From Lentisphaeria bacterium (GTDB lineage: Bacteria; Verrucomicrobiota; Lentisphaeria; Victivallales; UBA1829): a stretch of DNA of 46,887 nt. The translations under genes and the position numbers were made by a program. This document shows positions 1 through 46,887 of the stretch, piece by piece (position 1 is the stretch's first letter; the number at the start of each line of letters is the position of its first letter). The notes beneath the pieces are model-generated. The model worked only from the letters and a program-made list of their open reading frames with translations, had not been told where the DNA came from and ran no database searches. Location of the stretch: assembly GCA_017456495.1 (NCBI GenBank), contig JAFTJI010000129.1, positions 1 to 46,887 of the forward strand, read 5' to 3'.

Positions 1-141
1 AATTTGGCTGAAAAAAGATTGTTGATGAGTTGGAAATGGTAGTTTGAGCGTGGCTACCCACAGGGTAACCACCGAAAACGCTCCATTTGCAGATCGCAAC
101 AAGAATTTTCTGCCATTTTTGAAGACTTTTGAAATTGCCTC
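1..141 (+). repeat. MITE-like repeat, copy A (left end cut by window)
   Basis: First of four copies of a short repeat in this window. Its right terminal inverted repeat, ending GACTTTTGAAATTGCCTC, is intact at about 124-141; the left terminal repeat lies outside the window. The central part carries a small hairpin, TACCC (55-59) against GGGTA (63-67). It has no coding capacity of its own. It sits upstream of a terminator hairpin and the glgP promoter. Confidence 0.85.
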
Positions 142-164
142 ATCTTTTATTGAAAAAGAAAAAG

Positions 165-204
165 TGCTTTATCTGCTGTCAAATACAGATAAAGCATTTT
201 TTTT
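165..204 (+). terminator. Rho-independent terminator upstream of glgP
   Basis: A perfect 11-bp stem, TGCTTTATCTG (165-175) with CAGATAAAGCA (186-196), has a 10-nt loop and is followed directly by eight T residues (197-204). It would end a plus-strand transcript entering from the left of the window and insulate glgP. Confidence 0.85.
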
Positions 205-235
205 GCGCTTCAACAGATTTCCTCATCGGATTTGT

Positions 236-263
236 TTGAAAAGCGGAAAATCTATGCTAAATT
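236..263 (+). promoter_or_regulatory. Putative sigma-70 promoter of glgP
   Basis: TTGAAA at 236-241, a 16-bp spacer and TAAATT at 258-263, preceded by TGC (an extended -10 feature). The predicted start of transcription lies about 30 bases before the glgP ATG at 302. Sequence match only. Confidence 0.45.
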
Positions 264-301
264 ACTCAACTGTAGAATAATATCGAAGGAGAAGAGAAAA
301 T

Positions 302-2794
302 ATGAACGAATTGAAAGAAACTCTGAAAAAGAATTTTCTGCACCATTTGACCCATACATTGGCGAAACGGGTGGAAAAAGCGACTGATTTTGACCGCTAT
401 CAGGCTCTTGCGCTGACCATCCGCGATCTCATGGTAGAACGCTGGCTGGAAACAAAAAATGTGTTCGATAAAGAATTGCCGAAACATGTGAACTACATCT
501 CTCTGGAATTTCTGATGGGACGCACCATCGGAAACGCTATGATCAATCTCGGCGTGCTGGATGTGGCAGATCAGGCAATGAAAGAACTGGGCTACGATAT
601 CAACCTGCTCCGGGATGAAGAAGCCGATGCCGGTCTTGGAAACGGCGGGCTGGGACGGCTCGCAGCATGCTTCCTGGATTCCATGGCAACCATGAACATT
701 CCCAACTACGGTTACGGGATCCGTTATGACTTCGGGATCTTCAAACAGCAGATCATCGACGACTGTCAGGTGGAAGAGCCGGACAACTGGCTTTCCAGAG
801 GGAACCCGTGGGAGATCCGCAGACCCGAAAAAGCACGGGTGATCCGGTTCGGCGGCCGCACCATTCCTTACACCAACGGAAAGAACGAAAACAAGGATCG
901 CAAGCAGCTTGTAGATGCACAGGAAGTTCTCGCCATGCCTTACGATACTCCCATCCCGGGCTATCGCAACAACATGGTGAACACCCTCCGTCTCTGGTCC
1001 GCTGAAGCAATATCCGGGTTCAACCTCTCCAAGTTCAACGCCGGAGATTACATCAATGCGAATCTGGAATCCTCTCTTTCCGAAAACATCACCCGCGTGC
1101 TTTATCCCAACGATAACAACCACGAAGGAAAAGAGCTGCGCCTGAAACAGCAGTATTTCCTCGTTTCTGCAACGCTGCAGGATATCATTGCAAGACTCAA
1201 GACCAACGGAAAAGATGTCCGGGATCTGCCGCAGTACAATGTGATCCAGCTGAACGATACCCACCCGGCTCTGGCGATCCCTGAACTTATGCGGATCCTC
1301 GTAGACGAAGAAGGGCTGCTTTGGGAGGAAGCTTGGGATATCACCACACGGACATTCAACTACACAAACCATACTCTCATGAGCGAAGCTCTGGAAACAT
1401 GGCCCGTCTCCATTCTGGAAAACCTGCTGCCCCGTCAGCTGGAAATCATCTACGAAATCAACTTCCGCTTCCTCCGCGGCGTTTCCACCCGCTATGTCGG
1501 CGACAACGACCGTCTTGCAAGAATGTCCATCATTGCGGAACATCCCTACAAGATGGCGCGCATGGCTTATATGTGCGTTGTTGCAAGCGGACATGTCAAC
1601 GGGGTTGCCGCACTGCACACAGAGCTGCTGAAGAACGGTCTGTTCCGTGACTTCAATGATTATTTCCCGGGCAAGTTTGTGAATGTGACCAACGGGATCA
1701 CACCCCGCCGCTGGCTGAAAAAGGCAAACCGTCCTCTGGCATCTCTGCTGGATAAAACCATCGGCAAGAGCTGGCCAAACCATCTGGATGAACTCAAATC
1801 CTTTGAACAGTTCGCAACAGACAAAGCTGTTCTTCAGGAAGTTGCTTCTGTCAAACGGCAGAACAAGGAAGTCCTTGCCGGAGTCATCAAAGACATCTGC
1901 GGCGTGACTGTTTCCCCCGATGCCATGTTTGACGTTCAGGTGAAGCGTCTGCACGAATACAAACGCCAGTTCCTGAACATTCTCCACGCCATTGCGCTTT
2001 ATCTTCAGATCAAAGATAATCCCAACGGAGAATTTGTCCCCCGGGTAATCCTCTTCGGCGCAAAGTCTGCTCCGGGTTACTACATGGCAAAACTCATCAT
2101 CCGTCTGATCAATGCTGTCGGTGAGGTGATCAACAGCGATCCTGCCATTGGCGACAAGCTGAAGGTTCTGTTCCTGCCCAACTACCGTGTTTCTCTGGCA
2201 GAAAAGATTATCCCTGCGGCTGACCTTTCCGAACAGATCTCTCTTGCCGGTACAGAAGCATCCGGAACAAGCAATATGAAGTTTGCCCTGAATGGTGCTT
2301 TGACCATCGGAACGCTCGATGGTGCAAACGTGGAAATCTGCGAACAGGTCGGAAGAGAAAATATCTTCATCTTCGGTCTGACTGTCCGGGAAGTTGCGGA
2401 ACTCCGTGCAAACGGCTACAACCCTGCTGACTTCATCAACCGGAGCATCTATCTGCAGCGAGCACTGGAACTGATCCGGAACGACTTCTTCTCACCGGCG
2501 CACCGGGGCGTTTTCCAGCCGCTTCTCAACAGTCTCGGCTGCGACTACTACATGGTGGCGGCAGATTTCGATTCCTACATGCAGACTCAGGCAGAAGTTG
2601 CAAAGCTCTTCACCCAGCCCGAACTGTGGCATGAAAAGTGCATCCGCAACATCGCCAATATGGGAACCTTCTCCAGCGACCGTTCCATTCAGGATTACTG
2701 CGACAAGATCTGGAACGTCTCTCCCTGCCCTGTAGATGTTCCGGCAAACCTTCCCGGATTCACTTACATTCCCGGAAAGGTCAGTGTCATATGA
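302..2794 (+). CDS. glgP: Glycogen/alpha-glucan phosphorylase
   Basis: Pyridoxal-phosphate enzyme that releases glucose-1-phosphate from glycogen or other alpha-1,4-glucans using inorganic phosphate; cytoplasmic. The 830-residue length is normal for GT35 phosphorylases. The PLP-lysine signature is intact: Lys660 lies in EASGTSNMKFALNGALTIG, followed by LDGANVEI. N-terminal family blocks such as NYISLEFLMGR and DAGLGNGGLGRLAACFLDS are present. The start is supported by an upstream GGAG. Its stop overlaps the ATG of the next gene (ATGA), so the two are probably translationally coupled. No other glycogen genes are adjacent. Confidence 0.97.
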   Translation: MNELKETLKKNFLHHLTHTLAKRVEKATDFDRYQALALTIRDLMVERWLETKNVFDKELPKHVNYISLEFLMGRTIGNAMINLGVLDVADQAMKELGYDINLLRDEEADAGLGNGGLGRLAACFLDSMATMNIPNYGYGIRYDFGIFKQQIIDDCQVEEPDNWLSRGNPWEIRRPEKARVIRFGGRTIPYTNGKNENKDRKQLVDAQEVLAMPYDTPIPGYRNNMVNTLRLWSAEAISGFNLSKFNAGDYINANLESSLSENITRVLYPNDNNHEGKELRLKQQYFLVSATLQDIIARLKTNGKDVRDLPQYNVIQLNDTHPALAIPELMRILVDEEGLLWEEAWDITTRTFNYTNHTLMSEALETWPVSILENLLPRQLEIIYEINFRFLRGVSTRYVGDNDRLARMSIIAEHPYKMARMAYMCVVASGHVNGVAALHTELLKNGLFRDFNDYFPGKFVNVTNGITPRRWLKKANRPLASLLDKTIGKSWPNHLDELKSFEQFATDKAVLQEVASVKRQNKEVLAGVIKDICGVTVSPDAMFDVQVKRLHEYKRQFLNILHAIALYLQIKDNPNGEFVPRVILFGAKSAPGYYMAKLIIRLINAVGEVINSDPAIGDKLKVLFLPNYRVSLAEKIIPAADLSEQISLAGTEASGTSNMKFALNGALTIGTLDGANVEICEQVGRENIFIFGLTVREVAELRANGYNPADFINRSIYLQRALELIRNDFFSPAHRGVFQPLLNSLGCDYYMVAADFDSYMQTQAEVAKLFTQPELWHEKCIRNIANMGTFSSDRSIQDYCDKIWNVSPCPVDVPANLPGFTYIPGKVSVI

Positions 2795-3222
2795 AAAAAC
2801 GGCTTGTGATCTATCTCAGCGGTCCCATCATGGATGAGTCCGCCGGTGTGGCAAGAGAGTGGAGAGAGGCTGCAAAACAGCTTCTCTCCCCGAAATTCCG
2901 TCTGCTGAATCCCATGCGCCGGAAGTTCGTTGACCGTCAGGTCGACAGTGCAAATGAGATCGTAGAGTTCGACTTGCAGGATGTCCGGGAAGCGGATATC
3001 ATCCTTGTGAACTACAACAAAGCCTCCATCGGAACTGCCATGGAAGTTTTCTATGCGGCACACGATCTGGGAAAATTTGTGGTAAGTTTCTCACCGTTCA
3101 GCTTCGAGAACTGCAGTCCATGGATGGTAAAACATTCTACAAAGATCCTCGGCTCACTGGAAGAAGCCTGCGCGTATATTCAGGAACATTTCGGGACCAT
3201 CCCCGATCCGGACGAGGAATAA
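2791..3222 (+). CDS. Nucleoside 2-deoxyribosyltransferase-like protein
   Basis: A 143-residue protein with a compact Rossmann-like fold. It opens with IYLSGPI, the usual first strand and glycine loop of the nucleoside 2-deoxyribosyltransferase family, has DLQDVREADIILVNY in the middle, and has SIGTAMEVFYAAHDLGKFVV, which matches the family's G-T-x-E active-site region (the Glu is the nucleophile in characterised members). The start at 2791 overlaps the glgP stop by four bases; a longer upstream reading would run inside glgP and is not needed. Members cleave or exchange N-glycosidic bonds of nucleosides or act on nucleotides. The substrate here, and the reason for coupling to glgP, are unknown. 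Confidence 0.8.
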   Translation: MKKRLVIYLSGPIMDESAGVAREWREAAKQLLSPKFRLLNPMRRKFVDRQVDSANEIVEFDLQDVREADIILVNYNKASIGTAMEVFYAAHDLGKFVVSFSPFSFENCSPWMVKHSTKILGSLEEACAYIQEHFGTIPDPDEE

Positions 3223-3242
3223 CGCACGTTCTGAAAAAAATT

Positions 3243-3280
3243 AAGGCGGAACCCCTTTGAACAGGAGTTCCGCCTTTTTT
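3243..3280. terminator. Bidirectional terminator between convergent genes
   Basis: Ten-bp stem AAGGCGGAAC / GTTCCGCCTT followed by a T run on the plus strand. A run of A residues before the stem gives a U tract on the minus strand. It serves both the glgP unit and the minus-strand FGE-like gene that ends at 3305. Confidence 0.85.
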
Positions 3281-3304
3281 CTGTGATCCGGCTGGATTTC
3301 CGGC

Positions 3305-4258
3305 TTACTCTTTTACAAGAACCACCCGGAAACCGATTGTCATATTTACACTTGCCGGATTTGTAGACAGGCGGGAAGCTGCCTGGCACTGAATTGCACC
3401 GGTTCCCCAGGAGCCGCCGCGGATCTCACGTGCCAGAATCTTTTTTCCTTTTCTGTTGGCACTGGAGGAATCTGCACACCATTCCCAGACGTTTCCGTGC
3501 ATATCATAAATTCCCCACGGATTAGGATCATAAGAACCGACAGGAGAGGTCTTCTTCAAATAAGCACCTTTTCTGGAAGTTCCATAAGGCTTGGTGCCAT
3601 TGCAGTTTGCACGGGAACCATCCAGAGTTTTCCCCCAGAAGAACGGAGTTTTTGTTCCAGCCCGGCAAGCATATTCCCACTGACCGGAAGAGGGAAGAGC
3701 AAATTTCCAGCCAGCCGGAGCATATCCGCCGGCATTCAGTTTTTCACAGAACATAACAGCATTATCCCAGGTGACTCTTTCGACAGGAAGATTTGCCGCC
3801 TTGAAGCGGGAGGGATTCTGACCGGTAACTGCCTGATATTGACTCTGAGTGACTTCAAAGATTCCGATATAAAAATCATTCGCGATATTAATGGTCCACT
3901 GTCTTCCAGTCTTGAATCTGCCCTTGCTGATTCTGACAAGTTTCAATTCGACATTGTTGGGAAGAGTCACTGTGTGCTCAGCAGAGAGTTCAGGAGCGGA
4001 AGTATCAACATCTGTTACGGTATTGTCTCCCGGAGCATCAGGGATCTGGACAGGCGCATCCGGCACAGGTGCAGGAGGAACAACAGTCTTCTGAACCGGC
4101 GGTTTTACAGGAGGCTTGGGCGGCTCATTCTTTCCCTTGCAGGAAACGAATATAATACAGAACAGCACCACTAATACTGCAACAATAATCACCTTTGTGT
4201 GAGTGGGATGGGTCTTGATCCAATCTGCGACCGCTTGTTTGTAATCATCTGTCTTCAT
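3305..4258 (-). CDS. Membrane-anchored formylglycine-generating-enzyme-like (SUMF1) protein
   Basis: 317 residues. A cytoplasmic N-terminus of about 20 residues precedes one hydrophobic helix (about 21-40). A proline/valine-rich linker follows (about 44-80), then a SUMF1/FGE domain to the C-terminus, probably outside the cytoplasm. The domain is recognisable from FYIGIFEVTQSQYQAVTGQNPS, FALPSSGQWEYACRAG, GIYDMHGNVWEWCAD, IRGGSWG and IGFRVV. True formylglycine-generating enzymes need a pair of cysteines late in the domain. Here QCQAASRL has only one of them, so the protein is probably a non-catalytic member or has another role such as binding. No sulfatase gene is nearby. A minus-strand promoter precedes it. 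Confidence 0.85.
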   Translation of the reverse strand: MKTDDYKQAVADWIKTHPTHTKVIIVAVLVVLFCIIFVSCKGKNEPPKPPVKPPVQKTVVPPAPVPDAPVQIPDAPGDNTVTDVDTSAPELSAEHTVTLPNNVELKLVRISKGRFKTGRQWTINIANDFYIGIFEVTQSQYQAVTGQNPSRFKAANLPVERVTWDNAVMFCEKLNAGGYAPAGWKFALPSSGQWEYACRAGTKTPFFWGKTLDGSRANCNGTKPYGTSRKGAYLKKTSPVGSYDPNPWGIYDMHGNVWEWCADSSSANRKGKKILAREIRGGSWGTGAIQCQAASRLSTNPASVNMTIGFRVVLVKE

Positions 4259-4307
4259 TTCTTTCTTTTTCCTCCGGATATTTTATGGTTATAAATTGAT
4301 CTGTGGT

Positions 4308-4335
4308 AATATAGATTGGAAAATCAAGAAATCAA
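4308..4335 (-). promoter_or_regulatory. Putative promoter of the FGE-like gene
   Basis: On the minus strand, TTGATT (4335-4330), a 16-bp spacer and TATATT (4313-4308) lie about 50 bases upstream of the ATG at 4258. Match to sigma-70 hexamers only. Confidence 0.45.
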
Positions 4336-4370
4336 GAGGAATTTTCAAATAAAAAACTTTTTTTCAGGGA

Positions 4371-4398
4371 TTGAAAAAAAAATCTCCGGTGCTATCTT
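4371..4398 (+). promoter_or_regulatory. Putative promoter of the metallophosphoesterase/MFS unit
   Basis: TTGAAA at 4371-4376, a 16-bp spacer and TATCTT at 4393-4398, about 40 bases before the ATG at 4440. It is divergent from the FGE-like promoter in the same 181-bp intergenic region. Confidence 0.45.
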
Positions 4399-4439
4399 AT
4401 TTAAGCAATATAATTCCACGATAAAAAAGGAACTGAAAA

Positions 4440-6293
4440 ATGGCAAAACAAGAACTTCCGCTGAAGAAATGCAATGTCTCTTATTCCAATAATAAAATCA
4501 CAAAAGCTCTTGCGGTCCCCCTGCTGGATGTAAAATATAAATTCGGAACAAAGATGACCGATCCCGTGTGGGAAAAAGCTGCATGGGCAAAGGATTTTGA
4601 GACCTATAAAAAACCGCATCTCGATAAAAAATCCGATATGGCACTCTTCCGGACGGACAAACATCTTGTTCTCGGTTTCTTTTTCTATGAAGATCCGGAA
4701 AATCTGGTTCATCCTGCTGATAAAAGCTGCAGTATCTGGTCCGGAGATATGGCAGAGATCCATTTCGGGGATATGGAACCGGATCCGTGGCTCTTCCAGA
4801 CGGGTGTCGGAATCTCCGGGATCCGTTTTGACAGCACCGGTAATTATGACAAGTGGCAGGCAAAAACCTTTGAAAATGAAAAAGGATGGGGTGCTGAAGT
4901 CCGCTTCGATCTCTCTCTGCTCCGGCTGACAGAAGGCAGTTTCCGTTTCAATCTCTGCCGTCAGGCATCCAAACGCGGCGAACTTTCCAGCTGGAGCCCG
5001 CTGCAGCTCCGGTTCCATGAAGTGGAAAATTACGGAGAACTCCTTTTTACCGATTACAAGACCGCTCTCCAGATGAAAAGCGGAAAAGTCATTGCCGGAA
5101 AAGTCACCCGGAAAGATTATGAACTTGCACGCAGTAAAGATATGATCCCGGCTCAGAAAGTCCTTCACGGACCTTATCTTTCCGCACCCGATACAAATTC
5201 TGTTCAGATCTCATGGGAAACAGCCGGACTTGTCCCCTCCTATCTGGAATATAAAGTCAAAGGTTCCAAAGCAGCACCGAAGCAGGCGTTCAGCGGAAAA
5301 AATCACGGGATCCTTGCTCACAGCACCTCTCACGCCGTGAATCTTACCGGTCTCGAACCCGGCAAAGAATATGAATACGAGATCTTCACGCTCCGTCCGG
5401 TACTGATGACACCCGACAGTTCCGGTATCAAACACACCTTCTCCGTTCCCAAAAAAGGACAGAAAGATTTCTCCTTCTATTGCATTACGGACATTCATTC
5501 TGATGTGGGTTATGTCCGCCGCGCCCTCGCGCTCCCCGAAGCGGCAAAAGCTGATTTTATCGCCCTTCTCGGGGATAACCTCAGCCATGCAGCAGGAAGC
5601 GAAGCACTCTATCGCGGCATCATTGATCCCATTGTAGAAGCAACGACCATCGACGGAAAAGACAAGCCCATGGTGTTCGTCCGCGGAAACCATGAACAGC
5701 TGGGCGTATATGCCGGAGAATATTTCAAAGTCATGCGGCATCCCTCTGGAAAAACTTATTATTCCTTTACTTACGGTTCCGTGTTCTTCCTTGTCCTTGA
5801 CAGCGGCAGTGACAGCAACCGTGACGATGAAGGGATCATGTTCAGCAACCGGGCTGCACGGGAGGTCCAGAAGCAGTATATTGCTGAAATCGTGGAAAGT
5901 GAAGCCTATCAGAAAGCAGCGTACCGCGTGGTTCTCATGCACATCCCGCCGCTGCAGAAGAACGGCGATCTGATCTACGGTCTGGTCTATGGTCTCACCG
6001 AACCGCTCAGAAACGCGAAAATCAAGCCGGATATTATGCTTTGCGGTCACATGCACACCTATGAGAAGGTCAATGCCGGGGAAGATCATTACGCCCCGGA
6101 AACCCGTTCCTGCCATGCAGAAAAGTTCCCGGAAACATTTGTCAGCCCCTACCCGGTGATCGCCCATGTCAATACCGCAGGCTTGTTCTGTGAAGTCTCC
6201 TCCAAAGAGATGACTCTTTCTGTCCTGGAAACGCTGGACGGCAAACCAGTCTCTTTGCTTGACAAAATCAAACTGAAAAAGCAGAAAGTTTAA
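4440..6293 (+). CDS. Three-domain metallophosphoesterase with N-terminal CBM9-like domain
   Basis: 617 residues. About 30-215 resembles the CBM9-like sugar-binding beta-sandwich found in many carbohydrate-active proteins. About 240-325 resembles the fibronectin-like domain of purple acid phosphatases (GPYLSAPDTNSVQISWETAG; LEPGKEYEYEIFTL). About 340-600 is a calcineurin-like phosphoesterase with its metal motifs in order: DIHSD, GDN, GNHE, a histidine in VVLMHIPP, and GHMHTYEK. No signal peptide is visible, which is odd for this architecture and suggests a cytoplasmic location or an unusual export route. An AAGGAA site supports the start. Twelve bases separate it from the MFS gene, so uptake of a phosphorylated or sugar compound may be linked to its hydrolysis. 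Substrate unknown. Confidence 0.85.
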   Translation: MAKQELPLKKCNVSYSNNKITKALAVPLLDVKYKFGTKMTDPVWEKAAWAKDFETYKKPHLDKKSDMALFRTDKHLVLGFFFYEDPENLVHPADKSCSIWSGDMAEIHFGDMEPDPWLFQTGVGISGIRFDSTGNYDKWQAKTFENEKGWGAEVRFDLSLLRLTEGSFRFNLCRQASKRGELSSWSPLQLRFHEVENYGELLFTDYKTALQMKSGKVIAGKVTRKDYELARSKDMIPAQKVLHGPYLSAPDTNSVQISWETAGLVPSYLEYKVKGSKAAPKQAFSGKNHGILAHSTSHAVNLTGLEPGKEYEYEIFTLRPVLMTPDSSGIKHTFSVPKKGQKDFSFYCITDIHSDVGYVRRALALPEAAKADFIALLGDNLSHAAGSEALYRGIIDPIVEATTIDGKDKPMVFVRGNHEQLGVYAGEYFKVMRHPSGKTYYSFTYGSVFFLVLDSGSDSNRDDEGIMFSNRAAREVQKQYIAEIVESEAYQKAAYRVVLMHIPPLQKNGDLIYGLVYGLTEPLRNAKIKPDIMLCGHMHTYEKVNAGEDHYAPETRSCHAEKFPETFVSPYPVIAHVNTAGLFCEVSSKEMTLSVLETLDGKPVSLLDKIKLKKQKV

Positions 6294-6305
6294 GGACGGT
6301 ATTCC

Positions 6306-7598
6306 ATGGGTTACGCAGAAACGCTGACTCCGCAGCAGCGGAAAAAATATGAGAATAATGCTATTTATTCCACCTGGTTCGGCTGTATTTCGGAACAGAT
6401 GATCGACAGTAATGCGCTGCTTGTGCTTTACATTGTGATGCTGGGCGGAAATGATTCCATTTCCATGTTCTCCACCTCACTTTCCAGTATTGCCAGCGTG
6501 TGTCTTTTGATCCCCTGCGCAGGGCTGGCTGTCAAATTCGGATTGAGGATCACGTATTCCGTTGCATGTATTGTCGGATGTCTCTCGTTCCTGTGCATTG
6601 CAGCCGCACCTTATGCCGGACACTTTGCACAGAATATTGTGATCGTATCGACGTTCATATATTCTCTGACCCGTCCAGTTTACAGTTCCACATGGTATCC
6701 GCTGCTGGATAATTTTCTGCTGCCGGAAGGACGCGGCAAGTTCTTCGGACGGATGCGTTTTTCCTATATGATCCTGAATACGATTCTGATTTACGCGCTC
6801 GGGAAAATCATGGGAACGAAACCGCCTATCATGCTTCTGCAGGGAATCTTTGTATTCGGCGGATTAACCCTGCTTGGCAGAAAATTTGAAATGGACCGTC
6901 TGCCTCTGAATCCGAATGCGAAACGGGAACCGGTCAATATCCCCCTTGCCCTCGGGATCTGTATTAAAAACAACTCGCTCGTGGGCTTTTCCATCTACTC
7001 CTGCCTGGTGAATATTGCATTCTATGCTGCTCTTCCTCTGGCAGTCGTTTATATGAAAACATGTCTGGATTATAAAGCAGAAAGTCTGATGACCTTTTCG
7101 TCTGTTGCCTTGCTGGGATCTATTCTTGGATACGCGGCGGTTGGAAAAGCTCTGCCGAAATTCAAAACGAAACGCTGTCTGGTCGGAACGCACCTCTGCG
7201 GACTGCTGGTCTGTCTTCTTCTGCTTTCCGCAATCCCGGAGAATCCGCTTCTTGTGCCGATCCTTTACGCAGCATTCCTCCTGAACGGATTTGCTTCAGC
7301 GTTCATGCTCTGCATCAACTCAACAGAAATGCTTGCGCTGGCAAGACCCGGCAACAAAGTCATGGCAATGGCTTTTGTGTCGACTGTTACAAATCTGGGA
7401 ACAGCCGTAGGGCGGCTTGGAACGACGCTGATCCTTGCAACAGGAGCGTTGGCGGCAACTTGGAACATCGGAACGCTTTCCATGACAAAGTTCCAGTTCC
7501 TCTTCGGGTTCTACACCTTCACAATGCTCTTTTTCCTGATCCTTCTTCCGCTTGCGCCATCAATTATTCCGAAGCACCACGACTATTACCATCCGTAA
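6306..7598 (+). CDS. Major facilitator superfamily transporter
   Basis: 430 residues with about 12 hydrophobic segments over the whole length and no soluble domain. The pattern fits an MFS permease: cytoplasmic N-terminus, and a loop near 195-212 between the two six-helix halves. The start is supported by AAGGA shortly before the ATG. It is the second gene of a unit with the metallophosphoesterase and is followed after only three bases by the convergent end of a minus-strand gene. Substrate cannot be told from the sequence; the partner enzyme hints at a sugar or phosphate-containing compound. Confidence 0.85.
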   Translation: MGYAETLTPQQRKKYENNAIYSTWFGCISEQMIDSNALLVLYIVMLGGNDSISMFSTSLSSIASVCLLIPCAGLAVKFGLRITYSVACIVGCLSFLCIAAAPYAGHFAQNIVIVSTFIYSLTRPVYSSTWYPLLDNFLLPEGRGKFFGRMRFSYMILNTILIYALGKIMGTKPPIMLLQGIFVFGGLTLLGRKFEMDRLPLNPNAKREPVNIPLALGICIKNNSLVGFSIYSCLVNIAFYAALPLAVVYMKTCLDYKAESLMTFSSVALLGSILGYAAVGKALPKFKTKRCLVGTHLCGLLVCLLLLSAIPENPLLVPILYAAFLLNGFASAFMLCINSTEMLALARPGNKVMAMAFVSTVTNLGTAVGRLGTTLILATGALAATWNIGTLSMTKFQFLFGFYTFTMLFFLILLPLAPSIIPKHHDYYHP

Positions 7599-7601
7599 GA
7601 T

Positions 7602-8165
7602 TTACTGTTGGAACAATTTCAGGATCGCATCGGCAAACAGCTCTGCATCTTCCCGGGAGCAGGACATCCGCAGTTTTATGATTTTTCCTTTGCAGGAGAA
7701 CATTCTCATCGTGGAGATCTGGTCAGAACCGGTACTCCACGATATTTGGAATGCAGCAGTGTAGACTGTACTGCCGAGTCTTTTATCAAAGACTTTCGTC
7801 TCACCCGGCATCGTTACTTTTTTGATTGAGGCACTCCGTGACGGCAAGCCGAGGATAGCCTCTTTCACAGTGTTGTAATGTTTCTCCAGCTCCGCAGCAG
7901 AAACTGTTGTTTCCTTTATGGGCAGAGAATAGATAAAGATATCGGCACAGAATCCGTCCGCATCGGAATAACGGATCTTTGTTCCGATCATGGGATTGTA
8001 ACTGCGGGAAACTTCATTTTTCCGGAATTTGCCGACTGTTGCCGGAAATGCAATATTGATTTCCGGCGCAACATAGGCTTCGGAAACGGATCTGTGTTCC
8101 ACTGTTGACGCGGCAAACCCGGTTCCGAGACCCAAAATCAGGAAAAATGAAAGGAGTCTCTTCAT
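7602..8165 (-). CDS. Exported protein of unknown function
   Basis: 187 residues. A clear signal peptide (MKRLLSFFLILGLGTGFAAS) has a likely cleavage site after about residue 19. The mature part is a small alpha/beta protein with no motif I recognise; it includes a YNPMIGTKIRYSD segment and a paired MRMFSCKGKIIKLRMSC region. The ATG overlaps the argH stop codon (ATGA), so it is the second gene of the argH unit and is probably coupled in translation. A role in arginine synthesis is not implied, because the product is exported. Confidence 0.8.
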   Translation of the reverse strand: MKRLLSFFLILGLGTGFAASTVEHRSVSEAYVAPEINIAFPATVGKFRKNEVSRSYNPMIGTKIRYSDADGFCADIFIYSLPIKETTVSAAELEKHYNTVKEAILGLPSRSASIKKVTMPGETKVFDKRLGSTVYTAAFQISWSTGSDQISTMRMFSCKGKIIKLRMSCSREDAELFADAILKLFQQ

Positions 8166-9544
8166 TTTGCAGCTTTTCCGAGGCGTTTCTTCCAGGCGGA
8201 GATCTGAGAAGCGACCTGCTTGAAGCCGGTTCCTCCATAAGATTCTCTGAGAGTCACAGCAGAGAGCGGTGAGAACAGTTTCAGCATATCAGCATCTGCA
8301 TCCGGGATCACGCTCTGCATCTCTTCCAGAGAGAGTTTATCCATGGCTTTTCCGTTTTCGCCGCAATAGCGGACAAGTGCCCCGACCATGTGGTGAGCAT
8401 TACGGAACGGGATTCCTTTCTTCACGAGAGCTTCTGCCAGGTCAGTTGCCATCAATCCGGGATCGGCAGCAGCCTGAAGCATCGTTTCCGGCTTGGTCTT
8501 CATTGTTGCGATCATTTCAGGATAAACAGAGAGGATCCCTTCTGCGGTGTCGAGAGAATCGAACAAAGGTTCTTTATCTTCCTGCAAGTCGCGGTTATAG
8601 GTCATAGGCAAACCTTTGCAAATGGTCAGCATAGCGGTCAGGTTTCCGTACATGCGTCCGGTTTTCCCGCGGGAGATCTCTGCAATATCCGGGTTTTTCT
8701 TCTGAGGCATCAGGCTGGATCCGGTACAGAACGCATCGGAGAGTTCCACAAAAGAGAACTCCTGGGACATCCAGAGGATAATATCTTCAGAAAGACGGGA
8801 GATGTGCATGGAGAAGATCGCCAGAGCTGAGAGCAGTTCACAAGCGAAATCGCGGTCAGCAACGGAATCCATACTGTTCCGGGAAACTTCCGGGAAGTTC
8901 AATGCTTCGCGGACAAATTCACGGTCGATGGGAAGAGTTGTTCCCGCAAGCGCACCGGAACCGAGAGGAAGAACATTGAATCTTGCCTTACAGTCTTTCA
9001 GTCTGCCGATATCGCGGTCAAACTGTTCCACATAAGCAAGAAGATGATGTGCAAAGAGAACCGGCTGGGCATGCTGAAGGTGAGTGAAACCGGGAAGAAT
9101 AGTCTTCCGATTGGCATAAGCCTGATCGACAAGAGCTTTCTGAAGTTTTACGATTCCTTCCACAACGCTGTCGACTGCATCGCGGAGATAAAGGCGGATA
9201 TCCAGAGCAACCTGATCGTTTCTGCTGCGGGCTGTATGAACGCGTGCGCCTTCATTGCCGAGACGCTTGATCAGTTCGGTTTCAATGTGCATGTGAATAT
9301 CTTCCAGAGCAGAAGAAAATTCCATATCTCCGGCTTCGATCATTTTTTCGATCTTGCCGAGCTCAGCAATAATTGCCTTGGAAGCCTTTTTCGGAATGAT
9401 CCCGGCTGCGCCCAGCATTGCCGCATGAGCCTTGCTCCCGGCAATATCATGACGGTACAACCGTTTATCAAAAGAGATGGATTCTGTATATTCCTGCACA
9501 CAGGATTTTGCATCCTGAGAAAATCTGCCGCCCCACAAAGCCAT
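8162..9544 (-). CDS. argH: Argininosuccinate lyase
   Basis: 460 residues; the last step of arginine synthesis (argininosuccinate to arginine plus fumarate), cytoplasmic homotetramer. The fumarase/aspartase superfamily signature GSSLMPQKKNPD is intact, together with ARSRNDQVALDIRLYLRD and TAEGILSVYP-like C-terminal segments. I set the start at 9544 (MALWGGRFSQD) because it has an ideal GGAGGT site and matches the family N-terminus; a start 15 codons further upstream would lie in the promoter region. It overlaps the following exported-protein gene by four bases. No other arg genes are in the window; agmatine-using genes lie far away at 44-46 kb. Confidence 0.97.
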   Translation of the reverse strand: MALWGGRFSQDAKSCVQEYTESISFDKRLYRHDIAGSKAHAAMLGAAGIIPKKASKAIIAELGKIEKMIEAGDMEFSSALEDIHMHIETELIKRLGNEGARVHTARSRNDQVALDIRLYLRDAVDSVVEGIVKLQKALVDQAYANRKTILPGFTHLQHAQPVLFAHHLLAYVEQFDRDIGRLKDCKARFNVLPLGSGALAGTTLPIDREFVREALNFPEVSRNSMDSVADRDFACELLSALAIFSMHISRLSEDIILWMSQEFSFVELSDAFCTGSSLMPQKKNPDIAEISRGKTGRMYGNLTAMLTICKGLPMTYNRDLQEDKEPLFDSLDTAEGILSVYPEMIATMKTKPETMLQAAADPGLMATDLAEALVKKGIPFRNAHHMVGALVRYCGENGKAMDKLSLEEMQSVIPDADADMLKLFSPLSAVTLRESYGGTGFKQVASQISAWKKRLGKAAK

Positions 9545-9576
9545 AGTAAGTACCTCCGTTATAAAATTTATGTATG

Positions 9577-9606
9577 GCATAATATACATGCTTTAGCATG
9601 TTTTGC
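9577..9606 (-). promoter_or_regulatory. argH promoter with palindromic putative operator
   Basis: On the minus strand, TTGCAA, an 18-bp spacer and TATTAT form a sigma-70-like promoter. The spacer contains a perfect palindrome, ACATGC-TAAA-GCATGT (about 9587-9602), in the position expected for a repressor that blocks RNA polymerase. It does not resemble the usual ArgR box. Confidence 0.5.
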
Positions 9607-9617
9607 AATCCCCTGAA

Positions 9618-9658
9618 AATAAAAATTGTCCGGAATCGTGAATGACCCGGACAATTTT
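9618..9658 (-). terminator. Terminator of the LRR gene
   Basis: Twelve-bp stem AAAATTGTCCGG (9622-9633) with CCGGACAATTTT (9647-9658), read on the minus strand into a T-rich tract. It lies just after the stop of the long LRR gene and upstream of the argH promoter. Confidence 0.8.
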
Positions 9659-9677
9659 CTGAAACGTTCTGGACATG

Positions 9678-12569
9678 TTATTTAAACAGGTGAGGATAAT
9701 CCTTTTTGACCTGAGCTTCACAGCCTGCAAACATAAACGCTGAAGAGCCAACCTTTTTGATACTTTTCGGCAACACTGCATTTTTAAGGTTTTTACATTC
9801 GGCAAATGCGAAACTATCAATTTCAACAACTCCTTCCGGGATCGTTATATTCGTTAATTTACAGTTGCTGAATGCCCCCCACCCGATTTTTACAACTCCA
9901 TCCGGAACTGTATAATGTCCCTGGAAACCGGGAGAAAAATATAACAACGTTTTGTTCTGCATGTCAATCAAAGCACCGCAACTATCTACCATAAAGACAG
10001 GATGTCCCGAAACGATCTTGACAGATTTCACTCTTTGGAAAGCTCCCTTTTCGATTTTGACAATACTCTCCGGCAGAGTGATCTGGAGATTATTGGCATT
10101 GTTGAAAGCACAGTGACCAATTCTGGTAACGCCTTCGGGAATCGTTACAGTTTTAAGAGCTGAATCAGCAAACGCCCGTTCTTCTATGCTGACGATATCC
10201 TCAGGAACCGTATAATGTCCGTCTACTGTCGAGGGGAAATAAAGCAATGTTTTTGTTTTCTGATTGACCAACGCTCCATAGGTATCAACCGTAAAGGTTG
10301 TATTTTCAGAAGAAACCTTGACACTTCCCACGTGGCTGAAAGCTGCTTTTCCAATCTTGGATACATTTCCCGGAATTGTCAAACTCTTCAGAGATGAACA
10401 CAGAAAGAATGCACCGTCACCAATTCTGGCAACGCTTTCCGGAATCATAATATCACTGAGTTTCCAGCAAGTGTTAAACGCATAGTCATCGATTTCAGCA
10501 ACACTTCCGGAAAGTGTTACTTTCTGAAGGTTTTCACAATTGGAAAAGGCATGATCACCGATCTGAACAACGCCTTCCGGGATCAGGATCTCCTGAAGCC
10601 CTTTACAGAAGTAAAATGCAAACTTTCCGATTCGGGTTACTCCTTCAGGAATGGAAACCCCGCCCAAACTCTCACATCCGGAAAATGTATCGTCCTCGAT
10701 TTTGGTAACGCCTTCCGGGATCGCAATACTCTGAAGATTTTCACAGCCGTAAAATGCTGCATTTTCTATTTTTGTGACGCCATCCGGGATCACGACATTC
10801 TTGAGTTCTTTGCATTTATAGAAAGCACGGGGCGCAATTTTGGTGACTTTGGAAGGGATTGTATAATCGCCATTGAATTTGCGGGGAAAATACAATAAGG
10901 TTCCATGATCGAATATCGCTCCGGCCTCATCCTGGGAATAATAAGAACGGTCATGAAGCTGAACAGAGTAGACACCGGCGAAAGCCTCAATTCCAATCAT
11001 TTTTGTTTTAGAAGGAATGAATAAGTTATTTAAACTTTCGCAATCGTAGAACGCTTTGTCCCCGATCTCTTCAACATATTCGGGAATCGTCAGTCTTCTG
11101 AGCTTTGTACACCAGGCGAATGACTCTTTTCCGATTTTTTTGATGCTGTTCGGCAGGGTTACACGGTCAAGCGAGCTGCAACCGATAAATGCTCTGTCAC
11201 CGATTTCGGTGACTCCATCTGACATTGTTACACTTGTGAGTTTGCTGCAGAAAGCAAATGCTTCTTTGGAAATTGCAGTGACTCCGGCAGGAATTGTTAC
11301 GGCACGGAGATCAGAACATCTCTCGAACGCATTAGCACCGATTCCGGAAATACTGTCAGGAAGCAGTGCACTGCGGAGTGTCGTACAGGATGCAAAAGCC
11401 CGGTCTCCAATCGTTATGATCTTATCAGGAATCGTAACACCAAGAAGCTCTTTACAATGGGCAAATGCACTGTCACCAATTTTGATAACGTTATCCGGAA
11501 CTGCGTAATGCCCATGAAAATTACGGGGGAGATACAGCAGAGTTTTGGTCTTCCGGTTGATCAGGGCACCACTGGGCTGTTCCACAGTGATGACGGGATG
11601 GCTTTTGGAAATTGAAACCAGAACATCTCCATAGAATGCACCTTCTCCGATTTCGGTAACAGTATCGGGAATCGCGACACTGCGCAAACTGTCACACTTG
11701 TAAAACGCCCGTTTCCCCACTGCAGCAACACCTTCGTGGAGAGTGATTCCGTTCATTTTATCACAGCCGTAGAATGCTTCATCTCCAATATAAACGACTG
11801 TCTTCGGAACACTGTAAACGCCTTTAAAATCAAATGGAAGATATACCAGAGTTTTTGTTTTATGATTGATCAGTTCGCCCGAAGATCCGAGCATGAACGT
11901 CAGATGATTTTCCGGAAGAGCAATATTTTTTACTTTATAAAAAGCCCTCTCAGAAATTTCGGTGACACTGTCCGGCAGGGTTATACTTCCCAATTTTTCG
12001 CAATTGTAGAAAGCGGCCTTTCCAATTTTCTGAACTCCACTCGGAATTGTTATTGAAACCAGCTCCCGGCAGTTCATAAAAGCCTCATCACCAATCTGGG
12101 TCACGCCGTTTGGAATGGTGTATTTTTCAATATTTTTCGGAGCTTTCAGTAATGTCTTTTTATCTTTACTGAAAACAAAACCTCTTTCTATATCCCGCTG
12201 GATAAGAGCTTCATCAAGTGCCATCCCGGGCTTTTTATTATCCGGTGCCGGAGCATTTTTAGCATCAGCTGCAGGCTGTTGATTATCTTTCGACCACGGC
12301 ATGTTTTTCAGCATCCCTTTTGAATCCAGATAATAGTAGCCGCCAACAAGGATGCCGATAAAAATGGCAAATTTGAGATAGGGAGCAATCGTCTCCCTCA
12401 TTTTTGAAAACGAAACAGACTTTGCACCACCATTTGAACTGTTATGAGTTTTCTTGGCTGGTTCTTGGATGACAAATGTATTCTTACATACGGAGCAAGT
12501 CGCTGTCATCCCGATCTGCTCTTTGGGTACGTCATATTTCGTATTACAAACTGAACATTCAACTTTCAT
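9678..12569 (-). CDS. Zinc-ribbon, single-TM, BspA-like leucine-rich repeat protein
   Basis: 963 residues. Residues 1-35 form an MJ0042-type zinc ribbon (two CxxC pairs, CSVC and CSVC). One hydrophobic helix sits at about 67-84. From about 130 to the end there are LRR_5 (BspA-like) repeats of the type IPxxVTxIGDxAFxxCxxL, which would be on the far side of the membrane. The repeats are interrupted by five copies of another module, recognisable as GALINxKTKTLLYFPxxFxGxYTVP, spaced along the protein. BspA-like repeats usually mediate protein or surface binding. A zinc ribbon plus membrane helix at the N-terminus instead of a signal peptide suggests a signalling or anchoring role. Promoter and paired putative operators are upstream. 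Confidence 0.85.
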   Translation of the reverse strand: MKVECSVCNTKYDVPKEQIGMTATCSVCKNTFVIQEPAKKTHNSSNGGAKSVSFSKMRETIAPYLKFAIFIGILVGGYYYLDSKGMLKNMPWSKDNQQPAADAKNAPAPDNKKPGMALDEALIQRDIERGFVFSKDKKTLLKAPKNIEKYTIPNGVTQIGDEAFMNCRELVSITIPSGVQKIGKAAFYNCEKLGSITLPDSVTEISERAFYKVKNIALPENHLTFMLGSSGELINHKTKTLVYLPFDFKGVYSVPKTVVYIGDEAFYGCDKMNGITLHEGVAAVGKRAFYKCDSLRSVAIPDTVTEIGEGAFYGDVLVSISKSHPVITVEQPSGALINRKTKTLLYLPRNFHGHYAVPDNVIKIGDSAFAHCKELLGVTIPDKIITIGDRAFASCTTLRSALLPDSISGIGANAFERCSDLRAVTIPAGVTAISKEAFAFCSKLTSVTMSDGVTEIGDRAFIGCSSLDRVTLPNSIKKIGKESFAWCTKLRRLTIPEYVEEIGDKAFYDCESLNNLFIPSKTKMIGIEAFAGVYSVQLHDRSYYSQDEAGAIFDHGTLLYFPRKFNGDYTIPSKVTKIAPRAFYKCKELKNVVIPDGVTKIENAAFYGCENLQSIAIPEGVTKIEDDTFSGCESLGGVSIPEGVTRIGKFAFYFCKGLQEILIPEGVVQIGDHAFSNCENLQKVTLSGSVAEIDDYAFNTCWKLSDIMIPESVARIGDGAFFLCSSLKSLTIPGNVSKIGKAAFSHVGSVKVSSENTTFTVDTYGALVNQKTKTLLYFPSTVDGHYTVPEDIVSIEERAFADSALKTVTIPEGVTRIGHCAFNNANNLQITLPESIVKIEKGAFQRVKSVKIVSGHPVFMVDSCGALIDMQNKTLLYFSPGFQGHYTVPDGVVKIGWGAFSNCKLTNITIPEGVVEIDSFAFAECKNLKNAVLPKSIKKVGSSAFMFAGCEAQVKKDYPHLFK

Positions 12570-12592
12570 CCTGACCTCTCCGCTTATTACTT

Positions 12593-12604
12593 TCAGTTAA
12601 CTGA
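12593..12604. promoter_or_regulatory. Palindromic putative operator for the LRR gene
   Basis: Perfect 12-bp palindrome TCAGTTAACTGA just downstream of the predicted transcription start. The same core, TCAGTTAAC, recurs at 12636-12644 inside the promoter spacer, about 42 bp (four helical turns) away centre to centre. Confidence 0.4.
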
Positions 12605-12626
12605 TAAAAAATTCATATTGGTCTAT

Positions 12627-12655
12627 AGTATATACTCAGTTAACAAATTTTTCAA
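12627..12655 (-). promoter_or_regulatory. Sigma-70-like promoter of the LRR gene
   Basis: Minus strand: TTGAAA (12655-12650), an exact 17-bp spacer and TATACT (12632-12627), about 58 bases upstream of the ATG at 12569. The spacer carries one of two TCAGTTAAC elements. Confidence 0.65.
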
Positions 12656-12837
12656 ATCAAAAATCAGAAATCAGATAATATTGTTCTTGCTGAAACTATA
12701 TAAATGATCAGTTTTTTTTATTTGATTGTCAGAAATATATTTTTGCCGGCTCTTATTAGACAGAAAACATTTTTTTCAATCACAAACAACAAAAACGCAG
12801 GAAAAAGAGTTTGACTGCATCAGGAGGATTTTTGAAG

Positions 12838-13365
12838 ATGAATCATCAATATAAAAGATACAAAAAAGGCATGAAAGACGTGACCCCGAAAATGCAGCCG
12901 GAGCCTTATCTCTTTCAATTGGAATGCCCCGTTTGTAAGCAAAAAACTAATTCAATAAAGTATAGGAAAGAATGTCGGATCATATTGATATTCCTGATTT
13001 TTGCAGCATTTGGGGCAGGCAACGTAAACTGGACGGAAAAAACCTCCCATATGTGTCCAAAATGTTTCAGAAAAAATATCGTAAAAACACTTCTGATCAA
13101 TTTGTTGTGTATGAATATTTTCTTTCCCCTGGTATATCCGTTTTTTTTCGTTTTTGTTGAGCTGCCACAATTAATAGATTCTTACTGTATCGGTCATTCG
13201 TCTGAAACACTTTTCTTTGTTTCCGGACCAATAGCAGGAAATTACAGAATGCAGGAAGAACAACAACGAGCAAAAAAAAGAGAAAAGAAAATCTATTTGT
13301 GGGTTTATCTTATCGCGATACTGTCCATACTTTGTGTGTTTTTCGGCACAATAATCTTTCACTGA
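12838..13365 (+). CDS. Small zinc-ribbon membrane protein of unknown function
   Basis: 175 residues. Two cysteine pairs, CPVCKQK near residue 24 and CPKC near residue 74, are separated by a hydrophobic stretch, so they may form a split zinc ribbon or two half-sites. Further hydrophobic segments occupy about 85-110 and 145-170, with a charged lysine/glutamate stretch between them. The start at 12838 is chosen for its AGGAGGA site nine bases upstream; the frame stays open nine codons further. The gene is AT-rich compared with its neighbours and stands alone. It shares only the zinc-ribbon theme with the adjacent LRR protein. Confidence 0.75.
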   Translation: MNHQYKRYKKGMKDVTPKMQPEPYLFQLECPVCKQKTNSIKYRKECRIILIFLIFAAFGAGNVNWTEKTSHMCPKCFRKNIVKTLLINLLCMNIFFPLVYPFFFVFVELPQLIDSYCIGHSSETLFFVSGPIAGNYRMQEEQQRAKKREKKIYLWVYLIAILSILCVFFGTIIFH

Positions 13366-13469
13366 AATCTCTATAAATGTCGATACTGTTGAAAATCAGA
13401 AATTAAAATGCACAAAGCAGGAGATGGGGACCCGAGAATAATAAGGGATAAATCTTCTTAAAAGAAATC

Positions 13470-14402
13470 TCACCGGCTGCGGCGGGCAAACATTTTTGTG
13501 ATAAGGAATGTAACAACGCCCAAAACGAGCATCAGGAGAATGAATATCCCATAACTGAGATAGGGATTGATCCCGGTCATGACAGTTGTAAATTCTGACA
13601 TACCGCCGACACTTGCAAAGAATGTCGGAACTGCAATCGCGATCGCAATTGCGTTCATGTTTTTCATCATAACGTTCAGGTTATTGTTGATGATGGAAGC
13701 CCGGGCATCCATCATGCCGGAAAGAACCTGGGAATACACTTCTGCCTGATCCAGAAATTGACTGTTTTCAATAGCAATATCTTCCAGCAGTTCCACATGA
13801 TCGGCAGTAAATCCCATTCTTCCGGCAGCAGCGCGGATCCGTTCGATCACACGGCGGTTTCCGCTGAGAGCATTCACATAGTAAACCAACCCTTTTTCAA
13901 GGGTGAACATATTGATCAGTTCCCGTCCGTCATGAGAGCTGACAATTGCCTGTTCCAGTTCGTCACTGCACATGTTGATAACGCGCAAATGGCTTTCAAA
14001 GTGACGGATCGTGAGCTGAAGTGTTTTCATGATAACGTCCTGAACTGTCCGGACGTTGCTTGCTGTTTTTCCGGTAAAAAGCGGAACATATTCATCAAGG
14101 ATGATGACGACTTTATCACGGAACGCAAAGATCCCCATTGATTTTACCTGGAAGAAGAAATTATCCTCTGCAGAGTAATTTTTGGGATATTTGATAATGA
14201 CAGCGGTGTGATTATCTTCGAACTCAATACGGGGAGTTTCGCCGGGGTCGATAGACGAAGTAATAGTATGCTGATCCATGCCGTAATCGTTGATGAGATG
14301 CTCTCTTTCCGTCTCATCCGGTTTGACATAGACTTCAACGGGGATGCTTCCTTCAGCCCCTTGAATGATGCGTCCGTCGCAAACAGAATATCTTTGAAGC
14401 AT
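13470..14402 (-). CDS. CorA-family divalent metal transporter with variant GMN motif
   Basis: 310 residues. A cytoplasmic alpha/beta N-terminal domain and long helices are followed by two C-terminal transmembrane helices (about 248-265 and 280-300), the CorA (2-TM-GxN) plan. The hallmark Gly-Met-Asn at the end of TM1 reads Gly267-Met-Ser269 here, in the sequence ASVGGMSEF. The motif shapes the selectivity filter in Mg2+ channels, so selectivity could differ, or the protein could be a divergent CorA-2 subgroup member. The loop NPYLSYG between the helices is family-like. It is monocistronic, downstream of serC on the same strand. Confidence 0.85.
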   Translation of the reverse strand: MLQRYSVCDGRIIQGAEGSIPVEVYVKPDETEREHLINDYGMDQHTITSSIDPGETPRIEFEDNHTAVIIKYPKNYSAEDNFFFQVKSMGIFAFRDKVVIILDEYVPLFTGKTASNVRTVQDVIMKTLQLTIRHFESHLRVINMCSDELEQAIVSSHDGRELINMFTLEKGLVYYVNALSGNRRVIERIRAAAGRMGFTADHVELLEDIAIENSQFLDQAEVYSQVLSGMMDARASIINNNLNVMMKNMNAIAIAIAVPTFFASVGGMSEFTTVMTGINPYLSYGIFILLMLVLGVVTFLITKMFARRSR

Positions 14403-14442
14403 TTGCGCGACCTCCTAAATTTACGGACGATTTTTACACAAC

Positions 14443-14475
14443 AGGAGGGCTTGCTGATAATCAGAAAGCCCCCCT
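14443..14475 (-). terminator. Hairpin after serC, possible terminator
   Basis: A long imperfect stem, AGGAGGGCTT with AAGCCCCCCT (one mismatch), is capped by CTGAT/ATCAG. It lies between the serC stop and the CorA-like gene. The following U tract is weak (GTGTAAAAAT), so it may only pause or partly terminate. Confidence 0.45.
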
Positions 14476-14501
14476 TACGATCAGTTAACGATCAAATACG
14501 A

Positions 14502-15581
14502 TCAGTTAGCTTTCTTGAATGCTGCCATGAAGTCGATGAGCTTTTCAACGCCTTCCATGGGAACTGCATTGTAGATGCTTGCGCGGATACCGCCAACGGA
14601 GCGGTGACCTTTCAGACCGATCATACCGGCTGCTTTTGCTTCCTTGACGAACTTGGCTTCCAGTTCTTCGTTGGGAAGACGGAAGACGACATTCATGCGG
14701 GACCGGCTGCAGGGGCAGACGGGGTTCTTGTAGTAGCCGTCGGAACCATCGATTGCAGCGTAGAGAGCGGCTGCCTTTGCATTGTTGATTTTTTCGATAC
14801 CGTCGATGCCGCCCTGTTCCTTGACCCAGTCGGTGACCAGAGCGAGCATGTAGATGCCATAGGTCGGCGGGGTGTTGTAAAGGGAGTTGTTATCGGTATA
14901 GGTTGCATAGCGGAGCATTGTGGGAACGTCGATGGGGGTGCGTGCGATCAGATCCTTGCGGATGATGACCAGAGTGACACCGCTGGGGCCGAGGTTCTTC
15001 TGAGCACCGGCATAAATCATTGCGAACTTGTTCATGTCGAAACGGCGGGACATGATATCGCTGGACATATCAGCGATCAGGGGAGCATTTGCTTCCGGGA
15101 ATTCCTGATACTGGGTTCCGTAGATAGTGTTGTTGCTGGTGATGTGCAGGTAGCTTGCTTCCTTGGTGGAGGGCTGCCACTTGTCGAAAGAAGGAATATA
15201 GGTGTATTTATCTTCTTTGGAAGAAGCGATGCACTTGACTTCGCCGAAGAGTTTTGCTTCTTTCATAGCCTTGGAGGACCATGTACCGGTATCAGCATAT
15301 TCTGCATATCCGCCGGGGAGCATAAGGTTCATGGGAACCATTGCGAACTGCATGCTTGCGCCGCCCTGGATGTAAACGACTTCGTATTCATCGGAGACGC
15401 CGAGGATTTCGCGGATGTTGCTGTTTGCACGTGCGAGGATCTCATCGAAAAGGGGTCCGCGGTGGGAGTGTTCCATCAAACCGCATCCACTTCCGTTGTA
15501 ATCGCAGAATTCTTTTTGAGCTCTTTCCATGACTGCAGTCGGGATCATTGCCGGACCTGCACTGAAATTGACAATGCGCAT
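14502..15581 (-). CDS. serC: Phosphoserine aminotransferase
   Basis: 359 residues; PLP enzyme converting 3-phosphohydroxypyruvate and glutamate to phosphoserine (serine synthesis), also acting in pyridoxal-5'-phosphate synthesis. The typical start VNFSAGPAMIP, the block HITSNNTIYGTQY, and the PLP lysine in YAGAQKNLGPSG are present; HRSVGGIRASIYNA near the end is family-typical. GGAGG precedes the ATG. A short 21-bp near-duplication containing AACTGATCGTA lies across and just after the stop codon. The leader contains a CCGGAT/ATCCGG hairpin. Neighbour aroE, also in amino-acid synthesis, is a separate unit about 220 bp upstream. Confidence 0.97.
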   Translation of the reverse strand: MRIVNFSAGPAMIPTAVMERAQKEFCDYNGSGCGLMEHSHRGPLFDEILARANSNIREILGVSDEYEVVYIQGGASMQFAMVPMNLMLPGGYAEYADTGTWSSKAMKEAKLFGEVKCIASSKEDKYTYIPSFDKWQPSTKEASYLHITSNNTIYGTQYQEFPEANAPLIADMSSDIMSRRFDMNKFAMIYAGAQKNLGPSGVTLVIIRKDLIARTPIDVPTMLRYATYTDNNSLYNTPPTYGIYMLALVTDWVKEQGGIDGIEKINNAKAAALYAAIDGSDGYYKNPVCPCSRSRMNVVFRLPNEELEAKFVKEAKAAGMIGLKGHRSVGGIRASIYNAVPMEGVEKLIDFMAAFKKAN

Positions 15582-15804
15582 AATAAAACCTCCATCAAGT
15601 TTGTACTGGAAAACAAATCAACCGGATCACCTGAATCCGGCTCTTTCCAGTGTCATATTTTGCGTTATTATAAGATACAACCGAAATACACTTTTTTCCA
15701 GTCAACTTTGCAGTTTTTTTTAATTATTTTTTTGTCAAAAAATCCCTGAACTGAAAAAAGTGACATTTTATCCGTGTTTTCCGGCGGTAAAACCGGCTTT
15801 TTTA

Positions 15805-16638
15805 TTACCGTCCGGCATTCTCCAAAGCTGCCCGCATGACCTCAACCGGAGCCTTTCTGCCTGTCCAGATCTCAAGGGATCGCGCTCCCTGATGGAGCAG
15901 CATGCCAAGACCGGAAGCACAGCGCAATCCTCTGGCTTCTGCAGCCTGATATAATGCGGTCCGCTTGTAGATCGTATCGTAATAACAGATGCCATCCGGA
16001 AGAAGTTCCGGCGGGATCGGAGCAGGATCTTCCGGTTTCAAGCCGAGACTTGTACACTGGATCGCGATTTGTGCGCCTGTCATCGCCTGTTTGACAGCTT
16101 CGGGATCACTGATGGGAAAGGCTTCTGCTGAGATTGCCGGATATTTTGCTTTCAGTTTTTCCGCGAGTTCTTCTGCTTTTCCGACGGAACGGTTGAGGAT
16201 CGCGATCCGTGCGGCACCCTGCATGGCAAAGTAAGTTGCCGCAGCATGAGCAGCTCCGCCGCAGCCGATAAAGACAATATTGGCACCGCGTACGGGCAGC
16301 CCGAACGCCTCAAAAAGCGCAGTCTCAAGTCCATATCCATCTGTGCTGTCACCATAAAGTTTGCCATCTTTCACGGTAACGGTATTTACGCTGTCGGCAA
16401 AAGCGGCGGCTTCGGTGATCTCATCCAGCAGAGGGATAATATTTTTCTTGTGAGGGACTGTAATATTAAAACCGTTGAGGTTTTTCCGGGCATAGTCAGC
16501 AAACTGCGGGAGTTCTTCCAGCGGAACTCTTACGGCATCATAAGAGCCTTCCAGTTCAAGGTTTTTGAGGGCAGCATTGTGCATGACCGGTGAGAGGGAA
16601 TGGGCAATCGGATCCCCGATAACAGCGAATTTTATCAT
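15805..16638 (-). CDS. aroE: Shikimate dehydrogenase
   Basis: 277 residues; NADPH-dependent reduction of 3-dehydroshikimate to shikimate in aromatic amino-acid synthesis. The substrate-binding start GDPIAHSLSPVMHNAAL, the catalytic lysine in GFNITVPHKKNI, and the dinucleotide-binding FIGCGGAAHAAA are all present. Start at 16638 (MIKFAVIG) is chosen for the upstream GGAG and family fit; an extended frame would run through the divergent promoter. It is transcribed divergently from the polyprenyl synthetase unit. Confidence 0.96.
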   Translation of the reverse strand: MIKFAVIGDPIAHSLSPVMHNAALKNLELEGSYDAVRVPLEELPQFADYARKNLNGFNITVPHKKNIIPLLDEITEAAAFADSVNTVTVKDGKLYGDSTDGYGLETALFEAFGLPVRGANIVFIGCGGAAHAAATYFAMQGAARIAILNRSVGKAEELAEKLKAKYPAISAEAFPISDPEAVKQAMTGAQIAIQCTSLGLKPEDPAPIPPELLPDGICYYDTIYKRTALYQAAEARGLRCASGLGMLLHQGARSLEIWTGRKAPVEVMRAALENAGR

Positions 16639-16656
16639 GATTTTCTCCTGAAGCAG

Positions 16657-16685
16657 TTGAAAAAATTGCATTTCTGATATATAAT
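16657..16685 (+). promoter_or_regulatory. Consensus sigma-70 promoter of the polyprenyl synthetase-coaD unit
   Basis: TTGAAA (16657-16662), an exact 17-bp spacer and a perfect TATAAT (16680-16685), about 37 bases before the ATG at 16723. One of the best promoter matches in the window. Confidence 0.75.
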
Positions 16686-16722
16686 AATACATGAATAACG
16701 TAAAAAAATCAAGGGCTGGAAG

Positions 16723-17796
16723 ATGAATTCTCAATTAAAAAATGAACTGGCAAAGGTCTGTGAACTGATTGACACCGTGATCCGGGAAGATCAATTTCCG
16801 GAATCAATCGAACCGGAATCTTTGAAAATGGCGGTAAAATCCTATCCGTCACGCGGCGGGAAACGGCTTCGTCCGGCGTTGCTTCTGTGGAGCTGCGGTG
16901 CGGTGGGCGGGAACCCGGAAGATGCGCTTCATGCTGCAGCAGCAGTCGAAGTTTACCATAACTGGACCCTTGTTCATGATGATATCATCGACTGCGACGA
17001 GTTCCGGCGGGGAGTTCCGACTTCCCATGTGGAGCTCCGGGATTATGCAAAGAACAAATTCGCCCTTGAAACTGAAGCGGCAGTCAAATATGGCACAGAT
17101 TTTGCAATTCTTGCCGGGGACGTTCAGCAGTCCTGGGCAATGGATCTTCTGCTCCGCAGCGCAGGAAAAAGTGTCTCTGTGGAAACCGCATACGCGCTGG
17201 CGGTACGGATGCAGACCTTTCTCAATCGCGGTTTGATCTCCGGCGAAGCTCTTGACGTGGAGTTTGAATACCGTCCGGAACAGCCTGCCCGGAGCGAAGC
17301 GGCGCATATGATCGACGGTAAGACCGGGATTCTGCTCTCATACAGTGCGGCATCCGGTGCGATGATCGGGCTGAACACCCCGGATCACAAACATCCTTAT
17401 GTGGAAGCACTCGGGGATTATGCCCGCTCCATTGGCTACGCGTTCCAGCTGTGCGATGACCTTCTCGGCGTTTATGGAAATGAAAAATCCTTCGGCAAGC
17501 CTCTCTGTTCCGACTTCCGGGAAGGAAAACCAACGATTCTTGCGATGGAAGCGTACGCAAGACTGGATGAGTCCGGCAGGGAAAAATTACGTTCCCTCCG
17601 CGGGAAAGCCCCCTCTGCCGATGATGTAAACATGGTCAGGGAGCTGCTGGATTCCTGCGGGGCGCGTCAGGCTGTTTCCGATGAAGCAAATGCAGTGTCT
17701 ATGGATGCAATGAAAAAACTTCACACACTGCCGAAAAATAAATACCGGGATCTGCTGGAAGAACTGGCAGTTTATCTGCTCTCCCGGAATGTTTGA
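16723..17796 (+). CDS. Polyprenyl (prenyl diphosphate) synthetase
   Basis: 357 residues; trans-prenyltransferase that joins isopentenyl diphosphate to an allylic diphosphate. Visible motifs: GGKRLRPALLL (46-56), the first aspartate-rich motif HDDIIDCDEFRRG (D86, D87, D90), and the second as CDDLLGVYGNEKSFGKP, of the DDLLG form often seen in geranylgeranyl-diphosphate-type synthases. A late FREGKPTI block matches the family. Chain length cannot be settled by eye. It leads an operon with coaD, yceD and a nitroreductase. Confidence 0.92.
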   Translation: MNSQLKNELAKVCELIDTVIREDQFPESIEPESLKMAVKSYPSRGGKRLRPALLLWSCGAVGGNPEDALHAAAAVEVYHNWTLVHDDIIDCDEFRRGVPTSHVELRDYAKNKFALETEAAVKYGTDFAILAGDVQQSWAMDLLLRSAGKSVSVETAYALAVRMQTFLNRGLISGEALDVEFEYRPEQPARSEAAHMIDGKTGILLSYSAASGAMIGLNTPDHKHPYVEALGDYARSIGYAFQLCDDLLGVYGNEKSFGKPLCSDFREGKPTILAMEAYARLDESGREKLRSLRGKAPSADDVNMVRELLDSCGARQAVSDEANAVSMDAMKKLHTLPKNKYRDLLEELAVYLLSRNV

Positions 17797-17815
17797 ATCA
17801 GGAGAACATAAAAAA

Positions 17816-18304
17816 ATGAGAACTGTACTTTATCCGGGAAGTTTTGATCCGGTGACAAACGGACACATTGATGTGATCCGGCGGGCAAGTGCGATTTTTG
17901 ACCGAGTGGTCGTTGCCGTCGCCCACAATTCAGAAAAAAATGCACTTTTCACCACGGATGAACGAATCGAGCTGATTCGCAAGGCGTGTCCGGAGCTGAG
18001 TAATATCGAAGTTTCCACCTTTGACGGTCTGATGGTGGATTCTCTGCAGAAGTTTCAGGCGACTGCAGTGATCCGCGGACTCCGTGCCGTATCTGACTTT
18101 GAATATGAATTTCAGATGGCACTGATGAACCGGGGGCTGAATCCCAGATGTGAAACGCTCTTCATGATGCCCAGTCCGGAATACTCATTTGTCAGTTCCA
18201 GACTCATCAAAGAGATCGCTAAATGCGGCGGAAGTATCGGTAAGTTTGTGCCGCCCTGTGTGGAAGACGCTATGCGGAAAAAATTTGCGGGGATGAAAAT
18301 ATGA
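17816..18304 (+). CDS. coaD: Phosphopantetheine adenylyltransferase
   Basis: 162 residues, the usual length; makes dephospho-CoA from 4'-phosphopantetheine and ATP. The nucleotidyltransferase signature GSFDPVTNGHIDVI is at the N-terminus and YSFVSSRLIKEIA near the C-terminus; AVIRGLRAVSDFEYEF lies between them. The start at 17816 is chosen for the upstream GGAG and the family N-terminus. It lies 19 bases after the polyprenyl synthetase and overlaps yceD by four bases (ATGA). Confidence 0.97.
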   Translation: MRTVLYPGSFDPVTNGHIDVIRRASAIFDRVVVAVAHNSEKNALFTTDERIELIRKACPELSNIEVSTFDGLMVDSLQKFQATAVIRGLRAVSDFEYEFQMALMNRGLNPRCETLFMMPSPEYSFVSSRLIKEIAKCGGSIGKFVPPCVEDAMRKKFAGMKI

Positions 18305-18792
18305 TCAAGATCAACACCAATCACATCGGCGATCTGCCGCTGGTCGTTGACGGAACGGAAGATTCTGCGATCCTGGAACTCTCTTCCGATGCCGGGCTGA
18401 CACCAAACGGAAAAATCCATTACAATCTCCTTGCAACCATGACCGGGATGGATCTTCTGGTGACAGGAACCGTCAAACTGGCTGTTACGGCAATTTGCGG
18501 ACGATGTCTGGAAGAGTTTTCCATGGAACTTTCCGTAAAAGATGTTTGTCATTTATACGAAAAAGCGGAAGGACAGGAGATCAATGTTTCGGATGATATC
18601 CGCGAAGATCTTCTTCTCGCGCTCCCGCTAGTGTTCAAATGTTCCCCTGACTGCAAAGGGATCTGTACCGGATGCGGTGCAAATCTTAACACGGAAAAAT
18701 GCAGCTGCGGGAAGAAAAAGAAGAAAAAATCAGAGCCGGAAAAGCCGGATGATCCCTCCCCCTGGGACGCCCTTTCCGCACTGAAATTCTGA
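18301..18792 (+). CDS. yceD: YceD/DUF177 family protein
   Basis: 163 residues. The family signature is clear: CGRCLEEFSMEL, then CSPDCKGICTGCGANLN with four conserved cysteines, and a C-terminus ending in PSPWDALSALKF. YceD is linked to 23S rRNA accumulation and is normally co-transcribed with rpmF (ribosomal protein L32). Here no rpmF follows; a nitroreductase gene takes its place. A lysine-rich linker (seven lysines within ten residues) precedes the tail. Start codon overlaps the coaD stop. Confidence 0.88.
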   Translation: MIKINTNHIGDLPLVVDGTEDSAILELSSDAGLTPNGKIHYNLLATMTGMDLLVTGTVKLAVTAICGRCLEEFSMELSVKDVCHLYEKAEGQEINVSDDIREDLLLALPLVFKCSPDCKGICTGCGANLNTEKCSCGKKKKKKSEPEKPDDPSPWDALSALKF

Positions 18793-18804
18793 AAGGAATC
18801 AATT

Positions 18805-19383
18805 ATGAACGACACAGTTTTTACAAGAAGAAGTATCCGCCGGTTCAAACAGATCCCGGTGACAGATGAACAGATCCGCGCACTGCTGGATTCTGCACTC
18901 GTTGCGCCGTCCGCCCGGAACGGACAGATCCTCCGTTACTGTGTTGTCTCCTCTCCGGACAAACTGCAGGAAGTCTTCAACAACACGGCATGGGCAGGTT
19001 ATGTCCACCCGAAACGCATTCCCCTGAGAGATGTCTCTTCCCCGATGCTCTTTATCGTGGTATCTGCAATCAAAACCGGTCCGGAGATCTCCCCGCACAC
19101 CTGGGCAGATGCAGGTGCTGCAATCGAAAACATGCTCCTGACTGCCGTTGAGCTTGGCTTGGGCGGTTGCTGGATCGGTTCTTTCAACCGGGAAATTCTG
19201 GAAAAGACCATCACCCAGCCGGAAGATCAGACAGCCTTGTATGTGGTTGCATTCGGTGTTCCGGATGAATCCCCCATTCTGGAACGGATCGACGCCGATG
19301 GCGATACAAGATATTATCTTGATGATCGGGATGTTCTGCATGTACCCAAATTGACGGCTGAAGCCGCCGCAAGATATCTTTGA
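18805..19383 (+). CDS. Nitroreductase family protein
   Basis: 192 residues; FMN-dependent oxidoreductase fold. The N-terminal FTRRSIRRFKQIPVTDEQI and APSARNGQ blocks are typical of the flavin-binding region, and ELGLGGCWIGSF is the usual glycine-rich segment. GAAAGGAA precedes the ATG; it is the last gene of the unit, 12 bases after yceD. Physiological substrate unknown. Confidence 0.9.
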   Translation: MNDTVFTRRSIRRFKQIPVTDEQIRALLDSALVAPSARNGQILRYCVVSSPDKLQEVFNNTAWAGYVHPKRIPLRDVSSPMLFIVVSAIKTGPEISPHTWADAGAAIENMLLTAVELGLGGCWIGSFNREILEKTITQPEDQTALYVVAFGVPDESPILERIDADGDTRYYLDDRDVLHVPKLTAEAAARYL

Positions 19384-19578
19384 CCAGATTTTAAATGCAG
19401 GGACTGAAACAGCATCCTATATAAAAGGTTCCGTAAAAATGCGTTCCTGCATAACAGTTTTTGCGCCATCTGAAAAACTGATTTCCGTTCTTGATTATTG
19501 CGCCTGACTGGAAACTTTTTCACAGTTCAGTGTGTCAAAATGTCTCAACAGCCTCCCGTTTTTCTGCATAGAAAAAAG

Positions 19579-19607
19579 TTGGCAAGGTTTTTGCTGATTG
19601 TTTTAAT
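19579..19607 (+). promoter_or_regulatory. clpB promoter: sigma-54-like element overlapping a sigma-70-like one
   Basis: TTGGCAAGGTTTTTGCT contains GG (19581-19582) and GC (19593-19594) exactly ten bases apart, as in the -24/-12 promoter of sigma-54. The same stretch also reads as TTGGCA, 17 bp, TTTAAT for sigma-70. The rest of the 285-bp gap after the nitroreductase holds a TGTGTCA-AAA-TGTCTCA direct repeat just upstream (about 19532-19548) and no CIRCE element. Confidence 0.45.
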
Positions 19608-19668
19608 GCAGATAAAAAGTATGAACAGAAATGGGTGTCGAAAGCACCCGTAAACCAGGAGGCATATT

Positions 19669-22600
19669 ATGACAGATATGGAAAAATTCACAATCAAATC
19701 AAGAGAAGCAATGCTGGCTTCCCAGCGGATGGCAACAGAACGGGGCAATTCAGAGATCCGCCCGCTCCATCTTTTGAATGCACTGGTCTCTCAGGAAGAC
19801 GGTTTGATCCCCTCTCTTCTCAAGCGGATGAATGTTGAACTCGGTTCAATCATGCTGGCACTGGAACAGGAACTCGTTAAATTACCATCAGTTTCCGGCG
19901 AAGCAGCTCAGAATCCTTACGCTTCACGGGACTTCAATCAAGTGCTGATCGAAGCATCATCCATCGCTGAACACATGAAAGATGAGTATGTCAGCGTGGA
20001 ACATCTGCTTCTTGCAATCATCGAAAAAGACAGCAAGTGTTCCAAACTTCTTTCCGGTTTCGGAGTCGATAAGAACAGCGTTCTTAACGCGTTGAAGTCA
20101 GTCCGTGGAAATCAGAGAGTGACAAATGACTCACCGGAAACAGCATACGAAGCACTGGAAAAATACGGCAGAGATTTGACTCTGGCAGCGGCGCAGGGGA
20201 AACTTGATCCCGTGATCGGACGGGATGAAGAGATCCGCCGGACGATCCAGATTCTTTCCCGGCGCACAAAAAACAATCCGGTACTCATCGGGGAACCCGG
20301 GGTGGGAAAAACTGCCATTGTGGAAGGATTGGCACGCCGGATCACTGACGGTGATGTACCGGAAGGTCTGAAGAATAAAAAACTTGTTGCTCTCGACATG
20401 GGCGCATTGATCGCCGGGGCAAAGTACCGGGGAGAGTTCGAAGAACGGCTGAAAGCTGTCCTGAACGAAGTTTCCGCTTCTGACGGCAGGATCATTCTCT
20501 TTATTGATGAATTGCATACCGTCGTGGGAGCCGGGGGCGGCAGCGATGGTGCAATGGATGCCGGGAACCTGCTGAAACCCATGCTGGCACGCGGGGAACT
20601 TCACTGCATCGGTGCAACAACGCTTGACGAATACCGGAAATATATTGAAAAAGATGCTGCTCTGGAACGGCGTTTTCAATCGGTTCTCGTTCCGCAGCCC
20701 GGGGTGGAAGATACGATTTCCATTCTGCGGGGATTGAAAGAGCGGTATGAAACCCATCACGGGGTAAAGATCAAAGACTCTGCTCTGGTTGCGGCGGCAA
20801 CGCTTTCTGACAAGTATATCACGGACCGTTTTCTGCCCGATAAAGCAATCGACCTGCTGGATGAAGCGGCAGCAAAACTGCGGACAGAGATCGACTCCTG
20901 TCCGGTGGCGATCGACGAACTCTCCCGGAAACAAATGCGCATGGAAATCGAACTTGCCGCATTGAAAAAAGAGACCGATCCCGCCAGCAAAGCAAGACGT
21001 CAAACTCTGGAGCAGGAACTTGCGGAAGTCAAGGACCGCTGCAGCACTTTGAAAGCAGAATGGGAAGCGGAAAAGAAATCTATTGTTGATCTGCGCGATA
21101 TGCGGGCAAATCTGGAACTTGCCAGAACCAATCTAGCAAAAGCGGAACGGGAATATGATCTGAACCGTGCAGCAGAACTCAAGCACGGGATCATCCCGGG
21201 ATTGGAACGGCAAATCGCAGCAATGGAAGAGAAAATCCACTCCGAAAAGACCACCCGCATGGCAAAGGAAGAGGTCTCCGATGAAGATATCGCGGAAATC
21301 GTCTCCCGCTGGACGAAGATCCCTGTCAGCAAGCTGGTTCAGGGCGAACGGGAAAAATTGCTGACCCTGCCTGAAAAGCTTCATGAACGGGTAATCGGTC
21401 AGGATGAGGCTGTAGATGCCGTTTCCGATGCCGTCCTCCGGGCAAGATCCGGGCTGAAAGATCCAAACCGCCCCATAGCCTCTTTCATCTTTCTCGGCCC
21501 CACCGGAGTGGGAAAGACGGAGCTTGCAAAGGCTTTGGCAGAAGATCTTTTCGATGATGAACGGGCGATCATCCGGATCGACATGTCGGAATACATGGAA
21601 AAACACAGTGTCTCCCGTTTGGTCGGCGCGCCTCCGGGATATATCGGCTATGATGAAGGCGGACAGCTTACAGAAGCGGTGCGGAGACGCCCCTATTCTG
21701 TTGTATTGTTCGACGAAATCGAAAAGGCTCACAGCGATGTGTTCAACATTTTCCTTCAGATCCTTGATGACGGCATGCTGACAGATTCCCGCGGAAGAAC
21801 GGTCAACTTCAAAAACACCATTATCATCATGACCAGCAACCTGGGCAGCGATCTTCTGCTTGAGGCGGCAGGAAAGAAAGGTGATGATGAAAAAATCAGA
21901 GAAAAGATGTCAGCACTGCTGAGATCCCAGTTCCGTCCGGAATTCCTGAACAGAATTGATGAAACGCTGATGTTCCGTGCGCTGACACAGAAAGATATTG
22001 AACAGATCCTTGAGATCCAGATGAAACGGTTTGCATTCCGTCTGAAAGAAATGGGAATCGGTTTGGAACTCACCGCAAAAGCAAAAGCACTGCTGGCGAA
22101 GAAGGGTTATGATCCTGAATTCGGGGCAAGACCTCTGAAGCGGACACTTGTCCGTGAAGTGGAAACGCCGGTATCCAGAATGCTGATTGCCGGGGACCTT
22201 CCGGAAGGTTCTGCATTAAAAATAGATGTTTCCGGTGAAGATTTGCACTTCTCTCGCGTATCATATGTTGAAAAGTTTGCGATCAGAGTGTATATTACCC
22301 GATCATACAGAAAAACAGAAGGAATAATTACAGATATGAGCAAAGAAGAAAAGAATCAGGAAGTCCAGGCAGAAGAAACTGTAAAAGCAGCAGAGGCGGC
22401 GGAAGAACAGAAAGAACAGGTTCCTCCCACGCCGGAACAGCTTCTGGAAGAAGCACGGTTGAAATTGGAAGCTGCAGATAAAAAGTATCTGCTCCTGCTT
22501 GCTGATATGGAAAATCTGCGGAAACGCTGCATGAAAGATATGGAATCCACACGGTATAACACCATGGCAGATACCATTACACCGTTTTTGCAGGTCTTCG

Positions 22601-22911
22601 ACCACTTCGGTATGGCTGTGAAAGCCTCTGAACAGTCAGACAATATGAAGATGCTGCTGGATGGATTGAAGATGATCCGCGGTGAATTTGACAAAGCATT
22701 CCAGGAACTGGGTGTTGAGTGCATTGATGCCGTTGGAAAAGATTTTGACCCCAATGTTCATGAAGCGGTTTCCCAGGAAGCCTCTGATACAGTTCCCGCC
22801 GGAAAAGTGATCCGTCAGTGGAACTGCGGTTATAAAACCGGATCCCGTCTGTTGAAACCTGCGATGGTCGTTGTCAGCTCCGGGAAAGCGGAAGAAGCCG
22901 GCAAGGAATAA
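19669..22911 (+). CDS. clpB: ClpB disaggregase, open in frame into GrpE
   Basis: ATP-dependent Hsp100 disaggregase that works with DnaK/DnaJ/GrpE to rescue aggregated proteins. Order: Clp N-domain (about 1-145), first AAA+ with GEPGVGKT (208-215) and LFIDELHT, coiled-coil middle domain (about 405-530), second AAA+ with GPTGVGKT (610-617) and [11 protein letters not shown]-terminal D2-small domain ending near 862. No stop follows: the frame continues through a 27-residue linker that is plainly a former intergenic region (it encodes a consensus promoter and a ribosome-binding site) into complete GrpE at residue 890. Either a true fusion is made, or a one-base change removed the ClpB stop; TGA occurs at 22269 in an adjacent frame. 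AGGAGG supports the start. Confidence 0.9.
22268..22296 (+). promoter_or_regulatory. Consensus promoter for grpE inside the ClpB-GrpE linker
   Basis: TTGAAA (22268-22273), exact 17-bp spacer and TATATT (22291-22296), about 40 bases before the grpE ATG at 22336. It lies within translated linker sequence, showing that grpE has its own transcription signal. Confidence 0.65.
22336..22911 (+). CDS. grpE: GrpE nucleotide exchange factor
   Basis: 191 residues if started at its own ATG; it is also the C-terminal part of the long ClpB frame. Releases ADP from DnaK. An acidic, glutamate-rich N-terminus is followed by the long coiled-coil helix ([17 protein letters not shown]) and the beta domain with [10 protein letters not shown] and a late [10 protein letters not shown] segment, all GrpE-typical. 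A separate promoter and an AAGGAA site upstream suggest it is also translated independently. dnaJ follows after 26 bases; no dnaK is in the window. Confidence 0.88.
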   Translation: MSKEEKNQEVQAEETVKAAEAAEEQKEQVPPTPEQLLEEARLKLEAADKKYLLLLADMENLRKRCMKDMESTRYNTMADTITPFLQVFDHFGMAVKASEQSDNMKMLLDGLKMIRGEFDKAFQELGVECIDAVGKDFDPNVHEAVSQEASDTVPAGKVIRQWNCGYKTGSRLLKPAMVVVSSGKAEEAGKE

Positions 22912-22937
22912 GCCGGTTCCGGAAGGACAGGTGAAAT

Positions 22938-23906
22938 ATGGCAAACGAAGATTATTATGCAACCCTCGGAGTCTCAAAATCCGCAACGGAAGATGAGATC
23001 AAAAAAGCGTACCGGAAACTTGCGATCAAGTATCATCCGGACCGGAATCCGGGAAACAAACAGGCAGAAGAGAAGTTCAAAAAAGTCTCTATTGCCTATG
23101 AAGTTCTCAGCGATCCGGAAAAACGCCGGAATTACGATCAGTTCGGTTCCGACTTTTTCCAGAATGGCGGTGCCGGAGGGTTCGGCGGACAGGGTGGGTT
23201 CCATGATGCCCGGGATATCTTCAGTCAGTTTTTCGGTAATTTCGGCGGGGGCGGAGGCTTTGGCGGCGGACGCGGAGCCTCCTTCAATATCAATGATCTC
23301 TTCGGCGGTGGCGGAGGAGGATTCGGCGGTTTCGGCGGAGCTCAGAAAGGATCCGATATGGAGACCGAGCTTACAATCTCCTTTGATGATGCCTTTCACG
23401 GAGCTGAAAAAAAGATCCGGACTGATCGGGAACTGACCGTCCGCATCCCGGCAGGGATCAAAGACGGACAGAAAATCCGTGTTCCCGGTGCAGGAGGTCC
23501 CAGCCCCATGGGAGGTCCTGCCGGAGATTTGTTTGTGATTATTAAAGTAGCTGAAAATCAGATATTTTCCCGTGATGGGCAGAATGTCATCTGTGAGCTG
23601 CCGATCTCTCTTGAGACCGCAGTAAACGGTGGAATCGTGGAAGTTCCTTCCATGAAAGGGAAAGTTCGTATGAAGGTTCCAGCCGGTTCCCAGGCAGGAA
23701 AAGTTCTCCGGATCCGCAACAGCGGGTTCCCCGGAACAAAAACAAAACCGCAAGGGGATCAGCTGGTAAAATTAAAAGTAGAAATTCCGTCAGGACTTTC
23801 AAAACAGCAGAGTGATCTGCTGAAGTATTTTCTGGATTCATTGACGGAAGAAAATTCGCCGCAGCTGAAGCAGTTTGCGGCAAATGCAGAAAAATATATG
23901 GGTTGA
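22938..23906 (+). CDS. dnaJ: DnaJ-type co-chaperone without zinc fingers (CbpA-like)
   Basis: 322 residues. J-domain (1-70) with HPD at 33-35, a glycine/phenylalanine-rich region (about 75-140) with long glycine runs, then two C-terminal substrate-binding beta domains. The four CxxCxGxG zinc repeats of classical DnaJ are absent, so this is a class II protein closer to CbpA in layout. It stimulates DnaK ATPase and delivers substrates. Directly downstream of grpE and upstream of smpB. Confidence 0.92.
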
Positions 23907-23910
23907 GATT

Positions 23911-24381
23911 ATGAGTGAAAAGAAAAAAGAATTTGCAGAAGGTACCGATCTGGTAAGAAACCGCAAAGCGTTCCATGATTTCACGATCCTGGAAAAATAC
24001 GAATGCGGTATCGTTCTTGCCGGAACGGAAGTCAAAAGCTGCCGTGCCAGATCAGTTTCCATTCAGGAGGGATATATCCAGGTTCTGAAAGGGGAACTTC
24101 TGATTTACGGAATGCATATTGCTCCATACGGTTTCGGGAACCGGTTCAATCACGAATCGGTGCGCCCCCGCCGTCTGTTGATGCACAAACGGGAAATTTT
24201 GAAACTTTCCCAGAAAGTAAAAGAAAAAGGAGTTACCCTGATTCCGCTTTCCCTCTATCTGAAAAATGGAAGAGTCAAAGTTGAGCTCGGGGTCGCCAAA
24301 GGAAAAACATTCAGCGACAAGCGTGAAACCCTGAAGAAAAAACAGGATGATCTGGAAGCGCGCCGCGCAATGGCTCACTAA
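23911..24381 (+). CDS. smpB: SsrA-binding protein
   Basis: 156 residues; binds tmRNA and brings it to stalled ribosomes for trans-translation. Family blocks: VRNRKAFHDFTILEKYECGIVLAGTEVKS in pieces at the N-terminus, HIAPYGFGNRFNH, RRLLMHKREI, and a basic C-terminal tail (GKTFSDKRETLKKK). Start at 23911 (MSEKKKEF) lies four bases after the dnaJ stop; the ribosome-binding site is weak, suggesting coupling. No tmRNA gene is visible nearby. Confidence 0.96.
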   Translation: MSEKKKEFAEGTDLVRNRKAFHDFTILEKYECGIVLAGTEVKSCRARSVSIQEGYIQVLKGELLIYGMHIAPYGFGNRFNHESVRPRRLLMHKREILKLSQKVKEKGVTLIPLSLYLKNGRVKVELGVAKGKTFSDKRETLKKKQDDLEARRAMAH

Positions 24382-24391
24382 GGATTTTTTG

Positions 24392-25816
24392 ATGAAGTAT
24401 TTCTCCCAGCTTCTTCCCAACGCCCGGAAACCGGGTGGTTTGTTTCAAGTATTAACCATCGCAACGCCGCTGATTCTGGCATCTGCCGGACACGCTATGA
24501 ACCTGTTTTTCGACAGGGTCATGCTTGCCAGATATTCCCGGGATGCAGTCAATGCAGCACTGCCTTCCGGGTTGACCAGCTTTACGATCTGCTGTTTTTT
24601 TCTCGGTGTGATCGGCTATGCAAACAGCTTTGTTGCGCAGTACACCGGAGCGGATGCGGATCACCGGGTGGGACCATCCATCTGGCAGGCTCTCTGGCTC
24701 TCTCTGCTGGGCGGGATCATTCTGGCGACCGGATATTTCTGGGCGGTCCCTCTGTTTGATGCGATGGGGCATGCGGAATCCGTCCGGGAGCAGGAAGTCA
24801 TCTATTTCCGGATCCTCTCGGTCTTCTCTTTCATTCCGCTGATGCAAAGTGCATTGTCAGCTTTTTGGGCTGGACGCGGCAAGACGATGTTTGTAATGAT
24901 CAACAACTTTATCGTGACCGGTTTGAATATCCCGCTGAACTATGCGTTTATTTTCGGGAGATGGGGTGCGCCTGAACTCGGAATTGCCGGAGCTGCCATC
25001 GGTACGATCGGTGCGGCATTGGCAGGATTGCTTCTGTATATGATCTTTTTCCTTTTGAAAAGAGAACGCCGTCAGTATGCCACCTGGCCGCCGGTTTTCG
25101 ATAAAGAACTTTTCGGCAGGATGCTCAAATACGGAACGCCCAGCGGGGTTCAGCTTTTTCTTGACCTGCTGGCATTCAATATTTTTGTCATCATGCTCGG
25201 CTGGGTCGGGTCTTCCGAAGAAGAAAAACTGGTCACGCAGGAAGCCTCAACGATCGCACTTTCCATTAACTCCATCTCGTTCACCCCGATGATCGGACTC
25301 GGACAGACTGTCACAGTTCTGGTTGGTCAGAGTGTCGGTGCGGGGAAAATCGCCGATGCCTGCCGTGCGGTGCGGACCTGCCGGAATCTCGCCCTGCTCT
25401 ATACCGGAACGATGGCATTGTTCTTCCTGTTTTATCCTGATCCGCTGATCGGGCTGTTTGCCCGTTCCGGCGATGCCGGTCAGACCGCAACGATGGAAGT
25501 CGTACGTGTCTTCATGCGGTTCATTGCGGCTCTTACCATGTTTGATGCGCTTGTGATCATCTTTTCCGGAGCTGTGAAAGGTGCCGGCGATACGAAATTT
25601 GCGATGTACGCCAACGTGGGCTTGGCATTTATCCTGTGTGTTGTCCCCTGTGTGATCGCATGGTTCCTGAAATGTTCCATCAATATATATTGGCTGATCC
25701 TTGATATTTACATCATCACCTGCGCGATGGTTTTCATATTCCGTTACATTCAGGGAAAATGGAAGAAGATGCGCGTGATCGAAGATGAATATGCAAAACA
25801 TGGCATAGAGGAGTGA
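24392..25816 (+). CDS. MATE-family multidrug/organic cation exporter
   Basis: 474 residues with about 12 membrane helices and the internal two-fold repeat of MATE proteins. The N-terminal block TPLILASAGHAMNLFFDRVMLARYS and the GRWGAPELGIAGAAIGT segment are family-typical. Antiport of drugs or organic cations against Na+ or H+. Start at 24392 chosen for the AAGGA just upstream, which overlaps the smpB stop codon. The permease gene follows after six bases. Confidence 0.9.
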   Translation: MKYFSQLLPNARKPGGLFQVLTIATPLILASAGHAMNLFFDRVMLARYSRDAVNAALPSGLTSFTICCFFLGVIGYANSFVAQYTGADADHRVGPSIWQALWLSLLGGIILATGYFWAVPLFDAMGHAESVREQEVIYFRILSVFSFIPLMQSALSAFWAGRGKTMFVMINNFIVTGLNIPLNYAFIFGRWGAPELGIAGAAIGTIGAALAGLLLYMIFFLLKRERRQYATWPPVFDKELFGRMLKYGTPSGVQLFLDLLAFNIFVIMLGWVGSSEEEKLVTQEASTIALSINSISFTPMIGLGQTVTVLVGQSVGAGKIADACRAVRTCRNLALLYTGTMALFFLFYPDPLIGLFARSGDAGQTATMEVVRVFMRFIAALTMFDALVIIFSGAVKGAGDTKFAMYANVGLAFILCVVPCVIAWFLKCSINIYWLILDIYIITCAMVFIFRYIQGKWKKMRVIEDEYAKHGIEE

Positions 25817-25822
25817 TCCACG

Positions 25823-26857
25823 ATGAAACCGGGACTTTGGGAATATCTGCTGAAAAGACTTCTGCTTGCTGCGGTCACCCTTGTCCTGATTCTTCTGACC
25901 AGCTATGTTCTTCTGCGGCTTGCGCCCGGTGATCCGGTGAAATCATCCATGATCGGTTCCGGCGGTGCCGGTGCGGCAGGGCTCTCTTCTGACAAACCGG
26001 AACTGACCGAAAATGAGGTCATGAAGAAGAAACTCAATTTTGACAAGCCGATCATTGTCGGATTCACGCTGTGGCTCAAAGATGTTTGCCGCGGCGATTT
26101 CGGAACCTCTGTCTCCTTTGATAAAGGGCGTCCGGTGACGGAACTGATCATGGAACGGCTTCCGGTAACGCTGCGGCTGAATATCTGCGCAATCATTCTG
26201 GTATATCTTTTCTCGATCCCGATCGGTCTCTTTTCCGGAGTTTTCCCGGAAGGGAAGTTTGATAAAGCCATGACCGTTATTCTGTTTTTCCTCTTTTCCA
26301 TGCCTGTGTTATGGGTTGCGCTCTCGCTTCAGGCACTGGTATGCAAGGGCGGGATCTTCCCGATCTTCCCGTTGAAAGGGTTGGAACCGGCAGTCACGAC
26401 CGGGCTTTCCACCTGGGCTATCGTACAGCAGACTGCTTTGCATTATGTTCTTCCGATTCTCTGTATGACCTATGCCGGATTTGCCGGACTCTCCCGTTTT
26501 ACGCGGTCAGCGATGATCGAAACGCTGCGGCAGGAGTACATCCGGACAGCCCGGGCGAAAGGGGTTGCAGAACTGGATATCGTCTTCACGCATGCGTTCA
26601 GAAACATTTTAGTCATCATGGTGACTCTGCTTGCCGGATTGCTGCCGGGATTGATTTCCGGAAGTTTGCTGATCGAGTATATTTTTGCGATTCCGGGCAT
26701 GGGTGATCTCTCCATGCGAGCACTGAGCAGCCGGGATATTCCGCTGATCATGGCTCTGTTTTCTTTCAGCGGATTTCTGACTCTGCTCGGCTTCCTGATC
26801 TCCGATATTCTCTACGTCTTTGTTGATCCCAGAATATCCTTCCGTTCAAGAATATAA
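25823..26857 (+). CDS. Orphan OppB/DppB-type ABC transporter permease
   Basis: 344 residues. The N-terminal helix with LTSYVLLRLAPGDPV, an outward loop of about 60 residues, and the cytoplasmic EAA-type loop (EYIRTARAKGVAELDIVFTHAFRN) are typical of the first permease of peptide or nickel ABC importers. GAGG lies a few bases upstream of the ATG. A second permease, ATPases and binding protein normally follow; here none does. Instead the citrate synthase promoter and repeat copy B begin. It must pair with subunits encoded elsewhere or be a remnant. Confidence 0.9.
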   Translation: MKPGLWEYLLKRLLLAAVTLVLILLTSYVLLRLAPGDPVKSSMIGSGGAGAAGLSSDKPELTENEVMKKKLNFDKPIIVGFTLWLKDVCRGDFGTSVSFDKGRPVTELIMERLPVTLRLNICAIILVYLFSIPIGLFSGVFPEGKFDKAMTVILFFLFSMPVLWVALSLQALVCKGGIFPIFPLKGLEPAVTTGLSTWAIVQQTALHYVLPILCMTYAGFAGLSRFTRSAMIETLRQEYIRTARAKGVAELDIVFTHAFRNILVIMVTLLAGLLPGLISGSLLIEYIFAIPGMGDLSMRALSSRDIPLIMALFSFSGFLTLLGFLISDILYVFVDPRISFRSRI

Positions 26858-26872
26858 AATCATCTGATTCAA

Positions 26873-26901
26873 TTGCATTTTTCTCTTTCAGGGTGTATAT
26901 T
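26873..26901 (+). promoter_or_regulatory. Sigma-70-like promoter of citrate synthase, upstream of repeat B
   Basis: TTGCAT (26873-26878), exact 17-bp spacer and TATATT (26896-26901). Transcription would start near 26908, so the repeat at 26916-27081 would lie wholly in the citrate synthase 5' leader. Confidence 0.6.
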
Positions 26902-26915
26902 ACTTTCTGATAAAA

Positions 26916-27081
26916 GAGGTAATTTCAAAAGTCCGGCAAAATTTGGCTGAAAAAAGATTGTTGATGAGCTGAAAATGGTAGGTTGAGCGTGGCTACTCGC
27001 AGAGTAACCACCGAAAACGCCCCATTTTACAGATCGCAACAAGAATTTTCTGACATTTTTGAAGACTTTTGAAATTACCTC
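26916..27081 (+). repeat. MITE-like repeat, copy B (complete, 166 bp)
   Basis: Complete element with perfect 18-bp terminal inverted repeats, GAGGTAATTTCAAAAGTC and its complement. The central hairpin is TACTC (26994-26998) with GAGTA (27002-27006). Flanked by AAAA on both sides, a possible target duplication. Its right end lies 31 bases before the citrate synthase ATG. Confidence 0.9.
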
Positions 27082-27112
27082 AAAAGAAACAACACGGAAA
27101 GGAATTATCACC

Positions 27113-28393
27113 ATGAGTGAAAATCAGGCTCTTTTAAGAATAGAGGGACAAGATATTCCGCTGTCCATTGTACAGGGAACGGAAGGCGAAAAAGCCATTA
27201 TGATCTCAGGGTTGCGGCAAAAAACCGGATATGTCACCCTTGACCCCAGTTTTATGAACACAGCTGCCTGTTTCAGCAAAATCACATACGTCAACGGTGA
27301 AAAGGGAGTCCTCCGTTATCGCGGGATCCCTGTGGAAGAACTGGTCAAAATCGGCTCTTTCGTCCAGACCGCTTACCTGCTTGTTCATGGTGATCTTCCG
27401 GATGAAGAACAGAAAAGAAGCTTCTCCGCGCTGCTGAACCAGCACTCTCTGATCCACGAAGATATGCGTCACTTCTTCGACAGTTTCCCCCGGGGCGCAC
27501 ACCCGATGCACATTCTCTCCACCATGATCAACGCATTGGCGGCATTCTATCCCAACGTTGACCTTCTTTCACTGGCTGAAGACATTGAAATTTCTTCAGC
27601 ACGCCTGATCTCCATGATCCGCACCATGGCGGCAATGGCTTACAAGAAGAGCATCGGCGAACCCATCGTTTACCCCCGCCGCGACCTCAGCTATTGCGCA
27701 AACTTCCTGAATATGATGTTCGATTCCCCTGTTGCGCCCTATGAGATCCACCCGGAAACGGTCCGCATCCTCAACACTCTTCTGATCCTGCACGCTGACC
27801 ATGAACAGAACTGTTCCACGACAGCGGTCCGCACTCTCGGCAGTGCCCAGGTGAACCTTTATGCAACGATTTCTGCAGGGATCTCCGCATTGTCCGGTCC
27901 GCTCCACGGCGGTGCAAACCAGGCAGTCGTGGAAATGTTCCGTACCATCCGGAAAGTCGGCAGTGTCAAAACATTCCTGGAACAGGTGAAAGACAAGAGC
28001 AACCCGCAGCGGCTCATGGGCTTCGGTCACAGAGTTTACAAGACCTTTGACCCCCGCGCAAAGCTCATCAAGCAGGAATGTCATAACTATCTTTCCAGGA
28101 TGCACATCAACGATCCTCTGCTGGACATTGCTCTGGAAGTGGAAGAAGCGGCACTGAACGACGAATATTTTGTTTCACGGAATCTTTATCCCAACGTGGA
28201 CTTCTACTCCGGTATTGTTTACCGTGCCATCGGGATCCCGGAAAACATGTTTACTGTGATGTTTGCACTGGCACGTCTGCCCGGCTGGATCGCCCACTGG
28301 CGTGAAATGATCGGAACAGATACAAAGATCGTGCGCCCGCGCCAGATCTATACCGGACACTCTTTGCGTCATGATGAGAGAAATTGGAGATAA
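27113..28393 (+). CDS. gltA: Citrate synthase
   Basis: 426 residues; condenses acetyl-CoA and oxaloacetate to citrate. The length and motifs fit the hexameric bacterial type II enzyme: LHADHEQNCSTTAVR, SALSGPLHGGANQAVVEM and GFGHRVYKTFDPRAK hold the catalytic histidines, and NVDFYSGIVY the aspartate region. I start at 27113 (MSENQALL) because of the AAGGA upstream; an in-frame ATG at 27059 lies inside repeat B and would add residues encoded by the repeat. The leader contains the whole repeat. No other TCA-cycle gene adjoins. Confidence 0.97.
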   Translation: MSENQALLRIEGQDIPLSIVQGTEGEKAIMISGLRQKTGYVTLDPSFMNTAACFSKITYVNGEKGVLRYRGIPVEELVKIGSFVQTAYLLVHGDLPDEEQKRSFSALLNQHSLIHEDMRHFFDSFPRGAHPMHILSTMINALAAFYPNVDLLSLAEDIEISSARLISMIRTMAAMAYKKSIGEPIVYPRRDLSYCANFLNMMFDSPVAPYEIHPETVRILNTLLILHADHEQNCSTTAVRTLGSAQVNLYATISAGISALSGPLHGGANQAVVEMFRTIRKVGSVKTFLEQVKDKSNPQRLMGFGHRVYKTFDPRAKLIKQECHNYLSRMHINDPLLDIALEVEEAALNDEYFVSRNLYPNVDFYSGIVYRAIGIPENMFTVMFALARLPGWIAHWREMIGTDTKIVRPRQIYTGHSLRHDERNWR

Positions 28394-28422
28394 TGGAAAA
28401 TGCGGAAAAAGGGCAAAAAAAA

Positions 28423-28498
28423 TGGAGGCGTGAGTGGGAGTTGAACCCACCAGAACCGGTTTTGCAGACCGTTGCCTTAGCCGCTCGACCATCACGCC
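28423..28498 (-). tRNA. tRNA-Cys (GCA), CCA encoded
   Basis: Minus strand. Acceptor GGCGTGA pairs with TCACGCC; discriminator U then encoded CCA (28425-28423). Anticodon loop CTGCAAA gives GCA, cysteine; U73 is the usual cysteine identity base. T-arm GTGGG-TTCAACT-CCCAC. It lies antisense between gltA and tsaB. Confidence 0.95.
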
Positions 28499-28513
28499 TC
28501 GTGATAGGGATGT

Positions 28514-28541
28514 AATATAACACAACCTTTGAAAAATGCAA
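28514..28541 (-). promoter_or_regulatory. Putative promoter of tRNA-Cys
   Basis: Minus strand TTGCAT (28541-28536), 16-bp spacer, TATATT (28519-28514), ending about 15 bases before the mature tRNA 5' end. Confidence 0.5.
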
Positions 28542-28585
28542 GGCGATTTTCAAAAAAAATTGAAATTTTTCAGGAGAAAGTGAAT

Positions 28586-29266
28586 ATGGAAGACAATATC
28601 ATCTGCGGAGCACTGGATTTTTCCTGGGGCGAAGCCGCTTTTGCTATGATGCAGGGCGAAAAATTACTGGTGCGGAAAAATCATCTCTTCTCCGGTCATG
28701 ATGCCTCCCGTCTGCCCGAATGGATCGCTGAATCCGCAGCCAAAGCAGGCGGAGTGGACCGCATTCAGGATTGGACCATCGGAGCAGGCCCCGGAAGCTT
28801 CAGCGGACTGCGGATCGCTTCCGCTTACGTTATGGGACTCGCATACGGAAAAGAAAATGTCAGGGTCCGCGGCATTTCTACTGCTGCAGCAATGGCGTTG
28901 ACCGCATTCCCCGATAAACAGGATCAGCCGGAAGAAGTGCTGGTTCTCTTCGATGGAAAACGCTCCGAAATCATCGGTTACGGATTGACTCTGCAGGGCA
29001 GCGATTATGTTCAGAACGGATACAAAGAAGTGTTCCGGAACGGCGAGGAACTTCGTGCTGCAGCTGAAAACAGAGCAATCTGCGCCCTGGAAAAAGATTC
29101 GGCGGCTCTTGCCCCATTTGAAGCAAATATCTGCTATATCCCGTCGATTCATGCCGATGCTCTGATCCGGCTTATGCCCGGTGATTTCTCTTCCCCGCCG
29201 ACTGCTCTGGAATATCTCCGGGCAGCCGTATTTGTCCCCCCGAAAACACCGAGACAGATTTTATGA
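28586..29266 (+). CDS. tsaB: tRNA threonylcarbamoyladenosine biosynthesis protein TsaB
   Basis: 226 residues; an inactive paralogue of TsaD that scaffolds the complex making t6A37 in ANN-decoding tRNAs. The ASKHA-fold signature GAGPGSFSGLRIASAYV is characteristic, and LDFSWGEAAFA at the N-terminus replaces the usual LDTS start. Start at 28586 chosen for AGGAGA nine bases upstream. Overlaps the next gene by four bases (ATGA). Confidence 0.88.
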   Translation: MEDNIICGALDFSWGEAAFAMMQGEKLLVRKNHLFSGHDASRLPEWIAESAAKAGGVDRIQDWTIGAGPGSFSGLRIASAYVMGLAYGKENVRVRGISTAAAMALTAFPDKQDQPEEVLVLFDGKRSEIIGYGLTLQGSDYVQNGYKEVFRNGEELRAAAENRAICALEKDSAALAPFEANICYIPSIHADALIRLMPGDFSSPPTALEYLRAAVFVPPKTPRQIL

Positions 29267-30027
29267 CAAACGAGCCCGGCACAGGATCAAAAGGAAAAGT
29301 TCTTAAAATACTTCTGTGGAGTCTGCTCTCCATCGTGGTTCTCTGCCTGACTGCTGCCGGGATCCTTGCCTCCATGATCTTCGAAAAAGTACCGATCGTC
29401 CTTGATCACAATTATCTGCGCCGTCCGAAAGACAAAGAACCCTTCATTCCCTTTTATGTCATGCGGAAAGGACAGAATAACTATGATATCATGAAGGATT
29501 CCAAGCCGGGGACCAGATCCACGATTTACTACGAAGATGATGAGTTCAATTACATTCTGCGGAATGTTCTTTTTTCCAATATTCTGAATCAGGCAGGTGC
29601 AACCGGAGGAAAAAGGATCACTGCCAAGCGGACAAGCCTCATCCTGAAAAACGGTGCGTTCCATCTGAAATACATCCTTGATACTCCGGACAACCCTTTC
29701 GGAAAATATCTGAACCTCTATTTTGTGTTCAAAATAGCTGTCAAAGACGGAAAAGATCATCTGGAAATCCTGACAGCCAAAGCTGGTTCTCTGGACATCC
29801 CGAAGTTTATTCTTGACCGGAAACTGCAGGAGATCATCAGAAAATATTACAGTGGAACAGCTCAGGAACGGTTGATCAAGAGCTGTATTATCGACCTGCA
29901 TCTTGATCAAAATGGGATCTTTGCTGAGTATTCCCCTTATGTTTTGAAGCAGGAGATCAAACACCTGTCCGGCGGAGCCGCCGGAGTATTTCTTGGACAG
30001 CTGGGGTATGACGATGCAAAAAAATAA
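29263..30027 (+). CDS. Membrane-anchored protein of unknown function
   Basis: 254 residues. A short charged N-terminus, one hydrophobic helix (about 15-37), then a predominantly beta/alpha exported domain containing TIYYEDDEFNYILRNVLF, SLILKNGAFHLKYIL and a C-terminal helix-rich part. Not recognised with confidence. The layout (anchor, then a domain asking whether a helix 'EDEFNYIL' precedes beta strands) faintly recalls small anchored YpmS-like proteins. Coupled to tsaB by ATGA and overlapping the next gene by 14 bases, so it belongs to a three-gene unit. Confidence 0.75.
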   Translation: MTNEPGTGSKGKVLKILLWSLLSIVVLCLTAAGILASMIFEKVPIVLDHNYLRRPKDKEPFIPFYVMRKGQNNYDIMKDSKPGTRSTIYYEDDEFNYILRNVLFSNILNQAGATGGKRITAKRTSLILKNGAFHLKYILDTPDNPFGKYLNLYFVFKIAVKDGKDHLEILTAKAGSLDIPKFILDRKLQEIIRKYYSGTAQERLIKSCIIDLHLDQNGIFAEYSPYVLKQEIKHLSGGAAGVFLGQLGYDDAKK

Positions 30028-30919
30028 AATCTTCGGAAAAACGGTCAAATGTGTCGGTCTTGCAGCACCGGCAAGCCCCTGCAAACCGGAAGTACTGCAG
30101 GCTGGCATCCGTTTTCTGGAAGAATCCGGTATCAGAGTGATCCCCGGAAAATATCTTCATCAGAAAGGAAAATTTTCCTATCTTTCAGCCGATGATCCAT
30201 TCCGGGCGGAAGATTTCAACAGTCTTGCAGAAAACGAGTCTGTCGATGCGATCCTCTGTGTTCGGGGCGGGTACGGCTCCCCCAGGATCCTGGATCAAAT
30301 CAACTACAAAATCCTGAAAGAACGTGATCTTCCCGTCATCGGATTCAGTGATATCACAGCCCTGCATCTTGCGATGCTCTCCCGGAACGCCGGAAGATGC
30401 GTGGCATCTCAAATGGCAGCTCAGCTCCCGGATGCCGTCTCCGATCCCCAAACGCTTGCCGGGATGAAACGGGTTTACAGCCGTTTGGATGGTGTCGGGA
30501 AAAATTTTTATAAAATCGGACGGAAGCTCACGGCATTGAGCGGGGCAACAACAGCGGAAGGCGGAATCATCCCGGTCAATCTCACCCTTGCGGCAGCTCT
30601 TTGCGGAACAGATTATCTGCCGTCAATGGATGGACGGATCGTTGTTCTGGAAGAGATCGGAGAGCCTGTCCGGAAAATTGACCGGATGCTGAATCAGCTG
30701 TTATACAGCGGTTTCTTCCATGGAGCTTCTGCTGTCGTTTTTGCACAATTTACAGATTGCGGCGGCACGGCAGAACGGAATCGTCTGTTTCAGGATTTTG
30801 CAGACCGCACAGACTGTCCGGTTTTCCGTGGACTGGAGTATGGACACGCGCTGCCCTCGCTCTCATTTCTCTTTGACGAACCCTGCCGGATCGAAGCCGG
30901 CACATTCTTCTTACAATAA
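30014..30919 (+). CDS. S66-family LD-carboxypeptidase/MccF-like peptidase
   Basis: 301 residues. Serine peptidase that removes the terminal D-alanine from murein tetrapeptides (LdcA type) or cleaves microcin-like amides (MccF type). Family blocks are present in order: AAPASPC at the start, CVRGGYGSPRILDQIN, the nucleophile block GFSDITALHLA, VVLEEIGEPVRKIDRML (catalytic Glu) and GLEYGHALPSLSF (catalytic His). The start is uncertain: 30014 has GGGG seven bases upstream; ATG 30008 and TTG 29993 are alternatives. Ends tail-to-tail with a nine-base overlap with the next, convergent gene. Confidence 0.88.
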   Translation: MQKNKIFGKTVKCVGLAAPASPCKPEVLQAGIRFLEESGIRVIPGKYLHQKGKFSYLSADDPFRAEDFNSLAENESVDAILCVRGGYGSPRILDQINYKILKERDLPVIGFSDITALHLAMLSRNAGRCVASQMAAQLPDAVSDPQTLAGMKRVYSRLDGVGKNFYKIGRKLTALSGATTAEGGIIPVNLTLAAALCGTDYLPSMDGRIVVLEEIGEPVRKIDRMLNQLLYSGFFHGASAVVFAQFTDCGGTAERNRLFQDFADRTDCPVFRGLEYGHALPSLSFLFDEPCRIEAGTFFLQ

Positions 30920-31708
30920 GATCGCGGAGCCGTCAACGCCGGGGGTGAAAATCTTTATTCCCGGAAGTTGTTTTCTCAGAAAATCAATGGCATGTTCCCC
31001 GGTGCAATGGAGAAGATAGAGAGTCCGGATCCCGGATCCCCTCAGATAATCGGCAGTTTGTTTCAGCCGGTCTTCCGATGCAAGCAGCAGATGCAATCCG
31101 CCAATAACAGTATGAACTGTGATTTCCGGGTGTTCCTTCCGGCAGTATTCCAGCGTATTGATGACTCCGGCATGGCAGCAGCCCTGGATCAGGATCCCGT
31201 CTTTCGTCAGAAGAGCCTGCTCATCTGAAAGATCGTCTTTTACCATACCTTCGTTATCAGAAAAGAAAGGTCCTCCGCAATCTTCCCCGGAAATGCGCGG
31301 AATGGGTCCGGTCAGAAAAATCCCGGGCAGGATTTCCGTAAAGGAACTGATCTCTCTGCACCGGCACTGTTGGAGCCGTTGGATACACCTCTCCGGCATC
31401 GTCAGAGTCCGTACAGGCTTGCCGGGATGATGACTGAAATGGTGCTGAGTGATCCCGGGAGCGTGCCAAACCGTACAGGGAGACAAAATGTGAAGTCCGC
31501 CTGTATGATCCATATGACCATGAGAAAGGATGATTCCGTTCAAATCTGAAAAATCCTTTTTCATGAGGCTGCAGTTTCCGGCAAAAACCTCCCCAGCCCC
31601 TGTATCAAAGAGAAGTTGATATTCCCCCTGTTCAAGGAGCATGGAAAGACCGTGTTCCGCCTCGAAAGGCGGTACAGCGTTGTTTTCAGTCAGGATCGTC
31701 AGTTTCAT
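30911..31708 (-). CDS. Metallo-beta-lactamase-fold hydrolase
   Basis: 265 residues. The metal motif LSHGHMDHTGGLH (HxHxDH) follows FDTGAG; later ligands lie in GCCHAGVINTLEY and the final LLHCTGEHA. The set resembles the subgroup that includes 7,8-dihydropterin-6-methyl-aminobenzene phosphate synthase of archaeal tetrahydromethanopterin synthesis, but bacteria use this subgroup for diverse reactions. Isolated gene, convergent with the S66 peptidase. Confidence 0.87.
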   Translation of the reverse strand: MKLTILTENNAVPPFEAEHGLSMLLEQGEYQLLFDTGAGEVFAGNCSLMKKDFSDLNGIILSHGHMDHTGGLHILSPCTVWHAPGITQHHFSHHPGKPVRTLTMPERCIQRLQQCRCREISSFTEILPGIFLTGPIPRISGEDCGGPFFSDNEGMVKDDLSDEQALLTKDGILIQGCCHAGVINTLEYCRKEHPEITVHTVIGGLHLLLASEDRLKQTADYLRGSGIRTLYLLHCTGEHAIDFLRKQLPGIKIFTPGVDGSAILL

Positions 31709-31756
31709 AATGCAGTTAACATAGCACGTTTTTTCAACAGTTCAAATTCCGGGAAC

Positions 31757-31785
31757 AAAAAAACGTCCGGCGTTATACCGGACGT
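31757..31785 (-). terminator. Terminator at the end of the ESCRT-like cluster
   Basis: Minus strand: stem ACGTCCGG / CCGGACGT (31785-31763) with a seven-base loop and seven T residues. It lies 20 bases after the stop of the DUF4384 coiled-coil gene. Confidence 0.9.
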
Positions 31786-31805
31786 CAGAGGGGAGTTTGT
31801 TGCAA

Positions 31806-33527
31806 TCAAAACTTGATCTCGTAAGAAATGGTATCAGCAGCCCAGGAATCAGAGGGGAGCTCTTTGAGAGTCCGGGTGATCTGATCAACTTCTCCGGGCA
31901 GGAGTCTGATTTCATCAGCTGTAAGACCTGTCGGGATGTGTGTAAGCGGGGCGGGAGATACGATTCCGTAAACACTTTCAAACCCTGCGGGACCATCCTG
32001 TGTAACCTTACCGTACAGCACGCTTTTGGAGGCAGGGAACTCATATTCTTTTCCAGCTTCAACAAAGATCTGCTGATCATAAGCGTTGGGGACCAGAACG
32101 GCAAAACCACCGCCGGATTCAGAACAGAACAGATGGAAATAACCGGTAACAGGAGAACGGAATTTAAAGCTGATATTTTCTCCGACTTTTACTGCTTTCA
32201 TCTCAATAGTTCCAACGAGAGAAATCGCCCGGGAGGTGAAAGTATTCTCACGTTTCAAAGCAATGGGGTGGATCCGTTTCTGATTGGAGATTACTCTTGC
32301 TGCCTCCGTTCTGCGGGTCTGAATATCACCAACAGTTGCGGTCAACTGATTTTTAAGATCGTCAATGATCTTTACAAGTTCTTCTTCCCGCTTCTTGAAA
32401 TTTTCTTCCAGAGCTGCCTGTGCAGAAGCATTGAATGCCATTCCCTGTTCAACAGCCTGCAATTTTCTGGTGCGGTATTCTTTGCTGAATGCGACTTTAT
32501 TCTTCAATACTTCAAGTTCGTACAATTCTTTTTGCTTCTGGATTTCAAGGATTTCCATATTTTTTGCACGAGCGTCTGCATCAGCTTCTATTGCAAGTTC
32601 TCTTTCCTTGATTTCCAGAGCCATAAGAGCTTTTTTCTGACGGAGAGCCATCCAGATTTCTTCGCGTTCAGCTCTGATTTTGTCGATTTCTTTCTGGACT
32701 TCTTCGTCTGCAGATTCTTTCTGGATCCGCAGTGCGAGTTTTTTCTGTTCTGCAGCGAGGTGGCAGTCCTGTTCCCGCATATTTGCAGCAAACGCGGCAT
32801 CCTTTTCGCTCTGTTCCATTTCCTGAAGAGAGATCCGGTAAGACATTTCAGCCTGCTTCTGCTGAAGTTCCAGAGCCATACGTCTCTGGCTATCTGCCAA
32901 TTCATCGCAGTATTTCTTAAATTCTTTTTCGCTTTCAGAGAGGATCGCTTCGGTATCAGCAAAGGTGATTTCAACGTTCATCCAAGGGAATGCTTTCAGC
33001 ATACAATCTTTTGCCAATGCAAGGATCTGCATGTTCACATTCTGGCTGGAAGAGACTTCGTTATACTTTTCCGGCTGATAAAGCTCCCGTTCAAGACTTG
33101 CAAAAAATTCCTTTTTGCGGTCCGCCAGCTTTGCATCGATTTCTTCTGTGTGCAGTTCAGTTTTTCCGGCAAGCCAGGAGATAAGTTCGGTCATATCCTT
33201 ATTAACATCCAGCCCGGTGACCTTGACACCAAGAGTTGTCAGAAGAGGCTTCGGGGAATCCTGATGACGAAGTGTTCCGTCAAATGTCAGATCAAACGCC
33301 CGGGGAGAAATATAATATCCGCCTTTCCAAACAGTCTCATTTTTATCTTTGAAGAAAAACATTTTTTTCTTCAATTCAGCTTCATCCCTGGGAACCATCG
33401 GAGCAAAGAATGATTTTCCGCTCTCGTAGTTGTTGACAAGAACCCAGATGTGATCTTCAGCGTGCGGATCCTGCTGTTTGACGAATTCGAAATCCGCTGC
33501 TGTTTCAATTTTTTTGATAAAAAGCAT
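31806..33527 (-). CDS. Coiled-coil protein with C-terminal DUF4384 domain
   Basis: 573 residues, last gene of the cluster. An N-terminal globular domain (about 1-170) ends in a region ISPRAFDLTFDGTLRHQDSP...VTGLD that recalls SPFH/band-7 domains, but weakly. A long charged coiled coil runs from about 200 to 415. The C-terminal domain (about 450-540) has SPVTGYFHLFCSESGG, VPNAYDQQ, AGKEYEFP and GFESVYGIVSP, the DUF4384 pattern (small beta domain usually outside the cytoplasm). No TM helix or signal peptide is seen. The plan resembles membrane scaffold proteins, which fits a membrane-remodelling cluster. Shares the minus-strand unit with DUF1294 (gap 17). Confidence 0.8.
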   Translation of the reverse strand: MLFIKKIETAADFEFVKQQDPHAEDHIWVLVNNYESGKSFFAPMVPRDEAELKKKMFFFKDKNETVWKGGYYISPRAFDLTFDGTLRHQDSPKPLLTTLGVKVTGLDVNKDMTELISWLAGKTELHTEEIDAKLADRKKEFFASLERELYQPEKYNEVSSSQNVNMQILALAKDCMLKAFPWMNVEITFADTEAILSESEKEFKKYCDELADSQRRMALELQQKQAEMSYRISLQEMEQSEKDAAFAANMREQDCHLAAEQKKLALRIQKESADEEVQKEIDKIRAEREEIWMALRQKKALMALEIKERELAIEADADARAKNMEILEIQKQKELYELEVLKNKVAFSKEYRTRKLQAVEQGMAFNASAQAALEENFKKREEELVKIIDDLKNQLTATVGDIQTRRTEAARVISNQKRIHPIALKRENTFTSRAISLVGTIEMKAVKVGENISFKFRSPVTGYFHLFCSESGGGFAVLVPNAYDQQIFVEAGKEYEFPASKSVLYGKVTQDGPAGFESVYGIVSPAPLTHIPTGLTADEIRLLPGEVDQITRTLKELPSDSWAADTISYEIKF

Positions 33528-33544
33528 TTTTTCTCCTGTTTTAG

Positions 33545-33838
33545 TTAAAGTAACATCAATAATACGATGTGAATTCCTGAAAATATCAGTACGGGAATAT
33601 AAAATTCCGGTTTTGCTGATTTGTGACGGATCAGAAAGATCGTGATCACGGCTCCAAACGCTCCTCCCAGGAGGGAGAAAAGCAGTAAAGTCCTTTCGGG
33701 GATCCTGCGCTCTCTTCTGATCGCTGCGTTTTTATCCCGGCAAAACAATGCGGCGGTAAAGAGTCCGATGGCAATATAAAACAGCCATTTGCTGAACCAC
33801 AACAGAATTGCAAAGATAAAACACAGCAGAAGAAGCAT
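33545..33838 (-). CDS. DUF1294 family membrane protein
   Basis: 97 residues with three to four hydrophobic helices. The family core is visible as FCRDKNAAIRRERRIPERTLLLFSLLGG in pieces, GAFGAVI and IRHKSAKPEF (usually a D-K-x-A start, R-I-P-E, G-G and R-H-K-T). Function unknown in all members. Sits between the CsgG-like and DUF4384 genes with gaps of 16-17 bases. Confidence 0.88.
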   Translation of the reverse strand: MLLLLCFIFAILLWFSKWLFYIAIGLFTAALFCRDKNAAIRRERRIPERTLLLFSLLGGAFGAVITIFLIRHKSAKPEFYIPVLIFSGIHIVLLMLL

Positions 33839-33854
33839 CAGTCAAATTCCTTTT

Positions 33855-34790
33855 TTAAGATTCCAGTTTCAAAGCAAAACACATGATGAAGTAATTGTAG
33901 ATGAATGCAATTACAGATGCTGCAATGAACATAACAACACTCCAACCGGAGTCGAAAGTTGCTCCGACCATGAAGAAAGCAAGAATCGCACCGATCAATG
34001 TATAGAGTGTAAGAATACTCGCATTAAGTCCGTTGGAATGCTTTGCCACCATCGTGCGAAGGAAGGAAATCGTCATAATGGGAAGCAGCAGGACCGCCAG
34101 AACAAAAATCAGGAATCTGATGTACCAGGGAACTTCCTGAGTCGCCTCAGCTACCGGAGCCATTGTCTCAGAAACATCCTCCACAACCTCAGCAACCTTT
34201 GCAGGTGCTTTCCTGGAGGTATCTTCATCCAGTGTCCCTTCACAAATAATATCACCGGTCTTGATATCAACGATCTGCCAGGAACCTTTCAGAATCACGC
34301 CGCCTTCGAAAGACTCGTATTTTTCAATGGTTCCCCACAAAACGCCTTCAGCATCCCGTCCTTTAACAGCATTCAAAGCTGTGAGCTTGGAAGAATATCC
34401 TTCTTCACGGATGCCCATTTTCTTTCTGAACTTTTCCGGAAGAGTCATATCATCCAAAGTCAGAATGCCGGATGAATTCAACTTATCACGCAGGGTATCG
34501 GTGACAAATCCCGTAGAGTCATTTGCAAAGTGCAGAAGAATGACTCGTCTCGTTTCACCGCGCTGTGTCCGGATCTGCTCAGTGATCTTATCAACAGACT
34601 TGATCGCAATATCCTGCCGTTTTTTATTCGGCATAACTTTTTCCGGACCATAATGATTCCAGAGAACAGCGGCGAGAAAAACCAATATTATCAGCCAGCC
34701 TGCCAATGAAAAAAGGTTCGTTACCAACTTGAAAATGATTTTAAACAAGCCTTTTCTGTTCGTGCTTTTTTCTTTTTCTTCATCACTCAT
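33855..34790 (-). CDS. CsgG/LpoB-like membrane protein
   Basis: 311 residues. A lysine-rich cytoplasmic start, one TM helix (about 26-45), then a domain (about 60-200) with RRVILLHFANDSTGFVTDTL and GVLWGTIEKYE, which resembles the CsgG/LpoB-type alpha/beta domain found at the inner face of the outer membrane or in periplasmic regulators. Three C-terminal TM helices (about 223-245, 260-280, 285-305) follow, making it an inner-membrane protein with one periplasmic domain. GGAGG precedes the ATG. It is separated from the AAA+ gene by 170 bp containing two hairpins, so expression may be stepped down or separate. Confidence 0.7.
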   Translation of the reverse strand: MSDEEKEKSTNRKGLFKIIFKLVTNLFSLAGWLIILVFLAAVLWNHYGPEKVMPNKKRQDIAIKSVDKITEQIRTQRGETRRVILLHFANDSTGFVTDTLRDKLNSSGILTLDDMTLPEKFRKKMGIREEGYSSKLTALNAVKGRDAEGVLWGTIEKYESFEGGVILKGSWQIVDIKTGDIICEGTLDEDTSRKAPAKVAEVVEDVSETMAPVAEATQEVPWYIRFLIFVLAVLLLPIMTISFLRTMVAKHSNGLNASILTLYTLIGAILAFFMVGATFDSGWSVVMFIAASVIAFIYNYFIMCFALKLES

Positions 34791-34846
34791 TTTTCACCTC
34801 CGTTTGTTAATCACAACATTTTCTTACGTTGTACCAGAGAAGATTC

Positions 34847-34887
34847 AAAAAACAATAAAATCTGACACTTTAAAAAGAATTTTATTG
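34847..34887 (-). terminator. AT-rich hairpin plus U tract after the AAA+ gene
   Basis: Minus strand: nine-bp stem CAATAAAAT / ATTTTATTG followed by six T (34852-34847). It could end part of the upstream transcript before the CsgG-like gene. Confidence 0.5.
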
Positions 34888-34902
34888 CTGATTTTGACAG
34901 AA

Positions 34903-34935
34903 AGTCCCTGAACAGATCTTTTCTGTTCAGAGACT
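34903..34935 (-). terminator. Long hairpin just after the AAA+ stop codon
   Basis: Fourteen-bp stem AGTCTCTGAACAGA / TCTGTTCAGGGACT on the minus strand, with one G-U pair and a five-base loop. The U tract is short; it may protect the mRNA 3' end or work in tandem with the next hairpin. Confidence 0.5.
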
Positions 34936-34960
34936 GTGTTAAAATTTTTCAAAATTCCGA

Positions 34961-37900
34961 TCACGGAATGCACTGAAGGAAATTCTCCTCCGTCAACTTG
35001 TAACGGGCAGGACCATCCCCTGTTTTTTCCAGAAGGATCCTGAACCGTTCCAGAGTGGCAGGATGAGAAATATCCGAATCAACAGGAATATCCCTGTCAG
35101 CTCCGCCGAGCGCGCAATCTGCCACAAAGGAGAGCGCAGCCCCAAGCGTAAGAACTTCTCTGAGAGCCGGATCCTGGATTCCATTGACCACATCCACTGC
35201 AAATTCATCCGCAGAACGTTCCATATTCCGGGCGTAAGCGGAGCCTGTTCCGATCTTGAAGATATCGCCGTAAACGATATGTCCGAGTTCGTGAGCAATG
35301 GTGATCGCTGTCATCGCACAGGCGAGAGCCTTGATATTTTCATATTCCGACGGCTGAGAGAAAAGCTCGTACTTTGCATCAAGCTCTTTCATGCTGCTCT
35401 CATCGAAACCGCCGCCGTTCCGGCAGAGAATCTCGTTGACACTCACGAGGAACTCTCTGACCTTTTCAGGATGATCCAGAGTCAATGCAGGATTGTACTT
35501 CTTGTAAAATGCTGCAAAGGTGAAGTTGACCAGGTTCAGCCCTTCGTACAAGACAATTGCCGGACGGAGAGGATCTTCCTCAAGAACAGGATCGTGGATC
35601 CCGTATCTTTCAAGAACATTGCTGATCACTGTCGCATACGCATTGAAATTGTTGCTGTCATCATATTCATCGTTGTACATAAAGAAGACTTTGTCGGAAA
35701 AATGCTTGTAGTCAGGAGTATTCTGAATTGTTGCAGATGAGAAAACCATATCTTTGACTGCAACAGCATCAGGAGAAGCAATGGTCACTTCCTGAGTTTC
35801 GCCTTCATCATTGACCGGACTGACAATGCGGATGGAATACATTTCCTTGAACTTACGGATCTCTTCGATCCGGGAAGAATCTCTGACAGAACTCGGTGTA
35901 ACACTTGCCAACGCACTCTCGAAATCTTTCCAGCAGAGCGGTTCAACAATGTCCTTTTCTCTCGGATCCTGCTTGATCCGGTCAACCCATCTCCGGCTGG
36001 CAAAGGTACGGGCAAGATTGCAAACACCCCCGCCCTTTTCCTTGTGGAAGATCTCTGCACAGCTGTAGCCTTCTGTCAGATCTGCAAGTTTATCAATATC
36101 AACATCATCTGCAATGCTGTTCTCGGCAATGGCGGAAAGGATGATCTCTTTCCGGGTTTCCTTGTCAGGAAGACCGACATAGACAGACGCACTGATTCTT
36201 CCGCTGCGGAGCAACGCACCGTCAATCATCCAGGGACGGTTTGTTGCGATCAGAACAAAGACTTTGCTGCCGCCGTTTTTCTTCAATCCATCCAGCTCTG
36301 TCAGGAACTGGGAGACACCGTAAGCCTTGGAGCTGCCGGGACGGGAGAGGATCTCTTCGCAGTCATCCAGGAACAATACACAGCCATGAGGACATGTGCG
36401 TGCTCTTGAGAACAGCTGGGAAATCATCTGAACAGTCTGAAGAGGAGTCTTTCCGCGAACTTCTGAAAGTGTTACAGGAATAAACTCGGTGCGAAGCTCA
36501 TTTGCAATTGCTCTGCCGAACATGGTCTTTCCGGTCCCCGGCGGACCATACAGGAGCAATCCGGTTCCGGGAATAACCCCAAGCGTATTGTAAACTTCCG
36601 GATAAAGGATCGGATTGATAAGAGAATCGTAAACAGCCTCTTTCGCTTCTTTCAACCCTTTGATATCATCCAGTGTAACACCGTTTTTCTTCACTGCCGG
36701 TGCAGGCTTCGGTGCAGGTGCTGCAGGGGGCTTCGGCGCAGGTGCTGCAGGGGGCTTCGGCGCAGATGCCGGCGCAGGAGATGCAACTGCCGGATCCTGC
36801 GCTTTCGGCTGCTCCGGCGCAGGTGCCGGAGCAGGTGCAGCAGGTTTAATTATTTTTTTTTTATCCCGTGTGATCCCGATGCTTTCTTCCCATTCGGCAA
36901 TCTTCTGGGAAGTTTCTGCACTGCAGGAGGGGATCGCCTTAGCTCTGGCCTCTGTAAAGAGAGCTTTTGTATAACGGTCAAGATTTTTGTCGAACGCCAT
37001 CTGTTTTGCATTCATAAGAATACCGGTGACATCTGCACCGTTGAATCCATCAGTAGCATCTGCAAGGTATTCAATTGCATCCTGATCAACAGGATAGTCA
37101 ATAGACTTTACAGAATTTGTGATGATCTTCTTTCTTGCCTCACGGTCAGGAAGACCGACATATGCCTTGACGTCAAACCGGTTTGTGCGGAGGAACGCTT
37201 CGTCAACCATCCAGGGATTGTTTGTTGCGCCCATCAGCAGAATCGGATTGCTGTTTTCGGAATTAACACCATCCAGCTCCTGAAGCAGCACAGAAATCAC
37301 TTTCTGAGTTGTTTCATGAACATTGTCATCACGCCGCCGGAAAATAGTTTCCAATTCGTCAATGAAAACAACGGAAAGAGGATTCTTTCTGGCATCTGCA
37401 AAGATCGCACGGATATTGTTTTCAGATTCCCCGACATATTTTCCGAAGACATCAGCAGAAGTAATGGCATAGAAAGGAAGATTCAGCTCTCCCGCCACTG
37501 CCTTGGCAATGAAAGTCTTTCCGGTTCCCGGCGGACCGTAAAGCAAAATTCCGCCGCCGACACGGATACCGTGTTTCTTAGCTTCTTCCGGACGTTTCAG
37601 AGGCTCGATCATGCGCAGACGGATCTGCTCTTTGACATCTTCCATCCCTGCAACATCATCAAGACGAACGCTGGGACGTTCCATAGCCTGAACCTTGGAT
37701 TCTGCCGGAGCTTCTTCTCCATTGCCGGAAACTTTTTCCGGTGTCTTCACATTCGCTTTTCCGATTCTCGGTTTGATCTCCTTTTCCGCAAGGTCAAGGA
37801 GATCGTTACCATTCTGGATATATGCCTGACGCAGAACGCCATCGCACTGTTCCGCTAAAGCAAAAGCATACCGGGCAGCTTCATTAGTGTGATAGAAGGC

Positions 37901-37981
37901 TTTGGAATAGTCCCTCTTCTGCACAGCCTTTGCAGCTTCTGCTTCGTGCTCATTTTTTTTCTGAAAATTAAAACTGCTCAT
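34961..37981 (-). CDS. MIT-like / Vps4-like AAA+ / AAA+ / M48-like metalloprotease fusion
   Basis: 1006 residues, the core of the cluster. Residues 1-70: a three-helix segment (AVQKRDYSKAFYHTNEAARY, LLDLAEKEIK) with the pattern of MIT domains that bind ESCRT-III tails. 105-345: AAA+ module very like Vps4/katanin: GPPGTGKT (149-156), pore loop GKYVGESE (180-187), Walker B VVFIDE (204-209), GATNNPW. 378-432: Pro/Ala linker. 435-690: second AAA+ with GPPGTGKT (479-486); its Walker B reads VLFLDD (535-540), Asp for the catalytic Glu. 890-985: metalloprotease with HELGH (897-901), E921/D925 and SHP near 972, the M48 (HtpX/Oma1) arrangement. No TM helix is seen. AGGA lies upstream of the ATG; 13 bases after the ESCRT-III-like gene. 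Confidence 0.9.
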   Translation of the reverse strand: MSSFNFQKKNEHEAEAAKAVQKRDYSKAFYHTNEAARYAFALAEQCDGVLRQAYIQNGNDLLDLAEKEIKPRIGKANVKTPEKVSGNGEEAPAESKVQAMERPSVRLDDVAGMEDVKEQIRLRMIEPLKRPEEAKKHGIRVGGGILLYGPPGTGKTFIAKAVAGELNLPFYAITSADVFGKYVGESENNIRAIFADARKNPLSVVFIDELETIFRRRDDNVHETTQKVISVLLQELDGVNSENSNPILLMGATNNPWMVDEAFLRTNRFDVKAYVGLPDREARKKIITNSVKSIDYPVDQDAIEYLADATDGFNGADVTGILMNAKQMAFDKNLDRYTKALFTEARAKAIPSCSAETSQKIAEWEESIGITRDKKKIIKPAAPAPAPAPEQPKAQDPAVASPAPASAPKPPAAPAPKPPAAPAPKPAPAVKKNGVTLDDIKGLKEAKEAVYDSLINPILYPEVYNTLGVIPGTGLLLYGPPGTGKTMFGRAIANELRTEFIPVTLSEVRGKTPLQTVQMISQLFSRARTCPHGCVLFLDDCEEILSRPGSSKAYGVSQFLTELDGLKKNGGSKVFVLIATNRPWMIDGALLRSGRISASVYVGLPDKETRKEIILSAIAENSIADDVDIDKLADLTEGYSCAEIFHKEKGGGVCNLARTFASRRWVDRIKQDPREKDIVEPLCWKDFESALASVTPSSVRDSSRIEEIRKFKEMYSIRIVSPVNDEGETQEVTIASPDAVAVKDMVFSSATIQNTPDYKHFSDKVFFMYNDEYDDSNNFNAYATVISNVLERYGIHDPVLEEDPLRPAIVLYEGLNLVNFTFAAFYKKYNPALTLDHPEKVREFLVSVNEILCRNGGGFDESSMKELDAKYELFSQPSEYENIKALACAMTAITIAHELGHIVYGDIFKIGTGSAYARNMERSADEFAVDVVNGIQDPALREVLTLGAALSFVADCALGGADRDIPVDSDISHPATLERFRILLEKTGDGPARYKLTEENFLQCIP
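36717..36764. repeat. Perfect 24-bp tandem duplication in the Pro/Ala linker
   Basis: Two identical 24-base units (36717-36740 and 36741-36764) encode one extra turn of the Ala-Pro-Lys-Pro linker between the two AAA+ modules. Such repeats change length easily by slippage, so linker length may vary between strains. Confidence 0.85.
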
Positions 37982-37994
37982 GATTCAGTCCTGT

Positions 37995-38663
37995 TTACTG
38001 CTGGTCCTTGAGATTCTTCTTGATTCTTTCCAGTCCTTCATTGATGGCGGAACTGCCCTGGCTTACGGGGCTGGCGTTATCGCCTGCAGGAGTTGATGTA
38101 AAACCACCGGCAATTTCTCCGGCAGCTTCTGTTTCCAGCGCATTCATCAGGTTTTCATCAAACTCTGCATCTGCGAGAGATTCGGACTCACGGTCAAGCT
38201 GAGCCATGTTCTTTTCAAAGGCTTTGTCCATGGTCTTGTTGATTTCATTGATATCAGCGGATGCAATATCAATGTTTTCAAGACTGTCTGCAATAAAATC
38301 AGAAGAAATGCCCATTCCGGCAGCCATTTCGCCGAGAGCTCCCATTGCAATCTGCATATCTCTTGCACCGGTAATCATATCAAGCTGGTGCTGGACAAAA
38401 GATTTCTGACGGTCAAGTCGGGAAAGCATAATATCTTTTGATTTGTACATTTTCAGAAGACGGGCTGCTTCATTTTTCTGACCGCTCTGGAGCTTCATCT
38501 TAGCATTTTTCCAAATTTTCTCGCGCTCACGCTCCATATCTCTGATTTTGTCAGAAAGGTTATCGACCACACGTTCAACAGCACGTTCCACTTTTCTTGC
38601 TTGCTGACGTTTTCTTCTTTCTGCAGATTCTCTTGATTCAAACAAATTGCTCCAAAATCCCAT
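37995..38663 (-). CDS. ESCRT-III (Snf7/Vps2)-like protein 1
   Basis: 222 residues, almost all helix. An amphipathic start MGFWSNLFES; a basic first helix (11-57); a hairpin tip SGQKNEAARLL (60-70) matching the GQxxxAxxxxK tip of eukaryotic ESCRT-III; a second helix (70-98); then ARDMQIAMGALGEMAAGMG (100-118), like the 'SMAQAMKGVTKAMG' stretch of Vps2/CHMP2. Helix 4 (120-150) follows, then an acidic segment EFDENLMNALETEAAGEI (167-184), a flexible tail, and a terminal LERIKKNLK (211-219) resembling the MIT-interacting motif. Family members polymerise on membranes and are disassembled by Vps4. The gene lies 13 bases before the MIT-AAA+ gene. Homology is inferred by eye. Confidence 0.78.
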   Translation of the reverse strand: MGFWSNLFESRESAERRKRQQARKVERAVERVVDNLSDKIRDMEREREKIWKNAKMKLQSGQKNEAARLLKMYKSKDIMLSRLDRQKSFVQHQLDMITGARDMQIAMGALGEMAAGMGISSDFIADSLENIDIASADINEINKTMDKAFEKNMAQLDRESESLADAEFDENLMNALETEAAGEIAGGFTSTPAGDNASPVSQGSSAINEGLERIKKNLKDQQ

Positions 38664-38689
38664 TTTTCAATCTCCTGTTTTAAGTTTTT

Positions 38690-39316
38690 TTAATTATCTA
38701 ATTTCTGTCTGATATTATTTTCTGTTTTAGAACCGACTCCATTACCGGAACCGGCAACATATCCCATATCACCGGCGACCTCAGCTTCCAAAACTGCCAT
38801 CAGATCATCATCGCCATCTATGTATGCAGACTGCTCTTCATACATTCTTGCCTGCTTTTCCTCATCTTTCAACATCACGCGATCCACAGTTTTATTCAAA
38901 TCGGAGACGACCGATGAAGTATCTTCAATTGTATCCATTGTATCCGTCATTGCATTCGGATCAAGGTTCGCAGCTTTAGCCATACCTTCCAAAGCTTTTG
39001 CAGCTTGAGTCATCTCCGCTGCGACTTGGATATCTGTCTGTTTCGTTTGAATAAATGATACCTGTCTGCTCAAACGGGCAAGCATCACTTCTTTCGCTTT
39101 ATACTGCTGCAGCAAACGGGCAGCATCCTGTTTCAATCCTTGTGCAGCCTTCATTTTTGCAGCCTGCCAAAGCTTAGATTTTTCTTTCTCCAGAGCATCG
39201 ATTCTATCTGAAAGTTTATCCACGCTTTTGTCAACAGCACGCTCATTACTACGCACAGTAGCCTGCTGCTCTCGCTCGATGTCTTTCGACGATTTCAAAA
39301 AGTCAAACCATCCCAT
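38690..39316 (-). CDS. ESCRT-III (Snf7/Vps2)-like protein 2
   Basis: 208 residues, a diverged paralogue of protein 1 with the same order: amphipathic MGWFDFLKSS, basic helix, tip AAQGLKQDAARLLQQYKAKE (57-76), second helix, MTQAAKALEGMAKAAN (102-117), helix 4 with VSDLNKTVDRVM, acidic DDDLMAVLEAEVAGDM (169-184), and a short tail ending NNIRQKLDN. I prefer ATG 39316 over GTG 39322 because AAGGAA is then properly spaced and the N-terminus matches the paralogues. Two different subunits in tandem recall the hetero-polymers of ESCRT-III. Gap of 26 bases to protein 1. Confidence 0.75.
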   Translation of the reverse strand: MGWFDFLKSSKDIEREQQATVRSNERAVDKSVDKLSDRIDALEKEKSKLWQAAKMKAAQGLKQDAARLLQQYKAKEVMLARLSRQVSFIQTKQTDIQVAAEMTQAAKALEGMAKAANLDPNAMTDTMDTIEDTSSVVSDLNKTVDRVMLKDEEKQARMYEEQSAYIDGDDDLMAVLEAEVAGDMGYVAGSGNGVGSKTENNIRQKLDN

Positions 39317-39389
39317 TTTCACATTTCCTTATTTTAATTGTTGATCTTGTTCTGTCTAAGGAGATACGAATCAGACAAAAATCTGACAC

Positions 39390-39959
39390 TTAAATTTCAG
39401 AAAGTTCATCTTTTTTTTCTGCGTGCTCAATTCCGAGCGCAGAATCCATCTGCTTACCGAGCAAATCATCCTCAGAAGAAACAACTCCGAAGTCGGGTTC
39501 GCTATCATCATCTCCCTCAATGGAAATACCACGAAGTTGATCCCCGGCTTTTCTTTGATCACGCACATCTCGGGACAAATTATCCCTGTCTTCTGCAGCA
39601 ATCTCCAATTTGTCAATCATATCCGGATTCTCCAGATGTTGAAGCTGCAGATATGCATTGTGAATAAGAGTTGTAAGATCCTTAAGATCTTTAGAAACAA
39701 GCTGTTCCTTTTCCTTCATCAGCTCCAATTGCTGAAGCAACGGTTTGATTTTTGCAGCAAGAATCGTTTTTTCTGCACCGTGCGCACTGTCATATTCAGG
39801 ACGAAGGACTTTTATCTGAGCTTCCAAATCACGGATTTTAGCAATAAAGCCATCCAATTGCAAATCCAGAGAAGCTTTCCGGTTCTCATAATTTGCAATA
39901 TCTTTTTCCAGCCGCCTCTTTTCGCCTGCGGCCCCATCAAATAAATCAAACAATCCCAT
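39390..39959 (-). CDS. Charged helical protein, second-pair paralogue A
   Basis: 189 residues. It shares the short amphipathic start (MGLFDLFDG) with the ESCRT-III-like pair, then a long helix, and the block LEAQIKVLRPEYDSAHGAEK followed by AAKIKPLLQQLELMKEKE, which is a helical hairpin with a tip at about AHGAEKTI (59-66). An acidic C-terminal third follows. It is clearly paralogous to the next gene upstream (same block nearly unchanged). It could be a more remote ESCRT-III-type or PspA-like subunit, or an accessory coiled-coil protein; I cannot decide by eye. Confidence 0.75.
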   Translation of the reverse strand: MGLFDLFDGAAGEKRRLEKDIANYENRKASLDLQLDGFIAKIRDLEAQIKVLRPEYDSAHGAEKTILAAKIKPLLQQLELMKEKEQLVSKDLKDLTTLIHNAYLQLQHLENPDMIDKLEIAAEDRDNLSRDVRDQRKAGDQLRGISIEGDDDSEPDFGVVSSEDDLLGKQMDSALGIEHAEKKDELSEI

Positions 39960-39989
39960 TTTTCGCTTCCTTTGTATTAATGAGGCTGA

Positions 39990-40577
39990 TCATGCCTCTT
40001 CCGGTACATCTTTCTTCTTTTCTTCATCCATGGATTTGAAATAATTATCAATATCACTCACATCTGCGGAAGAGTCCGATATAGAGAAATCAGGACTTTC
40101 ATTTTCCTCTCCCGGCAATTTAACTGACTCCAGTTTTTCTGCTTCCCTGGACTGTTCCCGCATATCATAAACAATATCCTTCTTCTTGTCAATCGTATTT
40201 TTAAGATCTTCTATGATATCAGGATTCTGCAGCTGCTGAAGCTGCAGTTCATCCGTATGAATAATATCTGTAAGATTTTTGATATTCAGAGAAGTCAGCC
40301 TTTCCTTCTCCTTCATCTGCTCCAATTCCTGAAGCAAAGGCTTGATCTTGGCTGAAATAATATTTTTTTCTGCTCCGTGAGCACTTTCATATTCGGGACG
40401 AAGGACTTTGATCTGAGCTTCCAGATTTCTGATTCTCTTGATATAAAGATCCAGCTCACGATTAAGATTGCGTCTGCTTTCCTCGTTTGCAGCGATCTTT
40501 TTTCTCAATTTTTTCTCTTCAGAGTCTATCAAGCCAAGCCCCGTCATCAAGTTATAAAGCCAATCAGGAATCACCAT
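39990..40577 (-). CDS. Charged helical protein, second-pair paralogue B
   Basis: 195 residues. N-terminus MVIPDWLYNLMTGLGLID is hydrophobic/amphipathic and could touch the membrane. Then come a basic helix and LEAQIKVLRPEYESAHGAEK, with AKIKPLLQELEQMKEKERL, nearly identical to paralogue A, and an acidic tail ending in a lysine-glutamate cluster. Conservation is concentrated in the hairpin, as if that is the assembly surface. GGAGG lies upstream. Gap of 16 bases after the papain-like protease gene and 30 before paralogue A. Confidence 0.75.
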   Translation of the reverse strand: MVIPDWLYNLMTGLGLIDSEEKKLRKKIAANEESRRNLNRELDLYIKRIRNLEAQIKVLRPEYESAHGAEKNIISAKIKPLLQELEQMKEKERLTSLNIKNLTDIIHTDELQLQQLQNPDIIEDLKNTIDKKKDIVYDMREQSREAEKLESVKLPGEENESPDFSISDSSADVSDIDNYFKSMDEEKKKDVPEEA

Positions 40578-40593
40578 TTTTTCCTCCGTTATG

Positions 40594-42366
40594 TTATTTT
40601 ATCCGTTCATATCTGAAACTCTGCCATGCCTGATTTCTCTTGTAGCCTACAATTACAGAAATCACACCAACAATATAACCGATCTCTTTTTTGAGAGAAA
40701 GTGTGACCATGGCTATCACCAGGACAGTAGGGATCAGCCACAAAATCAGCTCCAGGAGCTGTCTTTTTGAAGCATGACCATACCGTTTCTTCTTTTTATA
40801 TCCGGCAGGAATATTCCATGTTGGCGGAATAATATTTCCTGCTTTATTCTTTGCATATTCTCCGCTGCTGAAAATCAGATCCAATGCGGATTCGACCTGC
40901 CGGTCATACAAACCTCTTCCATCCACAGCCCCGAGGGATTCCCGGATCGTATCTTTGTTGATAACACCGGATCCAACCCAGTTATCCAATTTGTTCTTGA
41001 TCGGAATATAATAGCTTCCGGGCAGAAGGTGTGAGAAAAACTCCTGAGTGATCCAGCCGCATTCTGCTTTCGGCAGATGGAACAGCCAAGCACCATCTTC
41101 CCCGGGTTCACAAAGGAAAAGTGCAGGATCACAGGATGAAGAACATCCATCCGCAAATTTTCCGGAAGTGCCGACCGTGAAAATCGTATAACGCGCCGGA
41201 ACTCTGCAGCTTCTGGAATAAACATCATTGTAATAGTGCAGAAGCTGATCCACATCATTCATATCAACCTGTTTTCCATCATTGCGATAAAGAAATGCAC
41301 TTACCAGATGATAGTAAGCACTGCCTTGTATCTGGATCCGGAAAATCTTTACTTCATTGTATAAATGTTTGATACCTTTCTGTTCAAGATACTTCCGGAA
41401 ACCCTCCGGATTCCGGTGATTCTCAGCCTGATTGAAACAGGATGTTTTCACATTCCAGAAAGCCCCGATATTTTTGGGAAACGGAAGACGGATCCCGGGA
41501 TATGAATACTCCCCATCCATCATATTTTTCTTCTGGGATGTAAAAAAGTCATTCTTATCAGCTGTCGCCTTTGCCGGAAGACCGGGCACTTTCACGTCCA
41601 CTTTTTCGTCGACAGGAGCTTCTTTTACAGTCTCATTATTCCCGGAATCTGTTGCGATTTCAGGCTCTTCAACTTCAGAAGATCCAGCCTCAGCAACAAA
41701 ACGTCCGGCACTGTAGGCATACTCCTCAATATATTCAAACGGGATCTTGATATCATTCATACTGCCCCAGCTGTTCTGAACATAAAAATATCCCTTGGAC
41801 TCCATCCCGGGGGTATCTTTCCATCCATAGATCAGCATTGCATGATATCCGTTTTCTGCATCAAAAGGTGTCGTCGGCAGTTTTGCCCATCCCGGTTCAT
41901 CAAATGTGGTGGAAAACACTTTACAGCCGACAACGATCGGAGAGGGACGCTTCCCATCAGCACCGCTCAAGACACTCTTATACTCATCAATTCCGCGGGG
42001 CGGATTGGTCTTGAGCATCTGGAATTCAACATTTTCAAAGCGGATCGGATTCAAGGAATGCAATACTTCCGCTACCGTCTGATTTTCATGTCCGCCGCGA
42101 TTACGGTTGTAAGGCCATTCCGAATAACGGCAAACACCATATTCTTTCACACTGCTGAACACTCTTGCTATATCGCACCCTTCCGTATCATTATCCAAAT
42201 GGCAGATTGCATAAAGATGCTGGGGACTCAGTCTTTCTTTGAAGTCAAGATAATATTCCAGCATTGCAACAGTGCTGAATGCAGCACAGGTTCCCCGTTC
42301 TCCCTGATCTGTTTTCCGGGGAAACCCTTTTAACCGATATTCTGTAGACTCACTGAAAATGTTCAT
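40594..42366 (-). CDS. Papain-like cysteine protease with C-terminal membrane helices
   Basis: 590 residues. The N-terminal C1-type peptidase (about 10-220) has Cys27 in DQGERGTCAAFS, His175 in NGYHAMLIYGW and Asn198 in YFYVQNSWGS, so the catalytic triad is complete. A serine/threonine- and acid-rich linker (about 225-275) leads to a second domain of unknown type (about 280-520). Two hydrophobic helices near the end (about 535-555 and 560-577) put the protease on the membrane. No signal peptide or pro-domain is seen, so it is probably cytoplasmic-facing. Its ATG overlaps the anti-sigma-like stop (ATGA). A role in cleaving the regulator or a cluster component is an inference. Confidence 0.85.
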   Translation of the reverse strand: MNIFSESTEYRLKGFPRKTDQGERGTCAAFSTVAMLEYYLDFKERLSPQHLYAICHLDNDTEGCDIARVFSSVKEYGVCRYSEWPYNRNRGGHENQTVAEVLHSLNPIRFENVEFQMLKTNPPRGIDEYKSVLSGADGKRPSPIVVGCKVFSTTFDEPGWAKLPTTPFDAENGYHAMLIYGWKDTPGMESKGYFYVQNSWGSMNDIKIPFEYIEEYAYSAGRFVAEAGSSEVEEPEIATDSGNNETVKEAPVDEKVDVKVPGLPAKATADKNDFFTSQKKNMMDGEYSYPGIRLPFPKNIGAFWNVKTSCFNQAENHRNPEGFRKYLEQKGIKHLYNEVKIFRIQIQGSAYYHLVSAFLYRNDGKQVDMNDVDQLLHYYNDVYSRSCRVPARYTIFTVGTSGKFADGCSSSCDPALFLCEPGEDGAWLFHLPKAECGWITQEFFSHLLPGSYYIPIKNKLDNWVGSGVINKDTIRESLGAVDGRGLYDRQVESALDLIFSSGEYAKNKAGNIIPPTWNIPAGYKKKKRYGHASKRQLLELILWLIPTVLVIAMVTLSLKKEIGYIVGVISVIVGYKRNQAWQSFRYERIK

Positions 42367-43079
42367 GAAAATGACTCCGGTAAGAATTTGATTGTACCTG
42401 ACACTGCACCGCCGTCAGGGAAACGGACCCCGATAGAAGCACACTGGCGATCATTCTGGAAATCCTTAAACGGAATAGAGACCCGACCCATTACGATGGC
42501 GAACTCTTTTCCCAGGAATAACAATGTTCCGCGGGATAAATTTGCTCCGGACTTATCCTGAACAGTCATCGTAATCATTGCAGATTCTGACACCATCATC
42601 GGGAAAGCCATCTGACTCTTCCAGTAATAGGCGGAATCATTCGGTACTTCCGATTCGAATGTGATGGTCGAAAGTGACCCGGAAATCGGCATAGCAGGAG
42701 CTGCCAGAGGACTTGAAGCTGCAAACGAAACCTTCTTTGAGGAGAATGACACCTGAGCATTCTGCGTCGTTAACTGATTCATGCTGAGGAAGGGAAGCCC
42801 CTTCTTCACCTGTTCCTGGAGCTTTACAGCAGTGCTGCTGATAAAATTCTGGAATTTCTTCCAAACACTGTTTCTTGCAAAGAGAGCTGCTGTTGCATCT
42901 TTCGCCAACTGTTTATCTCCCGGTAACGGCTCCGGATTCTCAGAACACGTTTCCAACGCCAGCTCATAATTCTGCCGGCACTCGGAACAATGGAAAATAT
43001 GATTCATCACTTCAAAATTTTCTTCCCTTGCAGGGTCCATAACAAAAGCAGCAATCTGTTCAAAACTCAAACACTTCAT
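42363..43079 (-). CDS. Zinc-finger anti-sigma-like protein
   Basis: 238 residues. The N-terminal 45 residues hold H27-x3-C31-x2-C34 (HIFHCSEC), the zinc anti-sigma (ZAS) signature. A lysine-containing helix and linker follow, then a beta-rich C-terminal domain (about 140-238) with a GRVSIPFKDFQ segment. No transmembrane helix is visible, so unlike most ECF anti-sigmas it looks soluble; release would need ligand sensing, redox or proteolysis. ATGA overlaps with both neighbours: the sigma gene upstream and the protease gene downstream. Confidence 0.8.
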   Translation of the reverse strand: MKCLSFEQIAAFVMDPAREENFEVMNHIFHCSECRQNYELALETCSENPEPLPGDKQLAKDATAALFARNSVWKKFQNFISSTAVKLQEQVKKGLPFLSMNQLTTQNAQVSFSSKKVSFAASSPLAAPAMPISGSLSTITFESEVPNDSAYYWKSQMAFPMMVSESAMITMTVQDKSGANLSRGTLLFLGKEFAIVMGRVSIPFKDFQNDRQCASIGVRFPDGGAVSGTIKFLPESFS

Positions 43080-43651
43080 CTTGCACCGCCTTCCATTTCC
43101 CGAAGTAAATTAACCATATCTTCTTTTGCACGTTTATAAATCTGATCCACATTGCTTTCTGTAAGCCCCAACATGGCAGAGATCTGCTTCGTCGGCAGAT
43201 CATAATATTTTTTCAACTGATAAACATACGCTCTCATGGGATTCAACCTCCATAATTTAGAAAAACTTTTCTCCACGACTTCCCAAACTTCTGTGTTGTC
43301 GCTAATGTAGACGTTATCAGTTTCATTTTCTGACACCGGATTTTCATTTTTTTTGCAATATTCTAAAATAATCTTCTTAACATATATACGCATCCAGAAA
43401 AAAAGAGGACAGCCCGCCGCATATTTTTTCAAGGTTTTCTTGTACACCATCTCCTCGTAAAGCATTGCATAAATAGTAATTTCATTCAGATCCCGATCCT
43501 TCATGATCGTATAATAAGACGATCCATTCTTTGTACGGCTTCTGAGAACAGGAAGAACGACCTCCTCATATACAGCTGTCCATTTCTCTTCGGATTCTGC
43601 TAAAAGAGCTTCGGCAAATTGCAGTTCCTCTTCAACGCTATAATCAATCAT
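43076..43651 (-). CDS. ECF-type RNA polymerase sigma factor
   Basis: 191 residues. Region 2-like helices (about 15-105, ending in FFWMRIYVKKIILEYCKK) and a region 4 helix-turn-helix (about 125-185) containing LKKYYDLPTKQISAMLGLTESNVDQIYKRAKEDM in pieces. It lacks a recognisable sigma region 3. First gene of the cluster, coupled to the zinc-finger anti-sigma-like gene, so the cluster is probably switched on by a specific signal and may be autoregulated. AGGGG lies upstream of the ATG. Confidence 0.87.
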   Translation of the reverse strand: MIDYSVEEELQFAEALLAESEEKWTAVYEEVVLPVLRSRTKNGSSYYTIMKDRDLNEITIYAMLYEEMVYKKTLKKYAAGCPLFFWMRIYVKKIILEYCKKNENPVSENETDNVYISDNTEVWEVVEKSFSKLWRLNPMRAYVYQLKKYYDLPTKQISAMLGLTESNVDQIYKRAKEDMVNLLREMEGGAR

Positions 43652-43693
43652 AAAAAACCCCTATGTTTCAGTTAAAAAAATACCTTATCGGCT

Positions 43694-43721
43694 AATATAC
43701 ATGTATTTAAGAATTTTTCAA
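43694..43721 (-). promoter_or_regulatory. Putative promoter of the sigma/ESCRT-like cluster
   Basis: Minus strand TTGAAA (43721-43716), 16-bp spacer, TATATT (43699-43694), about 45 bases before the sigma-factor ATG. It looks like a housekeeping promoter; a typical ECF AAC/CGT-type promoter was not seen. Confidence 0.4.
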
Positions 43722-43753
43722 TATTTTTCCTGAAAAAATAATCTGATATTTAT

Positions 43754-43937
43754 GAGGTAATTTCAAAAGTCCGGCAAAATTTGGCTGAAAAAAGATTGTT
43801 GATGAGCTGAAAATGGTAGTTTGAGTGTGGCTACCATCCTCCTTCGCTGAAGCTATGGAGGATAAACCGAAAACGCTCCATTTTACAGGGCGCAACAAGG
43901 ATTTTCTGACATTTTTGGCGACTTTTGAAATTGCCTC
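43754..43937 (+). repeat. MITE-like repeat, copy C (complete, 184 bp)
   Basis: Terminal inverted repeats GAGGTAATTTCAAAAGTC and its complement with one mismatch. The central hairpin is longer than in A and B: ATCCTCC (43836-43842) pairs with GGAGGAT (43857-43863). It lies between the divergent sigma-factor and aguB genes and is nearly identical, in inverted orientation, to copy D. The rest of this 437-bp gap holds the two promoters and nothing else that I can see. Confidence 0.9.
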
Positions 43938-44034
43938 TCATGAGTATTTTTTACAAAATTTCGTCTATTCGCTGTCAGATGTTGTATTACTGCATAAAAA
44001 ACAAATATTCAATGAGTAAAAACAGCCGCTTTTC

Positions 44035-44062
44035 TTGATTTTTATTTTTCATACAGTATATT
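44035..44062 (+). promoter_or_regulatory. Putative promoter of the aguB-aguA unit
   Basis: TTGATT (44035-44040), 16-bp spacer, TATATT (44057-44062), about 27 bases before the ATG at 44089. Confidence 0.5.
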
Positions 44063-44088
44063 AACCCCAAAAAAAGAAAGGTTGACCT

Positions 44089-44952
44089 ATGAACAATATC
44101 CGTATCGCTCTCGTGCAGGATGCTGAACGGGAAAGCAAAGAAGCAGCATTCAATGCATTGGAAAAATCAATCGCGCAAGCAGCTCAGAACGGCGCAAAAA
44201 TCATCTGTACTCAGGAACTTTTTCCAACACCTTATTTCTGCAGAACTCAGGATCCTGATCTCTTTGATCTCGCCGACGAAATTCCCGGTCCCGTCACAGA
44301 ACGATTCTCTGAAGTCGCAAAAAAATATAACGTGGTGCTGCTCCTCTCTCTTTTCGAAAAACGTGCACCCGGACTGGCTCACAATACAGCCGCTGTCATT
44401 GATGCCGATGGAACATTCCTCGGAAAATACCGGAAAATGCACATCCCGCAGGATCCCGGCTTTGAAGAAAAATTCTACTTTACCCCCGGCGATCTCGGTT
44501 TCAAAACCTTTCAGACAAAGTACGCCAAGATAGGTGTGATCATCTGCTGGGATCAGTGGTATCCGGAATCAGCCCGATTGACCGCCCTTTCCGGTGCAGA
44601 AATTATTTTCTGCCCAACAGCAATCGGACGCATCGCGGCTGAACCTGCCGAACTTGGCGCACTTCAGCGCGAAGCATGGCTCAATGTCCAGTGCGGTCAT
44701 TCCGTGGCAAACGGCTGCTATTATGCAGCAGTCAACAGAGTCGGAACCGAAGCCGGAACAACGTTCTGGGGGACCAGTTTCGTTTGCGATTTCTACGGAC
44801 GCAGAATCGCAGAAGGCTCGCAGGATAAACAGGAAATCGTTTATGCGGATTGCGATTTGAAAGCAATGGAAGATCACCGCCGGATGTGGCCCTTCTTCCG
44901 CGACAGAAGAATCGACGCTTACGATGGCATCATGGAGCGGTTCCATGACTGA
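44089..44952 (+). CDS. aguB: N-carbamoylputrescine amidohydrolase
   Basis: 287 residues, nitrilase superfamily. The Glu-Lys-Cys triad is visible: Glu in CTQELFPTPYF, Lys in GKYRKMHIPQDP, Cys in GVIICWDQWYPE. Converts N-carbamoylputrescine to putrescine, CO2 and ammonia. The next gene, agmatine deiminase, makes its substrate, which supports the assignment; the two overlap by eight bases. GAAAGG precedes the ATG. Confidence 0.93.
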   Translation: MNNIRIALVQDAERESKEAAFNALEKSIAQAAQNGAKIICTQELFPTPYFCRTQDPDLFDLADEIPGPVTERFSEVAKKYNVVLLLSLFEKRAPGLAHNTAAVIDADGTFLGKYRKMHIPQDPGFEEKFYFTPGDLGFKTFQTKYAKIGVIICWDQWYPESARLTALSGAEIIFCPTAIGRIAAEPAELGALQREAWLNVQCGHSVANGCYYAAVNRVGTEAGTTFWGTSFVCDFYGRRIAEGSQDKQEIVYADCDLKAMEDHRRMWPFFRDRRIDAYDGIMERFHD

Positions 44953-45943
44953 TTCCCCCGCTTCTCTCGGTTTCCGGATGCCCGCAGAATGGGAAAAACA
45001 GCAGGCTGTCTGGATCGCTTACCCACACAATCCGGAAACCTGGCCCGGAATTATGCCCAGGGTCCGGAAAACGTTTCTTGAATACTATCGCGCCGTCGCT
45101 GAAGAGTGCGGGGAACAGGCGTTCATCCTCTCAAACGGAGAAAAAATATCCCTGCCAGCCAACACAAAAGCATTCAGTTATCCGACAAACGACGTCTGGT
45201 GCCGCGATTATGGTCCGACGTTCCTGAAAAATGATGCCACCGGAGAGCTTGCCATGGCTCACTTCATTTACAACGCATGGGGCGGAAAATTCCCGCCGTG
45301 GGATAATGATGCTGCGATCCCGGCACGGATCGCCGAAACATTCGGCTTGCGCCGTTTTGAAATTCCAATCGTCTGCGAAGGCGGCGCGCTGGAAGTCGAT
45401 GGAAAAGGAACGCTCATTACAACAGAATCTGTGATTTTGAACGAAAACCGGAATCCGGGCATGTCAAAAGCAACTGCTGAAAAAATCCTTTGTGATGCCC
45501 TCGGCTGTGACCGGGTGGTCTGGCTGAAATCAGGGCTCGCCGGTGATGATACCGATGGTCATGTCGATACCCAGGTTCGCTTTTTCCGTCCGGGAGCAGT
45601 GATCATGGCAACTTCCAACATCGGCGAAAATGTGGAAGTAACAATGAACAACCGCCGGACTCTGGAAGATGCCGGATTGGAAATCGTGGAACTCCCCTGT
45701 CCGCCGCTGATCCCCCCGCCCCATGGATGGCGCGAAGAGTTTCTCCCCGCCACTTACGCTAACTTCCTGATCACGAACAAATGTGTTCTGGTGCCGGTCT
45801 ACGGCTTTGCGGAAGATGATGCAAGAGCTTTGGAAATCATCGGAAACTGTTTTCCGGACCGCAAAATCAAAGGGATCAACTGCCGCGAAATCATCCTTGA
45901 AGGAGGCGCGCTGCACTGTCTTTCCCAGCAGATGCCAATATAA
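44945..45943 (+). CDS. aguA: Agmatine deiminase
   Basis: 333 residues, guanidino-group-modifying (PPAD) family; agmatine to N-carbamoylputrescine plus ammonia. Family blocks: DVWCRDYGPTF, YNAWGGKFPPWDND, EGGALEVDGKGTLITTE, LAGDDTDGHVDTQVRF, and the catalytic cysteine near the end in GGALHCLSQQMP. Start at 44945 chosen for GGAGCGG upstream; an ATG at 44924 lies further inside aguB. With aguB it makes putrescine from arginine-derived agmatine; no arginine decarboxylase gene is in the window. Confidence 0.94.
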   Translation: MTDSPASLGFRMPAEWEKQQAVWIAYPHNPETWPGIMPRVRKTFLEYYRAVAEECGEQAFILSNGEKISLPANTKAFSYPTNDVWCRDYGPTFLKNDATGELAMAHFIYNAWGGKFPPWDNDAAIPARIAETFGLRRFEIPIVCEGGALEVDGKGTLITTESVILNENRNPGMSKATAEKILCDALGCDRVVWLKSGLAGDDTDGHVDTQVRFFRPGAVIMATSNIGENVEVTMNNRRTLEDAGLEIVELPCPPLIPPPHGWREEFLPATYANFLITNKCVLVPVYGFAEDDARALEIIGNCFPDRKIKGINCREIILEGGALHCLSQQMPI

Positions 45944-45962
45944 CCTGACGGAGATAAACAAA

Positions 45963-46748
45963 ATGAAAACATGCTTCTTATACGGAGCCATCGGCGGCGA
46001 TATCATCGGATCAAGATTTGAATGGAACAACCTGAAAAGTAAGGACTTTCAGCTTTTTACAGATGAATCCGTTTTTACAGATGATACTGTTCTGACGATT
46101 GCGACAGCTGATGCTATCCTTCATAAAACGGATTTTACAACCGTTTACAGCCGCTGGGGAAATGAATATCCCCGGGCAGGCTATGGCGGAAGTTTCCGGA
46201 AATGGATGCACAGCAGGGAGAAAGAACCGTATAACAGCTGGGGCAACGGTTCTGCCATGCGGATCAGCCCAGTCGGATGGATTGCAAGAGATATTGAAGA
46301 AGTTCTTTCCGAAGCGAAAGCCTCTGCGGAAGTCACCCATAATCACCCGGAAGGAATCAAAGGGGCTCAGGCTGCAGCTCTGGCAGTCTTTATGGCAAAA
46401 AACGGGGCTTCCAAAGATGAGATCCGGAAAGAAATTGAGAACCGCTTCGGCTATGAATTATCGTCCGGAACGCTGGATGATATCCGCCCGGAATACAGTT
46501 TTGACGTCTCCTGTCAGGGAACTCTTCCGGTTGCGCTGCGTGCTTTTCTTGAATCAGAAGATTATGAGGATGCAATCAGAACAGCCGTCAGCATCGGCGG
46601 CGACAGCGATACGATTGCCGCCATCACCGGCGGGATCGCTCTAGCATTTTACAAAGATATGCCCTATCACATCATCTTGAACATTGAACGCAGATTGACT
46701 CCTGAGATGCGCGATATCTGCAGTGATTTCTTTATCGCTTACAATTAG
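45963..46748 (+). CDS. ADP-ribosylglycohydrolase family protein
   Basis: 261 residues, DraG/ARH fold. Metal-binding blocks FTDDTVLTIATADAI near the N-terminus and GGDSDTIAAITGGIA near the C-terminus are intact, and GNGSAMRISPVGW is typical. Removes ADP-ribose from proteins or small molecules; target unknown. GGAG lies upstream of the ATG, 19 bases after aguA. The last base of its TAG stop is also the first base of repeat copy D, so the repeat begins exactly at the gene end. Confidence 0.9.
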   Translation: MKTCFLYGAIGGDIIGSRFEWNNLKSKDFQLFTDESVFTDDTVLTIATADAILHKTDFTTVYSRWGNEYPRAGYGGSFRKWMHSREKEPYNSWGNGSAMRISPVGWIARDIEEVLSEAKASAEVTHNHPEGIKGAQAAALAVFMAKNGASKDEIRKEIENRFGYELSSGTLDDIRPEYSFDVSCQGTLPVALRAFLESEDYEDAIRTAVSIGGDSDTIAAITGGIALAFYKDMPYHIILNIERRLTPEMRDICSDFFIAYN

Positions 46749-46887
46749 AGGCAATTTCAAAAGTCGCCAAAAATGTCAGAAAATCCTTGTTGCGCCCTGT
46801 AAAATGGAGCGTTTTCGGCTTGTCCTCCATAGCTTCAGCGAAGGAGGATGGCAGCCACACTCAAACTACCATTTTCAGCTCATCAAC
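46748..46887 (-). repeat. MITE-like repeat, copy D (cut by window end)
   Basis: Starts with GAGGCAATTTCAAAAGTC and matches copy C almost base for base in inverted orientation, including the long central hairpin. In D the hairpin base GGCT/AGCC is fully paired, whereas copy C has a mismatch there. Confidence 0.88.

Follow-up and report, generated by a model that had tools for sequence, protein, structure and literature searches.

Membrane-cutting systems that combine ESCRT-III with the ATPase Vps4 (CdvB and CdvC) are known from archaea and eukaryotes (Makarova et al.), and a published survey found systems having both components to be confined to these two groups. For bacteria, the available portion of Ravi et al. 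2024 (PMC11237479) describes members of the PspA/Snf7 superfamily, some of them near AAA+ genes, and reports Vps4-like genes in some bacteria, with Snf7 displaced by a TPR/6TM gene beside the bacterial Vps4; no MIT-Vps4/Snf7/M48 operon or fusion is described in that portion. In Sulfolobus, destruction of an ESCRT-III subunit is part of the cycle, CdvB being degraded by PAN/proteasome (PMC12909875); there, removal by Vps4 and destruction by the proteasome are the work of separate machines, whereas the protein considered here would hold both functions in one chain.

The window analysed is the whole 46,887-nucleotide stretch of contig JAFTJI010000129.1 from a Lentisphaeria bacterium (assembly GCA_017456495.1). 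As in the ESCRT-III/Vps4 (CdvB/CdvC) systems, Snf7-family proteins with hydrophobic N-termini are encoded together with a classical AAA+ ATPase bearing a predicted MIT fold. The present system differs in being bacterial, in having a tandem AAA protein with a degenerate second ring and a fused protease, and in its sigma/anti-sigma genes. In FtsH, too, a single chain carries an AAA+ domain and, after it, a zinc protease with HExGH, but the focal protein is M48-like rather than M41, has no clear membrane helices, and carries an MIT domain and two AAA domains. With the M48 proteases (Ste24/ZMPSTE24, HtpX, Oma1-type), whose folds are the closest by VIA-align, it shares HExxH, the downstream E...D, NA(F/Y)A and HP..ER; unlike them, the domain is not an integral membrane protein, is fused to AAA+, and scores below the Pfam M48 cut-off.

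Operon and Snf7 proteins

The focal gene (34961..37981; minus strand, as for all genes in this paragraph) is the eighth of a tightly packed operon, in which genes overlap by 4 bp or are separated by gaps of 13-67 bp. Upstream lie genes for an ECF-type sigma factor (43076..43651; Pfam Sigma70_r4_2 8.4e-7; NCBIfam sigma70-ECF 1.9e-7, below cut-off) and, overlapping it by 4 bp, a zinc-binding anti-sigma-like protein (42363..43079), whose HX3CX2C pattern (HIFHCSEC) is also found in five relatives. These are followed by a papain-like (C1) peptidase with a C-terminal membrane helix at residues 540-558 (40594..42366; Pfam Peptidase_C1 2.7e-10) and by two coiled-coil paralogues, cc1 (195 aa; 39990..40577) and cc2 (189 aa; 39390..39959), the latter of no known family and not matched by a bacterial Snf7 profile. 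The two genes immediately upstream of the focal gene encode ESCRT-III (Snf7) proteins A (210 aa; 38690..39322) and B (222 aa; 37995..38663). On the downstream side, one gene (33855..34790) encodes a membrane protein for which four membrane segments are predicted and which is conserved beside the Vps4-like gene; another (31806..33527; Pfam DUF4384 6.7e-13) encodes a coiled-coil DUF4384 protein whose downstream position is conserved in the cluster.

The window also encodes bacterial ClpB, SmpB, CoaD, citrate synthase, SerC and AroE, all above curated cut-offs, and the contig is therefore bacterial; its gene content suggests Verrucomicrobiota/Lentisphaeria. At 19669-22911 (+), ClpB (aa 7-861) and GrpE (aa 891-1070) share one open frame, followed by DnaJ; the intervening segment resembles an untranslated spacer, so the ClpB stop codon may have been lost, or the sequence may be in error.

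The gene setting is stronger evidence than the focal protein alone, and its most important feature, the neighbouring ESCRT-III genes, was absent from an earlier sequence-only reading of this DNA. That reading had proposed a polymer subunit as substrate, an idea that now gains support from the two Snf7 genes directly upstream. Both Snf7 proteins pass the Pfam Snf7 cut-off of 27.3 bits (31.1 for A, 28.6 for B). A profile of 23 bacterial Snf7 proteins searched against the PDB matched yeast SNF7 (1.5e-10), an Asgard ESCRT-III protein (4e-4) and CHMP2A (0.04), and no PspA/Vipp1 chain up to E = 1; profile search thus places the operon proteins nearer to Snf7/CHMP than to PspA/Vipp1.

The spread of these genes was analysed in 338 genomes of the same phylum, with 14 named genomes as controls. 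A Vps4-like match with E of 1e-45 or better was found in 16 of the 338. An independent Pfam Snf7 search matched 12, and 11 of these were among the 16, with Snf7 within a few kb of the Vps4-like gene (hypergeometric P about 4e-16, not corrected for shared ancestry). Among the controls, Snf7 was detected in Sulfolobus only, and the whole focal protein gave a single remote AAA match in the named genomes. Operons that encode ESCRT-III together with Vps4 in bacteria would make the machine's origin an open question once more, or else show large horizontal transfer, and would provide a simple setting in which to study it.

Domains of the fusion protein

The focal reading frame runs uninterrupted from an ATG at 37981 to a stop at 34961 and encodes a chain of 1006 aa, in the order MIT-like three-helix bundle, AAA+, Pro/Ala linker, AAA+ and M48-like zinc protease. 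This architecture had been proposed from the sequence alone, and it is borne out by Pfam AAA, which matches both AAA domains (6e-70 in total), by the motifs and by predicted folds. AAA1 (aa 99-365; 36887..37687) has a Walker A motif at 149-156, the pore loop KYVGES at 181-186, the Walker B Glu209 and GATNNPW at 251-257. It is separated by the Pro/Ala-rich linker (about aa 376-430; 36692..36856) from AAA2 (aa 432-712; 35846..36688), whose Walker A lies at 479-486. The M48-like domain (about aa 736-1006; 34964..35776) contains HELGH at 897-901 (Glu898; codons 35279-35293), E921 and D925 within RNMERSADEFA, and SHPATLERF at 972-980. KYVGES, GATNNPW, Glu209, HELGH, E921/D925 and the SHP motif stand where the earlier reading had placed them; an M48-type FNAYA at 779-783 is an addition to it. 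Its statement that membrane helices are lacking also holds, as no clear helix is predicted in the chain and the single borderline segment (943-961) lies within the protease fold.

The N-terminal region had also been described as MIT-like. No Pfam family recognises residues 1-90, and a 20-row N-terminal profile searched against the PDB gave no MIT match. AlphaFold2, run on 20 aligned N-termini (aa 1-80), predicted a three-helix bundle (aa 4-76; 37754..37972) with pLDDT of 83 and helices at 4-21, 25-45 and 49-76, in agreement with that description. The first-ranked Foldseek match was the SKD1/Vps4B MIT domain, with probability 1.00 but E of 0.1, and VIA-align superposed the model on the human, yeast and Sulfolobus Vps4 MIT domains with Z of about 10-11.7. 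Helical bundles may reach such Z values by chance, and the assignment therefore rests on the make-up of the PDB match list, which is dominated by Vps4 and katanin MIT domains. For a helical bundle, a Z of about 11 is supportive of an MIT domain, not proof of one.

The Walker A, Walker B and pore-loop motifs of AAA1 are all intact. AAA2 has RGKTPLQ in place of KYVGES and a Walker B DD in place of DE; the second AAA domains of tandem proteins in genomes G284 and G290 carry equivalent degenerate changes, and single-AAA relatives of AAA2 in G008 and G218 retain KYVGES and DE. AAA1 is therefore probably the motor of the focal protein. The second AAA+ domain of the earlier reading is thus present after its linker, but is probably not a working unfoldase. 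The same reading had placed AAA1 very close to Vps4/katanin, in the meiotic clade; this placement is not supported, as the CdvC model is equalled or outscored by those of CDC48 and PAN, and the top PDB matches are p97/VAT.

In a tree of AAA domains, AAA1 falls in a group that includes single-AAA proteins from G284 and G301, and AAA2 in one with the AAA domains of Vps4-like proteins from G008, G218, G460 and G466. The tandem therefore unites two older paralogous Vps4-like lineages, to which the focal lineage added a protease. Two other origins were considered and rejected: recent duplication of one AAA domain within the focal protein, since its two AAA domains cluster with different single-AAA paralogues, and descent from FtsH, since the AAA domains of FtsH cluster apart from both, with full support. 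We use the term Vps4-like rather than Vps4, because the focal protein has two AAA domains in place of the single one expected of Vps4/CdvC (joined in eukaryotes by a C-terminal Vps4 beta insertion), and because Vps4_C is absent from the complete Pfam list of the single-AAA relative in G219.

The model of the C-terminal domain (pLDDT 81, pTM 0.83) gave no Foldseek match below E of 0.9. When the Foldseek candidates were superposed with VIA-align, the four best were all M48 proteases (3c37, Z 9.5; Ste24p, 7.5; ZMPSTE24, 6.7 and 6.6), with the next at 4.3, consistent with the gluzincin fold expected for this domain. A profile of the protease family searched against the PDB gave seven weak matches, six of which were HtpX, Ste24 and other M48 proteins. 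The focal domain scores 17.7 bits with Pfam M48, below the cut-off of 20.3, for which reason we call it M48-like and do not claim full membership; two stand-alone homologues exceed the cut-off (21.6 and 23.6 bits). The zinc ligands held up across the family: HExxH and the downstream Glu are invariant in 15 relatives, as are the downstream Asp, the NA pair and H..ER. Retention of all these motifs at about 20% identity argues for selection on activity.

Stand-alone genes for this protease adjoin Snf7/Vps4/SPFH genes in sister genomes, and the focal protein thus joins parts that are neighbours elsewhere. Apart from the focal protein, the protease turned up in only two clusters of this kind among the 338 phylum genomes; the plasmid records searched with it gave no match.

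Proposed mechanism

The evidence best supports a model in which envelope stress induces an ESCRT-III system: docking by MIT on Snf7 filaments and extraction by AAA1 would lead to destruction of the subunits by the protease. On balance we favour the reading that a bacterial membrane-remodelling system of ESCRT-III/Vps4-like type uses the focal protein as its disassembly motor, and that this motor has gained a protease at its exit side. Judging from the type of genes, envelope stress would free the sigma factor from the zinc-binding anti-sigma protein, switching on the operon. The two Snf7 proteins, perhaps together with the two coiled-coil proteins, would use their hydrophobic N-termini to assemble into filaments at the inner membrane. 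The predicted MIT domain would then dock the hexamer onto the filament tails, followed by passage of subunits through the pore of AAA1, whose motifs are intact, with the degenerate AAA2 serving mainly as a structural ring. Finally, cleavage of the extracted subunits by the M48-like domain would make disassembly irreversible. Classical Vps4 recycles ESCRT-III subunits; a Vps4-like motor of this kind may instead destroy the subunits it pulls out, and the fusion makes the fate of motor-removed subunits, recycled or destroyed, directly testable.

The main rival to this model accepts the localisation but not the threading: the MIT-AAA-AAA portion would merely bring the M48-like domain to membrane ESCRT-III polymers, where it would cut membrane proteins, the anti-sigma protein or the coiled-coil proteins. 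Tethering may be enough, since the stand-alone protease homologues need no fused AAA and several carry a membrane helix of their own; moreover, AAA2, the ring beside the protease, has lost its pore-loop motif. Against this, AAA1 retains all the motifs of an active unfoldase, and the protease sits C-terminal to the AAA rings, the order along the chain also seen in FtsH. We therefore consider tethering appreciably less probable than extraction coupled to degradation.

A further step is to place the protein in a new AAA+ protease class of its own: an ESCRT-III disassembly motor that threads subunits straight into the M48-type protease fused to it, as part of a bacterial ESCRT-III/Vps4 stress system not described before. 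We put this forward tentatively, as a proposal with somewhat less than even chances. In the journal literature open to search, no AAA-M48 fusion involving Vps4 or FtsH came up.

Related clusters in the phylum

Clusters of the same type in other genomes contain relatives of every part of the focal protein (the MIT domain, AAA1, AAA2 and the protease), which argues that the architecture did not arise by chance. The same operon occurs in the family-mate G008, where it encodes a single MIT-AAA protein of 400 aa without a protease. A second cluster type (L065 4738-15432; L068 5660-15803) combines genes for an SPFH zinc-ribbon protein, an FHA protein, Snf7, a Vps4-like ATPase, LpoB-like and lipoprotein-like proteins and a stand-alone M48-like protease, together with a Ser/Thr kinase at L065. 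SPFH proteins occur in some archaeal ESCRT loci as well.

Several other arrangements were observed. L057 (G284:C5; 8680-18089) holds four Snf7 genes, one tandem MIT-AAA-AAA gene and one single MIT-AAA gene, amounting to two ESCRT-like sets side by side. In G460 and G466 (L110 6721-8112; L112 13299-14849), a Snf7-like N-terminal segment, matching the bacterial Snf7 profile at about 1e-16, is fused to a Vps4-like AAA domain. At L070 (7634-12781), which belongs to a distant family within the phylum, a Snf7 gene adjoins genes for a 1110-aa two-AAA protein and a separate 370-aa AAA protein.

A search for the same architecture in these genomes thus recovered its parts in sister clusters, but the exact four-part fusion was found in the focal genome alone among those searched. 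The absence of a second example, and the origin of the first in a single draft assembly of 233 contigs, might suggest that the join arose in assembly or is a single non-functional event. However, the fusion lies in one open frame, it preserves its catalytic motifs at an identity of about 20%, and gene order on either flank matches that of the relatives, with Snf7 upstream and the membrane-protein and DUF4384 genes downstream. To make a chimera, the syntenic operon would have to contain two junctions; assembly error is therefore unlikely, and we consider an artefactual or non-functional join highly improbable.

The proteases of these clusters bear on a different reading, in which the cluster serves cell death or defence: its caspase-like, papain-like and M48-like proteases would be triggered at the membrane, and the ESCRT part would act as sensor or executioner. 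Caspase (C14) genes are present in the same cluster of G008, G218 and G181, the distribution is patchy, and G393 (L117 8322-10829) encodes an 835-aa caspase (C14) and M48-like fusion beside Snf7 and Vps4-like genes. Nevertheless, a search with a defence library gave only generic AAA similarity to IetA, Snf7 protein A had no match in 50,697 phage records, and sigma/anti-sigma control together with the SPFH, kinase and LpoB-like neighbours fits envelope stress equally well. A role in defence is accordingly judged unlikely, more so than tethering.

Finally, G008 encodes a 998-aa protein (L033 5033-8029) with an FtsH-like C-terminal AAA domain, a metalloprotease-like segment with HEAGH and, in its large N-terminal part, a further P-loop; the protein looks like a separate, unusual AAA protease.

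Follow-up and report, generated by a model that had tools for sequence, protein, structure and literature searches.

A diverged helical protein family accompanies Snf7-type ESCRT-III proteins and an AAA ATPase in Lentisphaeria

The window, by which we mean the whole 46,887-nucleotide stretch of DNA that was analyzed, is a single contig of a 3.43-Mb draft genome of a Lentisphaeria bacterium, a lineage within the PVC group, and it holds one minus-strand gene array. At its head lie an ECF-type sigma factor (positions 43076 to 43651), which matched PF08281 above the cut-off (E 8e-7) and TIGR02937 under that model's cut-off (E 1.9e-7), and a protein with an N-terminal His/Cys motif (42363 to 43079), whose gene overlaps the sigma gene by 4 bp and which had no match in Pfam or NCBIfam; its position suggests that it is anti-sigma-like. 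They are followed by a 590-aa papain-like (C1) protease (40594 to 42366), which exceeded the PF00112 cut-off (E 2.7e-10) and has the Cys, His, and Asn motifs of the papain type as well as, by hydropathy, one C-terminal TM-like segment. Then come two paralogous proteins, A2 (39990 to 40577, 195 aa; identified by BLASTP, an AF2 model, and a tree) and A1 (39390 to 39959, 189 aa; a coiled-coil hairpin protein identified by its ORF and the family A profile), two proteins of the Snf7/ESCRT-III family, B1 (38690 to 39322, 210 aa, GTG start as listed) and B2 (37995 to 38663, 222 aa), and a 1006-aa ATPase (34961 to 37981). The array closes with a membrane protein with four TM-like segments, here called TM311 (33855 to 34790), and a DUF4384 protein (31806 to 33527; PF14326, E 6.7e-13), whose downstream position is kept in several relatives. 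Between the sigma and ATPase genes, neighboring ORFs are spaced −4 to 67 bp apart, and promoter and terminator scans gave nothing usable.

Two other genes of the window drew attention in their own right. On the plus strand, positions 19669 to 22911 encode a 1080-aa protein with ClpB-type Clp_N, AAA, AAA_2, and ClpB_D2 domains and a C-terminal GrpE, an unusual ClpB-GrpE fusion. On the minus strand, positions 9678 to 12569 encode a 963-aa protein with a Cys-rich N terminus, a hydrophobic segment, and leucine-rich repeats resembling the LRR part of a caspase-LRR protein that stands beside the module in a relative locus (L045); it was rejected as a caspase, since the caspase-LRR query matched it only via the leucine-rich repeats.

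The A1 and A2 ORFs are separated by 30 bp, and their products were 46% identical over 168 aa (BLASTP, E 3e-51). The first-pass annotation of this DNA had described the pair as nearly identical across LEAQIKVLRPEYxSAHGAEK and AKIKPLLQxLExMKEKE and diverged elsewhere. Both strings were present, and the best 40-residue window, A1 residues 45 to 84 (39708 to 39827, minus strand), had 34 of 40 residues identical to A2, compared with 83 of 187 aligned residues overall (P = 5e-5 in 20,000 permutations of identities). The BLASTP alignment placed the same block of A2 at residues 52 to 91 (40305 to 40424, minus strand). For comparison, the best window of B1/B2 reached 23 of 40 (P = 0.08), and this pair thus has no such block. 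The AF2 model of A2, built from a ten-sequence alignment with a mean pLDDT of 77.5, has helices at residues 5–13, 20–65, 69–117, 121–151, and 174–188. Since one helix ends at 65 and the next starts at 69, the A2 block spans the hairpin turn, in agreement with the earlier suggestion that conservation is concentrated in a helical hairpin. Within the block, Tyr63 and Glu90 of A2 were invariant and Leu81 was nearly so in a 10-member family alignment.

The same stretch was the most conserved 42-residue window in 18 other family A members, a set that leaves out the window proteins, with a modest and purely descriptive margin of 2.23 versus 1.99 bits; the five most conserved windows of this length in the helical part began at residues 49 to 53. 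The freeze is therefore a family property and not a quirk of this pair. Gene conversion as the origin of the block found no clear support, as identical codons accounted for 24 of 34 identical residues inside it versus 26 of 49 outside (Fisher P 0.12); the longest exact DNA run common to the two genes was 14 nt. Judged from these comparisons, selection would be the simpler cause. A1 and A2 were grouped as sisters in the tree with support of 99/98, indicating a local duplication, and two family A genes occurred in only 2 of the 20 relative loci that carry A, B, and the ATPase together (trio loci, below), namely the window and L032.

We found the neighboring pair to be recognizable by sequence. 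B1 and B2 matched PF03357 at 31.1 and 28.6 bits, respectively, over the Pfam cut-off of 27.3, and an all-bacterial profile of 17 B proteins matched yeast Snf7 in the PDB at 7.8e-13; the same profile matched Asgard ESCRT-IIIB at 1e-5 and, weakly, CHMP2A at 0.06. At E ≤ 0.1, 18 of 20 B members matched PF03357. The top two Foldseek PDB matches of the B2 AF2 model were Snf7 and Asgard ESCRT-IIIB (E 0.035 and 0.044), yet no E-value of this search passed 0.001, and Foldseek E-values therefore say little for such folds. Chains of the ESCRT-III superfamily (ESCRT-III, PspA, and Vipp1) filled, by hand count, 36 of the top 50 Foldseek positions with the B2 model and 16 with the A2 model. The family is divergent, just 5 of the 288 phylum genomes having a PF03357 match over cut-off, and B proteins from three held-out genomes were weaker Snf7 matches than the profile seeds: two matched PF03357 below cut-off (0.0003 and 0.0055), and that of L110 had no match. 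The PspA/IM30 family was absent from the full Pfam lists (E ≤ 1) of A1, A2, B1, and B2. From these profile matches, we identify family B as a bacterial Snf7-type ESCRT-III. The earlier view of the neighboring pair as ESCRT-III-like is thus upheld by the PF03357 and yeast Snf7 matches and by the fold, and the analogy to ESCRT is sound because B is ESCRT-III by sequence and the operon holds an AAA ATPase.

Further Snf7-type genes were seen in two relatives. In L024 (14840 to 18089, plus strand), the main operon is followed at once by a second cluster that has an additional ATPase and three additional B genes but no second A. In L030 (genome G158; 12104 to 12781, minus strand), a protein scoring 33.6 bits against the cut-off of 27.3 lies beside two AAA genes; its weak PDB list held CHMP1A at E 0.29, ranked under several SNAP-25 chains. 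It is possibly another bacterial ESCRT-III branch.

The window ATPase consists of an N-terminal helical domain of about 74 aa, two AAA modules, whose Walker B motifs read IDE and LDD, respectively, and a C terminus that carries an HELGH motif and resembles M48 weakly, under the cut-off (E 0.0016). In L036 and L031, an M48-like gene of its own stands close to the module, as if the protease were either fused or free. Single-module relatives have the ∼74-aa N-terminal domain and one AAA module, as in Vps4, a likeness of architecture. The N-terminal domain is conserved and reads as helical, and no MIT domain was detected in it: among 14 ATPase N termini, none gave MIT in Pfam (E ≤ 1) or a MIT or Vps4 chain in the PDB (E ≤ 10), and a PF04212 search of 14 genomes matched no module ATPase. 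Among four single-module relatives, Vps4_C was matched weakly by that of L036 (E 0.014, below cut-off) and was absent from the full lists of those of L076 and L023; the lists covered the best 25 of 30 families for L045 and the best 25 of 46 for the window ATPase.

The window ATPase scored 303.9 bits against the CdvC model NF041006 of NCBIfam, under its cut-off of 650. The L045 ATPase matched Cdc48/p97 first in the PDB, a ranking by whole-chain scores that favor chains with two AAA modules, and its first single-module chain was katanin (1e-49). The ATPase of L110 has a different lid type, AAA_lid_6. The module ATPase may thus do the job of Vps4 without being Vps4.

Family A was tied to B and the ATPase outside this cluster as well, a distribution that the first-pass annotation had singled out for checking. 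Among 288 genomes of the phylum searched with a 20-sequence A profile (E ≤ 1e-4), A was found in 16, B in 15, and both in 15, the sole genome with A and without B (G239) having a weak A match (8e-5). Twelve of the 15 genomes with both also supplied profile sequences; the three held-out ones (G084, G145, and G198) all had A, B, and an ATPase with the common N-terminal helical domain together; A adjoins B on its upstream side in two of them, and in G145 a single small ORF intervenes. With earlier profiles, 148 genomes of the class gave A in 11, B in 12, and both in 10 (hypergeometric 7e-13), and G375 of this class sample has B with no match to the first A profile. PF03357 by itself (E ≤ 0.001) picked out 12 of the 288 genomes, 10 of which have family A; the other two are G266, with a short partial match, and G158, the source of L030. 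The G266 locus (L033) had neither A nor B and was left out of the locus table.

In that table of 23 relative loci, window included, all three genes, the ATPase having this N-terminal helical domain each time, were present in 20, counting as one the two contigs of G272 (L025 and L026) over which the trio is split. The exceptions were L079, with A and a protease and no B within the 19 kb read, L080, a 6.3-kb contig with A and without B, and L030, which has its Snf7 protein and two AAA genes and lacks A. A scan of a contig collection with A3 found three loci, all in Lentisphaeria gut MAGs (roe deer, yak, and sheep), a count that is a lower bound because two short patterns were used. Snf7 thus has in family A a steady but diverged companion across the genomes sampled from one bacterial phylum, and A1 and A2 belong to a new family that is the regular partner of Snf7-type B and an AAA ATPase.

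The module occurs in three gene settings. The first, seen in the window, L023 to L029, L044, L045, and L076 to L078, has the order A-B-ATPase, with a further B upstream of A in L023, and a protease precedes A in 11 of 12 loci (the exception being L023); a sigma factor, an anti-sigma-like gene, TM311, and DUF4384 are often added. Counted over all 20 trio loci, TM311 was a neighbor of the module in 12. The second setting (L031, L032, L034, L035, L036, L111, and L112) varies in gene order, with neighbors that differ by locus (SPFH zinc-ribbon, FHA, kinase, or M48-type genes). Here A has a Cys/His region at its N terminus in L031, L032 (the gene at 1986), L034, L036, L111, and L112; this region was not seen in the other L032 copy and was not clear in L035. 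The third setting is L110, where A-B-ATPase-TM311 lies downstream of a large helicase/nuclease gene.

Whether A itself belongs to ESCRT-III was approached from several sides. Snf7 was absent from the full Pfam lists of A1 and A2 at E ≤ 1, and for 20 A members at E ≤ 0.1 it was not among the best 25 of 36 families, beyond which a single-member match above about E 0.056 could hide. None of the three held-out A proteins matched Snf7 at 0.05. PDB searches with two A profiles returned coiled coils and no ESCRT-III chain. With the A2 model, Foldseek found nothing at E ≤ 0.001, most of the non-ESCRT rows of its top 50 being unrelated helical proteins, and VIA-align placed Snf7 (Z 11.3) and PspA (11.2) level with many unrelated hairpins. 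Known families were rejected as an identity for the A relatives, which gave weak matches to assorted helical families among the best 25 of 27 and the best 25 of 36, the strongest in the latter being ATG16 (5.5e-4, 1 of 20 members). The first-pass annotation had allowed that the conserved block might align to a known, unrelated coiled-coil family; this did not occur, as every Pfam and NCBIfam model stayed below its cut-off with A1 and A2.

The families of the two neighboring pairs were also compared by profile, as proposed at that stage. The hhalign probability for A versus B was 0.8% with 10 and 17 sequences, 28% with 20 and 20, 38% with 21 and 23, and 63% (E 7e-5, score 38.1) with 24 and 26 sequences including the held-out genomes. 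In the last of these, the third helices were aligned, A2 120–150 with residues 118–148 of the B protein of L029, and they were paired each time at near-equal residue numbers. Among 200 shuffled profiles (100 with B columns and 100 with A columns shuffled, in blocks of 7 to 21), the maximum score was 33.9 and none reached 38.1; reversed profiles scored 22.3 and 22.7. The rise in probability with added sequences, together with the register, favors remote homology of A and B, but the homology stays unproven because the confident span is short, about 31 columns. Three further features of A were observed. The helix order of the A2 model is ESCRT-III-like (a short helix at the N terminus, then a long hairpin, a third helix, a flexible linker, and a C-terminal helix), although Foldseek and VIA-align do not tell the model from other hairpins; all 14 plain family A members scored had an amphipathic N terminus (best hydrophobic moment 0.50 to 0.62, a descriptive figure); and several A tails have, by eye, an acidic/leucine C-terminal helix, where a MIM motif would be sought. 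As for the earlier proposal of four filament subunits in one operon, B1 and B2 are ESCRT-III by sequence. A1 and A2 went undetected as Snf7 by Pfam and PDB profiles, and the proposal as a whole is plausible from context and not from proven homology.

On balance, we lean narrowly toward placing A in a bacterial Snf7-A-AAA membrane machine, as an adaptor or as a second subunit that is ESCRT-III-like but highly diverged. A less probable reading, which we still take seriously, is that A is an unrelated, nonpolymerizing coiled-coil scaffold or adaptor, a membrane tether for the protease, the ATPase, or the Snf7 filament. It would account for the lack of a direct sequence match to ESCRT-III and for a coiled-coil fold that Foldseek and VIA-align found generic; the Cys/His region fused to A in the second setting might suit an adaptor, and L079 has A and a protease with no B. 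Against it, the third-helix match of A and B is in register and scored above all 200 shuffles, and the size and helix order of A resemble those of ESCRT-III.

A further reading concerns the purpose of the operon and is compatible with A as either subunit or scaffold: the operon could be a regulated cell-death or conflict system in which, on infection, protease, caspase neighbors, and filament attack the cell's own membrane. A papain-like protease is present in 11 of the 20 trio loci, and caspase-domain genes lie by the module in 4 of them (L023, L029, L045, and L035). All three papain motif patterns were found in the window protease, partial sets in 5 of 9 others, and none in the proteases of L027, L028, L076, and L079, so that catalysis is not assured family-wide. 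The window ATPase matched the anti-phage IetA model of PADLOC at 8.7e-60, a model that carries no cut-off here; the match may be plain AAA likeness, because the score against the NCBIfam anti-phage ATPase model was 187 bits, far below its cut-off of 510. The module is also patchy, being absent from two other searched genomes of the window's genus. On the other side, nine other scanned proteins had no PADLOC match at E ≤ 0.001, and no caspase gene adjoins the operon in the window, the 10 caspase-domain (PF00656) matches of this genome all lying on other contigs. Moreover, A relatives were absent from viral contigs (two-pattern scan) and B2 relatives from plasmids, on which grounds a phage or plasmid origin was rejected as well. 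Taken together, we regard the cell-death reading as unlikely.

ESCRT-III with an ATPase is the core of archaeal division according to passages of PMC7240154, but a Cdv-like division machine is very improbable here, because the module is rare (B in only 15 of 288 phylum genomes) and FtsZ-family matches, all below cut-off, were present in 17 of 20 module-bearing genomes tested, the window's own included; the FtsZ cut-off was passed by none of the 22 genomes searched, and G342, G191, and G365 gave no match at all. That A1 and A2 are ordinary paralogous coiled coils next to B by chance, sharing no function with it, deserves almost no credence, for although coiled coils do yield weak spurious similarity, this is already contradicted by the co-occurrence of A and B in 15 of 15 genomes and at all three held-out loci.

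Under the favored reading of A as a diverged ESCRT-III-like subunit or adaptor, B would polymerize on the cytoplasmic face of the inner membrane, the amphipathic N-terminal helix of A would bind the membrane, and A would coassemble with B, its conserved hairpin tip being a candidate contact surface; with two copies each of A (A1/A2) and B (B1/B2), the filament would be composite. The ATPase may dock via its N-terminal helical domain and pull the filament apart, and this disassembly would drive membrane constriction or repair. In the window's clade, the operon's own ECF sigma factor, probably of the envelope-stress type, would switch the operon on, and the membrane-anchored papain-like protease would work alongside its machinery. 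A fuller version, to which we give somewhat less than even credence, is a complete bacterial ESCRT in PVC bacteria, made up of B, an undescribed ESCRT-III branch A, and a Cdc48-like ATPase, serving stress-induced remodeling and coupled to papain or caspase proteases. Just as tentatively, the ATPase in this version would have its own tail-binding domain and take the composite filament apart.

The window operon resembles the eukaryotic and archaeal systems of ESCRT-III with Vps4 (Snf7; CdvB/CdvC) in that profiles identify B as Snf7, the modeled helices of A follow the same order, and several paralogous subunits are encoded in one operon with an AAA ATPase that has a small N-terminal helical domain. 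As background, passages of PMC7240154 describe the binding of a MIM motif in the ESCRT-III tail to MIT. Unlike these systems, the one in the window is bacterial, A is not recognized as Snf7, and the ATPase N-terminal domain is not recognized as MIT; among solved chains, Cdc48/p97 was the best match of a relative's ATPase, the window ATPase has two AAA modules and a metalloprotease-like C terminus, and the operon includes a protease and an ECF sigma factor. With bacterial PspA/Vipp1, which are the bacterial relatives of ESCRT-III in passages of a 2024 survey (PMC10936438), the module shares the ESCRT-III superfamily and a link to stress, and the SPFH zinc-ribbon neighbors of the second setting are paralleled by an SPFH protein at some PspA loci in passages of that survey. 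It differs in its dedicated AAA ATPase, its two different helical families, and the lack of a PspA match noted above. The same passages report homologues of many ESCRT components in archaea and not in bacteria.

The nearest precedents stand in PMC11237479, passages of which place TM-bearing bacterial homologues of Snf7 next to AAA+ ATPases, report the movement of VPS4-like ATPases into bacteria, and describe PspA-Snf7 pairs in Bacteroidetes joined by a third gene that encodes a PspA-like coiled coil. That third gene is a possible parallel to family A. Thus, as far as these passages go, neither Snf7 with an ATPase nor Snf7 with a coiled coil is new as such in bacteria, since both are reported there. 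The described cases are unlike the window: snf7 has given way to a TPR/6TM gene, stands with transport genes, or forms a pair with PspA, and these passages make no mention of an operon with a papain-like protease. Among titles and abstract openings, a scope that leaves subscription journals and preprints outside, no paper on family A was found, and the family is nameless.

These data hint that bacteria possess a counterpart of a membrane-cutting machine known mainly from eukaryotes and archaea, and the operon would set such an ESCRT-like machine beside proteases and an ECF sigma factor. If true, the complete-ESCRT reading would extend to bacteria the logic of two subunits plus an ATPase that is now ascribed to archaea and eukaryotes. 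With a profile-clear Snf7, a second helical partner, and an ATPase, the operon offers a small, testable system for the origin of multisubunit ESCRT filaments, where the question is one of transfer versus an older stock.
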